This document shows, piece after piece, positions 1 to 64,000 of a stretch of DNA of 64,000 nucleotides. The DNA is taken from assembly GCA_950106755.1 (NCBI GenBank), contig OX467089.1, positions 29,617,345 to 29,681,344 on the forward strand. Direction: 5' to 3'. Every line of letters starts with the position of its first letter. Within the stretch, counting starts at the first letter, position 1. The position numbers and the translations under genes are program-made. The notes beneath the pieces are model-generated. The model made no database searches. It saw only the letters and a list, made by a program, of their open reading frames with translations, and was not told where the DNA came from. The DNA comes from Climacium dendroides. Lineage: Eukaryota; Streptophyta; Bryopsida; Hypnales; Climaciaceae.

Positions 1-242
1 TTTTATCCTCAAAGGGTCCACCCTTGATTTGAGAGGGGCGGGGACTCACCACTTGTTTATCTAAGATTTCTACACTCTAAATCTAATTAAACACACAGAC
101 ACAGACGATAGAGTTGCATTATGAGGAGGGAGAACTATTCTTTCACAGTTTCCGGATTGGCCAATCTGGAGACATGTCACACAAAGGAACTCTAACAGGC
201 GAGTACGAGTGTAAGAAGGGTCCCTAGAGGACCCACAGTTGC
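1..242. other. Non-coding stretch, nothing recognised
   Basis: I see no gene, repeat or regulatory signal that I can support here. The sequence is mixed composition and leads into the degenerate minisatellite that starts at about 243. Confidence 0.4.
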
Positions 243-515
243 CCCTCTAGGATATGCGATCACCCCATTTCGACCTGCAATCGCCCTTTCTCCACCCGCG
301 ATCACCCAACATGGACCCGTTGTCGCCCTTTCTCAACCCGCATGCGTCCCACTGTGACCCACGGTCACCCTAGTTGGACCCGCATGCGCCCCCACTTGAA
401 TCCGCATGCACCTTTAAACTCGCGGTCACCCCCCTAACATGCAATCGTCCTTCTAGGACCCGCATGCACCCCTTCCGACCTACGGTCGACCGAGCCGTGG
501 TCGCCCCACCTACAT
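243..515. repeat. Degenerate GC-rich minisatellite, unit about 20-22 bp
   Basis: About thirteen imperfect units follow one another. They share a core like GACCCGCATGC or ACCCGCGGTCAC followed by a C-run (examples around 296-310, 331-345, 377-390 and 459-470). Unit length drifts between about 18 and 22 bp, so this is an old array. The 73-codon ORF crossing it is a by-product of the repeat. Sequence from 516 to 703 shows no further feature. Confidence 0.6.
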
Positions 516-3392
516 ATCCAGTTGTCCTTGTATTGTTCAACACTTTTCTTCATTTTGGCTTGGTGTCTTATATCCATTCGTGGCTACATGCATGAGCCCT
601 ATTTGTTGAAACTTTAACTTCTTCTACTTTCATCACATTTCTTGGTACAGTCACGAGGTTTTCATTTCAACAATCGTTCACGAGTGTTGAAGACAAGAAG
701 ATAATGTCGATTCCTATCTCCATCGCTGCACACACTACCAGAGCAATTAGGAAGGCAACCAAAGACAAGCTTCGGAAGTGTAGGGGCACCATACACCGAA
801 AGCAACTACACGTTTTGAATAGCAAAAACCACCCTGCTTTCAAAGGCTGGGAGGACGAGCCAGAGCCATGGACTATGCCAATGTGCAAAGAGTATATTGA
901 ATGGTGTCACATCGACAAATTCTTTCTGGCTTGGCGACATCATTATAATTGTCACACCAACAAGGCCAATTTGAAGTATTGTGAAAATAAGGATTTCACA
1001 CAAAGGTGCTTCGAATTGTGGCAAGTCCTCTATAGGACCCCTTTCATTGAAAGAAATGTGGTGCCTCTTTTCCTTGCAAGAGACGCATATGTTGAGGTGG
1101 TGCTTAACAAGGAGGTCGATAGGACAACAATCAAAGAAAGCACATATATACAACGGCCCGAAAGTGATTTAATACCAAGGGTGTATTGACTTTCCCAAAA
1201 GGAGGGCTGGGACATATTCAAAGTGCATATAAAATTGTCCAACCTGTAGAAGTAGAGACTGAGGAATCTGCAGAAGATAATGATTCTGATGGTACGCGAA
1301 TTACAAGGAACGCGTGAGTTATTGAAGAGGTTGTTGTCCCTTCTGAGGTTTAGATTGTGATGGATGATGGAGGTGGACCATCACGAGGACGTAGAGCAAG
1401 GCAACCTTCGAAAGTGCGACAATCTACCACACAAATTGGTCCTAGATTAGCATCAACAACTGTTCCAACCAATATTTTGCCACAACAAGATGCCAGCAGA
1501 GTCTTTGACTTCAAACCGGATGAAGACACAACCATGGAAGTACTTGGTGGCGATTCTGATCCTCAACCTCAAGAGGCCCTAAGGGTGAACACTATAACTT
1601 TGGTACAAGCTTTGGTTTTGCTAAAGAACAAAGACACCATGATTGCCTCACTCCAATGTAATGTGAAGAAATTGCAAGATGAATGCAACAAACAGAAGAC
1701 TATCATTTCTCAACAATGTACAGAATTGAAAAGCCTCCGAGAAAAAGAACACGACGCTTTTATTTTATCGGATATGGACGATAGCTTAATTGACCATGAT
1801 CCAATGCAATTAGATAAGGTGATAGGGGACCTTACAATTGATGTCCATCACCATTCTCCTCCTGCCAAACGTACAAAGCATCCAGCAAATTTTCCAAATG
1901 CAAGTCCGATTGCCATCATGGGAGATAGGTCCAATCCTACAAGTGACCTACAAGAGTCCCAAGATTCCCTCTCATTCCTGGTGCTTTCAAGCTTCGTAGC
2001 CTTAGAAAAGCCTTCGGAACTTCAAGCGAAAAAATCGACACTTCGAGGGCAGTTGGCAGAGTTGGCAGCTACATACTACCATTGGAAAGTTGTCTGCATT
2101 CTATCTGTAGATAGATCAAAACAAGTTGCCTTGGAGTTGGAGAAAGTCTCCAAAAACTTCATTGCAAATGTTCCAAAACGAGAGAATGGACTCACCTCGT
2201 GGGCTTTGTTAGAAGACATGTGTCGCAGCACAGGGTAAGTGAAATTCCCTATTATACTCACAAAACCTCTTTAAAGCATAATAAAGTGACTCTAAAGATT
2301 GAACCCAAGAGACTCTGTGAAGTGTTTCGTGTTATTAGGTGATTTGAGGAAAGTTTCCTAATTCCATTATTCTTAGTTATGCCTCTCTCACCCTTTTTTC
2401 CCAAATACCGGATGATTTCTTGATTCTCCTATAAACTAATCCGGTCCAGACTAACACTGACCCGACTCAAACTTAATTGACAACCTTCAAGAACCAACCC
2501 GGAATTCACACTTCCGATCGGATCTCGTACTACTTTAATCGAGGACTTCCTTTCCTCAATTTCTATTCCGATTCTGTTTAACCTCTGTCGGCACTTCAAA
2601 GGGATTTGTCACTTATTTTCAGAGGGGTAGACACTCCTCTCTTTCCAGGGTTTTTTTATAGTGATGGAAAATTCACTAATCCAATCTATTCTCCTATTCT
2701 AACAGGATCCGATTTGATCTTTTACAGCAAACTGGAAGTAATCTCAGCTTGCAGGTCACACAAAGATCCCCCGTACGACCCTTACTTACTACAACGACCT
2801 TACTATCTTTTGTAATCCGTGCGAAACTAAGGTGGCTACAAGTGCGCCTGCCCGTACCAACATAATCTAAAGTTCTTCCGTTTACTTCTTCAGATGGTGA
2901 GACCTCTCAAGTGTTCAGAGGCTAATCTAGACATCCCATCTAGCAGCTCTAGCACAGTTTGAGAATTCTTTCTCTTACTGCCTAGCCTAGCACTGGCTAT
3001 CTCACTCGGAATTATAAACCTTAAACCTACTGAGGTGTCTTGACTCACTCCCAACACTTACAACCTATTCTCATGCACTTGCAATCACAAAAAGGCAACA
3101 AGGGGAGAAGATCCTCTCACACTTTGCTCATCTGTATTCAATCTCTCCCTCCCTTATCCGTCCAATCTTTGGGAAGACAAGGAAAACAATAGACAATACA
3201 CAAGAAACAGCATGTGCAAGAAGGAAAAACTCCCAGTTTCAATCTTGAGACTTGAATTATATACAGAATTACAAAAAGGTCTCCCTAGAAATCCGGCATT
3301 GATCCGGCCGAGATTTTCGGATCTGAACTTTTCCTAACTTTCCGGAACGAGATCCGGTCTAACAAAATTTCCTACTTCTAATTTCTAACTAC

Positions 3393-5155
3393 CTATCCCT
3401 CTTGAGGGGGTCCACCACTATCTGGAATAGCCATGGGGGAGAGCTCACTCAAATTTCTACTTTTATCCCCTCCTTCCGGAACTCGCTCTGGTTCTACAGG
3501 AGAAGTTACTTCTATCCTCGTCCGTGGGGCTTCTGAAGTAGAAGTCCTTCCAGCCTCCTTCTCCTTCGATATTGGAGTTTCAAACTTCCCCTCCAATATC
3601 TCTACCTCATCGAACTCATCCGGGATTGAAATCCCAGATAAAGAGACTAACCCGCTCTGGAATTTCCAACCGCTATCCTCTAATCCCTTTGCGTCCTTCC
3701 AGAATTCCTTCATCGCCTCTTCTAATTCCCCAGCGAAGTCAGCCAAGATGCGAGCGATACGGGTACCTGAAGGTTTCAAATCCTTATGTATCCCCTCATC
3801 AAACAATTTGGCCTTTGCCATTACCTCACCGGATGCCCCTACTACTGTCGTCATCCGGTTGATGGCAGTCTTGGTCTCTTCCTACAGGGACATTGCGGCC
3901 TTAACTTGGTCGCGACAAGCATCCAAGTCCCTCTGGTAGTTTTGGATTTCTCCTCACAACCAGACCACCTGCTCGTCTGTCTCCCGCTGGTTGATGTTCT
4001 ACTTCAGCAACCTATCCTCCAACTCCTTCACTTCATCCGGATTGCTGATGCAGTTCGCCATGGCTTCTGTCAGAGAACTGGTGGAAGTACTTCCTACCAA
4101 ATCTTCCACCTCACGCAACGTCGTGGTCTTCACTTCCCAATCCACTCTCACTGTACTGAGAATCCAGATTAGGTCGTTGTATGGACTTGTCAGGTCCATC
4201 AACTGGGACGATGGAACAGGTCTCGGTCTAACCGCTTCCACCAGCTCCTGCTTCTTCGGAATGACCGGTTCCACCACTTCCGGTCCCTTATCCTTCCGAA
4301 GCCCTGAAGGGGACCCCCTCAAACTGGGCGTCCTCTTCCTTCTTCGGTGGAGAGGAATGTCCTCTTCCTCCTCTTCTTTTTCTTCCCAATTCCTTTTCTT
4401 AGGGTTCTCACCCTTCTCCTCCGGTTCCGGACTATCTGGTTCCATCTCGGATTCCTCATCCAATCCTCCACACGTCCGGAGAGCCATCTGCGCCCTCCAC
4501 TCCTTGTTCTCCTCCAACGTTAGGAGACTCTAATTCTTGTATAGGTGGAAAAGGTAGGGACTTACCGGAGTAGCCCTACTCTTTCCCACATTTGAGACTA
4601 AGACATTCACTAGCGTTTGAATGAATGCTGCCCAATCCATCCGCTTTTCTCTGCTCAGGGCCCCAAAGATCGCATTTCCGAGCGTGGAAGTCACTCGGTT
4701 AGGTTTTTCCGGATGTAAAATCGGAACCAGGAACTCCAGTAGTCGCCTGTGCCGCACATTGACGCAGTCCTCGATTGCGTACCCATCCTTGGGGTTAGCC
4801 GCTCCCCGGAACTTCCCTCGCACGAAATCTCCCTTCTGGCTGGCTTGTTCCGCGTCGCCTTCCTCCAACTCGTACACTTTCCTCTAGACTTCCCTAGTCC
4901 ACATGGGCGGAACCGGCCGAAGAGTGTTGTCGAACTGGTTAGGGCTCCTTCGAAGAGCTTCCTTACTAACGCCTTGTTCTGAAACCCCCAGGGTTTCCCC
5001 AGGAACCCTGCACAACCCATGGCGAAGAGATCCTCCATCAATTCGACTCTCTCCCGCTCAGTACTTGGCTCTAACGGAGCCACTTTCCTCACTCTAATTT
5101 CTATCCTCTGAGCGTTTGCTGGTCCCTGATTTCGACTACGCTTTAATTGCGGTAT
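3393..5155 (-). pseudogene. LTR-embedded MGC-PW family ORF (copy A), defective
   Basis: Homologous to the intact ORF at 54641-56233. The N-terminal block has MGCAGFLGKPWGF (around 5020-4980), then NPKDGYA, LVPILHPEKPNRV, IFGALS and HLY blocks, an acidic linker, and a C-terminal coiled coil. The start codon is ATA where copy C has ATG. One base is missing near the NQFDN block relative to copy D, and several in-frame stops follow; the same lesions are present in copy C. No known transposase, protease, reverse transcriptase or integrase motif is visible. I do not recognise the family. A gag-like or host-interaction role is a guess from the coiled coil and from its place in a retroelement. Confidence 0.65.
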
Positions 5156-5498
5156 TCGTCTCTCTTTTAGCTCACTACCTCTCTTCTCTCCTAGCCGCAT
5201 GTCCCATTTCCTCACACGCTCCTCTCGACCTTGGCCGATTCGCTCAATGCACAAGTGCTGCGGCGCTCCCTTTTCCTCTCTTTCTCTTTCTGACTTTCCG
5301 CCTTGCTCACGCACTCAGTTCTGTTCTAATCTTTGCGTCCGTGTAAAGAAAACAAACGCGCTCACTCACAACTCTCAGACTTTGCACAATTTACACAAAA
5401 CACACGCAATTTGCAGACACACACTCGAAGCATTGAGAGCGCGCCAAGTACGCTAGTGCTCCTAGGTGCAAATGACAGACAAATCCTAAAACAATCTC

Positions 5499-5505
5499 TT
5501 TTATA
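5499..5505 (-). promoter_or_regulatory. TATA-like box of element A
   Basis: TATAAAA on the minus strand, about 260 bp inside the element's 5' end and about 345 bp before the ORF start. The same box is at 27578-27584 in copy C. This is the position expected of an LTR U3 promoter. Confidence 0.5.
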
Positions 5506-6552
5506 CCCCGAAAACCTCATCATTACTATTTTTTTCGATTTTCCGGATGCGAATCCTGGATCCGTTCCTCCAATTAGGGGACTAGACCGAATACGTTTCT
5601 GATATCCGTTCCGCTCCCTAATCTGGTTCATTCAAGGCTTATGTTTCTAGGCTTTCTAACCCTTGGCTTTTCTTTCCTCTTTCATGCTAATCCGGGTCTA
5701 CTCAATCCGGATTCCGTGTTACAGAATACGATAGAGAGAAAAATCAAAAAGTTAGGTTGCGACAACATGTATCCTGAGGATATGCCCATGCTCGCTGGAA
5801 AAAATGTTATAGATTGGACACGCAATGGTTGGGACCATGAGAACCAGAAGTCTAGCCACTTCAAAGTGAAGGAACAAAAGTTATTGTGGCCAAAGCCTGC
5901 ACCTTTTGTCTTGGACCATACGAAATGCCCTATTTGTTTGGAGAAATTTGGGCCCGAAGGAGGATGGGCACTTGGATCTTGCGCATATGTGCACCATCCT
6001 CAATGTCTCATCACGCAATGCCTGATTAGACGACATTGTGTGATTTGTTCAGCACCATTTTATGATCGTCTATATGCCATGTTCAATTTGATGACTTACA
6101 TACCACCTTTTTGGGAACACAATGGTGACACAACATCAGAGATGAAATTTTGGGGCAAAGATTTGCTTTGGAGTTGGCAACAAGCAGAACATGATTTGAA
6201 AAAGGGACTTGCTAGCTCACAATTGAATTGGGAAACTGACCCAATCGAAATCACTAGAGCTGCACCAAGGCTCATGGGAAGTGGCTCACACAATGAAGGC
6301 AAGAGGGCATTTTTCTACCAATGCCTTGGTGGATATTTTGATATCAACTCAAAAACCTTCAAGTGGGGTCCTCATCTACAAGGTCATCGTTGGAATGAAG
6401 AAGGACAAAGAATGGTCAACCATGGAAATGCGTCCCTAGAAGATTTGAATTCTATACAATACCTCGACTCTACATACAGGCCTTATTACCAAAGTCAAGC
6501 GCTTGACTATCTACTTGAAGCCTACTCCCCGCAAACAAGGAAGACCCTCTAA

Positions 6553-7224
6553 GCTCTTAAGGACTCCAACATCTTGGATTCTATTTTGAATGCAGATGGA
6601 CCCGCTTCCCGAACTCGTGGCAAGCATTGGCTTGAGCTTGGGAGTTCATCAAACGGGCCTCAATATGGTTAAGGAAGTGGTTTTTAGAACAAACCAAATA
6701 TTATAGAAAAAACACTTTCTATAGTTGCTTAGTTCTTCATACGGATAGTCAAATATGCATTTTCATAGAAGTCTACGTTATGTTCAGCCACTAGTACATG
6801 ATCATATGCCTATATAGAATGAAGGTACACAGATACGCTTGTACTACTCCGTGGTTTAGGGTAATTTGTGGATTCCTCTTCCATGCGGTATATTGTGTTC
6901 GTGTATTGCAATTTTATATTGCTTTCATTTTGAATATTTTCTATATTACTTTCAATTCCAAATACTTGGTCAATGGTCATTCATATTGAAAATGAAACAA
7001 TCGTTATTCATTTAAAATGCCTAAAGTTCCAAGGCCATTTTTTGATCAACACCACTCAAAACTACCACTTTTGTTGCGTTCACCTAAGAAATAAAAAATA
7101 AATAATTAATCTAACCATAGGATCTTGTACTTTACTCATGTATTAAGAAATTCATGAAATTTGACTATATAGATTGGAAAATATTAGAATTCAAAGTTGA
7201 AGAAGAATTTTTTTATAAAGGGGC
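6553..7224. other. AT-rich flank, no gene seen
   Basis: Downstream of the RING-like pseudogene. The only ORF (6798-6989) is short, AT-rich and unlike its neighbours, and I do not support it as a gene. Confidence 0.4.
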
Positions 7225-7427
7225 CACTAGTAGAAAACGTAGGGAATTCAACAGAATTCTGTTGTTTCGGTCCCGTTGTTTCGGTCACTGAACAACAGAA
7301 TTCTGTTGAAATTAACAGAAATTAACAGAAATTCTGTTAATTTCAACAGAATTCTGTTGTTCAGTGACCGAAACAACGGGACCGAAACAACAAAATTCTG
7401 TTGAATTCCCTGCGTTTTCTACTAGTG
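7225..7427. mobile_element. Hairpin MITE with CACTA-type ends
   Basis: Begins CACTAGTAGAAAACG and ends with its inverse, CGTTTTCTACTAGTG. The flanking 3-bp duplication GGC is perfect (7222-7224 and 7428-7430). Nearly the whole 203 bp is a near-perfect inverted repeat with AACAGAATTCTGTTG-type palindromes nested inside, so a transcript would fold into one long hairpin. CACTA ends with a 3-bp duplication fit the CACTA (En/Spm) superfamily. The 61-codon ORF overlapping it is an artefact of the repeat. Confidence 0.85.
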
Positions 7428-9386
7428 GGCTTACAATTTGAGTAGACATTGTCCACCAATTTTGAAATTTTTCGGCACTACAAACTCTAAATTTCAATTT
7501 TTTTTTGGTGAAGAATTCAGTTCAAAGTCTAGGAATTCTTTTTTTTTAATATACTTGATTTTCATTCTTTACAAAATTATTAAGTAGAAGTAGGTCAAGG
7601 ATTGAAAAAGAAACAAAATTATTACTAACTCCTAGATGGGATTGAAACACAATAATACCAATGGTGAGATTGATTTAGAAAGCAAACACCACATTTTCGA
7701 AAATAAAATTTGTCAGAAATTGTAGAAATTGCATTTAGAAATGGTTCTCATGAGTTAATTTTTCAAGAAGAAGCTAAAATTGCACAAAAAATAAGATTGT
7801 CCGTAACTTTTTCATTATTAGTCCAAGTAGAACAAATCAAAACTTCACATGTAGACAAAAATATAAGGTTTACAAATCCAAAAATATATAATTGATTTTG
7901 ATTTTTTGCCATTTATGGTGTGGTGCCCATTGAGTTCAATTTCAAGCTTTTTGTGGTATTACTTTTGCTTAGGACATACATCTATTCATCCTGTCAAATG
8001 ATTTCTCGAAATTGGAAATATAGTTTTACAAATGAACAAAAGTACTACATGTCTACACCTAGTCACCAAGACACCAACCTCTTATACCTTTTCTTAAAAT
8101 TTCAATTAATAATTCCAAACAATGCAATCAAATATGAGCATATAATTCCATGTCAAAGGAAAAGGGGACTAAAAATTACCCATTTTTTTCCAAATTAACC
8201 AATAGGCCAATACTACTATTTCCTCAATAGAAATTGATTAACCCCTTAACACATAAATTGCATTTTGGGGCAACATAGAAATTTTGGGCAGCTCACCATG
8301 AATGGAGTTTTAATTATTTTTGGCTGAAATTTTAGCACCATATGTGCCCAAGGAGTAGCTTGAAGGCCCAACAATTTTCATAACTTTTGACTACATGGTT
8401 GAAAAGTTATAGTATGATTTGTACTTTTCTATGCTCAGTGGACACCTCCGCCAACTCAGACAGCAAAAACAAATATTTAAAAATCATTTTAAAAAAAAAT
8501 TAAAATTTGAAATTGGTTCTTTACATTTATATGTACTTGGAAAGCTTTAAATCATTCCATTTTGGTCAATGATTGAAAAGTTACAAGGAATTTTAGTGGA
8601 AGGGAGTTTGTGGGTTGTTATTGAATTTGTACTGTAAGAGTTTAAGACAAACTTTGAAGTCCATTATTTAATTAATTTTCAATATTTTTGGAAAAAAATA
8701 AAAACAATGGGTGTAGATTTTTTATTTCTACCTTACAAGCATTGGGATTGGAATTTTTCAATTCCATAAATAAATTGTTAAGAATTTAGTATTTTGAATC
8801 ATTCTCTACTTCTTTCTACTTATAATTTTTTTCCTATATGTTTTATGATTCCAAACAATCTGAAATTTTTCAAGAATGTATCCAACTTAACTTTTAAAAT
8901 GAATCAAAAGAATTGCAATCATTTTGGGCATTTTTTCATACAAATGTGACCTTCTAAAAAGCAATTTCCGCAAGGCCCAAAAAAGAAAACTTGTCACTTC
9001 AAAATGCTAATATCTTGCAATCTATAGGGTGGGAATTTCTGAAATTTTGGATACATGTTTTCAAACAAGCTTACTAAAAGATCCTATGGTTAGTTGGTTA
9101 CATGTGTTCCAAAAATTTTGTTTTCTAAAATTGGATACATATACTAGAAATGGGCAAATGGCAATTTGGAAGTGGTTTAGGGTGAAAACATAGTCAAAAT
9201 CATTTAGGGGTTAATTGATGAGACCACACTAACAACAGTATTAAAAGTTTGAACCATGTACATTGCAGTCAATACAATGCCATTGAAACATTGCATTTAT
9301 TTATTTACTTGACATACATGACATCCCAAAAAATTGTTTTCCGGCAATGTTTGTTACAATTGTAATCCTGATCAATTGTGACTTCT
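7428..9386. other. AT-rich intergenic DNA, nothing recognised
   Basis: About 2 kb of AT-rich sequence with short ORFs only (for example 7710-7895 and 7920-8198), none with recognisable domains or biased composition. I see no repeat boundary or RNA gene. Confidence 0.4.
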
Positions 9387-10995
9387 TCATTTAATGAGGA
9401 AGTCACTCATACTAGGCGGAGGCCACATTTCCTCTATATCTGTTTTTTCTTTTCCAAAGGTATACCTAGACCACGCATTCCACGCTCTGTAGTACTCACG
9501 CTCAACACCCAATTGTTGCTCCAAGTCTTCCATAATTGCATATTTTTTATCATGGAATTTCACCAACTCTTGAAGCGTTTGGAATTCTCCATCCTTCTCT
9601 CTATATGTAGGGATTGCAGCCAAAAGGTCTATCTCTGAGGCATATTGTACAACAGTATTATAGTATTCTTTTTCTTTTTCTTTTATTTTGAGATTGAGGG
9701 CTCACCTTTTTCGCTCTACCGTACAACGTCTACGTTGAAGAGTTTCAAATTTTGATTCCCATACCAGATACTCATCTGTTACATAGGCCTTTCCACTTCT
9801 ACATTTCTTCAAGTACAAATCACGGTTGGTCTTGAAGGCATCAAAGTCTCTATCATTCTCTTCAATGGCCTTTGTTATAGACTTCAATTTCAGCTTTAGA
9901 TCATCCATGAAGCTACGATTGGCCTCACTCTCCTTCAAACTCTTCAATTGTTCTTTCTTGGCTTCCAAAGTCAATGTTGCGCTTTGTACTTTTGCAAGCC
10001 AAAATTGTTCATCGTCCTCTGAATCACTTCTACCACCACTTTCCTTTTCCTCTTCGATTGTGATAGGGTCCTCAACACATTTCCCTTCCTGATCAATTCC
10101 TCCCATGAATGCCTTCCCTTTTTCTTCCATGGAAACATCTTCATCTTTGCTCACAAAACAATACCTGTCATATTCATGAGTATGCTCATCATCACTTGAA
10201 GTAGCTAACCACACTACCTTCTCATCAGGAATAATTGACTTCCTAGGCTTCACGGGTCGCAGCATTTTTTGCCAATCGTGGGGTAATTCTATCCCTACTA
10301 ATTGGGCTTTCTCCGGATGGATACCAATAGGAAGCTCCTTCAACGTTGTCCAATCCACCTTCTTCTTCAGTATCACTTTTGTATATACCATCTGGGCTAG
10401 AAAAAAATAGAAATCATCGTTGCGATACGTCCTGTCCTCCAAATACAAAGTAAACCATACTTCACAACATTTGCGTATGAAGTCTATATTCCACTATAAG
10501 AAACTTAGAAACCAATGTCTGAGTTGACGTGGTTTTTTTGGACACCCAATGTTGCAAGTGATATTTTTATGTTAACAATGATGTCCAATACAATATGAAG
10601 ATTTTACAGTGGACATCATTGTTGACATAAAAACATCAATTGCGACATGGGTGTCCAAAAAAACCATGTCAACTTAGACGCAGTTTTCTTATAGTGTTCT
10701 TGCAGTATGCAAGATTTATCTTGTTGGTATTCACGTGTTTACGATGACGGTACAATGGGAATAACTTGAAGATGTAGCACCAAGCCATATATTTTTTAAC
10801 TGTTAAATAACTCCAAGGTTCAGGTTCAATTTTCCAACCCTTAAAAGCCTTGATCTTGGGATGGATTAAGATCGTGACATGCTTTTTGTGCTTCTTCTCG
10901 GCTTGTGGTCGCTCCTTGTCGCGAATCTCCTTTCTCTCCTTCGAAAAAAGGAAATTAGTACTACAAAGGAGCAATGGTGGTGGCACGTTCTCCAT
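9387..10995 (-). pseudogene. Second copy of the unrecognised tryptophan-rich/coiled-coil gene, MITE-disrupted
   Basis: Read on the minus strand from an ATG at 10995, the protein shares FKGWKIEPEPW, WCYIFKLF and TNKINLAYC with the gene at 704-6552. A MITE (10492-10696) interrupts the codon after AYCK. Beyond it the frame resumes in phase with the homologous DFIRKC/LEDRT region, then a long acidic and lysine-rich coiled-coil section. One in-frame TGA at 9702-9704 (context CGAAAAAGGTGAGCC) breaks it; the same frame then runs on to a stop at 9387. The RING-like part of the first copy is not found here. One MITE and one point stop suggest a recently lost gene. Function is unknown. Confidence 0.7.
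10492..10696. mobile_element. CACTA-type MITE inside the gene copy at 9387-10995
   Basis: Starts CACTATAAGAAAC and ends with the inverse CTTATAGTG, with long internal inverted similarity (GGACACCCA with TGGGTGTCC, GACATCATTGTT with AACAATGATGTC). The 3-bp duplication TTC flanks it (10489-10491 and 10697-10699). No coding capacity. It sits within a codon-conserved part of the host gene. Confidence 0.85.
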
Positions 10996-11077
10996 GGTTT
11001 AGGACCTAGTACTTGGTGCTGAATATTAGACTATCGATACTAATATACTATGTGTCTATGTCAAATGCGAGAAGGAG

Positions 11078-12248
11078 TGCCAGTTAGGAGTTTAGAGATA
11101 GGAAATTTTGTTAGACCGGACCTTATCCCAGAAAGATAGGAAAAGTTCAGATCTGAAAATCTCGGCCAGATTAGTGCCGGATTTCCGAGGACACTTTTTG
11201 TAAATTCTGTATATAATTTGAGTCTCAAGACTGAGATGGGGAGTTCTTCTTCTTGCATATGCTGTCTCCTTTATATTTTCTACTATTTTCCTCATCTTCC
11301 CAAGGACTGGCCGGATGAGGGAGGGAGAGATTGAGTATAGATGAGCAGATTGTGAGAGGAACTTCTCCCCTTGGTGTTATCTTGTGATTGCATGTGTATG
11401 TGGACAGGTTGTAAGTGTTGTAAGTGAGTCAAGACACCTCAGTAGGTTTAGAGTTCATTATTCCGGGTGAGATAGCTAATGTTAGGCTAGGTAGTAAGAG
11501 AGAGGATTCTCAAACTGCGCTAGAGCTACCAGATGGGATGTTTGGGTTAGCCTCCAATCACTTGAGAGGTCTTGCCATCTGAAGAAGTAAATAGAAGAGC
11601 TCTAGATTATACTAGTACGGGCGGACATACTTGTAACCACTTTAGTTTCGCACGAATCTGAGGAGACAGTAAGGTCGTTGTAGTTGGTGAGGATCGTACG
11701 TGGGATTTTTATGTGATCTACAGACTGGAAGCATTCCTAGTTTGCTGTGAAAGATCAAACTGGATCCTGTTAGAATAGAAAGATAGATTAGCTAAGTGAA
11801 TCTTCCGTCACTATAAAGACCGGAAGGAGAGGAGGGCCTACCTCTCTGAGAACAAGTGGCAGACCCCTCTGAAGTGCCAATAGAGGTTAAGCAAAACCGG
11901 AATAGAAACCGAGGAGAATGAGTTTCTTGGATGAAGTGATAAAGATCCGGTTGGGAGTGCGAGTTCCGGTTGGATTCTTGTTGGTTGTGTGAATGGATTT
12001 TAATTTGGATCGGGTATTAGCATAGACCGGATCAGCCTACGGTAATAGAAAGGAATTGTCCAATATTTGGGGAAAAGGATAAAGAGTGAGAAAGACGAGT
12101 ATTTGAATTGAGAATTTTCCTCAAACCACCTAATAACACGAAACACTTCATAGAGTCTCTTGGGTTCAATCTTTAGAGTCACTTTGTTATGCTTTAAAGA
12201 GGTTTTTGTGAGCATAATAGGGAATTTCACTTACCCTGTACTGCGACA
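11078..12248 (+). mobile_element. Element B: fragment matching the 3' non-coding third of the A/C family
   Basis: It matches C from about 29691 to 30859 throughout (shared landmarks include TTTTGTTAGACCGGA and the end CTGCGACA). Nothing of the ORF-bearing part is present. The left edge reads TGCCAG, preceded by AGGAG, and the right edge is followed by AGGAA: one mismatch from a 5-bp duplication. It is either a truncated copy or an ORF-less variant that moved as a unit. It is more diverged from C than A is. Confidence 0.55.
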
Positions 12249-12310
12249 AGGAACCTCTTGTAAATCCGAGGACTAAGAGGAAGAGGTTAGCTTCAGTGCT
12301 TGTGTCCCCG

Positions 12311-13214
12311 ATGAAAGGGAACCCTAACCTTGCAAGACCACCAGACGCATTTGCTGGCAGGGCAATTTCTGCCTCATACAGCCTTGCCCTATCTAGACCA
12401 TACGGTGCAACTCCTGCTCCTGAGGGCTCTTATGGGCAACAGTTCTGGCCTTGGATGGAAGGGCAATACATGCCCAGCCAAACAGGTCTGCTACATTTGT
12501 GGTCTGGCTTCCCCAAGTAGCATACAATGGACCTTCAGTTGGGCTATACCTGGACCTGCTGCACCGTCCTAGAGTACGCATGAACGATCCACCAGGCACA
12601 AAAGGAAGAAAGAGTCCAATCAGCAAAGCCAAGATTGGATTGTAGCTGTGGTGATGCCAAACCGCATCAAAGTGTTGGACAACGGGGAGGTGGATCCAAA
12701 GTGCGAGGGGAAAAATGCCTAGGAAAAAGCATTGCACGACCTTGTTCCCACCATCATAGACATGAGCATCATTCATTGGTCTAGGCATAAGTCGCATACA
12801 CTAAAGATGCTGAGGGACAAATTGAACTCGGAGTTTCACTATATCCCTAAACCCCTGAGCATGGATGGCTTCTGAATTGCAATTACTAAGTTCTTGAAGG
12901 GTGAAAGATCCCACCTAAAGGCTCATTGGAGGAAAGGACCCTTGAAGCCACCTATTCACTTGAATGGGAAGCAATAGGAGCGCCTCATTGCATACTAGGA
13001 GACACCGGGTTAAATGGTGAAGTTGTCCAAGATGGTGGCAGTAAGAGCTGGTGTAAAGACTACTGGACAGGTGGGGCATAGGCACAAAGTGTTGCTCACC
13101 GTAGAGGTGACATCTACGTCTACTATGGATTTTGTTTTTTGCAAGAATGTGCAACTTTGTAGCCCAAGATTTTTTCCATTCTTTGGGCATGACCGTCTTG
13201 GTTCCTTCTTGTAA
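12311..13214 (+). pseudogene. Decayed En/Spm-like (Transposase_24-like) coding region
   Basis: Pieces in several frames read as one old protein. From about 12649 to 13120 the text includes IIHWSRHKSHTLKMLRDKL, then PPIHLNGKQ, ERLIAY, a block resembling the YW...S..NK region, and a TTGQVGH segment. TAG codons sit where tryptophans are expected (after GKQ at about 12977 and after IAY). This order resembles the conserved region of plant Transposase_24/Ptta proteins of CACTA elements; the match is from memory and was not searched. The 5' part (MKGNPNLARP...) is proline- and glycine-rich. A CACTA-type terminus 4 kb downstream (17086) supports the assignment. Confidence 0.4.
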
Positions 13215-13594
13215 TTTGAGTAGAAGCTGTCAATGTTGGCAAGTGTCACTTTCGTCTCCAAACTCTGGAATCTTGGACGCCATAGAGCCTACAGAAACAA
13301 CCGCAGGCACTGCAACATCAGGCACACTAAGTGCAATTTGTGCTTGGGGTCTAGTCATGTGAAAGTTGAGTTGTAGTCGTCTTGAAGTCACACAAGAGTC
13401 ACGTCGGCGTTTGGTACTTTGGTAAGTACATTGTGTTAATCGTGTTTAAGTGACGTAGCAGTAGCTTGGGTGTTTTCGGGTAGCGGTTTTACATTGCAAA
13501 CCACAAAAAGTAAAATTTGTCATAGTGACTTCTTGTACCACATTTGACTGCGCAATTGATGGTGGAGAGGACTAACACGTCACATTGGACGGCC

Positions 13595-15264
13595 ATGGAA
13601 TTGTAGAAGAAAGGAGTGGACATCACTTTAGCCCAAGTGTTGGTTACATCTAGCAAGCAATCACTTACATTGGAGGAGTTGCAGAACATATTTTGCAACT
13701 TTAGTACTAGGTCCAAAACAGTGGATGAAGACAGCCCCTCCATCACACAATCAGCCTTAGAGAATGAAGGATGTGGTGGCCAACCAGAGATGAACAAGGT
13801 TGTGTCTAACGTGAAGACAAAATAAGTCCAGCTTGTGTTGCCCGTTGTCGACACAATGCAACCCATTTCACGGAGAAGCAACAGAGTACTAGGCAGTGCT
13901 CGAAAAGGCGCCCTTCCTAAAACTAAAACCACAAAGGCTGCTGAAGTCATGCTGTCATCCTCAGACTCGGAGCCTGTCATGAAGGAGAAGTTGCCAACTA
14001 TGCCAAGGTCAAAAATTGCATTCAACGTGAAGGACCATGCACCATCTATGCAAAGGGAGAAGGCTGTGCCCATTAAGAAAGAAAATGTTGTCATCGTGGA
14101 CTCAACCTCTTGGAATCCGGAGTCGATGTCAACAGAAATTGCCTCGGTGGATAACGCAGTTGATGTGAATCCACCTCCATCGGACATAGAGGTATTAGTA
14201 AATGCTGACAGTGAGATAGACCATCTTCTAGAGGAAAACGGAGGGGTACAAGAGGGCAGCTCTCCTCAGTCACAGTTAGAGGAAGGTGAACCGGATGGTG
14301 AAGAGGATTCACAAGACTCGCGGTCAAAGCCAGCACGTGAATCCGACCTTGACAATACCTCCAGTGGCGCGACCACTAATGAGGAGGCGGACAAAGATGA
14401 TGTGCCTATCCACATTTCGGAGGTTGCTGAGGAACCAACCTTCAAAAATGATGACGAAGAGACTAGAGATCGTATAGAGGATGCGGGACCTCAACTTTTG
14501 AAGAAGAGCGAGTTTGCAGCACAGACCAAGAAACCGATGGTGAGCAAAAAGGCCAGGGGCCCTCCGAAGTCTCCAAGGAAGGCCCAGACTCCTGCAGATG
14601 TTGAGCAATGCATGCCAAGACCGATGAGCACTTCGGGTGTTTTGGGGGGCATGAGTTTGAGACAAGGGCGTGGTCAGTCTAAGTTGATCATCTTTAACGT
14701 GCACGGAACATTGGTGGATGCCAGTTTGGCCACTAAGGCCAACCCAAACAACAAGATCCGTCCCTCTGTAAGAACCGCTTTGAGGAAAGTGGTACGAAGC
14801 CTTGGCTTAGGTCTTTCTTGTGTCGATGCTTCATGAACTTCTCTGTGGCATTTTGAGGCAACAAAAGTAAGGTGTACATGGACAATGTTGTGCCTGCAAT
14901 GTTGAGGGGATTGAAGGGTGGGAATGCAGTCCTGCTTTTCACGTGGTCCGCTAAGAACAATACGGTGACAAAATTTGAAGATGGCATCCTTTCAGAGTGG
15001 AGTAAAAGCCTAGAGTCTGTGTATCCGGAGTGGCCCACCTTCACTGCAACTAACACTCTAATCGTTGACAACCAAATGAATAGGGTTGCTTTGAATCCAC
15101 AAGCTAATATTATACTAAGTAGTCCCTTCTATGTGAAGTGGATAACAAAATTGGACGACAACCAAAAGTACCTCAGACAATACATGCGGCCGTTGTTGGA
15201 GGCCTTCCTTCGATGCTCAAATGTGAATGCTTTCCATGCCAAATACCATGAAATTGTAAACTAA
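13595..15264 (+). pseudogene. Decayed FCP1-like (NLI-interacting factor) phosphatase-domain protein
   Basis: A low-complexity acidic and lysine-rich N-terminal region (13835 to about 14670) leads into a HAD/FCP1-type domain. The first motif is LIIFNVHGTLVD (14679-14714), so the nucleophilic Asp of DxDGT is Asn here. A frameshift near 14775 is followed by LRSFL...CFMNF, a TGA at 14854 where related proteins have Trp, then LLKGG, FTWSAKNN and LIVDNQMNR, which match motifs II and IV. Extra stops lie at TAG 13604 and TAA 13823. The later part (14872-15264) keeps a clean frame to TAA 15262. In this family the HAD core dephosphorylates phosphoserine targets, but this copy lacks key residues and cannot be assumed active. 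A second member is at 43020-44193. Confidence 0.55.
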
Positions 15265-16499
15265 TCAGAAAACAGTAAGAACACCATGCATACGTATTCA
15301 TTGATATTATAGTAGGTGAGGGGACCATATGAGCAATTAGGACCATCGCCCCGGCGGCCCCTCACCTTTGTTTGACCTTTGTTTTTACCTCTTTGGTTGG
15401 CTTTTACAAGTGAACTCTCGAAAACGGGAGTTACAATCCACGGCAGCACCTGTGGTAGAAAAGAAAACCAGCGCTGTCTACACGAAGAATGTCAGTACAT
15501 TTGCCTTCCAATCAGTGCAGTCCTTGTCTTTGTAAAGTGAAACATTTCTTTTTGAGTGTCGAAGCGGTTGGTAGTCTATGCTTGACCATGGGCACAAGTT
15601 GAACCTAGTCATATTGCAGTTTCGTAGGAGTTGCCTGCAAGTTGTCATGTAGTCATGGTAGAGTTGCGGTCTAACTTCGCTTTTCCTACCATGTTGTGCA
15701 GGTCGTTGTAAAGTGCATTGGCAAAAAGGCTCCCAGCAGTGGCAATTCTCCAATTTCCTGGCACACTAGACGCAGTAGAAGTAACATGGAGACCAAGACA
15801 TACTGTGCACTCTGCAGTACCATGATTTGTGTGGGGCGATTGGGGCCGGGGATTTCTGTAGGAAGTTCCACTTTGTGACGTTTAAAAGTAGCGAATGAGG
15901 TGGTATGTGAGTACTGTGGTCGACCTTTTATACATATCCTTTTGAATGAGCCGCTGGTGTCCTTCACAAGTTTCAAGCTCTTCATGTTTGAACGTCCATT
16001 GTATAATTGTACGTCAGCAAAGTGCAGTCTGTCCTCCATGTTCAATGTTGTAGTACTGTTGTTGTTTTGTGTTGTCGTCACTAATTTTCATTGGTGTGCC
16101 TAAATTTAATTATGTCTATTGAACCTCTGTAATGGTGTTTGTGTCGGCTTCCTCATTAGCATGCGCTTGTATCCTACTATGCAGAACTACTTTGCTACAG
16201 TACCGTGACTTTGGCCCGACTAGAGAGTCACTAATTGCTAAAAGTGCAGACACACATGGCACATTGTTTACTATGTAGTGCCTCACATAGTTTCTTATAC
16301 ACGACTTGTATGTCACTAGTCTCCAACTGTGTGAAGACTTCCAAGATACTTTAGCACAACAGCAAGTACACTAATAGGAGACCCTACAGTCCTACTAAAA
16401 TGCAGTACGACTCCCTCACGACTATAAAATAGCTTCCCTATGACTCATATGTGACATATTGCCCACTACACCTCTAGTACTAAAATAGAACTGAATGAT
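15265..16499. other. Non-coding region with one small inverted repeat
   Basis: No supported gene. A perfect 10-bp inverted repeat, AGGTGAGGGG (15314-15323) with CCCCTCACCT (15358-15367), could form a stem with a 34-nt loop. A 131-codon minus-strand ORF (15686-16081) has no recognisable domain. Confidence 0.35.
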
Positions 16500-17086
16500 A
16501 ACTGATTCAGTCGACCACATCAGCCGGCCCTCCACTCACTGGTGATTGGAAGGTGACTTTGTCTAGTACTAACGTGGACTTCCACGTCAACAACACGTGT
16601 AATAGAATCGCAACTACATGGTGACTAAGTAATATGCTGACATGGTCCACGTGGACTTCCACGTCAGCGACAAGTGTAACAGAATTGCAACTGCATTGTG
16701 ACTCAGTAAAATGCTGACGTGGTCCACATCAGCAGCGTGCCAATTTTCCCATGATTAAACTGTGACTGCAGACATCCACGTGGAAGGGGAAGTCTCAAAA
16801 ATTCCTTAACTTTGGGGCAACAACTTGCTTTTCTCTAAAAATTTCTCAAAAGTTTGCTAGGCCCCTCATGAAAACCGTCATCTAAAAATCATCCAAGTCA
16901 ATTCCAATCTCATCGCTAATATCACACATGACTACCCCGCAACTTTAACGCAATTTGTCCACTATAACTACAACTGCACAGTCACTACAACAATCACATT
17001 ATAGTCGCGAGACTGATTTACGACCAAATTTCAATCACAGGGAAGTCAAATCGCCCAGTCACAAAAAAACCCTTTTTCTTGTAGTG
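16500..17086 (+). mobile_element. Right terminus of a CACTA-type element with subterminal repeats
   Basis: The sequence ends CTTTTTCTTGTAGTG at 17086, the inverse of a CACTACAAG-type end. Subterminal repeats precede it: two roughly 75-bp units (about 16575-16650 and 16651-16725) share GTGGACTTCCACGTCA and ATGCTGAC-TGGTCCAC motifs. The composition resembles the 928-bp element at 34006-34933. I could not find the matching left end; it may lie beyond element B or be lost. The Transposase_24-like and FCP1-like pseudogenes upstream could be its cargo. Confidence 0.5.
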
Positions 17087-19887
17087 GCACCACAAAAGTT
17101 CTAGAGCGTACATGCACCACGTGCGGCGACGGAAGAGAAAGGTATCAGATTCCTAGCAATCTTTCAATTGTGAGACGAAGAGTTTCTAAGTTGTATTATC
17201 TATTTCAATTGTTTCCATTCAAAATAAAGAATACCAATTCTATTCTAAAATTTCAAGTAGTTATTTCACCAATTTTGAAATTTTGAAATTTGATAAGGAT
17301 AGCAATCTATGTTGAATACAATAAAGTCTTATCCAAATGGAAATAGAAAATTCAACATTAATGAAAAAATGTCTCCTATCTATATATCAAATATTGTCTA
17401 TAACTTTGATTAAAGTCCTTATAAACCAAATGGATTTCAAAAGCTAAAATTAACTTGGTATTATACATGTATTGAGTTGAAATTCTTTTTTAATTGTTGA
17501 TATACAATTATGCCTAAATGAGGTATGGATTCCTATTTAGAAAACAATTATTGAAGTTGCACATAATTGTGAGTTTTTAGGCTTTGACCTCTACTAATTT
17601 AAATATCCCATACACATTTTTTATCTACTACTACCTCACATGTATAAAGTATATATCTTCTTCCAACATTTCAAGCATGGATTGACGTGCAAGCTATGCA
17701 ATGTATATGAAGCCATGATCATTTGCTAGTATTGTTGTATTCTTTATTTCATTGGGATGAAGTTATTGAAGTGACAAAAAGGTACAAATGAAAGATATTT
17801 CAATCAATAGCCATTTTATTTTTTTATATCACTTGTGCCCTAAGTTATAATTACATTTATAAGGTTAAGATCCTAATGGGCATTGTAGTCATATGTAATC
17901 TTTGCCTTCACCAATCTTTACTTCAACCATTCTTTTGAAAAAATTGCAAAATCAACAAACAATTACTATTATTTGTAAATAAATCTTAAAATTTCACCAC
18001 TTGAAGTTATTATAATGTAATACTATTATATTCAAAGTAATAGAGATCAAACTCTTTAGCTTCTATATTTATCTATTACTAGCGGTTGGCGCTTGCTATG
18101 CTACGCATTCACCATTGGAATTTCATTAGAATTTTTATGTATTAGATAGAATGCAGAACAAAAATTTCAATAAATCTTCAAATAAAAATGACTAAAATTT
18201 TTGTAATTTTTTTATAAGTAAGCATAAACTAAAATAAACAATAGAAATTTATTGAATGATGAATGAAACATATGCAATGGTAAATACTATAAAAGATACA
18301 CATACATTAGAATGCATTATAAATTTGACTCAATTGTTACAAACAATGGCAATCCAAATTGATGAATTGAAAAGAAAAAACTTGTAAATCTCAAAAACTT
18401 TGTGAACAACTTCATTGTTGTGGAATCCAAAATTGCTTCAATTGAATAAATTTCTCAAAATCATTTGGTAGTACCAATAGAAAATTGAAATCATGAAAGC
18501 TCAAAGCTCACAAAAGCACAAAATCATAAAAGTGCAAAGAAGTGTAAAGTCAAGAGAAGCAATGGATTTGCTACCTCTATAATATCATCCTATGGATCCT
18601 CTTTAATATCACCTCAATTGCAACGGGTGTATTATTTCTATAATATCACCTTTTGTAAAAAGTGATATTATAGAAGTGATTGTGAATTGCTACTCTATTT
18701 TTGTAATATCACATTGTGTGAAAATACGATTTCTATGTATGCATGATTGAAAATATTTTTACAAAATATTCAAAATAATTATTTTAAAGACTTATCGAAA
18801 TCATTATCATGCATTCTATTCAAATATATCAAATTTTTACTAATATGTGATACAATGAATGCATAGCATAGTAAGCACAAGCCCCTAGTATTAATGGTAG
18901 CATTTGTGATATTATAGAGGAACTTGTGATTTTAGTAGTATGATGATTGTAGAAAATAATAATGACAAACAAATAAATTTTCTTATTTCATACAAGTCTT
19001 CTTTTTGCACCTTGCATCTCTTGTATTATTGGACAAAAATCTAAATTTCTAAGCCCCTAAAATATGGACATGATGTACAATTATTTAGATAAAAGAAGAA
19101 CTTATACAATATCATTTTATGTCATTGTATTAATCCCTATCTTTGAAGTATTTAAGGTCATTCTATAATGATCAAATAACTTTTGAAAATTGTCAACTAA
19201 TCTATTCAAATAGCAATGCAAACATTTTTAAAATCTCATGTTTTGTTGTACATTAGCACTTATGAAAATTTGATAATGTAAATGAACTGTATATTCTAAT
19301 ATTTACCATGACTATGTCTTGATGAAATATATTATGATGTTTTAATAAAAAGAATACACCATAATGAGATTTTGCATGCATAGGTTGAAGCAAGTGTAGA
19401 ATGCATTTCAATGGTAAAGTTTGCAACAACTTGATTATTTGGAAGTAGAGAGGCTATCCAACAATAAACTTATTGTAGTACCTAGAACCTTAGCCAAAGA
19501 TTTGGCACTTTTGGGTTAAGGTTTTAAATAAAAGAATTATCTAAATTTTTTTATACAACCCTTCATTGGCACTTCTTATTTGAAACAAAATTTCAATTTT
19601 ATTTTTATTTTTTTATTAATATGGTCTTTTTTAACAAAACTAATTGAGATTTTTCACAATAATGGAGAATATATATTCTCAAGTAATAAACAAAAAATAA
19701 AATTATAAAGTTAAAACTATAAATTGAGTTTAGAAATGATATTTTACTATCCAATGTTTTTATAGAATTGGTCCTCAAGAGGTTCTAGATAATGAAAATA
19801 AGACCAACAACTTGTATTCTTGTCACCTTCTACATTCATTTCAACTATGCTATTTATGGGACATCTCATTTGTATGGGCTAAACCTA
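17087..19887. other. AT-rich DNA, no gene recognised
   Basis: Very AT-rich, with short homopolymer runs and no ORF of note. It might contain introns or upstream sequence of the H+-ATPase fragment at 20625, but I found no other pump exon here. Confidence 0.4.
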
Positions 19888-20585
19888 CAAGGCTTGAAGG
19901 ACATTTGTGTTTTTTGAATGTTTTCAAAGAAAATTTCTAAAATGAGAATTTTTTTTTCATATAGATTTTTTTGGTGGAGTTTCTTAAACTCAATTTCAAT
20001 AAAAAGGTATTCGATATTTATTCCTAGTAATATATTTTTACTTTCCTACACGTGAAAATGACAAATTCACAAATCACCAAGTAGTGGAATTTTGCAACTT
20101 TTTAACCTTTATCTTGATCTAAATTTTAGCCATAAGAATGATCTTTTGGGAGTTTGATCCCCAAAATGAAATGAAGTTATCAAGCCTAGTTTCTACTAGG
20201 CTTGATAACTCTACATTTTATTGCAATTAGAACTTTAGGCCTATAACTATGGAGTGATGAATTTCTAAGTTTAGAACAATACAATAAATTTATTTGCACT
20301 GTAAGTATATACACTATGCTATAGATGTATGGAGAATTTTTTGGATTTTTCAAGCATATTTTTGTGTTTGCTATGAATTTTTTTTACTTTTTATTCTAAA
20401 ATTCACAATAATTTCAAATTTTGTAGCAAAATTTATGAAATTTTGAACACTTGGAGCATGCATGTGATTACATCTCTAAAAAGCATATATATAAATTTCA
20501 TTCATATATGATTGCAAAATCAGAGCATACAAAGAGACAAACTTTGAAGTTTGAAAATGTGATCATAGGCCAATCCTTTCAAAGT
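19888..20585 (+). repeat. 698-bp direct repeat, left copy
   Basis: Matches 21346-22043 at a constant offset of 1458 bp with no gaps and about ten differences by eye. It begins CAAGGCTTGAAG and ends CAAAGT. Inside is a perfect hairpin (ATCAAGCCTAG with CTAGGCTTGAT, about 20179-20208). It ends 39 bp before the first H+-ATPase exon. The ends are not TG...CA, so an LTR identity is not supported. Confidence 0.8.
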
Positions 20586-20624
20586 GAACAAAGTTATGTG
20601 AAAATGGTTGGTTCATTTGTACAG

Positions 20625-21262
20625 GTCCACACTATTTCAAATGATCTGTTTCAAGAAACTGCTGTGATTTACTTGCAAGTGAGCATACAAAGCCAGGCTC
20701 TCATTTTTGTGACACGTGCACGGACATGGTCATTCAAAGATCAACCCAGCTTATTGCTGGTGGGAGCTTTTTTTGTTGCCCAGCTAGTTGCTACTTTAAT
20801 TGCAGTGTATGCACACTGGGATTTTGCAAAGATAAATGGGTGCGGCTGGGGTTGGGCAGGTGTGGTTTGGTTGTATGAGTAAGTATAGATCACCATCATG
20901 TGCAATTTAATCACAGTATATACCATTTATAATTTTATATTTACTAATAATGAATTCAATGTTTCTTGAATTTTGAAAATGTACGTCAATATTGGAAATT
21001 TTAACATCCATTGTGGCAACTAAACTTTTCAGTATTGTATGGTATCCACCATTGGACATTATTAAGTTGATATGCCGTTATGTGTTGAGTGGACAAGCAT
21101 GGGCACTAATGACTGAACAAAAAGTCTTCCTCACTCGCAAGAAGAATTTTGGGCAACAAGCTAGGCAAGCCCAATGGGCCACCATTTCTCATTCCAGCAA
21201 AAAGAAAGGGGCCCAAAAGGAATCCAAGAGAAAGATGTACACAGCAAAATCATTCATTCAGG
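20625..21262 (+). pseudogene. Plasma-membrane H+-ATPase fragment (P3A), two exons
   Basis: Exon a (20625-20878) follows a TACAG acceptor. It encodes the strongly conserved stretch [20 protein letters not shown], then [22 protein letters not shown] and [11 protein letters not shown]. Intron 20879-21032 is GTAAGT...TTCAG. Exon b (21033-21262) encodes PPLDIIK, RYVLSGQAW, a TRKKNFG block and a basic tail, ending at a donor-like GTATG. The splice phase (2/1) is consistent. This covers roughly the last three membrane helices and the start of the C-terminal regulatory region of the proton pump. The ATP-binding and phosphorylation (DKTGT) domains are absent from the window, so it is a gene fragment. 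The tail after QAQWA does not resemble the TLHGL region of seed-plant pumps. Splice signals and frame are intact, so the fragment is young or constrained. Confidence 0.85.
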
Positions 21263-21345
21263 GTATGACTTTCTATCAACATTGCAATTTTCTGTCCATG
21301 CATTTCCAGATAGTCCTACTCACACATCATAATCCTAGCCCGATG

Positions 21346-22043
21346 CAAGGCTTGAAGCGCATTTGTGTTTTTTGAATGTTTTCAAAGAAAATTTCTAAAA
21401 TGAGAATTTTTTTTTCATATAGATTTTTTTGGTGGAGTTTCTTAAACTCAATTTCAATAAAAAGGTATTCGATATTTATTCCTAGTAATATATTTTTACT
21501 TTCCTACACGTGAAAATGACAAATTCACAAATCACCAAGTAGTGGAATTTTGCAACTTTTTAACCTTTATCTTGATCTAAATTTTAGCCATAAGAATGAT
21601 CTTTTGGGAGTTTGATCCCCAAAATGAAATGAAGTTATCAAGCCTAGTTTCTACTAGGCTTGATAACTCTACATTTTATTGCAATTAGAACTTTAGGCCT
21701 ATAACTATAGAATGATGAATTTCTAAGTTTAGAACAATACAATAAATTTATTTGCACTGTAAGTATATACACTATGCTATAGATGTATGGAGAATTTTTT
21801 GGATTTTTCAAGCATATTTTTGTGTTTGCTATGAATTTTTTTTACTTTTTATTCTAAAATTCACAATAATTTCAAATTTTGTAGCAAAATTTATGAAATT
21901 TTGAACACTTGGAGCATACATGTGATTACATCTCTAAAAAGCATATATATAAATTTCATTCATATATGATTGCAAAATCGGAGCATACAAAGAGACAAAT
22001 TTTGAAGTTTGAAAATGTGGTCATAGGCCAATCCTTTTAAAGT
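21346..22043 (+). repeat. 698-bp direct repeat, right copy
   Basis: Right copy of the repeat at 19888-20585, with the same hairpin at about 21637-21666. It starts 84 bp after the second H+-ATPase exon, so the two copies closely bracket the exon pair. Confidence 0.8.
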
Positions 22044-24353
22044 TGATGAACTTATCTATTATCATCTAAATTCAAAGTTCATTTTGATGTAAATATGGTG
22101 AAATGTCTCCTGAATTTTTCTTTACAATTTATCTCTAGGATATAAAATGACAAAATTGAGATGAGATTAGTAATAGCTTGGATGACCTTATTAAATTTTG
22201 CAATCAATTCACAATATTTCTTCAATTTCTACAAATTCTATCTCAAAGTGATTCACAAGTCTAAATATGTCCACACAAAGTAGTAATTTGATATTTTTTA
22301 TTTATTTTGAGTATTGTATTAATCTCTAAAGGTCTTCATATCTATAAAAATTGATGCACTTTAGTCAAATTTTGTTCCTATTCCATTTTAAACTTTTGAA
22401 AAAAATCCAAGAATTTTATGAATTAGTGCAATTGAAAACTCTATTTTTTAAAATAAAAAATATATGATATTTTGTGAAATTCATTTGAATTTTTTATTTG
22501 GAATTTTATTTTAATCATAAAATTATAAAATATTATTATTTTAATCTTTTTTTAATTCACAAATTATTTTAAATAATTTAATAATTGATATAATTTTGTA
22601 TATATATTATAATTATATTGAATATATATTTATTATATATAATTATAGTGAATTACATTATTAATTTAGTGAATTACATTATTAATTCAAGGGGAAGGGA
22701 CATATATATATTTTTATATTCCATGTATATGTACTTCAAAAGGACATTGTAAGGATAAGTATTGCCTCTATAATAAAATTATTCCAAATATTCCAACAAT
22801 ATTCTAAAAATATTCTTATATGAATTCTAAAGACCTTGTATTATTATTACTATAAAAGTATAATTTTGGAGTATATAGATTAAAATGCATTGTAGAAATT
22901 GGACTCACATAGTTTTCTCCTTTTTTTTGCTAGTGTTTGACTTTGCAATTAAAAAAAGATAAATTTAGCTCTACAATGGTTTAAGTGGAAAAAGATTTAC
23001 TTCAATATTTTTCATTGCTATGTGTAGCCTGATTGAAATTGAAATTCATTGTTTTTGAAATATTTACCATTTCATTTTCATTTATTAGTACAAATTAAAT
23101 AAAAATGACAAATTTGCATAAAAATAATTCAATTTTTTGAGATTGATAATTTCAATATAGTCTTAAATTATAAAATTATGAATTTCAAACTTGTATGTAA
23201 CAAAGAAATACTAAAATCAAACCCACAAATGATATTTATAACTACATGGCAATTTCAAGGGAGATACCATCTATTAAATATTTTATATATGTGCATACAA
23301 AGAGTATTTTCTAGAGGACATTAATTTTTTTTATAAATTCAAGGTACCCTATTGTTATCTAGTTTTCTCAATCATAATGTTTCAGATAGTTAAATTTTTT
23401 ACTTAAATTTTTCTTAAATAAATAATATTTTTATATATCTTTGTTGGTTTGGAAATCAACAATACTATCATGTAAGCCAAGAGCAGTGAGTTTTGTAAGC
23501 TGTGAGTGTAGAGCTTGTGAACCTAGAGCCCTCAAATATTAAAATTCTTTAAAAAAATTCAAAAATCACTATAATAAAAAATAAATCTTTAGTTTTTATT
23601 TATAGTGAATATTTGGACCTATGACTGCTATTTCTATGACTTTGGATTTTTTGCTGTGCTTGTTGCAATTTTCAATGGAAGAAAACCTTCAAATTTTAGC
23701 ACTAAGTATACCCATTACAATTCTATTCTCTATGCAATTACATATTTTTTTATAAAATACAATACAATCAATTTAACAAATAATACTCATACAAAGAAAA
23801 GTGGGTTAAAACTAGCCTCAACTATAATTGCTCTACATCAACTCTTAGCAATATTAAGCTCAGTATACTAATTGTGCCAATTCATATAATTTGAAGCCTT
23901 GTAGAATTTGAACTCAAATCATTACATTATAGTCTCATGGACTTCTCACAAATATACATCAACCTAAAGGAGTGATTGATCTTGATGAAAACAAAACTAT
24001 AATGTATAGAAGACATCTTCCAAAAACATAAAAAAATACTGAAAGTAAAGGAAAAAAATGAAAAAAAATGAAAAAAAATGAAAAAAATAATGGAACTAAG
24101 TATGAAAATATAAAGAAAAATATGGGAATATAATGAAAAAATCGAAAGTTATTGAAAAAAGAGAAAACCAAAATGAAAAATAAATGAAAAATAAAGGATA
24201 ATTTTTATTTTGAATTTTAAAAATAAAAAATAAAGGAAAAATTTAGAAAATAAAGGAAAAGGCATAGAAAAATAGGAAAACAAAGAAATTTTAAGAAAAA
24301 GAATTCATAATCATATATGCATTACTAGATTTGAGGATATTATACTCATCCAC
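22044..24353. other. AT-rich DNA with an A-rich simple-repeat tract
   Basis: No gene supported. Between about 24030 and 24300 the sequence becomes a run of AAAAAAATG-like and AAATAAAGGAAAA units. The ORF at 23605-23871 is AT-rich and unrecognised. Confidence 0.4.
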
Positions 24354-25330
24354 CTAGATTCGGGAATCCGGTCTGAGTATAGTCTCCGGCACAATCACCT
24401 CCCGGATTGGTTCGTCTGGTTCTTGTGTCCGAATAATCTCCTCTCTAACTTCGTGGTTGACGTCTGGAAATTGGGGAGCGATTGCTACCCTTTCCTCGGC
24501 TTGTGCTACGCCTCCTTCACTCTGGGATTCTCTGGAATGGTCTGAAGGGTTCGGAGTTCTGTTGGCCCTCGTCGTCCGGCGATGAAGACGGAACTTTCTT
24601 CTTTCTTCTGCACGCTTACGGGTGGAGCTACGGGTGCTCACTTGGGTGACTTGGATTGCCCGTTCTTCTGTTAGCTCCACCGGACACCGTCAACGATCCG
24701 GATTCTTGATGCCCTCGGTGCTTTCGTAGTTCAACGCTATCTTCTCTCGAGGTGGCACCTCCACTTGTTTGAACGTAACCCGTGGACGTGTCGGTTCCGG
24801 ACATTCTTCGGCATGATGTCATTCTTCCGGCAGTTTTGGCAAGGCAAGGGTAAAGGCTTGCCTTGTCTGGATCTGAGGTATGGGCACTGGTTTAAATAGT
24901 GGGTAGGATCCCTACAATTGAAACAGGCTCCATACTACTTTTCCATCGGGATTGGTGGTCTTGACGGAAGGGAAGGCCCTCCGTAAGATTCTACCGGTCG
25001 CTACATGATGGTGTAACGTCTTGCCGGGTCTAGGTACTCCGGATTTGGTTGGTACAGAGCTCAATAGAGCTGTTGTGGAGCTCGACCCCTTCCGTATGCT
25101 GGAGCGACTTGGTACACCGGTACTTCCTCTACCTCTTCTTCCTTTGGTTCCGGAAGGGTGTAGTAAACTGCTCCCTCCTCATCTACGAATTGTACCTTTC
25201 AAGGCGGTAGTCGGAAACACTCATTTGGATAGTGTCCGGCTTGTCCACATCATGTACACCAAACGTTCGCTTTTGCTGTCGGAAGAATCCGTCGTTGCTT
25301 GCCACTTTCCGCCAACTGTACTTTGATGGT
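24354..25330 (-). pseudogene. Retrotransposon gag nucleocapsid fragment with CCHC knuckles
   Basis: On the minus strand one frame, broken by several stops, reads two zinc knuckles. The first is C-x2-C-x4-H-x4-C (CGQAGHYPNEC, near 25260-25220, with TGA in the x2 spacer). The second is CFNCRDPTHYLNQC (near 24920-24880). A CQNC partial motif follows, then a basic/acidic tail to a stop at 24354. Knuckles of this type bind RNA in Gag. The fragment directly follows the truncated element E1 on the same strand, so it may be part of the internal region of an E-type retrotransposon. Confidence 0.6.
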
Positions 25331-25344
25331 GGCCAAACTCTCTT

Positions 25345-27181
25345 GGATTTCTCTCTCTACCTCTCAACCTCTCTACCTCTAATACTGATGCTAAACTAAC
25401 ACTTCAAGGACCGGAAGTGTCCTACTCTTCTGTCACCTCACAAATCCGAAATGCTTATCGGACTAGGTCACGTAGGGACGATCAAGGACTACAACGACAT
25501 TCTAACATTAACCGGACACTAAGCCTCCCATCGACCGGGTCGATATCCTCGTATTCTCTTGGGCGTTGCGCCGGGGCTTTAACTCCGTCTATGGGGAATT
25601 CCGGCAATCCGGAATTCGAGCACGTCTTGCAAACTCCCGTACACGAAAGTTGCTAGCAGCCTCTCAGATACCCTTTCACCTAAGGCCGTATCCTACCCTC
25701 AAGCTATACCGACATCTAGGCGGTAGTACACTAACACTACTGTCAGAACAATCCGACTGATCTCCCCATGAAGTTAGTGACGCTCGGAAACCACTCACGA
25801 AGTCGACTCTTGCTACTCAAGGTAAGTTCTAAGCGCCCGGAAAAGCAAGAATGGACCCCCACCCCCCACAAGCATGTACCAAATACAAAAAGATAGAGAA
25901 TGGAAACCTCCAAACACTTGGATTAAGCTCAAAAAAGATACACGTTGAAAATAATAGGACGGATGTGAATGATCAGAAAGGTCCATCAAAACCCTACTTA
26001 AACTAAAACTAACATCATCCTAAAAATTCCACAAAACATTCCTACTGGTCCATTAGATTTCCGGTAAATCCTAGATTCTATTTTTTCGGCTTTTGACGGC
26101 TGGACTCTGGTATTGTCGCTACTCTACACTTACTGCACACTATTCCTCGGGATCCTTATCCGTGGGAGGAGCAAGGTCCTTCAACGAGTCCAGATTGATC
26201 TGCTTCCGGCTACTCCCTGGAGAAAACACATCCGGACCCCTTGCTCCCCATCTCGGGACTTCCATGATGTTGGTGTCCCTATTTGCACTTTGGGTTCCGA
26301 CCATCGGAACTTTCGGACTTCCTTGAGAATCCTTCTAGGTCTTCTTATGACGAGGAGAAGACTCTATCGCCCGGCCCCCGTGAGTCTCCGTAGGAGTACC
26401 CGTAAGGTCAATGATTGGGGTCACCGGAAGGAGGTCTTTGCTTCCTTGGGGTACCCCAATCCACTCCTTTTGGCCTTCTGGGCGGTGGTGAAAGTTTCGG
26501 ACCAGCCGGTACCACCAGTGATACTGCAGTAACGATTGGTTCCAGATCATTACTTGCCGGAACCACCAAGGTTTGAGCGGAAGGAGAAGACAGAGTTACT
26601 GGATCTGATTCAGCAAGAGCTAAACACTCTATCATATCCCGCATATCTGCCCGGGAGGCGTCCATCCGTCTCGCCTGCTCCAGCAAATACTTGATGATGG
26701 GGACCCGACTCGAGTTGGCGGCTGTGTCGAAGTTGGCCTTGAACAGTTGGGCTTTGTTGATGCAGTCCACCGGTACTTCCAAGGAATTCCGGAGCCAGAC
26801 CACACCCTAGCACAGTGCCGCTATCTGCCAGTAATGGTCCTCTCCTATAACTCTGGCCGTCTCCTGGGCTGTGCGTAGATCGCTCTCCAATCTAACGCAC
26901 TTGGATTCCGATTTCTGGACTCGATCCAGCAATGTCCGTTGCTCCACTCGTAAAGCCTCCAACTCCGTCACCAACCGCTTCTGCTCCTCTATCAAGAGGG
27001 CGTTTTGCTTTTCCGCCACCACCAACGCATCCGTCCTCCGGAAGATGGCGTTTCAGTCGATCAGTGCCATCTTTCGGCACACTCGCTTGAGGGTCTCCTC
27101 GTAATTATCGAGAAACTTCATGAGATCATCCGTCCGCCATACAATGTGCTGGGCCATTTCCGCAATATCCTCCATCGGAAG
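25345..27181 (-). mobile_element. Element E1: truncated copy of the E family
   Basis: Matches E2 from about 37480 to 39295 over its whole length, including a non-coding 0.7-kb part (25366-26090) and the coiled-coil end of the ORF. The match stops at 25345 and at 27181, where the sequences diverge. Both outer ends of the element, including the conserved N-terminal ORF domain, are missing. On the left it abuts gag knuckle sequence in the same orientation. Confidence 0.65.
26340..27181 (-). pseudogene. C-terminal coiled-coil part of the E1 ORF
   Basis: Reads PMEDIAEMAQHIVWR, then NYEETLKRVCRKM, a leucine/glutamate coiled coil (AEKQNALLIEEQ...), one stop near 26813 and a second block with MDASRADMRDMIE and a serine/proline-rich tail. 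The N-terminal MGC-PW domain is missing. It is homologous to the more decayed E2 ORF. Confidence 0.55.
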
Positions 27182-27577
27182 ATTTGGAGGTCCAGCCGGA
27201 AGAAATGGCCAGGCAAGTCACCCGATTGAAGTATTCGACATTTTACGGGGATGGTAGTCAGGATGTAGATAATTGGTTGGTAGAATTCAATTCTACTACC
27301 CAAGCCAATCAGGAAGATTGTCGCAACCTAACTTTTTGATTTTTCTCTCTATCGTGTTCTGTAACACGGAATCCGGATTGAGTAGACCCGGATTAGCATG
27401 AAAGAGGAAAGAAAAGCCAAGGGTTAGAAAGCCTAGAAACATAAGCCCTGAATGAACAAGATTAGGGAGCGGAACGGATATCAGAAACGTATCCGGTCTA
27501 GTCCCCTAATCGGAGGAACGGATTTAGGATTCGCATCCGAAAAATCGAAAAAAATAGTAATGATGAGGTTTTTGGGG

Positions 27578-27584
27578 TATAAAA
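27578..27584 (+). promoter_or_regulatory. TATA-like box of element C
   Basis: TATAAAA, 260 bp into the element and about 344 bp upstream of the ORF ATG at 27928. It implies that a transcript starting in the LTR would carry the embedded ORF as its first coding region. Confidence 0.5.
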
Positions 27585-27927
27585 GAGACTGTTTTAGGGT
27601 TTGTCTGTCATTTGCACCTAGGAGCACCAGCGTACTTGGCGCGCTCTCAATGCTTCGAGTGTGTGTCTGCAAATTGCGTGTGTTTTGTGTGAATTGTACA
27701 AAGTCTGAGAGTTGTGAGTGAGCGCATTTGTTTTCTTTACACGGACGCAAAGATTAGAATAGAACTGAGTGCGTGAGCAAGGCGGAAAGTCAGAAAGAGA
27801 AAGAGAGGAAAAGGGAGCGCTGCAGCACTTGTGCATTGAGCGAATCGGCCAAGGTCGAGAGGAGCGTGTGAGGAAACGGGACGTGCGGCTAGGAGAGAAG
27901 AGAGGTAGTGAGCTAAAAGAGAGACGA

Positions 27928-29690
27928 ATGCCGTAGTTAAAGCGTAGTCGAAATCAGGGACCAGCAAACGCTCAGAGGATAAAAATTAGAGTGGGGAAAG
28001 TGGCTCCGTTAGAGCCAAGTACTGAGCGGGAGAGAGTCGAATTGATGGAGGATCTCTTCGCCATGGGTTGTGCAGGGTTCCTAGGGAAACCTTGGGGGTT
28101 TCGGAACAAGGCGTTAGTAAGGAAGCTCTTCGAAGGAGCCCTAACCAGTTCGACAACACTCTTCGGCCGGTTCCGCCCATGTGGACCAGGGAAGTCTAGA
28201 AGAAAGTGTACGAGTTGGAGGAAGGCGACGCGGAACAAGCCAGCCGGAAGGGAGATTTCGTGCGAGGGAAGTTCCGGGGAGCGGCTAACCCCAAGGACGG
28301 GTACGCAATCGAGGACTGCGTCAATGTGCGGCACAGGCGACTACTGGAGTTCCTGGTTCCGATTTTACATCCGGAAAAACCTAACCGGGTGACTTCTACG
28401 CTCGGAATTGCGATCTTTGGGGCCCTGAGCAGAGAAAAGCGGATGGATTGGGCAGCATTCATTCAAACGCTAGTGAATGTCTTAGTCTCAAATGTGGGAA
28501 AGAGTAGGGCTACTCCGGTAAGTCCCTACCTTTTCCACCTATACAAGAATTAGAGTCTCCTAACGTTGGAGGAGAACAAGGAGTGGAGGGCGCAGATGGC
28601 TCTCCGGACGTGTGGAGGATTGGATGAGGAATCCGAGATGGAACCAGATAGTCCGGAACCGGAGGAGAAGGGTGAGAACCCTAAGAAAAGGAATTGGGAA
28701 GAAAAAGAAGAGGAGGAAGAGGACATTCCTCTCCACCGAAGAAGGAAGAGGACGCCCAGTTTGAGGGGGTCCCCTTCAGGGCTTCGGAAGGATAAGGGAC
28801 CGGAAGTGGTGGAACCGGTCATTCCGAAGAAGCAGGAGCTGGTGGAAGCGGTTAGACCGAGACCTGTTCCATCGTCCCAGTTGATGGACCTGACAAGTCC
28901 ATACAACGACCTAATCTGGATTCTCAGTACAGTGAGAGTGGATTGGGAAGTGAAGACCACGACGTTGCGTGAGGTGGAAGATTTGGTAGGAAGTACTTCC
29001 ACCAGTTCTCTGACAGAAGCCATGGCGAACTGCATCAGCAATCCGGATGAAGTGAAGGAGTTGGAGGATAGGTTGCTGAAGTAGAACATCAACCAGCGGG
29101 AGACAGACGAGCAGGTGGTCTGGTTGTGAGGAGAAATCCAAAACTACCAGAGGGACTTGGATGCTTGTCGCGACCAAGTTAAGGCCGCAATGTCCCTGTA
29201 GGAAGAGACCAAGACTGCCATCAACCGGATGACGACAGTAGTAGGGGCATCCGGTGAGGTAATGGCAAAGGCCAAATTGTTTGATGAGGGGATACATAAG
29301 GATTTGAAACCTTCAGGTACCCGTATCGCTCGCATCTTGGCTGACTTCGCTGGGGAATTAGAAGAGGCGATGAAGGAATTCTGGAAGGACGCAAAGGGAT
29401 TAGAGGATAGCGGTTGGAAATTCCAGAGCGGGTTAGTCTCTTTATCTGGGATTTCAATCCCGGATGAGTTCGATGAGGTAGAGATATTGGAGGGGAAGTT
29501 TGAAACTCCAATATCGAAGGAGAAGGAGGCTGGAAGGACTTCTACTTCAGAAGCCCCACGGACGAGGATAGAAGTAACTTCTCCTGTAGAACCAGAGCGA
29601 GTTCCGGAAGGAGGGGATAAAAGTAGAAATTTGAGTGAGCTCTCCCCCATGGCTATTCCAGATAGTGGTGGACCCCCTCAAGAGGGATAG
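27928..29690 (+). pseudogene. LTR-embedded MGC-PW family ORF (copy C), defective
   Basis: ATG at 27928, but the third codon is TAG (27934). The N-terminal domain has MGCAGFLGKPWGF, then one base is missing at about 28142, moving the frame. TAG 28197, TAG 28551, TAG 29082, TGA 29127 and TAG 29199 interrupt the second frame, which otherwise shows NPKDGYA, LVPILHPEKPNRV, IFGALSREKRMDW, VSPYLFHLY, DWEV and a coiled-coil tail ending at TAG 29688. Homologous positions in related copies keep sense codons at several of these sites. It cannot encode a full protein, yet the element was copied recently (see A), so mobility must have been supplied in trans. Confidence 0.7.
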
Positions 29691-31483
29691 GTAGTTAGAA
29701 ATTAGAAGTAGGAAATTTTGTTAGACCGGATCTCGTTCCGGAAAGTTAGGAAAAGTTCAGATCCGAAAATCTCGGCCGGATCAGTGCCGGATTTCTAGGG
29801 AGACCTTTTTGTAATTCTGTATATAATTCAAGTCTCAAGATTGAAACTGGGAGTTTTTCCTTCTTGCACATGCTGTTTCTTGTGTATTGTCTATTGTTTT
29901 CCTTGTCTTCCCAAAGATTGGACGGATAAGGGAGGGAGAGATTGAATACAGATGAGCAAAGTGTGAGAGGATCTTCTCCCCTTGTTGCCTTTTTGTGATT
30001 GCAAGTGCATGAGAACAGGTTGTAAGTGTTGGGAGTGAGTCAAGACACCTCAGTAGGTTTAAGGTTTATAATTCCGAGTGAGATAGCCAGTGCTAGGCTA
30101 GGCAGTAAGAGAAAGAATTCTCAAACTGTGCTAGAGCTGCTAGATGGGATGTCTAGATTAGCCTCTGAACACTTGAGAGGTCTCACCATCTGAAGAAGTA
30201 AACGGAAGAACTTTAGATTATGTTGGTATGGGCAGGCGCACTTATAGCCACCTTAATTTCGCACGGATTACAAAAGATAGTAAGGTCGTTGTAGTAAGGG
30301 TCGTACGGGGGATCTTTGTGTGACCTGCAAGCCGAGATTACTTCCAGTTTGCTGTAAAAGATCAAATCGGATCCTGTTAGAATAGGAGAATAGATTGGGT
30401 TAGTGAATTTTCCATCACTATAAAAAAACCCTGGAAAGAGAGGAGTGTCTACCTCTCTGAAAATAAGTGACAGATCCCTTTGAAGTGCCGACAGAGGTTA
30501 AACAGAACTGGAATAGAAATTGAGGAAAGGAAGTCCTCGATTAAAGTAGTACGAGATCCGATCGGAAGTGTGAATTCCGGGTTGGTTCTTGAAGGTTGTC
30601 AATTAAGTTTGAGTCAGGTCAGTGTTAGTCTGGACCGGATTAGTTTATAGGAGAATCAGGAAATCATCCGGTATTTGGGAAAAAAGGGTGAGAGAGGCAT
30701 AACTAAGAATAATGGAATTAGGAAACTTTCCTCAAATCACCTAATAACACGAAACACTTCACAGAGTCTCTTGGGTTCGATCTTTAGAATCACTTTATTA
30801 TGCTTTAAAGAGGTTTTTGTGAGTATAATAGGAAATTTCACTTACCCTGTGCTGCGACAAGGATCATGAAACAAGACTCCAGATCCTCCCCGGATTACTT
30901 AAGGCGAAGGCCTTAAAATGGTATAACGATCTACCGCACAATATCTGGACGAATTGGGATCAGTTGACGGATGAATTTGTACTGACGTTCAGAGTGGCTG
31001 GAGGAGAGGCCAGAGCCCTAGGGTGGCTAAGTAAAATAGCAATGAAATTCGGAGAGTCTGTCCGGAAGTATGGGCAAAGAGTGAAGGGTTTGATTGCCAA
31101 ACTAACCCCCGGGGTAGCCCAGAGTGTACAGATTGAATGGTATGTGGCAGGATTTCCGAAGAGAATGGGGTTCCAAATCTGATAGTCTAGACCGGCCACT
31201 CTTCAAGATGCTATGGAGGCAGCCCAACATTATGAGAATTCCAAGCAGTCTCTACGCCAATCCTTGAGAAGGGAGAAGAAGGGCAAGACTGGACGAGACA
31301 AGAAGGGAAAGAAGAACCGGAGATCAAGCTCATCTAAGTCCGACAGTTCTGCATCTAAGGAGGAATCTTCCGAGTCAGAAGACAGTGACTCGGACCAGCC
31401 CACGCTAAGGAAGAAGACATCTAAAGACTATCGTTGAGTATCAAACCGAGCTATTGTGAAGGTGAAGGAAAAACCGGAAGTGG

Positions 31484-32778
31484 AGTCAAAACCCAAAATG
31501 ACACCTAATAGCTCCCAACAGCTCACTAGGATCACCCTAGTCCACTTACAGCGTCACTTGGTCACCAACTGCCTAACACTGCATATGCTAAGCACCCACA
31601 GTGTTAGTCCCCATTTCCAACTTAGTTTGCCAAGTCCCAGTCACCGGGACTACTAGTACACACTCCCATTGTGACACCGGGCATGTCACTTAGTAACATG
31701 GGACGGAACCTCCACCTTAATGTGCAAGGACCCATGGTGGCACTACTCACCATGGTCCTAACCGCCCTTGAGTGTCACCCCACTCCATGCTAGCCCATTT
31801 TTGCATTTGCTACTCATCCACTATAGGTAACCGGCGCTCACAACTTGGGACACATCCAAGGAGGCCTAGCAAGGAGCGGGACTCCACCCAACCGATGCCA
31901 CGGGACACACACAAGTGTCCCATTGTGCCTTGAAGTGGTGGTGAAGTCACCACCACCAACCATGAGTCACCGGGACTCACCAAGGCTTCAAGAGGGAGGG
32001 AGGAGGGAGACCAACCCCTCTTATAGTACTCTCTGTGGTATTCGGCAGACCCCCCCGTCCTAGGTCGAAGGAAGTTCTTGGATAACCTTGGGTTGTGGAA
32101 GACCACCCACTTCCAACCCAAATCGCCAAGTTACGTCACCATTTGAACTGCGGAACTTCCAACCGGTGAAACCTTGCGCTTAGAGCTCCAAATCCAACAT
32201 ACAAGACCATTTTAGACATCTATGCGACGAGTAGATGCCGATGGACTGCTCACTCGTCCCATTTGGACAAGTACTCACAAAATTATGGCCCTCTAAAGAT
32301 TCGGATGCACCGGGGGAGGCGTCACGCCTTCACCACGGCTCTTCTTTTGGCCATAACTTTTGACTCATGTCTTAGAACCTCGTAATGCTTGTCATTCTAG
32401 GTTCCTTGTGTTCATATCTTTCCAATGATATTCCACATGCCATACTTTGTTGTGGGATTCATTGAGAACCCTTCACACCTAGCCCTCAAGTGTCTCGGCG
32501 TCACCAGGACGCAGTCAACTTTGAGCGGCCATAACATTTTGCTCACAACTCCAAATTGCGCGTTCTTTGCGTCATTAGAAGCGTATTGTCAATAGCTTTC
32601 CAAGCATGTGTGACACTCTCATGTCCACTTCAATACCAGGGCGCTATTGCGCCCTGTTTGATCTGGAGTCTCTTCATTCTCCCTACCTAGTCTATTGCAA
32701 GGCTTGGGAAGTCACCCCGAGGTCCCCCCTTGCGCACTAAGGTTCATTTGGGCACCCCAAGTAGATAGGGGCGTGACA
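31484..32778 (-). mobile_element. LTR K1 (about 1.3 kb, minus orientation)
   Basis: Inverse match to the K LTRs at 32846-36374. On the minus strand it starts TGTCACGCCCC (ending at 32778 on the plus strand) and runs about 1.29 kb to a degraded end near 31484 (GTCAAAACCC in place of GTCGCGACCC). It lies head to head with K2, separated by 67 bp. No clear target duplication. Confidence 0.65.
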
Positions 32779-33536
32779 TAGCATATGGGATCACAATCTT
32801 ACTCTTAGTACACTCAATTTTTCAAGCAATTCACTTCAACTCCCATGTCATGCCCCTATCTACTTGGAGTGTCCAATGAACCTTAGTCTGCAATGGGGGA
32901 ACTTGGGGGTGACTTTCCAAGCCTTGCAATAGACTAGGTAGGGAGAATGGAAAGACTTTTGATCAAATAGGGCGCAATGACGCCCTGCTTCTGAAGTGGA
33001 CAAGAGAGTGTCATACATTTCTAGAAAGCTCTTGACAATACACTTCTAATGGCGTAGAGAACGCGCAATTTAGAGTTGTGAGCTAAAAGTTATGGTCATT
33101 CAAAGTTGACTAGGTCCCATTGGCGCCGGGACACTTGAGGGCTAGGTGTCAAAGTGTGAGGGTACCCAATGAATCCCACAAGAAAGTATGGCATGTGGCA
33201 TATCTTTGGAAAGCTATGAACACAAGGAACTTAGAATGACAAGCATTACGAGGTTCTAAGGCATGAGTCAAAAGTTATGGCCAAAAGATGAGCAATGGTG
33301 AAGGCGTGACGCCTCCCTCGGTGAATCCGAATCTTTAGAGGGCCATAACATTGCGAGGACTTGTCCAAATGGGATGAGTGAGAAGTCCATCGACATCTTA
33401 TCATCGTGTAGATGTCTAAAATGCACTCGCATATCAAATTTGGAGCTCTGAATGCAAAGTTATGCCGGTTGGAAGTTCGGGAGTCCAAACAATGACGTAA
33501 CTTGGCGATTTGGGTTGGAAGTGGGTGGTCTTCTAC

Positions 33537-35760
33537 TACCACGCCCCTATCTACTTGGGTGCCCAGATGAACCTTAGTGTGCAAGGGGGGACCTTGGGGG
33601 TGACTTCCCAAGCCTTGCAATAGACTAGGTAGGGAGAATGAAGAGACTCCAGATCAAACAGGGCGTAATGGCGCCCTGGTTTTGAAGTGAACATGAGAGT
33701 GTCACACATGCTTGGAAAGCTATTGACAATACGCTTCTAATGGCGCAAAGAACGCGCAATTTGGAGTTGTGAGCAAAAAGTTATAGCCGCTCAAAGTTGA
33801 TTGTGTCCCGGGGGCGCCAAGACACTTGAGGACTAGGTGTGAGGGGTTCTCAATAAATCCCACAACAAAGTATGGCATGTGGAATATCATTGGAAAGATA
33901 TGAACACAAAGAACCTAGAATGACAAGCATTACAAGGTTCTAAGACATGAGTCAAAAGTTATGGCCAAAAGAAGAGCCGTGGTAAAGGCGTGACGCCTCC
34001 CCCAGCACTAGAAGAAAAACGTGTCCGTTGCAACCCACTGAGATGCGACTATGTGTCCTATACAACTGAGATGCGACTGTAGCCCTCTGTATTTGCACCA
34101 AATTTCACATGTATGTAGTTGTAGTCGCAAAGTAGTCGGAAAATGAAGAATAGGGTTACGATATTGTAACAGAAGAACTGACATGAGGTATTCTACATCC
34201 AGTATTCATCGCAGTTGTCCATGTGGACAGCTATCCGCGAAGTAGAGTCCACCGTGGAAAAATGCAATCGCTTTGATTACAGGCTGCAACTAAAAATTAG
34301 AAGATTGCAACTTAGAAATGACTCAAATGCAACTAGGAATCAACTATAATGCAACTAGAGCCCGACTACAGTGCAACTAAAAAACGATTCAAATGCAACT
34401 AGAGAACAAGTGCAATGCAACTAGAACATGACTGAAAATCGATTAAATTGTCCCATATCGATTGTCAAGAATACCATCAGCTTGAATAGATAAGAATGGT
34501 AAATTATAGCATTCTTGTGTAATGAATTTTGATAGTGAAATTTTAATATTTATATATTTTGTAGATTTTTACACTTTGTAGATTTTTACACTTTGTAGAT
34601 TTTTATAATCTACAACTCTATAAATTATAACCAAGTCGCAAACTAGTTGCACACCAGTTGTATGTCAATCGCAAACCAGTTGCACATTATTCGCAAACCA
34701 GTTGCACACAAATAAGTGAAATAACTTCCACATCAGCAACCATGTCATAGCAGTTCATCGACGAAGTTCTCCATTGCCTATCGAATGACAAACAACCTCG
34801 CGACTGCAGTGCAACTCATGCGACTTGTCCACTACGATTGCGGACTCCAAAATATCACCAAGTCGCAAACGTCCGATACGACTACAAACCAATCGCAAAC
34901 CGCAGTCGCAAAACCCTGCTTTTTCTTCTAGTGCGGTGCATTCGAATCTTTAGAGGGCCATAATTTTGTGAGTACTTGTCCAAATGGGACGAGTGAGCAG
35001 TCCATCGGCATCTACTCGTCGCATAGATGTCTAAAATGGTCTTGTATGTTGGATTTGGAGCTCTAAGCGCAAGATTTCGCCGGTTGGAAGTTCCGTAGTT
35101 CAAACGGTGACGTAACTTGACGATTTGGGTTGGAAGTGGGTGGTCTTCCACAACCCAAGGTTATCCAAGAACTTCCTTCGACCTAGGACGGGGGGGTCTG
35201 CCGAATACCACAGAGAGTACTATAAGAGGGGTTGGTCTCCCTCCTCCCTCCCTCTTGAAGCCTTGGTGAGTCCCGGTGACTCATGGTTGGTGGTGGTGAC
35301 TTCACCACCACTTCAAGGCACCATGGGACACTTGTATGTGTCCCGTAGCATCGGTTGGGTAGAGTCCCGCTCCTTGCTAGGCCTCCTTGGATGTGTCTCG
35401 AGTTGCGCGCGCCGGTTACCTATAGTAGATGAGTAGCAAATGCAAAAAGGGTTAGCATGGAGTGGGATGACATTCAAAGGCGTTTAGGACCATGGTGAGT
35501 AGTGTCGCCATGGGTCCTTGCACATTAAGGTGGAAGTTCCGCCCCATGTCACCAAGTGACTTACCCGGTGTTACGATGGGAGTGTGTGCTAGTAGTCCCG
35601 GTGACTAGGACTTGGTAAACTGAGTTGGAAATGGGGACTAACACTATGGGTGCTTGGCATGTGCAGTGTTAGGTAGTTGATGACCAAGTGACGCTGTAAG
35701 TGGACTAGGGTGAACCTAGTGAGCTGTTGGGAGCTGTTAGGTGTCATTTGGGTCGTAACA
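33537..35760 (+). mobile_element. Solo LTR K3 nested in K2
   Basis: Starts TACCACGCCCC (a mutated TGTCACGCCCC) and ends GGTCGTAACA. A perfect 5-bp duplication TCTAC flanks it (33532-33536 and 35761-35765). Length is 2224 bp, of which 931 bp are the CACTA-type element at 34006-34933 plus its 3-bp duplication, leaving about 1.29 kb of LTR. Confidence 0.8.
34006..34933. mobile_element. Non-autonomous CACTA-type element, 928 bp
   Basis: Starts CACTAGAAGAAAAAC and ends TTTTTCTTCTAGTG. The flanks are CAG (34003-34005) and CGG (34934-34936), which fits a 3-bp CGG duplication with one CpG-type decay; related LTR copies read CCCTCGGTG at the empty site. Subterminal regions are full of GTCGCAAAC, CAGTTGCAC and ATGCAACTAG repeats, as in CACTA elements. 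No ORF. Confidence 0.8.
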
Positions 35761-36376
35761 TCTACAACCCAAGGTTATCCAAGGACTTCCTTCGACCTAG
35801 AACGAGGGGTTTGCCAAATACCACAGAGAGTACTATAAAGAGGGGTTGGTCTCCCTTCTCACTCCTTCTTGAAGCCTTGGTGAGTTCCGGTGACTCATAG
35901 TTGGTGGTGGTGACTTCACCACCACTTCAAGGTACCATGGGACACTTGTGTGTGTCCCGTGGCATCGGTTGGGTGGAGTCCCGCTCCTTACTAGGCCTCC
36001 TTGGATGTGTTCCAAATTGTGAACGCTAGTTATCTCTAGTGGATGAGTAGCAAATGCAGAAAGGGCTAGTATGGAGTGGGGTGATACTCAAGGGCGGTTA
36101 GGATCATGGTCAGTAGTGCCGCCATGGGTCCTTGCACATTAAGGTGGAAGTTTTGCCCCATGTTACTAAGTGACATGCTTGGTGTCACGATGGGAGTGTG
36201 TGCTAGTAGTCCCGGCAATTGCGACTTGGCAAACTAAGTTGGAAATGTGGACTAGCACTGTGTGTGCTTGGCATGTACAATGTTAGATAGTTGGTGACCA
36301 AGTGATGCTGTAAGTGGGTTGTGGTGAACCTAGGGAGCTGTTGGAAGTTGTTAAGTGTCATTTGGGTCGCGACATT

Positions 36377-36387
36377 TGGTATCAGAG
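36377..36387 (+). other. Primer-binding site (initiator tRNA-Met type)
   Basis: TGGTATCAGAG, two bases after the K2 LTR end. It is complementary to the 3' end of plant initiator tRNA-Met, the usual primer for plant LTR retrotransposon reverse transcription. Confidence 0.85.
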
Positions 36388-36422
36388 GAGGGCTACGTTG
36401 GTGTGTTGTGAGTCTTAGAGCC

Positions 36423-36662
36423 ATGGTGAGAGCCAAGACAGGTGAAGTTGGAGCTTCAAGACAAGGGTGCCAAACACATAGTCAAGGTTTAGAGGCTAAT
36501 GAACCTTGTTTGGAGGAAACTCAAGGAGGGGATTCTCTTCATTTGGAGCAAATGGGACAAATATTGACTTCCATTGAAGAAGAGAATGTGGAAACTAGTG
36601 CCAAAGAAGGTGACATTGCCACTAGTTCCGGGAAATTTCTACGTGATCGCAAACGAAAAGGG
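36423..36662 (+). pseudogene. N-terminal gag fragment of the K retrotransposon
   Basis: ATG at 36423, 35 bp after the primer-binding site. It encodes an 80-residue acidic, glutamine-rich N-terminus (MVRAKTGEVGASRQG...) and is then cut by element D at 36663. The rest of the element was not found. Confidence 0.55.
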
Positions 36663-38263
36663 TGTTGCAACCCGACTTTTTAATTTTTTCTATATCATGT
36701 TTTGAAACACGGAATCCGGAAGAAGTATGCCCAGATTGGTAGAGGAAAAAGAGAAAAAATTAAAAAGTGAGAATAATTAGGAAAACAAGCAATCATCAAC
36801 CAGAAAAGAAATAGAACGGATATCGGAAACAAATCCGGTCTAGATCCAAGGCCGGAGGAACGGATTCGGGATCTGCTCCTGGAAAAGCAGAAAAAAATAA
36901 TAAATAGGTTTCCAGTGTACAAAATGTTTCTTTTAGGGTTTGGACCCTCCATTTGCACCTGAGAGCTCTAGCTAACCTGCCACACTCTCAACTGTTTTGA
37001 ACACTTTTGTATGTGTAAGTGTGTTTATTCCCTTTGTTATGAGTACAGATTAGATTAAGAAAAGAATTAGTTGAGTGTGGCCGGTTGAGATCGGCTGAGC
37101 GTTGCAAGAGTTTGTGGGAGAATTGGCTCAGGTGGTAACTCGGTTGAAACCGTGTAGTGATTAGTCGGACCAGTATTCCTCCAGTTAGTCCTTAATTCTC
37201 ACCAAAGGCCCACTTAAAATAAATCGCTTTGGAATTGTTCCCACGAGGACTTGAGGTTTACAAATTCATAGGCTAACTTCGACCTAAGCATTCAGTTTCT
37301 CTCCTACTTACTACTCCGAACTACAGGTCCGGTTTGGCCACTAGTGTCGGGTTGGTTCCGGAAAAGTCTGAAAACCGTTCAGTTGCCCCTTCCGGGATCC
37401 CCGGGTTTAGGTGACGAGTGGCCAAATCCACCGTCCGGATGCTTACCGTGTCCGGAAACACGCTCTCTCTCTTTCTCTCTCTACCTCTCAACCTCTCTAC
37501 TTCTAATACTGATGCTAAACTAACACTTTAGGGACCAAAAGTGTCTTATTCTTCCGTCACCTCACAAATCCGGAATGCTTACCGGACCAGGTCACGCAGG
37601 GACGGTCAAGGACTACAACGACATTCTAACATTAACCGGACACTAAGCCTCCCATCGACCGGATCGATATCCTCGTATTCTCTTGGGCGTTGCGCCGGGG
37701 CTTTAACTCCGTCTATGGGGAATTCCGGCAATCCGGAATTCGAGTACGTCTTGCAAACTCCCGTACACGAAAGTTGCTAGCAGCCTCTCAGATACCCTTT
37801 CACCTAAGGCCGTATCCTACCCTCAAGCTATACCGGCATCTAGGCGGTAGTACACTAAGACTACTGTCGGAACAATCCGACTGATCTCCCCATGAAGTTA
37901 GTGACGCTCGGAAACCACTCACGAAGTCGACTCTTGCTACTTAAGGTAAGTTCTAAGCGCCCGGAAAAGCAAGAATGGACCCCCACCCCCCACAAGCATG
38001 TACCAAATACAAAAAGATAGAGAATGGAAACTTCCAAACACTTGGATTAAGTTCAAAAAAGATACACGCTGAAAATAATAGGACGGATGTGAATGATCAG
38101 AAAGGTCCATCAAAACCCTACTTAAACTAAAACTAACATCATCCTAAAAATCCCACAAAACATTCCTACTGGTCCGTTAGATTTCCGGTAAATCCTAGAT
38201 CCTATTTTTTTGGCTTTTGACGGCCGAACTCCGGTATCGTCGCTACTCTCCACTTACTACATA

Positions 38264-40350
38264 CTATTCCTCGGGATCCTTATCCATGGAAGGAGCAAGG
38301 TCCTTCAACGAGTCCAGATTGATTTGCTTCCGGCTACTCCTTAGAGAAAACACATCCGGACCCCTTGCTCCCCATCTCGGGACCCCCATGATGTCAGTGT
38401 CTCTATCTACACTCCGGGTTCCGACCATCGGAACTTCCGAACTTCCCCGAGAATCCTTTTGGGTTTTCTTATGACAAGGAGAAGATTGTATCGCCCGGCC
38501 CCCGTGAGTCTCCGTAGGAGTACTCGTAAGGTCAATGATTGGGGTCACCGGAAGGAGGTCTTCGCTTCCTTAGGGTACTATAGCACTCCAATCCAATCCT
38601 TCTCGCCTCCCCGGCGGTAGTAAAAGCTCCGGACCAACAGGTACCACTAGTGATACTTCTGTATCGATGGGTTTCAGATCATTACTTGCCGGAACCACCA
38701 AGGTCTGAGTTAAAGGGGAAGAAGGAGTTATCGGATCTGACTCTACGGGAGCTAGATACTCCATCATATCCCGCATATCGGCTTGGGAGGCGTCCATCCG
38801 TCTCGCCTGCTCCAATAAACACTTGATGGGGACCCGGCTTGAATTGGCGGTTGCGTCGAAGTTGGCCTCGAACTGCCAGGCTTTGTTGATGCAGTCCCAC
38901 GGAACTTCCAAGGAAGTTCGGAGCCGGACCACACCCTGGCACAGTGCTGCTATCTACTAGCGGTGGTCCTCTCCTATGACTCTGGCCGTCTCTTGGGCTG
39001 TGCGTAGATCGCTCTCCAACCTGATACACTTGGACTCGATCTAGCAATGTCCGTTTCTCCACTCATAAAGCCCCCAACTCCGTCACCAACCACTTCTGTT
39101 CCTCTATCAAGAGGGCGTTTTGCTTCTCCGCCGCCACGAACGCATCCGTCCTCTGGAAGATGGCGTTCCGATCGGTCACTACCATCTTCCGGCACACCCG
39201 TTTGAGGGTCTCTTCATAATTGAAGAGAACCTTCATAAGTTCGTGCGCTCGCCATACGATGTATTGGGCCATTTTCGCGATATCTTCCATCGGTGTTCCT
39301 TCTAATTGGATTTTGGTTCTATCTCCCTCCTCTGCCTCCATAAGTCTGGTCTGGGAGAGTCTGGCCTTGGTCTGAGCGGGACAAGCTTGCAGTTGCACCG
39401 GTCCAACCTCTTGTGAAGAAGGTCGGACTTCCTACGGAGTCGTCTAGTTTCTTCCTTCTGTTCCGGAACTTCCTCCTCCAGTGGCTCTGGCGCGGGAGGA
39501 TCCTCTGTTGGTTTTACCGGTGGAGCCCTATTCCGCCGTGGCCTCTTCGCTAAAGGAGTGGGCGGCTCCTCGTCATCTGTCTCCTCATCATCCAGTCCGT
39601 CTCGGGGAGAGGGTTCTTCTCCTCTGTACTGTTGGAGCTGAACTAGCTCCTAATATGCAATCTCTTCGTTCGCCTTGAGCAGGGAGTGCTGGGCATATAG
39701 GTGGGAGATGTAAACCGGAAGAGGGCTCCCACCCTTCTTCCCCTGCCAAAGGGAACGCAACAGGTCTGCTATTAACTCGTGGATGACGGTTGCCCAATCC
39801 ATCATCATTTTACCTTAAAGACTCCCCAAGATGGCGGAATCCACCTTGGCTACTACTCGCCTTGGCTTGGTCGAGTGAAGGATAGGGTTGAGAAATGCTA
39901 TCACATCCTGATACTCCGGATTCACTAGGTTGGAAACTTGATGACCCTCCTTCGGATTGGCCAGTGCCCGGAATTCGCCCTCCATACACTCCAGGTCTTC
40001 TCCATAATCTTGTCCGGCGCCATCTGGAGCTTGTAGACGGCTCTCCACATGTTAACCAACCATAGTTCTGGCTTCGCCCGGAGGGTGGTATCCAAGATAC
40101 CGCTTTCCGAACGAAGTAGATTGATCACTAAACTCTCCTCTCGGATGCCCCAAGGAACCTTCAAGAAACCCTCACACCCCATGTTGGTGAGGTTCCGTCG
40201 CAAGCGTTCTAGCCGGTCCTCCTCGGTTGGAATTTCCGACACCACCTTCATCACCGGAATTGTCCTCGGCTGGGGCGGTGGCGACAACATCTCTTCGTCC
40301 GAATCTTCTAGCAGATCCTTTAACTTGCGCCTGCTCGCCCTGGAAGCCAT
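38264..40350 (-). pseudogene. MGC-PW family ORF in E2, defective
   Basis: ATG at 40350 (MASRASRRK). The conserved domain reads MGCEGFLKVPWGI; the frame changes near 40030 to NPKEGHQV, FLNPILHSTKPRRV and SAILGSL, then DWATV and SHLY equivalents around 39780-39690. The coiled-coil half (39398-39063) matches E1. Several frameshifts and stops. The domain order is the same as in G and H although sequence identity is low. Confidence 0.6.
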
Positions 40351-40696
40351 CACACTCACAGGAAAACCTCATACAATCTCTCTCTACCTCTCTTGCTCAC
40401 AAAATATCACTCCGGTTCCTCCTACACGATCGCAACTCACACAATCCCTCAGTCTATTGGAAATCTCTAAGAGCTGAGAAGGCGGAAAAACTCAGAGGTA
40501 AGGAAATGAGAAAGACCTTGTGTCTTCCGCCGGCTACAATTTTCTTCTTATACTGGCTAGACGGACGGCAGGTCGGATGAAAGTACGGGACAGGTTTTGG
40601 CGGCAAAAACCTAACCCTAGTACAGATTCGGTTTCCGACTCTTAGGGCCAGCGTCGTCATCCGATTTCCGGAACTTCCTAGGGTTCCGGAATGAGG

Positions 40697-40704
40697 TTTT
40701 TATA
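40697..40704 (-). promoter_or_regulatory. TATA-like box of E2
   Basis: TATAAAAA on the minus strand, about 160 bp inside the element's 5' end and about 350 bp before the ORF ATG at 40350, matching the layout of A and C. Confidence 0.45.
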
Positions 40705-40934
40705 CCTAATGGAATTTTTCCGAATCTGGAGATCCGGTATTCCTAAATTTTCCTAATTTCCTATGAGAACTCAAAAACTTCCTTTTTAAGGGAACATTTT
40801 TAGAGATTTCTTGTCAAACGCTAGTGTTCTGGGCCTAGCATGTGGGATCACATTCCCACAGACCGAGAAGAGATTGTGAGGAACGGGACGTGCAGCTAGG
40901 AGAGAAGTAAGGTAGCAAGTCGGTGAGGAGCCGG

Positions 40935-41377
40935 ATGCCACAACTAAAGCGCCCCAGATCTCAGGGACAAGCAAGTGCACCAACGGTAAAGATCAAGGTC
41001 AGAAAGTTGGTGCCTTTAGAGCCTAGTGGGGACCGAGAGAGATTGGAGTTGATGGAGGATCTCTTTGCCATGGGGTGTGCGGGTTTCTATGGAAAACCAT
41101 AGGGCTTCAAAAATGAAGCCATAGTTAGGGAACTCATAAATGGAACCCCTAACCAATTCGATAACTCCATTTAGTTAGTTCCGCCCATGTGGACACGAGA
41201 GATCTAGAGGGGGGTGTACGAATTTGAAAAAGGAGGCGCGGCGCAAGCTAGCCGGAAGAGGGACTTCGTGAAGGGGAAGTTCAAGGGCCCGGCCAACCTC
41301 AAGGACGAATTCGCTATTGAAGATTGTGTCAACGGGCGACACTACCAACTACTGGAGTTTTTGGTGCCGATCCTGTA
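40935..41377 (+). pseudogene. MGC-PW family ORF in D, truncated
   Basis: ATG at 40935 opens MPQLKRPRSQG, then ELMEDLFAMGCAGFYGKP, a TAG where others have Trp, GFKNEAIVREL, a TAG in the NSI block, NLKDEFAIEDCVNG and LEFLVPILY, ending at the deletion junction. It keeps the extra base that A and C have lost, so it shows the ancestral frame at that point. Confidence 0.6.
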
Positions 41378-41761
41378 CTAGAGCTACTGGATGGGATATC
41401 TGGGTTAGCATCCGATTGCTTGAGAGGTTTCGCCATTTGAAATAGAAAACGGAAAAACTCTGGATTGTGTTGGTACGAGCGGATACACTTGTAGCCACCT
41501 TAGTTTCGCACGGATTCGAGGAAGCATTAAGGTTGTTGTAGTTGGAGAGGATCGTACGGTTTTTCTTTGTATGACCTACAAGCCGTATTCATTTTTGGTC
41601 TGTTTTGAAAGATCAAACCGGGTCTTGTTAGAATAGAGGATTAGATTAGTCAAGTGAGTCTTCCGTCACAATAAATTCCGGAAGGAGTGGTGGGCCTACC
41701 TCTCTAAAACCAAGTGGCGGATCCCTCTGAAGTGCCAACACAGGTTAAGCAAAACAGGAAC

Positions 41762-42215
41762 AATGTAATATTCATTATAATGAGAGTATTCTACTGAAAT
41801 GAGAGTTACAGAAGTCTAATTTCATTCAAAAACGGAGGAGAGAATTCCTCAAACAATATTCAAATCATATAAGAATTAAAATCAGATGAATACAAGTAGG
41901 AATCAAATATCACAACTACAAGGTAAATGTTCATATTGACCTTTCACTTGTACACCATGAGTTGTTCCATACATCTCCAACTATGCTTGAGTAAGGCCAG
42001 TGACACTATATTACAGGCAACGAACTATAAAGGCTAGTAATGTAGTTCATTACATTGCACTATGTACACTGTAAAAGCTACAAGTGTGATTCACTCGAGT
42101 GCTAAGTTGTTTTGTAATATGAACATTGAGCTTTCATGAAGCATGAATGTATGACTCTATACTATGAACAAGTACTATACGTGTCATTTACTCTTGAGCT
42201 CTACAATTGCCTTCG
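41762..42215. other. AT-rich boundary region
   Basis: Starts where element D breaks off. No gene seen. It could be the edge of the palindrome-bearing unit that follows, but no terminal repeat was identified. Confidence 0.35.
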
Positions 42216-42619
42216 TCATCTTCGGCCTGTGGTTGTACTTGCTTGTAATCCATGAGCTTGGAAAGCCCTCATACTTCCTAGAACATCTGAGGAAGGACCC
42301 ACGTCCTCACCATATAGTTTCCGCTTTGTTGCTCTATCGCAAGGAGAGGACGACATCGGTGTAGCAAAAACATCGCTAGACTTCATGGGCGATGGAGAAC
42401 ATGATTTTAGACGATGTGGAGCTGAACCCGGGGGACTATCCACCACCCCATCATCAACGGGCTTTAGGGAGAAGTCCATTGTCGAATTTGCAATGGCAGC
42501 CAAACACTTGAAGTTTCCTGTACTCAAATTAGATTCTGCCCGTAGTCGGAGAATGAGTCAGCTGATGCAGTGTATGGAAGACTGGTGTGTTGAACAGGAG
42601 AGGACAACGTTCCCAAATT
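42216..42619 (-). pseudogene. Unrecognised exon-like ORF downstream of the FCP1-like gene
   Basis: On the minus strand a pyrimidine-rich TTTTTTTTCTTAG acceptor at 42621 precedes coding-like sequence. After a probable frameshift near 42555 the frame runs MDFSLKPVDDG, SCSPSPMKSSDVFATPMSS and KRKLYGEDVGPSSD, serine- and proline-rich, to a stop at 42216. It may be the last exon of a separate gene in the cluster. Function unknown. Confidence 0.35.
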
Positions 42620-42730
42620 CTAAGAAAAAAAAGAGATTAGAACAATTCAAACAAAAACTGTAACTATAATTACATTTATAAGTAAACTCCAATAACAAAT
42701 ATGCAGTTTAGGAAGTCCTGGCCATTGAAT

Positions 42731-42921
42731 GAGGTCGACCCGACCTAAACTGGAAGAAGAAGAAAATACAGAAAGGTATTCATGAAAAAAATATATCATA
42801 GAAATTACGTATATCTCTAACCATACATGCGAATGCACGAGCCATTAAGGTCCAGGCGAGCTGAAGTTCACTAGGAACTGAGAGAACAATGCACATGCCA
42901 TTCAAGACGACTCGACCTGAA
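42731..42921. repeat. Interspersed palindromes, downstream cluster
   Basis: GAGGTCGACCCGACCTAAA (42731-42749) and the weaker TTCAAGACGACTCGACCTGA (42901-42920), with a degraded site near 42847-42868. They belong to the family found in the introns and upstream array. Confidence 0.6.
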
Positions 42922-43019
42922 CTAAAGCAATAATTAAACTACCGTCTCGTAACACCGATTAGACGATGACACAGTCACTGCATCGACGTGGTTGATGAAC
43001 AACAATGAAATGCAGTGTG

Positions 43020-44193
43020 CTATTGGTACGCTGAAGACACTCTGACTGCATCCATAAGACTATTGTACATGCCACGATTTCTCTCGTCATACAACATCTT
43101 CCGCCCAATCTTCCCCGCACTACTCTTGCGAAATGATTTCAACCCTTCATCTCGAGCTATGTGAAGTCGCTTGAGCCAGGGCAAAAGGACCATATCCAAA
43201 TATGAGTCCCTGGGGCCGTTACCCTTGAGAGACCAATTGATGGGGAGAACAACGTTCTCCGACTTGTTCATGAAGTGCTTCATAGGACTGTCATCAACTA
43301 TGATAGTATTCTCTCGAAGAAATTGTCCATTGAAATTATTAAATAAGGTGTTTGCGTCCTTCATGAACAGGTCCTTGGTAGTGCCTGACTTCTTGAATGT
43401 GACTATCCGGCCTTGTTCCTCACACTTGAGCGTCGTGCAAGACTCTTGCCCAAGTATAATGCGGGGCTTATCCGGACTGACAAAAAGATAATCGACAATT
43501 TTTTTAATGGTAAACTTCTTCATCGAGCTCCAAATAGAAACGTGTGCTATCAATCCTAGCTCACGAAGAAAATGAGCGCAATTCGGGTGGACGAAGACCG
43601 CCTTCGGTCCCACAATCGCAGGAATCGTGGCGGAGTGCGGTTGGTTTGCATTCCCGACGTGTAGAGCCCACCCCTTGTACTTGGCGTCTTCACAGACACA
43701 CAAGACTCCATTCAAGTCCAGGACAACATTCAGCCACTTCTCGGCGACGGTCACCCTAGACGTCAATGGAATCTCAACATCCTTCGACGTATCTCCACGT
43801 TCAGATGGGGGAACCGATCCCTGCTATCTAACGGACAAATGTGCAGCTAGTTACTAAGCTGCACTAACACATTTCGAAACTCAGGGGAAAGGCAAAATCT
43901 AAACGTCGCAGACTATGAATACAGAGGTACCTATTAGCGCAGAGATCAAGGATGCATGGGTACGAGGTTACCTTTTCCCGCAAAGACAACGTCGGTCCGA
44001 CAGGGTCTGGCATTTCAATTTCCAGAAGCTGAGCGTTGGGAATAGAGACGTCATCATCTAAGTACATGGACTCAGATTCAGGTGCACCTCTACTTGTAGC
44101 TTCCATACTGCCACAACCAAATGGTGGACATTGTACATGCTGTACAGGAGCAATAGATTTTGGAAGATCATTCGGTCCAGTTGAGATAGCCAT
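43020..44193 (-). CDS. FCP1-like (NLI-interacting factor, HAD) phosphatase-domain protein, two exons
   Basis: Exon 1 (44193-43972) has an ATG and ends AAG|GTAACC. Exon 2 (43820-43020) follows a GATAGCAG acceptor; both are phase 0, giving about 340 residues with no stop. Residues 106-114 read VVLDLNGVL, so Asp109 (nucleophile position) is kept but the second Asp of DxDGT is Asn111. Motif II is SIWSS (170-173) and motif IV is IIVDDSPM (Asp250, Asp251). In FCP1/SCP enzymes this fold removes phosphate from serine residues of RNA polymerase II and other proteins. The DLN form is, to my knowledge, found in plant FCP1-like proteins of uncertain activity. It follows the ParB-like and low-complexity genes on the same strand. 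A decayed relative is at 13595-15264. It is the most intact gene in the cluster. Confidence 0.7.
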
Positions 44194-44449
44194 CAGAGGA
44201 GGTTCTGCAATTCAAGAAGGGCCAGACAAACAAGACTTAAAATTTTTACTGAAAATCCGTATAATTGATTAATAAAATTGAGTACAAAAAGGTCATCATC
44301 TTACATGAAGATATGGATTAGCCAAAAAATTGTTTTCTATCAAAAAGTTTTGTCTCCCACACTAAGGGCCTCTATCTAAATACAACCTATGACACAAATC
44401 AGCTCGAGTCGAGCTAATTCTATACAAATGACATCGAATGATTGTGTGG

Positions 44450-45040
44450 TCAACCTGATGGTGCATCTTGGCCATCCAATGCATCACTCTGATCATCATC
44501 AATGGCGTTGACAAGATCCGCAAGCATCTTCGGGCTAGACTCCAAGGTCTCTGAGGACCTGCCACCATCAAGTGGAACTTGTGCCATGTCCTCGTCATTA
44601 GGTGGAGGTGTAGGGGTCGAGGGGCACTCCTCAGTAGGAAGAGGAGCTGGAGGATCTGCGGAACCTGCAAGAGGAGTGAGAGAGACAAAAGGCACCCTAG
44701 TCAATCGTGGAGTGGTGGGTATTAAGCTTGAGGTTCCACTCATCGTTGGTCTTGTTGGCGCTCCTTGCAACAAAAGCTCCTGGTCAACCTCAGACGGCTG
44801 CACGGATGCTAGAGGCATGGCCCCACCAAGACTGTTCATAATGGCCTCGAGTTTGGAGTCATTCTTTTATGACATAGCCACCATAAACTATCGCAACTCC
44901 GCCATCTCCCTGGCCTGCCTCTCAAACATCATCTGGTCCTGTTCCTGCCTCCTCTTGAACTCTGCAATTTCCGCCTCATAGTCCTCGTCGGCTTGCGATC
45001 TTTTCCTCTTTCTCTTCTCCCTGGATGTTGGAGACGGCAT
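44450..45040 (-). pseudogene. Low-complexity protein, coiled coil then proline/threonine-rich, with stops
   Basis: ATG at 45040 opens MPSPTSREKRKRKRSQ, a nuclear-signal-like basic run. A charged helix (DYEAEIAEFKRRQEQ, ...QAREMAELR) and two stops (TAG and TAA near 44890-44860) follow. In the same frame come MNSLGGAMPLASVQPSE and a Pro/Thr/Ser-rich tail to 44450. Only 42 bp separate its start from the stop of the ParB-like gene. No recognised domain; it could be a fused part of either neighbour. Confidence 0.45.
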
Positions 45041-45524
45041 GGTAAATTAGTCAGGCAGCTGACCCGACGACGTTGATGATCCCTAGATGTTTTGAGAGAT
45101 GATCACTGGAGGGGGGCTCCAATCCATGGGAACGTCATCGTCGTCGTCATCATCGGCTGCCCCATCGCTGTCGGAGGACTCACATACTATAACTGCAGAT
45201 GACCTCCAACCGGACGGCGTGCTTGCCTCTCCAATTGCCTTCCCCTTGCGCTTTGATGACGACAACGTGTTTGACCCCGATGGTTGGCGCGGGAATTTGC
45301 CTTCATCAACAAAGTATCCCTTTGGAAGAAAACCGTTCTTATCCAGTTTCTTTGCAGTGGTTGCAATTTCAGTCCACTAGTCAGATTCCTCCGAGTCCCC
45401 CACAACAAACACATTAACCCCACTCATCTGCAAAGTTACACACATTGTCATCAGACTTCGATGGTATGAAAATTCCCTAACGAGGATACAATGGCATTTC
45501 AAGTAATGTCAGCAGTAGGTTGTG

Positions 45525-45708
45525 TCAGGTCGACCCGACCTGAAGTTGAGGCTTCGGCACTCAATGCCACCGGATAGGTCAAGCCGACCCGCGGAACAAT
45601 TCACTCCAGCCAATGCTATATGTTAGGTCCACCTGACCTAACTTCTATCACCTTATATTTACAAGATCGAAATACATTTTCATTTTATTCAAGTCGAATC
45701 GACCTTAA
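45525..45708. repeat. Interspersed palindromes within the 45.4-45.75 kb intron
   Basis: TCAGGTCGACCCGACCTGA (45525-45543, perfect), a degraded site near 45578-45598, GTTAGGTCCACCTGACCTAA (45622-45641) and TTCAAGTCGAATCGACCTTA (45688-45707). All lie inside one intron of the ParB-like gene. A related AATCAGCTCG...CGAGCTAATT site is at 44398-44420. Confidence 0.7.
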
Positions 45709-47153
45709 CCATAGCCAAAACATGACATTGTGGAATTAATTGCGTTCAGACTTACCATCGCAGCACATGTGAACTTTGACCTACCAAAGAATGACATTAC
45801 GCTTTGTCCAGGAGCGCAAAATTTCCTCACGAGATTGAGGAAAAACTCCATCCGTAGCTCAGTATTGTTTATCCTGAACTCTATCTCGTTGTAAGCCCCT
45901 GGCCTCGTGAATGTTTCAGTGTTGGGAGCATCATAGGAAGACCTCATCTTCACCGTCCTAGTGATGCTTGGGCTTTGCAGAATGGTCAGATAAATTGGTT
46001 CCACCGCCTTCTTGCTTCATGCAGACAAGTCACCGATACGCTCATTGGGTGAGGGCATGTAGTTAGAGAAATTCATGGAGTACTCCTTCAACGCGGGATT
46101 GCTGTCTATGAAGTGGAGTGCCTGTGTTTGCTCGGTGAGGTTGGAACAAATGAGCACCCACACCGAAATGTCCTCGAGAAGGGGTTGACTCTTTTCTTGG
46201 AAGGACTCGACAACTACTGCGAAGTATGGATCGGCTGGCGTACACTTAGACTTTGACACGACATTTGGAGTGTAACGTAGGTCCCACACTCCAAGCTTGA
46301 TGTCCTTCATGTTCTCTGCAGTGAGCACGCCTCTAGGCTAATCTTGGTGCGCCTTATACATAACGTCATATGGATGATAGTATGCAGTGGATTTTGGGGG
46401 CACAAAGTTGTTTCTCTGTTGCAGGAAGACCCGGAAGAACTCAACTGTATACATTGACATTTCCTCAACGCTCTTCCCCTTTGCTCTTGACTGCTTCGCC
46501 TCCATCCAGTATTCATTCCCTGGTTGCTCTAGCAGCACGTTCATGGTGGCACTCGTGAAGTTCCGACTTCGTTTAAACTCCCTCCACTTCTCGTGGTTCA
46601 GCTCGTTCAAGGAGGACATGAGTCCGAGGCTTGCGTCCAGGGCGTGAAGCTCCATCTTCACCTTGTGCTTGCGCTTCCTTCTCTCCACCCATTTCCTAGC
46701 AATGTAGCAGCTCTCTTGTACAATAGAGAGAAGCTTGATTGTGACCTTCAAGTACTCCTTGTTCTTGCTCCCTGGATTTTGATGCAGAATATATTCGGCC
46801 AGCTTCGACAAGTCATTGAAGGAAAGGTTTTCTGAGCACTTTGAAAAACTCATGCGTCAGATTTCCTTGCTCGGGCTTCCAAGTCACCTTCTCGTTGTAC
46901 TTCAGTCTAGTATTGAAGTCTATCAACTCCCCATGCGCAGCACTAGAGATGACCTCGCTCCACAGGTTGTACACGTCGTCCGGAGTTGTGATTATCTTGA
47001 GCTCGTTTCGGATCTCGAACTTCTCCTTGGCGTCCTTGCCTTTCGTAGTCTTCTGGGCCTTTAGTACATCTAGTAGAGCAAACCGCTTGTACATTGCCGA
47101 TGAGAATTCCTTCAACGCAATTTTGTATTTCACGGTCAATTTGGAGCTCTCTA

Positions 47154-47332
47154 TTCAGCTCAGACCGACCTAAACTACACATTTCATTTTTAACGTCAAA
47201 TGCACCTTTGACGTTCTGCTTACTTCGAACTCTTCATTCATTATCACGTGAAGAATATCAAAACATGACCTATTGTGGTTGGAACACTAGGTGGCAGACG
47301 ACATTCACAGATCAAGTCGACTTGACTTGAAT
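47154..47332. repeat. Interspersed palindromes within the 47.15-47.34 kb intron
   Basis: ATTCAGCTCAGACCGACCTA at 47154-47173 (degraded left arm) and TCAAGTCGACTTGACTTGA (47312-47330), again inside an intron of the ParB-like gene and not in its exons. Confidence 0.6.
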
Positions 47333-48821
47333 CTCTTACCATGAATTTCTTCTTATTTGCTGTACTCTCAACGTTTCGCCTGACGTTGGACATTGTCGCT
47401 ATTAGGGCGGCTTCCTTTGGATTGCGTGGCCTCCCCATCAGTTCCCACACTTTTCTCGCTCCCAGAATGTTTGTTGACCACAAGGGCTTCTGAGCCACGA
47501 AGTGGTTGACCCTATTGTAGTACGCCGATATGTCGCGTAGTTTCTGGGCATCTGTGGACCAGACCACGTAGCAATCCCATTGACGAAAGTTCTTGACAAT
47601 CTCTTCATCAAGGGGTTGATCCACCATCATTTTGTTGGCAGTCACACTATGCTGCCCATTGATGATGTAGAAGTTTTTTCTTTCAAGTGCTGGCCAGTCC
47701 TCCGGCTTTGGCTTCTCGAAGCAGTCCACTGGCATGACACACAATGTTTGTTTTGTGGATTTACCTGACATTTCCCAGAGGTATGTCATCATGTCCTCCG
47801 TGAGCTTCATCTCATGGCTACGGATGTTTAAGTCCTCTGGGGCCTTGATGAGCTGCTTAATGGAAATCGTCTTCTTATCCTCCAAGCCAAAGATGTAGGT
47901 GTCCGTGCAGTGCTTCCAGTAGGCCTTGTATGCTTCCGCGGATGCAATGTAATCGTGCAACTTCTTGGCGTCATAAGGGAAAAGAACCTCAGTTACCGCA
48001 GACACAAAACTCTGGTAAAACTACACTAGGGGCTTGCGCTGCTGCTGCTGAGGTTGATGCCAACTTACTTAGCTTGGGAGTTGGTGGAGGAGTTGTGGAC
48101 TGCTTGGACTTTCTTGTCCCCTGACTCTGTTGGGTTCCAAGTGTACCCATTGAGCTCTGTCCCTCCACGTTACTTGGAAACTCTTGGGAGATAGTTCTGA
48201 CAGTCATGTCTTTCTTCTTCAGCTCAAGTTTCATCTTCAGAATTGTGAAGTCGTTCAGGAGTGTCTTCAAGCGAGAGTATAGGGCCTTCCCCGTTGCTAA
48301 CTTCCCGTCCTTTGTCTTGAAGTAGTTGTGGTCAACTTTCTTCTCAAGGTCGGGTATCTTTGTTTTGTACTCAGTCGGTTCCAACGTTGAGAGGAAGTGC
48401 AATATGTTGAAGGCACATCTTGAATGAGGAGTCCAAGCGAATAGTGAAGTGGTAGTGCTCGCTTTCAGGCTGTCCTATCACAGTTGTAACACACCGAATT
48501 TTCAAGAATGGACCACTGTCTTGGGCGACGTCCTTTATCTTCTCATCAAAGGATATGTTGAAGAAATGGTCCGTGTCTTTAAATTTTGCATCGAAGCAAA
48601 TGAGGTTTTTGAATGGAATCATGTGGAGACTCCAACTCTCAACCTTTTCGGGATTTTTGAATTCCCAGTAGTCTCCGTCATTGTCAAAGTCATCCCCTTC
48701 CTCTCTAGAGGATTCGTGCGCACAACGTACGTAGAAGGCCTCCAGCTTCTCGATTTGGTCATCCATTCTGCATTCATTTTTCAACTGGGATGTTGTTACA
48801 ACAAAAGTTGTTGCTCTATTG

Positions 48822-49074
48822 ATTCAGATCGACTCGACCTAAATGCCTGTACATGGAGCTTCTACATTTCATCTTCTATGTGTTTGATCTACTTGAACTC
48901 GGTTCGTTTTGCTTCATACGCTTCAGATTGACTCGACCTGAAGTTCTAGTCGGAATATTCAAATATTTCTGCTACTGTAATGACCTCAGTGTTATTGATT
49001 AATGTTATCGGATCGTCCTAGTACGTATTGTTCTCACTCTGAAACTGGCAATTCAAGTTGGTCCGACCTGAATT
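48822..49074. repeat. Interspersed palindromes upstream of the ParB-like gene
   Basis: Sites at 48822-48844 (TCAGATCGACTCGACCT core), 48921-48943 (TTCAGATTGACTCGACCTGA core) and 49050-49074 (TTCAAGTTGGTCCGACCTGA core). The first starts 56 bp from the ATG at 48766, so they occupy the expected promoter region. Confidence 0.65.
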
Positions 49075-49212
49075 GCATGCGGTAGTGTTGTCATGTTTGT
49101 TGTTGGTAAATGGATGTTTATTAAAAATGTGTTTATTGATCAATTTGTTAATTATACTAGGAGTCTAATATCCTCATATAAATATATATGTTGGTTAAGG
49201 GAAAACGTATTT

Positions 49213-52200
49213 CGTCGTAGCACAGGAAAGCAAAATTCCTTCTCTAAGGCTCAATATTTCTTAAAAGAGGCCTTAAAGTGACTCGAGTATCGTTCCCACG
49301 AAGATCGAATTTCCTAGGTTCACAATTACTGGAAAATAGTAGAGTGATGGTCACAAACACACACACACACAAGACCCCAAGCAAAACAATAGAGCGGAAC
49401 TTCCACTTGGCCTCCTTGTTTCCTTGGACAAACACGACCGGATCCCTTCGGTCCAACAATTACTAATACACGTTAGACCGGATCTTCCTGATCTAACAAC
49501 ACTGACCGGTCTAACACCTACTTGTTTATCACACAGACTCTCTAACTGGTTAGTTTCCTACCCCACGGCTTTACACTACCCTATAACTCTCCCAATACTT
49601 CTATTCACATACCTTTGGTAGTTACATGTATTTACGTTTTAGAGACCGTAACCGGAATCCACATTTCCACAGATCTAACCTTAACCTCTAGTATTCACAT
49701 CCAATCTAGATCTCTACTTGTAACCATGTGGATTTTAACCTCTCGACGAGGGATCTACTTAATTGGGATTTAGGAAGGAAGCTTAACTCCTACCCGATTT
49801 TAAAGTGTCAGAAGTTTCACTATGTGATCAAACTTTCAAAAATAAACTTTCAAATCCTACAAATGAGAAAACAGACCGTCCTTACAGTTGGAAAGGAAAC
49901 GTAGTCGTGTCCAGCAGGTCACGCAAGCCGGTCTAAATCCTCCTAACCAATGCTACAACGACAGCCTACTGAGTTAGTTCTAAATCCGGTCTGAACTAGC
50001 GGGGAAGAGAGGGGAAACGAGCGCTACGGAGGCATGCTAACCCTTACTCTTTCCGGAGAATGGTCCTCAATTCGTACTCCCTTCCGAGTCCATTCCTAGT
50101 CCACACTAGAGATCCCTTCTACCTCCATCCCCACGCACTAAATCAATACTGAACCGGATAAACTTAGCATCCGGATACACCTTGTATCCACTTACACTCA
50201 CTTTCCAGCCTGGACTTCCAAAACACGGACAAGTGTCAAGTACACACAACTATGATTTGTTTCAATCATGCCAAGAGCAAACTCCCAAGTACTCATGAAT
50301 ATAAGAAGGTAAGATAAAGATGCACACTGGGACCAAAGAAGTCCTGGATTTAAATACTAAACTACTCCCTCAAAATCCTAACCTAAAAGTAACGCTCCAG
50401 CCAATCAGGGCCCAACACGTTTCATTCCCTTACTATTTTCTAGCCCTGTTGACTTTCACTCAAACTCCCACTACTTCCGCTAAAAGTGGATCTCAGATCC
50501 TATAATTACGGACCCGGTCACTTTCCAACTGCTAGTGGCCGTGTCACTCAAAAAGTAATTTTCCTAATTATGTACAACTATCCCAAAACTTCAGATTTTC
50601 ACCACCCTATCCTCAGAGATTTACCCTACGTAACTTTTTAAGTTTTTAACTTCTTCGCGGCCGGCTTCTTTCCGGTTCCGATCTTCTGTCCCTGGCGTAC
50701 CTTACCCCGAGCCGCAAGCTTCTTCTTCTTGGATGCTGCAGCCTTAGTCGCCCGAGTCAATGCCAATGCTTGATCCGGGTCAGAATATGGCTTCGAGTCT
50801 TCCTCAGTACCAGATTCTTCATCCTCGTCCTCTTCTTCTTCTTCTTCCTCCTCCTCATCGTCCTCTAGAATCGTCCTCCTCTTCTGTGTTGACATAATTG
50901 GAGGCTTCTTCTTCTGCGTGGTTGGTGTGGGCGGAACATTGGCCCTAGCACTCTGAGGAGTGGTTTCCTCAATCGTTCTACCCTTCCTGGATCCTTGTCC
51001 CTGTGATCCGGTCTTCTTTTCCTCCATTGACCCAGTTTCGCTTCCCAAAGTTAAGTTGAGTAGGGTGGAAGGAAATACCTTTTGTGTCTTTGCAAGAGGA
51101 GTCGGAGAGACTGGAGATAACTCACTTAGGTCGATAAACTTGGTGCTCAACCCTGGTTTGGGCACGTTCTTCTTCTCGAACGGTTCCGGTCCAAATCTCG
51201 TCTTCTCTTCAGCTGCGGCCTTCACCTCCTCCGACGTTTCTTTCGCCTTGCTTGTTGTCTCCACTTCTCCGGTCTTCTCTTCCTCAGCAGCCTCTACTGC
51301 TCGTGTTGTATTAAGAGCAACGTCAGTTACTTCCCCTAGTAGGGGAGTCATTTCTCCTTTAGGCTCTAACCGGATGGAAGAGCTTGGCACGTCCTCCACC
51401 TTGTCCTTTGCCTGTACTTCTTCTTCAGTGACCGGAAGGGGTGCTGGTGCGAGTTCCGGTTCCGTTTCCGGTCCCTGCTCCCACTCTCTTTGTTCTTCTA
51501 CCTCCTTCATCACCTCGCGCAATGGCTCCACTATTGCCTCCATCTTGCGGTGGTAGGATACTAATGCCATCATCAGGTTGGCTGGAATTTGCTTTCCGGT
51601 CTCCATCACCTTCTCATCAAACAACATTGCTTTATTGATAACTTCGCCTGGATTGCCGATGAACTCCCGGATTGCCTGAAGGTTCTTTGCGGCTGTTTTG
51701 GAGAATTTCTTCTACTGATTCAGTTCTTCTCTCTTCTCCTCCAACTCCCTCGTTAGCTAGTCCACCTTACTTGTGGCTTCGCTCAGTTCTTTCTTCACCG
51801 CTTCTTTCATCTTCCGGTCCAGTTGGGAAACCAGCTGCTGCGGCTGACTGATCTTAAGCAGTTGACATAATTCTTGAATGGTCTCCTGGCTCCTTCCGTA
51901 TTGGACCCGGAACTCACTGAGTTCCTTCACAATCCGACCCAGGGGATCTTGGTTCCAGACCGGATCGACTCCCTTACTACCCTCTCCTATTTCTGAGTCT
52001 CTCTCCTTCCGGTCCTGCCTCCTCCACTAAGACTTAGCTTCCTCGACCGGTATAGTGTCTGCCTCTGAATCTTCCTCTTCTTGCCCGACTTCCTCATCTG
52101 GGTCTTCTATCTCGAATTCTGACATGGCTTTGGCCGTATCATATGAATCTATCTCTCTATTTGTAAGCCAGCCATGTGCTTGATACAAGTGGTAGAGAAA

Positions 52201-53490
52201 AGGGGTTATAGGGGAAGGCTTAGACTTCCCTATACCTCCTACCAATCTCTTGATCTGATCTCTCATCACTACACCCCAATCTACTTTCCGGTCGCCCAAC
52301 AGTGCACCGAAAATAGTGTTCTCCAGGGTGACCATAATCCTGTTTGGTCGCTCTGGACTAAGGATGGCTGCTAGGTACTTCATTAAACGTTTCTCCCTAC
52401 CATTTATGCACTCTGCCACAGGGAAACCATCCTTCTTCGTTGGGGGATTCTGGAACTTACCCACATAGAAGCGATCCGTTCGGGAAGCCGGTCCCTTGTC
52501 CGTCTTCTTGAAATCGTACGTCTCCCTCCTCAGTGTTGGGGTCCAGTCTTCGGGCCGGCTTCTCGACGTCCCCTTCCACTTCCTTAGCGGCGCGCCGATT
52601 ACCTCCCTCATGATCTCCTCGTCTTTCAAATTCCATGGCTGGGCTAGAAAACCCTCACACCCCATCTGCCGGAGGTCTTCTTCTAGCTCCGCTTTCTCTC
52701 GTGGATCCGTTGGTACCACCGGCTTCACTATGCGCAAGGATACAGCTACCTCTTCTCTCACCATCGTGGGTTGTTCTCTCAAACCCTCTCAGTGACTGGA
52801 ATCACTCTTTGGAGTCTCACAATCACTCGCGCTCTAGTCTTCCTATCTCGCTCAAGGACCCTCCTCAAGAGTCGCCTCACCAGTATACTTCTAACTCTAC
52901 ACTCATACGTGAACTTCTAAGTGAACTCTCCTCTCGAGACCCGTCTGTCCTTAATCCGGTCCATGAATTGAGCCCGTAACTTCTTCTCTTTGGCTGACAT
53001 ATAAGTACACCGTGAATGTTCCTCACCAATCTCTTCTCCACGTAGTTTCCCCGCAAAAGGAGGTCTAAGCCACCTGCCCCTCCTATTTCTAGGGCTTCAC
53101 TCACTAGGGCCGTTACAGGTGACCGTTTTCCTCAAAATAGACCCGCTCTCAAGTGTGGTCTAGAACTAGGTAGGCACCCGTTACACCCGGATTGCTTGTC
53201 TTTCGTTTCCGGTCTCCGGTCCTTTATTTTCTTCCGGTTTCCGGTTTCTAATAAAAATCACTCTGACCTACTCCTAACCTACCTATGCCGTTTCCGGACT
53301 TTTTGTTTCCGGTTTCCGGTTACTTCTGTTAACACTATTATCTATTCTAAAGTAACCCTATTCCGGTATCCGGTTCCTAACTACTCACGGTCTACTTTTC
53401 TAACGAAAAACGAAAAAAAATAGGGAATAAAAAGTTCTATTCCCCTTATTTCCCTTCTAAACCTAAAGACTGGATTTCCGTGCTCCCACA
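49213..53490 (-). mobile_element. Element F: 4.28-kb ORF-bearing solo-LTR-like element
   Basis: On the minus strand it starts TGTGGGAGCACGG and ends GTGCTACGACG (one base off the expected CGACA). A perfect 5-bp duplication TATTT flanks it (49208-49212 and 53491-53495). It is inserted in the palindrome array. Its start is E-like and its end A/C-like. Its leader (53180-53400) is dense in TTCCGGT runs. No terminal direct repeats, primer site or pol. Confidence 0.8.
50638..52764 (-). pseudogene. MGC-PW family ORF in F, 708 codons with three TAG stops
   Basis: ATG at 52764 (MVREEVAVSL). The conserved domain (about residues 25-215) has MGCEGFLAQPWNLKDEE, PPTKKDGFPVAECING, LSPERPNRIMVTLENTIFGA and FLYHLYQAHGWLT. 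The single frame continues through TAG at 52027, 51757 and 51712 to the stop at 50638, with a coiled-coil centre, a Pro/Thr-rich acidic region, a 15-residue acidic run near 50850 and a lysine-rich C-terminus (GKKPAAKKLKT). No frameshift. Two of the TAGs follow sense contexts that suggest CAG origins. It is the longest member seen. Confidence 0.7.
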
Positions 53491-53495
53491 TATTT

Positions 53496-54006
53496 GCTGT
53501 ACCAGACTGCAGAGGGTCTTCCTTGTAGTTTAGGTCGGACCGACCTAATCTGCATTTAATTTTGACGATGATGTTATTTCTCTTCTGGGATGTTAGTGAC
53601 AATGTCTGCTACTCAGTTGCTTCCCTTGTATTGACAATGCTAGTAGGTGTACATTTCAGGTCGGTCCGACCTAAAATGCATGTTCATCTCATGTCAAAAT
53701 TAACCATGAAATAGCACGGACAAAAGCAGAGATTTGGGAGATATGATTTATGGGGCTATGCAATTCAGGTCGATTTGACCTGAATTGTAGTGTAGGTCAT
53801 GTGACGTACATTACCGGTACGTTAAAGAATTTATTTATTGGTCAATTTGTTTATAAATAGGTGTCTAATATCGTGATAGTAATTTATTTGTTAGTCCCAC
53901 AACTTATTTGACGCGTCAGATTGCATAGGGTCTTCTTTGTGGTTTAGGTCGGACCGACCTGATCTGCATTGAATTTTGACGACCATGTTATTTGTCTTTT
54001 GAGATG
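53496..54006. repeat. Tandem array with three palindromes per unit, middle segment
   Basis: Palindromes at 53530-53548 (TTAGGTCGGACCGACCTAA), 53654-53676, 53761-53787 and 53943-53963. The first type recurs 413 bp later. The text between them also repeats, for example GGTCTTC-TTGTGG/AGTTTAGG, AATTTTGACGA and GGATGTTAGT/GAGATGTTAGT. Removing elements F and G restores the spacing to the outer parts at 49050-49207 and 57831-58068. Confidence 0.75.
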
Positions 54007-54640
54007 TTAGTTGTCGTAGACCAAAATGAGAGGATGAGGATGGTTATATAGAATATATAAGTAAGGAGTGGACATTGGTAAAAAATTTTGATTTGCAAGA
54101 TGGCAAACTAATTATATTACCAATATTAACCCTACCTCACTATTGGATTAGTAGTAGATACATAATTTGGTTAAGAAAGATATTGTAAGATTCCTATTTT
54201 CCTAAAGATCCGGAACCGGATCTGCATCCGAGGAACGGAATAGGCGTCGAAAAATATACGAGGGCTGGAAGCAAACGCATCCGCACGCTACCGGAAGATT
54301 ATCGAGACGGGAAGAGGAAATCCCGGATCCAACCGTAATCCCATACATCACGGAGGACCGTTTTAACAGCTAGTTTCCTCCGCGATGATTGCGGAAACAG
54401 CTACTTTTCCAACGGCTATGACTGCTAGGAAGGGATACGCAGGGGTTTGGTTCCTCAAACCTCATTGTGTCTTTGTGGTTTGGGAACGCTCTTAGAGCAA
54501 GGTCTGCCTTTAGAGGTGTGAGAGGATTGGATGATCTTACTTTCCGGATCTTGTCGTGGAAAGGAGGAGGATTGACCGGGAGTTGTGGCAAGAAAAGGCA
54601 GGAGGTTTGAGTGGTGAGTGTTTTGGAGAGTTCTGCAACC

Positions 54641-56233
54641 ATGGTGAAGGCGGAAGCAAGCGGGTCATCTCCTTTCAAGATCAAGAGCATCTGTCTAGTG
54701 ATTCCGAAAGATGACGGAGAGAGGAAGCAGCTGGAGGAGGATCTGGGCCAATTCGGGTGTACGGGATTCCTCTGCCGACCATGGAGCTTGAAGAGCGAGG
54801 AAATGATCCAGGAGCTGATGAAGGAGCAATCGAACGAATGGATCAAGACCGTTCGAGCTCTGCCCGGAAGGTGGACTGTGGACATCTGGAAGAGGGTCTA
54901 TGACTTTCCTCGATCTGGAGAGGGGATGGCTTTGCGGGTACATAAGTTCGTGGAAGGTAAATTCTCTAATCCTCCTCACCCTAAGGATGGCTACGCAGTA
55001 GCAAATTGCAAGGTGGCAAGAGAGAGGAGGATGTTAGAATTTGTAGTACCGATCCTGTATCCGGAACGGCCAAACCGGGTCACGGTAACTTGGGCCAATA
55101 CGATCTTCGGAGCGTTGAGTGGGGAAAGGAAAGTGTTTTGGGGAGGAATAGTGAAAGATCTAGTAGGGAAGATGGTGAACGCCCTAGGAAACGCAAAGGC
55201 CACCTCCATTGGGCCATTCCTCTTTCACCTGTATGACTTCCTAGGTACTCTGAAAACTTCAGAGAAGACCATGTACAAGGCCGCAACCACCCTAATGAAA
55301 CTTAATCTTACTCCACCCCGAGAGGAAGAGGAAGAAGATGAGGGATCTGAGAGGGGATCCTCAGAGAGAAGGAAGGAGCCTTCCGAAAGGAGGACAGAGG
55401 CTGAGAGGGTTTCAGTCTCTTCTAAGAAGGAATCCAGAGAGAAGAGGAAAGTCTCGCCGGAACCAGAAGTTCTGGGAGAGGATACTTTGGAGAGGATCAT
55501 TTCGGATTTAGGGAGAGTCCGGAAGGAGCTTGACACGGAGAGAGGAGCAGTGAGGAATGTATGTGGACTGCTTGGAGGGATCAATGTGTCAGAACTCGCG
55601 GAGAAAATAGAAGGGTTGATCCGGGATAGTGAAAACCGGAAGTGGGAGACCCGCATCAAGGAGTTGACTAAGAGGAATGCGGATCTCCAGCGGCAAATTG
55701 AGAAGGGTGAGGAAAAGAAGAGAGAGGTGGAACGGCTTACCTTAGAGTTTAAGGGGGCCATTAGGAAAGTTGGGGCCTTTGTTTCCAACACTACGGATGT
55801 TGTAAACAAAGCCAAACTCTATGATGAGGGAATCCATGAGGTAGGACCGGAAGCCGCAGGTAAGGCTGTTTTAGTTTTGGTAGAGTATTCCGAGGAGATG
55901 GAGAGGTTCATGTTTGAAGTCCGAGACGTTCTTCACCAAGCAGAACGGTTTCCGGAATCCGGAATAAAGAGGAAGGATGAAGAGATGGAGCCAACCAAAA
56001 AGGATGCGCCCACAAAGACTCCAACAAAGACGCCAGCCAAGCGGGAAAGGCAGGAGGATGAGTTGACACCAACCTCTAAGGATATGGAGGGGAGGAAAGA
56101 AGGATCAGTGCACGGATCCGGATCCGGATCAAAGGATCGAATCCGGATCAAAGGATCGAATCCGGATCAAAGGATCGAATCCGGATCAAAGGATCGAATC
56201 CGGAAGTCGGAATCCGACTTAGGTACACCATAG
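54641..56233 (+). CDS. Intact MGC-PW family protein of element G, 530 residues
   Basis: ATG at 54641 in a favourable ACCATGG context; an in-frame GTG upstream is less likely to be the start. Residues 25-210 form the conserved domain: QFGCTGFLCRPWSLKSEE, HPKDGYAVANCK, VVPILYPERPNRVTVTWANT, IFGALSGERK and GPFLFHLYDF. A charged linker (215-280) and a coiled coil (about 285-400, with ELTKRNADLQRQIEKGEEKK) follow, then a KLYDEG block shared with A/C (KLFDEG) and H (RLFEEE). The C-terminus runs through a 19-bp tandem repeat and stops soon after. No known enzyme motif. I infer a retrotransposon-associated structural or regulatory protein translated from the LTR transcript; the family is unrecognised. 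It is the only uninterrupted member here. Confidence 0.75.
   Translation: MVKAEASGSSPFKIKSICLVIPKDDGERKQLEEDLGQFGCTGFLCRPWSLKSEEMIQELMKEQSNEWIKTVRALPGRWTVDIWKRVYDFPRSGEGMALRVHKFVEGKFSNPPHPKDGYAVANCKVARERRMLEFVVPILYPERPNRVTVTWANTIFGALSGERKVFWGGIVKDLVGKMVNALGNAKATSIGPFLFHLYDFLGTLKTSEKTMYKAATTLMKLNLTPPREEEEEDEGSERGSSERRKEPSERRTEAERVSVSSKKESREKRKVSPEPEVLGEDTLERIISDLGRVRKELDTERGAVRNVCGLLGGINVSELAEKIEGLIRDSENRKWETRIKELTKRNADLQRQIEKGEEKKREVERLTLEFKGAIRKVGAFVSNTTDVVNKAKLYDEGIHEVGPEAAGKAVLVLVEYSEEMERFMFEVRDVLHQAERFPESGIKRKDEEMEPTKKDAPTKTPTKTPAKRERQEDELTPTSKDMEGRKEGSVHGSGSGSKDRIRIKGSNPDQRIESGSKDRIRKSESDLGTP
56126..56201 (+). repeat. 19-bp tandem repeat, four copies, in the G ORF
   Basis: Four exact copies of GGATCAAAGGATCGAATCC, preceded by GGATCCGGATCC. 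Because 19 is not a multiple of three, each copy is read in a different frame, and copy-number change would change the C-terminus. A lysine/serine-rich ORF in another frame (56239-56502) resembles the C-terminal tail of F. Confidence 0.85.
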
Positions 56234-57830
56234 AGTAAGGCTCTCAACCCTCACCCGCTAAGAAGATTGTGAAGAAGGTTACTCCCGTCAGAGGAAGAGA
56301 CGTGCCTCTAAGGAGTCAACAATCCGCGGAGGACGAGTTTCCAAGCCAATCCGAGCGGGAGGAAAGTCGGTCGAGATCCGGAGAAGAGGATTCGGAAGAC
56401 ACCAGATCAGAAGAGGAATCGGAACCTGAGCAAATCTCACCAGCAAAGTTCAAAGGGAGAACCTCAACACCGTCTAAGGGGAAGCCACCCTTGAGTTGTT
56501 AGGAAGTTTCTAGGAAGCGACCCTAGCATGGTCAGCCAAAAACCCAAGTTTTTAATAGGTAAGAAGTAGCTTGGGAGGTGCTTTTCAGGTGCATGCACTT
56601 GGACTGCACTTCTTTTATTTTTAGGATTTGAGATCTCCATTTTGCGGATCGGATAGGGTTGGTAGGAAAGTCAACTTAGAAGGATAAGGAATGACACCTG
56701 TCATACTCCTGTCCTTTAGTTTTATTCCTTGGGACCTTTGGGGTTCCTTGGAGTGTGTATTTAGGGGGGCTGAAGTTAGTTTGAAGCCCCGGGGTGTTTT
56801 TTTATTTTTGTTTTTCAACACTTTGTGAATTGATTTCAGATTTCCACCTTATAAGTGTTGGCTTGAAAAGGCTAAGTTCTGTGTTGGTATGCCGTGCAAT
56901 GCTAGAACCATTGTTTAGTGCGGGTAGCTGGTTTGCAGGTGTGGAGGAAGACAAGTAGCCCTCGGATTCTGTTCAGGATCTGATTTTGAGAGCTTTGAGG
57001 ATTTGGTTAAGGAAAACTTTGTGTACTAAGAGGGTATTTTAGTTGCTGAAGTTCTTTGGGAGTCTTCTGAGTAGGATAGCCATTCTTAGGTTAGGTGAAT
57101 TCTTCAGAAGGGAGAACGAATGCTAGCCGATGTCTAATGAGGTCCTGTTGGATCCGGAAGAGAGGAACAGGAAGGTAGTTAGGATCTCTCAGTTATCGAA
57201 TGCCAGATCACGCTCTTGGGGTCCTGTCCGGATAGGTCTGTCGTTGTAGTACTGGGAGGATAATAGGGGTTTCCTGAGTGACCTACTAGTCTGGATCAAC
57301 ATCCGGATTAGTTGTGAGGAAGTAACTATTTCCTATTTCTTTTTGGTATTTGTTGTTGTTATTCTAAGTGGATCTTCATTTCACTCTAAACACGTTTGAA
57401 GGGTAGGGTTTACGTTCCCTTCCTAAAACCAAAGAGCGGAACCCTCTTGGTAGAGGTAAAACTAACATTTTGTGAGTTACTGCAATCAGATAGAAATCCT
57501 CTTTCCAGTTCCGCATCCGTCTAAGTCGATCCGGATAGGGAGGGGTAGAGGATTATGACCATTCTCCTTGTTTGATTACTGGTGATAGACTTGGAGTGGA
57601 TGTAAGGGAATCAGAACATGGAGAAGAGAAGATATTGAGAGAGAGTTTCATGTTGCAAATATTTAGATCCGGTTTTGCTTGGGTTTGGTGTTTTCCGAAT
57701 CTTGTTCCGGATATCTTGAGGAAACTAACGTTGAAATCCTGTGGGAATGATACACGAGTCATCTAAGGTGTTTTACATCAATTTAACACCTAAGGGTAGG
57801 ATTTGTGCTTCCTTGTGCTATAACATTAGT

Positions 57831-58068
57831 GCAATTGCTTGCCATTTAGTTGCCTTCTTTGTCCAGAAAATGCTAGTAGGTGTACATTTCAAGTCGGACC
57901 GACTTGAAATGCAGGTTAATCTCATCTGAAAATTTTCCATGAACTTGCCCGGACCAAGGAATAGATTTTAGAAGGGGATATGTTTGAAGGGGATATGCAA
58001 TTCAGTTTGATGCGACCTGAATTGCAGTTTGGTTCAGGTGCCTTACATTCGTGGTACGTTTAGGAATT
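57831..58068. repeat. Tandem array with palindromes, distal segment
   Basis: Palindromes at 57886-57910 (TTTCAAGTCGG with CCGACTTGAAA arms, perfect) and 57999-58025. The first palindrome is 124 bp from 53943 after subtracting element G and one duplication, the same spacing as 53530 to 53654. Similarity to the array unit ends near 58068. Confidence 0.7.
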
Positions 58069-58192
58069 TAGGGAGATAGGATGATACCCGGGTAGTATTG
58101 GGCTGATTCCGGGGAATTTGTGTGGTTGTGGCTGGTCATTTCTTTTCGTGACATTCTGAATTCTAATTCGTAGACCTTAAGGAAACCCTAAA

Positions 58193-58309
58193 CCCTAAGC
58201 AATGGCCCCTAAAGAAACCCTAGACCCTAAGCACTGAACCCTAAATAAACCCTAGAACTGAAGCACTGGACCCTAAACAATGAATGCCATTTTCTGAACC
58301 CTAAACCCA
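58193..58309 (+). repeat. Degenerate interstitial telomere-like repeats (CCCTAAA type)
   Basis: About nine CCCTAA/CCCTAG motifs in 117 bp (AAACCCTAAACCCTAAG, GAAACCCTAGACCCTAAG and so on), separated by short spacers such as GCACTG. This is the Arabidopsis-type plant telomere sequence. It lies just beyond the distal end of the palindrome array. Confidence 0.65.
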
Positions 58310-60004
58310 TAACAAAGTCATGTGCATTATAATTCACCTCGGGAATTGAAAAATGAGGACCTTGAAATGAAATGCAAATGGATTAATCTCCAAAACCTGC
58401 AAGATTATCCACATTTTCAACAGATTCAAGAGTTGAAAAACGCCAAAAAAATCAAAAACAACATCTCAAACCAGCAGACAACCTAAACCTAAAACCAAAA
58501 AGTAATTGTGCAAACCTACAACATCTCCAACAAGCATGTTTCCATCTAGCAACTCCCAAACCATGAATTTCTAACAGAAATCAACAAACCTCAAGAGAAC
58601 TAAAAAAAGAACGTATGCACACGATACATCCTGCAACTTAAACCCCACTAACACATTCATTGGACATTGCAGCTAGCTTTACAACAATCACAGAAATCAC
58701 TATTCAAAGCAGAGATGGTGCAAGAGAATTGAAATTAATACATACCTGAGTTTCTACAAGCAAGTGCTATGCAACTTCAGCCTCAACTTAGCTCCTACTT
58801 TCAGTGTAGCTGCTTATTATGGACTCTACAATCTTGTAACTCCAGTGCTACAATCGTCAATCTAAAATGCAAAAAACAAACCAATTTTAAAAAACTTACA
58901 TTGCAAACCAAATGCCAAGAAACAAACTGCAAACATAATCCAAGCAACTAGATTCCTTCCAACAATTAAAAAGAAAGATCCAATCTGTTGGGAGCAAATA
59001 CCTCCTAATACAATACACAACTCTTATCAGAAAGCAAATACCTCCAAACACAATACACAACTCTTATCCACAATAATTGAATTTCAACAAGATTCTTTGG
59101 GCACCCAACACAATGCGATTTCATCCTCAATTTTTTTAAATTGAAGACCATTTTTCCACAAAAACCTACATCACTGCAAGTACGACAAGCTTCAAAACAA
59201 GGCGCCCTTGCAATTCAACAGAACTTCAGTAGGTGAACAATTCCAATCACCGTTGATCAATCTTCAATGATAAAAATGAATGCTTCCCTTTGAACCTATG
59301 CTGAGTTACAATCCACTTACAAAACGCACTTTAACCAAGCATCGAATCCAGAGCTAGCAAATATGATCAGCCTCACAATGTAGGTTTGATGCAGGGCAAT
59401 GCCGAGTTATCTCATAAGAATACACATCATGTAAGCCTAAGCATTTTGAAATTACTCAATGGGGAGATTGCGCTATGGATTCAAATCCATTACTACAGTT
59501 TGCTGAAGCAAGGGAATCTATCTCATTCTAAGCCCCGATTTCAATTTGCGATGTCCACTGTCGGGGTTTTAGGGTTCCGGGTTTTGCGTGTGAAATCCTT
59601 CAGAGTAGAAACGTACGCAATTCGAATTTTTTCATGAAAGAGATTAGCGCCCTCGCAGGCGAGGTCAAAAGCACATATCGAACAGAGTGTTTCACGGTAC
59701 AATTCCTCCCTCTAATCCGATTCAGCAGCCATTTTTTTATTTTTTTATTTTCTTAAACTTTTGTTTCTTAATTTTTGTTTTTCACCTATGAATTTATCCA
59801 TCCATGCAGAAAAGATGCACAAGTGAGTGGGTGTCTTTAGGCAATTCTTACGTTCAAGACCTGTGAACAGGACCATTCGAAAACACGAAACCATGCATGT
59901 GTAAACACTAGAGAGCGCAAGGAAGGAAAGGATACCTGCAATGCTGCTACCGCTGTTGCTGCGCCCTGTGCTCCGGCGCCCTCTGCTGTTGCGAGCAATG
60001 CAAG
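58310..60004. other. AT-rich DNA, nothing recognised
   Basis: No supported gene. The ORFs at 59386-59637 (+) and 59745-60029 (-) have no recognisable domains. Confidence 0.35.
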
Positions 60005-60378
60005 ATCCTACTCCCTCACTCTCCTCCAACCCACAATGTCTTTTGCAATCGCATAGCTCTCTTAGCGAGCACTCCAGGTTCCACCTTCCGCTGTGAGCAT
60101 GGAAAATCCTGCTCCCTCACTCTCCTTCAATCCCACAATCCGACACCTCTGCTCTACTATGAAAACTAAAAAACAAAAAACAAAAAAACAAAACAAGAAC
60201 ACACACTGCACAACACGAAAACACAGACACAGCAAAACACAACGAAAGAATACAAACCCTAACCAGCCCGAACCCTACATCCCGCGACGAACCCGCCCGA
60301 ACCCGCCCGAACCTGTACCCGCCCAGACCCGGACTCGCCCGAACCGGTACCCGGACCCGCCTATGGAACCCGGACCCG
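60005..60378. repeat. Short direct repeat and ACCCGCCCGA-rich tract
   Basis: A 34-bp sequence starting ATCCTACTCCCTCACTCTCC (60005) recurs at 60106 with few changes, a 101-bp offset. After a CAAAAAACAAAA run, 60290-60370 holds ACCCGCCCGA/ACCCGGACC repeats. The 126-codon ORF across them has a composition set by these repeats. Confidence 0.5.
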
Positions 60379-60424
60379 TATCGGCTTTATACTTCTTTTG
60401 CATTACTACTAGAGTGCCCTGTGG

Positions 60425-61240
60425 CGTTGCCACAATGAAAACAAAAATAAAAGTAATTTTTAAATTTTCTTAAAAACTAAAAACAACTCAAAAATGCATA
60501 ACTTTCTAACTGTAAGTTGGAATGCCATGAAACCAAGCCTGTGCACCCCTCCTCGCCAAGAACTCTCCGACGATACCAAAATTGTGACCAAAATATGAGA
60601 AAAAGTAATTTTCGAATTTTTTAGAACCAAAAACAACTAAAAAATGCATAACTTTCACATCGTACTTTCAATCACCACAAAACCAAGCCATTGCACCCCT
60701 CCTCGCCAAGGGCTTTCTGACAATATCAAGTACGTGTGTCTTAAGCCATTGCCATAGTCAAAACAAAAGTAAAAATAATTTTCTAATTTTATAGAACCAA
60801 AAACAACTCGAAAATGCATAACTTTGTCATTGTGAGTCGGAATGCCACAAAACAAAGCTTGTGCACCCCTCCTCACCAAGGGCTTTCCGGAGGTAGTGTA
60901 TCTTCTGTTGTTGCCACAGTCAAAACAAAAATAAAAGTGATTTTCTAAATTTTTAGAACCAAAAATAACTAAAAAATGCACAACTTTCTCACCGTGAGAC
61001 GAAATGCCACAAAACAAAGTCCATGCACGCCTCCTTGTCAAGAGCTTTCCGACAGTACCAAGATTGCAACCGAAATATAAGAAAAAATAATTTTCTAATT
61101 TTCTAGAACCAAAAATAACTCGAAAATGCACAACTTTCACACCGTAGGTCCGAACACCACGGAACCAAGCCGGTGCACCCCTCCTCGCCAAGGGCTTTCC
61201 GACGGTACCAAGCACGGGACCGGGGGACACACAGTCCGGG
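60425..61240. repeat. Tandem array of five units, about 145-170 bp each
   Basis: Each unit carries AGAACCAAAAACAACT, ATGCATAACTTTC, a GGAATGCCACAAAACCAAG-like block, GCACCCCTCCTCGCCAAG and CTTTCCGAC(G/A)GTACC in that order. Units begin near 60430, 60590, 60760, 60915 and 61080. Units differ by 10-20 percent by eye. A minus-strand ORF of 191 codons (60655-61230) reads three of them in the same frame. Confidence 0.75.
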
Positions 61241-61696
61241 AGATCTCAACATGACAAACAAAACAAACAAACAAAACAAAACAAAACAAACCACCTGTCT
61301 TAATAGAAGAGATGATTTTGTACTTTTGTGACCTTTGAATCAATTTGTTCACGAAGCTTTTGAGATTTAAAAGTTCTTCCTTGAAATTTTTTTTTTCGGG
61401 TGCTAATGTTAGTGTGACAACTCATATTTTTGATTTTTATTTGTTTACCTTTTTGAGCGAACCGGAAATTAGAAATAGGTATCCGGATTCATCTAGAGAG
61501 AAAAATAAAATCCAAAAATAGTCACAAAAGGACCTTACAGAACTAATCCGGTTTTAGGTCAAAGCGGAACGGATTAGATGTACAACCGGATAAGTATTTC
61601 CGACCGGAATCTTGTTGACCAGATGGAAGATAACCGGATGTCAAGAACCGGACCGGATATCCGACCGGTCATAAAGACAGTCCAGGGCGTCAGGAC

Positions 61697-61704
61697 TATA
61701 TAAA
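61697..61704 (+). promoter_or_regulatory. TATA-like box of element H
   Basis: TATATAAA, 284 bp into the element and 313 bp before the ORF ATG, the same layout as in A, C and E2. Confidence 0.5.
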
Positions 61705-62016
61705 GCCTGGCCCTGCCCATTTTCAGGTCTCTGGATTTCCACGTGTTGTCGTGTCCTGATTTAGCGCCTGACGTTTCTATCGTTGACCACGACAAGGAAG
61801 AGGAAGTACAAGAGGGTCCAGAAGTGAGAGAGGGGTGTGAGACGGAGAGATCCCCTCCGGACATGAGTGGGTGAGACCTTGAGTGCGAGCGGATATGTGA
61901 GAAACTAAGAGTGTGAGCACGCCAGTAGATTAGTTTACAGGCGGAGCGGAACATCTAAGTGTTGGCGCTCCCTTGTTAGGACTATAGAAGAGTGAAAACC
62001 GGGTAGAGCTACCCTC

Positions 62017-63689
62017 ATGCCGCGGCTGAACCGGAAGAGAGGTTCTAACACCCCGTCCCCGAGTGAAGTAAAGCTTAGAAAAGTGGTTCCAGTCATGCCG
62101 ACCAAGGAACCGGAACAGGGAGAGCTCAGAGAGGATTTGTCGTTGATGGGTTGTCAGGGGTTAGCTTTGAAACCTTGGGGTTTCAAAGATGAAAGGATGG
62201 TTAGAGAAATCCTGAGTGGCGTATCGAATCAGTTCGATAATACCCTGAGAGGGAATCCGGTCCAATGGACCGAGGCTTTGTGGCGGGACGTATACGGATT
62301 CCGGCCAGGAGGACTCGGGCTTGCCAACTGGAAGGATGATTTCGTCCAGGGCAAGTTCGGAAGCATAGTAAACCCGAAGGATGGCTACGCGGTCGAAGAC
62401 TACCTCGATGACCGGGAGCGACGCCTGCTCCAGTTCCTGGTTCCGGTTTTGCATCCGGAAAAGCCCACCAGGGTGACTATCACCTTGGCTAACACGATTT
62501 TCGGAGCGCTGAGCGGAACCCGGAAAGTAGACTGGGGCCGGATCTTCTTTGATCTGGTGTTCCAGCTTACTACAAGAGTGGGGAGAAGTAGAGCTACCCC
62601 ACTGTGCCCTTATGTGTACCACCTCTACCAACAACAGGAACTGCTGACGGAGGTGGAGCTGAAGGTGTGGAAGGCCCAAGAGCGGACCATGAAGTACGGA
62701 GAATCCGAGTCCGACCAAGAAGCGGATTCCGGAAACGAAACCGAGGAGGAGGAAGAAGAAGAAGAGGAGAGGAGGAACCGTATGTCCCCGCCAAGAGGCA
62801 GAAGACCACACCGACTCGGAATCGAGGAACACCCCCAGGACATCCGAGGCCGCGCAGAGGTGAGACTCCAACTGGACCGGATGTGGCATCCGGATCGTGA
62901 ACCGCAGATCCGTTTGACGAGTTGGTTGGGATCCTCTGCGGAATTTGGGCGGATTGGGAAGTGAAGAGGCGGACGCTCGAGGAGATCGCGGAATTAATCG
63001 GAGCGGAACCGGACAATCAGTTATCGCGGAAGGTGGCTGAGAGTGTTATCAATCCGGAAGAGCTCCGGAAGATGAAGGAGGACAGCAAGCGGCAGTACGA
63101 TGAGGTGGACACCCTCAAGGCCAAACTATTCGCGTTGCTTGAGAACGCCACCGTGACAAAGGAGATGGCAGAGGAAATGAAGAAGTTGGCCGCGGAAGTG
63201 AAGGACGTGCTTGGAGGACCCGGAGCTGCAGTCACCAAGGCACGCCTGTTCGAAGAGGAGGTGCACAAGGACAAGAAGATATCCAGAACCAGGGTGGTGC
63301 ACATCCTCACCGATTTTGAAGAGCAGATGGAGAAGCTCCTATCCAAGGCACGGGAGTCAGCGGACCGGATCGTGGAGAGCAGCCAGAAGTTGACAGAAGT
63401 TCCGGTCTGGCTCTCAGAAATTTCTCTTCCGGACTTGTTTCCGGAAGACGTAGCTCAGGAGCCGGGAAAGGACAAAACGCCCCAATCAAGCAGAGCAAAG
63501 GAGACACCCTCGACCGGACATCAGCCGATAGATTTGGACTCCCCGGAAGTTGAGGAAGAACATCCGGTTCCACCTACGAGTGGGGAACGGAACCGGAATC
63601 TAAATGAGGTCTTCGAGCAGTTGGAGAGACCTGATGAGAGTCCTACCATTGGATCCCGAGTGTATGAGACGGAACAGGAAGGATTGTAA
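62017..63689 (+). pseudogene. MGC-PW family ORF in H, one frameshift and one stop
   Basis: ATG at 62017 (MPRLNRKRGSN). The conserved domain is very well preserved: LMGCQGLALKPWGFKDER, NPKDGYAVEDYLDDRERR, FLVPVLHPEKPTRVTITLAN, IFGALSGTRKVDWG and CPYVYHLYQQQELLTE. In the polyglutamate tract near 62750-62775 the frame must change to reach PYVPAKRQK, TGA 62898, then DELVGILCGIWADWEVKRRT and a coiled coil with KARLFEEEVHKD, ending at TAA 63687. Two lesions make it near-intact. The DWEV...EEI block matches the same place in A/C. Confidence 0.7.
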
Positions 63690-64000
63690 AAATAGGACTT
63701 ATAGATAGGAACCGGAATAGAATCCGGTTAGGATAAGGTAGGACCGAATTGTCAGCGCCTTTAGAGGCGGAAATCATGTATTCACTTTTTGCTTTTTGCT
63801 TTTTGTATATAAAACAGTCTCTGAGCTGGAGACGAGGGAGAGAGTTCTTTTGGCATTTCCTTGTGTACTTTCCTTTAAACTAACTTTTGTGTATTTTTCC
63901 CGAGTATTGGCAAGAGTGCACGGAGTCAAAGTAGGAAGGTGAGTACGGAGGTGTTGGTAGAGATCCTTTCCTTGATGTATATTTCCGGTTCTAGGTACAT

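Follow-up and report, generated by a model that had tools for sequence, protein, structure and literature searches.

Family-specific palindromic sites in an apparently undescribed moss DNA transposon suggest a self-recognition system

A stretch of 64,000 nucleotides from the moss Climacium dendroides, hereafter the window, contains a family of short palindromes crowded into one 15-kb interval around a gene with ParB-like and FCP1-like parts, and raises the question of what these sites belong to and what reads them. An earlier note, made from the sequence alone, had proposed a dedicated binding or modification site system confined to this interval. A scan with the motif TTCAGGTCG-NNN-CGACCTGAA at up to 3 mismatches finds 15 sites in the window against 0.05 expected (maximum of 1 in 100 shuffles), all within 42729-58021, and the window outside 42.7-58.0 kb holds no match at up to 4 mismatches; the family is real and confined as described. 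Eighteen family sites were retained by eye from the list of window matches at up to 6 mismatches, leaving out an overlapping register at 47306, a row at 57910 that resembles a half-site and, in other places, the rows with 5 or 6 mismatches. The four sites that had been called perfect (45525, 53530, 53761 and 57886) proved less so, since none equals the consensus: there is 1 mismatch at 45524 and at 53764, 2 at 57888 and 3 at 53529, and 57888 is near-perfect as a self-palindrome. A palindrome scan blind to sequence (at least 12 of 14 pairs) finds nine odd-length palindromes in the window, five of them of the motif family (shuffle mean 0.65), together with six even-length ones at the same threshold, all outside the mobile element described below (shuffle mean 0.2).

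The palindromes belong to an apparently undescribed DNA transposon, full-size copies of which, about 19-20 kb long, occur elsewhere in the genome (412.6 Mb scanned, in 123 contigs). A literature search found no description of this element, and a word search of PMC7466625 returned neither ParB nor Sola. Comparison of copies defines imperfect 25-bp terminal inverted repeats, AACGTAATATTCATTAAAATGAGAG and AACACAATATTCAATATTTTGAGAG, alike at 19 of 25 positions, and the left and right end patterns match 313 and 264 places genome-wide against 0 for controls. Exact 4-bp target duplications border eight of ten end pairs lying 18-20 kb apart, namely copies A and B (GTTT, CCTA) and six of eight others (GGTT, ATAG, AGTT, TTCC, TGCA, ATCA); one of the remaining two matches at 3 of 4 bases and the other has no duplication. 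Two pairs of ends 5-7 kb apart have no target duplication, and their left flank is internal element sequence. Seven copies share one right end with differing flanks. The element carries two divergent genes, one DUF7869 transposase-like and one combining predicted ParB-fold, amino-methyltransferase-fold and FCP1-like parts. The transposase-like gene is a 908-aa ORF on the plus strand, in the right part of the element (Pfam DUF7869, 3.7e-41), present in at least 50 copies, itself included, that are 95-100% identical; DUF7869 is a domain of unknown function, and we take the protein to be an RNase H-like transposase. A Pfam scan of this ORF up to E 1 returned DUF7869 and a weak Tc3-type HTH (E 0.46), and no Mutator-type domain. 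The ParB-like exon has at least 132 matches in the genome, a few of which are two pieces of one copy.

The copy in the window (41762-59068, by match to copy A) is decayed and truncated, with the transposase half missing and two retroelement-like insertions. Its segment 41762-49212 corresponds to 8688-16154 of copy A at 91.5%, 53488-54011 to 16147-16673, and 57826-59028 to 17086-18251, with 59033-59068 matching 18216-18251. Its left terminal inverted repeat, placed by aligning the left ends of A, B and the window, lies at 41762-41786 on the plus strand. Insertion A (54012-57825, plus strand) has TG...CA ends and a 5-bp duplication, TTAGT; insertion B (49190-53485, minus strand, limits approximate) has gag-like ORFs and resembles insertion A by tblastx (43% over 207 aa). 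The motif is absent from the window outside this copy. That the ParB-like/FCP1 cluster is half of a DNA transposon had been overlooked in the earlier note. An endogenous giant virus is rejected on account of the introns, the terminal inverted repeats, the 4-bp duplications and the lack of relatives in the viral collection, where no relative turned up among viral contigs whether the query was the ParB-like protein or its alignment, the methyltransferase alignment or the FCP1-like exon. The exact motif matches once in each of three viral contigs, inside long open frames, which we take as chance, and the exact GCTCG form (see below) has no match in viral contigs. Searches against Rfam, for tRNAs and against PHROGs returned nothing informative.

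The second gene runs on the minus strand in the window. The exon with the predicted ParB-CTPase fold, which carries an INGQHS motif, spans 47340-48768 and is frameshifted here; the exon for the methyltransferase-fold part spans 45756-47109 and contains in-frame stops; an acidic, coiled-coil part, delimited by stop-to-stop frames and a tblastn match at 45427-45275, occupies 44453-45427 with broken frames and is an open 333-aa frame in copy A. An FCP1/NIF-like phosphatase exon follows at 43023-43823 (Pfam NIF 5.6e-12; tblastn 43% to L002), and Pfam NIF scores are 46.1, 54.1 and 50 bits against a cut-off of 21.8. Structure prediction assigns the ParB-like part a ParB-CTPase (Srx-like) fold; after residue 176 the model lies mostly below a pLDDT of 55, and in so poor a model no HTH or C-terminal dimer domain was detected. 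The following part has the fold of beta-class amino DNA methyltransferases. No DPPY-type motif was found in the stretch that we place as motif IV, where the 40 of 41 rows that have letters at the expected place read DFR, DLR, NFR or DFC instead, and for this reason the methyltransferase-fold part may be inactive.

The sites in the window occupy introns and flanks and none falls in a tblastn-mapped exon, in agreement with the placement first reported. Three (42729, 42845, 42901; together 42729-42921) lie 3' of the FCP1-like exon, and one at 44398-44418, with a GCTCG/CGAGC core, departs from the GGTCG consensus at 5 positions. Intron 3 holds three (45524, 45622, 45688; 45524-45708), corresponding to site classes 12460, 12558 and 12623, which are present in seven of the eight fetched copies A-H. 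Intron 2 holds two (47154, 47311; 47154-47331), and the homologous introns of L001 and L002 also contain sites. Three more (48823, 48922, 49052; 48823-49072) lie in what is probably intron 1. A diverged 414-bp tandem unit with the beginning of the next (53488-54011) carries sites 53529, 53655, 53764 and 53943, and the remainder of the interrupted unit (57826-58070) carries 57888 and 58001; the upstream sites of the window probably lie in a long first intron split by the insertions.

The same arrangement recurs in the other copies, each of which has some 20-30 sites in introns and just upstream of the transposase-like gene, the number in arrays differing between copies; the eight fetched regions contain 19-28 each at up to 3 mismatches. 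Copy A has 29 sites at up to 4 mismatches, which variously flank the ParB-like gene or occupy its introns, fall in tandem units of about 417 bp, or belong to a cluster of nine just upstream of the transposase-like gene; 0 of the 29 lie in coding sequence, which covers 7260 of 19348 bp with limits hand-set from open frames and inferred splice sites. CpG content does not clearly separate introns from exons. Genome-wide the motif is common (6403 sites at up to 3 mismatches against 64 for a reversed control) but concentrated near copies of this one element, so that the refuting condition set in the earlier note, equal frequency across the genome, does not apply. On contig C1, the one for which linkage was determined, 58 of 77 exact sites have a listed match to the ParB-like gene or the transposase no more than 13 kb away, a zone making up 0.7% of the contig; 72 of 77 lie within 20 kb of such a match or of an element end (1.9% of the contig), and five have no listed element landmark within 20 kb.

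Three palindrome cores coexist in this genome, GGTCG/CGACC, GCTCG/CGAGC and GCGCG/CGCGC, with both arms changed from one to another, and the ParB-like proteins of the respective families are 44-48% identical; for each alternative family one region was read. Palindromes with GCTCG number 1349 genome-wide at up to 2 mismatches (control 0), and their family is represented by L048, whose ParB-like part is 44% identical to P0001 and whose methyltransferase-like part is 52% identical to L001 over the part present, the stretch read containing only a 25-aa piece of the transposase. The GCGCG core numbers 854 sites (control 0) and is represented by L049/L050 (ParB-like part 48% to P0001 and 66% to P0005), where the 12 kb read contain no transposase match. 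One of the 12 sites in L049/L050 falls inside a protein-aligned stretch, which is the read-through tail of P0005 and not an exon. The middle dinucleotide pairs as GT..AC in 7 of 13 window sites (6 of 13 are unpaired there), in 37 of 47 sites of copies A and B and in 100 of 131 of copies C-H, so that a fifth or more of the GGTCG-family sites, 10 of 47 and 30 of 131, are unpaired at this place; CT..AG occurs in 8 of 8 sites of L001, 7 of 7 of L002 and 5 of 7 of L048, and CG..CG in 11 of 13 sites of L049/L050. Beyond this one genome our data comprise L001 and L002, two contigs filed in a cyanobacterial MAG in which the exons of this gene are open and GCTCG/CGAGC palindromes lie in introns homologous to those of the window; the blind scan (at least 12 of 14 pairs) finds eight odd palindromes in L001, six of the motif family (shuffle mean 0.04), and five in L002, all of the family (shuffle mean 0.02). 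Relatives with 33-50% protein identity retain sites in the corresponding introns.

A further line of evidence comes from database proteins whose translation continues past the 5' splice site. Among 61 such tails, 29 fit one of four cores at up to 2 mismatches, against a mean of 0.15 and a maximum of 1 in 20 shuffles of the tails; 52 of the 113 proteins gave no tail by the pattern applied. The ends of 11 of the 113 fit a frame that stops inside the motif (0.09 for random cuts, maximum 2), and the FCP1-like relatives have no clear motif tails. Three proteins, P0005-P0007, have tails implying GCGCG/CGCGC, and it was from such tails, P0005 included, that this core was deduced before it was looked for in the genome; back-translation is ambiguous, exact GCGCG fits also fitting GCTCG with one mismatch. 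The fourth core, GATCG, fits a single tail, that of the metagenome protein P0003; it has 700 near matches (control 0) and no exact site in the genome, and among the near matches listed all but one are one-sided GGTCG variants. The earlier proposal of a dedicated site system tied to the ParB-like/FCP1 cluster is supported by these results, as further copies of the cluster and its relatives are likewise surrounded by sites and three families have their own paired core, while binding or modification at the sites remains putative. That each family has its own differently spelled tag suggests a self-recognition system, with the element controlling its own copies.

Variation between arms had also been read as paired changes that preserve the palindrome, and this applies between element families but not demonstrably within the family of the window, where one-sided decay predominates. 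For 22 of the 29 printed site classes of this genome (tandem repeats of the same unit omitted, and 20 scanned sites unassignable to any class), permutation predicts 27.9 of 88 pairs at positions 11-14 and 74.2 of 88 at positions 1-4; the observed numbers are 27 and 76. Compensatory arm change within one family is rejected on this lack of excess. Positions 1-6 of the window core have 86 of 108 paired (76.2 permuted, 2/5000), and positions 11-14 of L001 and L002 together have 43 of 64 (36.7 permuted, 102/5000); a pooled excess over all 34 sites was not counted, because it mixes families with different cores. Among main-family copies, C>T/G>A changes account for 82 of the 100 departures counted in site arms and for 79% of those in coding sequence, 38% in flanks and 36% in the spacer, the count being confined to columns in which 4 or more other copies are present and no more than 2 departures occur. 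This excess in arms and coding sequence is as expected if sites and genes were methylated in silenced copies, and we therefore attribute to one-sided decay most of the variation originally seen. Departures per cell are 0.0277 in arms, 0.0380 in flanks and 0.0266 in the spacer, so among the copies of one family the conservation of the sites scarcely exceeds that of the remaining non-coding DNA.

What the sites do can be approached through the kind of molecule that would read them. Many are intronic, and in several relatives one follows the 5' splice site of intron 2 at a short distance, as would suit RNA hairpins acting in splicing control or as a source of small RNAs. Yet mismatches have no sense-strand preference (16 of G.U type, 15 of A.C type, 33 of other kinds), the centre base on the sense strand of L001 and L002 has no bias between C and G (G 7, C 8, A 1), and the cluster of nine sites precedes the other gene, which is read from the opposite strand; hairpins are rejected as the main role, and we regard them as improbable. 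The orientation-free centre and the unbiased mismatches point to double-stranded DNA read by a symmetric protein. This protein might be the transposase or a cofactor, assembling the ends for transposition in the way that TNPA binds the repeats of CACTA elements, and the position of the nine-site cluster beside the transposase-like gene agrees with this, as does the separate motif of each family. The sites are not terminal, however: in copy A the nearest is 968 bp from the left end, and 3.8 kb separate the last one from the right end. Of the 29, 20 are found on the other gene's side, and we consider end assembly unlikely as their role.

If the element had taken over host enhancers to which a plant transcription factor binds, sites within introns and ahead of the transposase-like gene would also be expected. 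Three paired cores that coexist in one genome, each predominant in its own family, are not accounted for by a single host factor, however, and we hold this reading even less probable than hairpins. Tandem arrays of varying number, with a spacing of 44-57 bp, could arise if palindromes without a function were multiplied by replication slippage or moved about as tiny hairpins; set against their retention in homologous introns of relatives and the paired core changes between families, this is scarcely credible. A micro-MITE origin of single sites was considered and rejected.

We therefore favour, with a probability of roughly 0.6, the reading that these family-specific sites in double-stranded DNA are read by a protein encoded by the element, most likely the ParB-like one, and control the chromatin or transcription of the element itself. 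Some family-specific DNA-binding protein very probably reads the sites; that this reader is the ParB-like protein is probable to a lesser degree, and the transposase or a host factor could take its place. In the proposed mechanism the element's own ParB-fold/methyltransferase-fold protein would load on the palindromes as a dimer, perhaps as a nucleotide-gated clamp like ParB, and would cover or mark the DNA of the element, so that its two genes stay expressible against host methylation or have their transcription tuned, while RNA polymerase II or chromatin would be the target of the FCP1-like phosphatase part. The chances that the effect is anti-silencing rather than repression are about even. 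A bolder version, which we put forward only tentatively, is that of a nuclear transposon with a parS-like system of its own, in which the clamp would load at intron palindromes, spread and mark copies as self, specificity and palindromes switching together.

Bacterial ParB and Noc act at palindromic sites, parS and NBS, and the moss element would share with them a ParB-CTPase fold and dispersed palindromes on the DNA that carries its gene. It differs in being a nuclear transposon, with no HTH or C-terminal dimer domain detected in the poor model available, and in its palindrome, which we take to differ in sequence from parS. By analogy, the VANDAL elements of Arabidopsis with their VANC proteins appear closest in working, though not in parts. 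VANDALs have a Mutator-like transposase, a domain type for which the Pfam scan of the 908-aa ORF gave no hit, and the moss element has a DUF7869 transposase-like gene and a ParB-fold/methyltransferase-fold/FCP1-like gene. Its sites also differ, being 21-bp palindromes, many of them intronic, with core changes paired between families. PMC10398659 describes VANC proteins as binding short motifs, different for each family, in tandem repeats of non-coding VANDAL DNA; the likeness thus extends to a plant DNA transposon, to short non-coding motifs in tandem repeats that grow and shrink, and to related families with different motifs inside one genome. The view that no named feature type covers such a system was too strong given so close a functional analogue (PMC10398659). 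ParB-CTPase folds fused to an N6_N4-methyltransferase are described in phages in PMC12704722, the main text of which does not contain the words plant, moss or transposon; the same two folds stand here in adjacent exons of one gene, which differs in being eukaryotic and intron-bearing, in continuing into acidic and FCP1-like parts and in that no DPPY-type motif was seen. Sola2 elements, as described in PMC3627910, have 4-bp AT-rich duplications, short imperfect terminal inverted repeats (21-bp in some) and a transposase of about 890 aa, and by this description the moss element resembles them in duplication length, repeats and transposase size and differs in duplications that are not AT-rich only (GGTT, TTCC, CCTA).

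If the favoured reading is true, a ParB-CTPase fold has been joined to eukaryotic mobile DNA. To our knowledge, sequence-specific self-recognition by transposons is represented by few cases, VANC among them, and the moss element would be a second one, built with parts of bacterial and phage type, the ParB and amino-methyltransferase folds, and with a palindrome core whose two arms both differ between families of the same genome. The tags are short and predictable, one core having been deduced from protein read-through and then found, and the system would open to direct testing the co-evolution of a DNA-binding protein and the dozens of sites that each element carries.

At least one copy of the element carries a second version of one of its own termini. 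In copy B, a full-size copy elsewhere in the same genome that is represented by the pieces L027, L012 and L013, element positions 12387-12589 hold a 203-bp internal copy of the left end, matching it at 96.6%, and two left ends lie approximately 12.5 kb apart at several places. Target duplication is absent in the two short end pairs that begin at this internal left-end copy.

The decayed copy in the window contains two insertions, at 49190-53485 and 54012-57825, which are related to each other, lie on opposite strands and both have gag-like ORFs; self-comparison of the window identified no long LTRs for either. Outside the element, window 18386-18944 matches a non-coding spacer piece of full-size copy A (joined coordinates 19600-20158) at 90% identity, and is a repeat inserted in both. 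The window also holds a 98.4% identical 3.5-kb inverted pair (2221-5765 and 27318-30859) with a diverged third copy at 11082-12252, LTR-like 698-bp direct repeats in AT-rich surroundings (19888-20585 and 21346-22043; 98.7% identity), and nested tandem and inverted repeats of 75-95% identity at 31491-36369 and 60426-61216.

Related elements on contigs CADCWO010000269.1 and CADCWO010000243.1, both filed under a cyanobacterial MAG, have plant-like transposon genes with introns; the MAG seems to be contaminated.

Palindrome site arrays expand, as seen in region L026, where approximately 11 sites (positions 100-676), nine with 44-45-bp spacing, adjoin a neighbouring inverted copy. On contig C3 of the C. 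dendroides genome (15056610-15153058), pairs of palindromes with the GCGCG/CGCGC core that marks one related family recur four times at a 29-kb period, which is a tandem duplication of a region containing the element.
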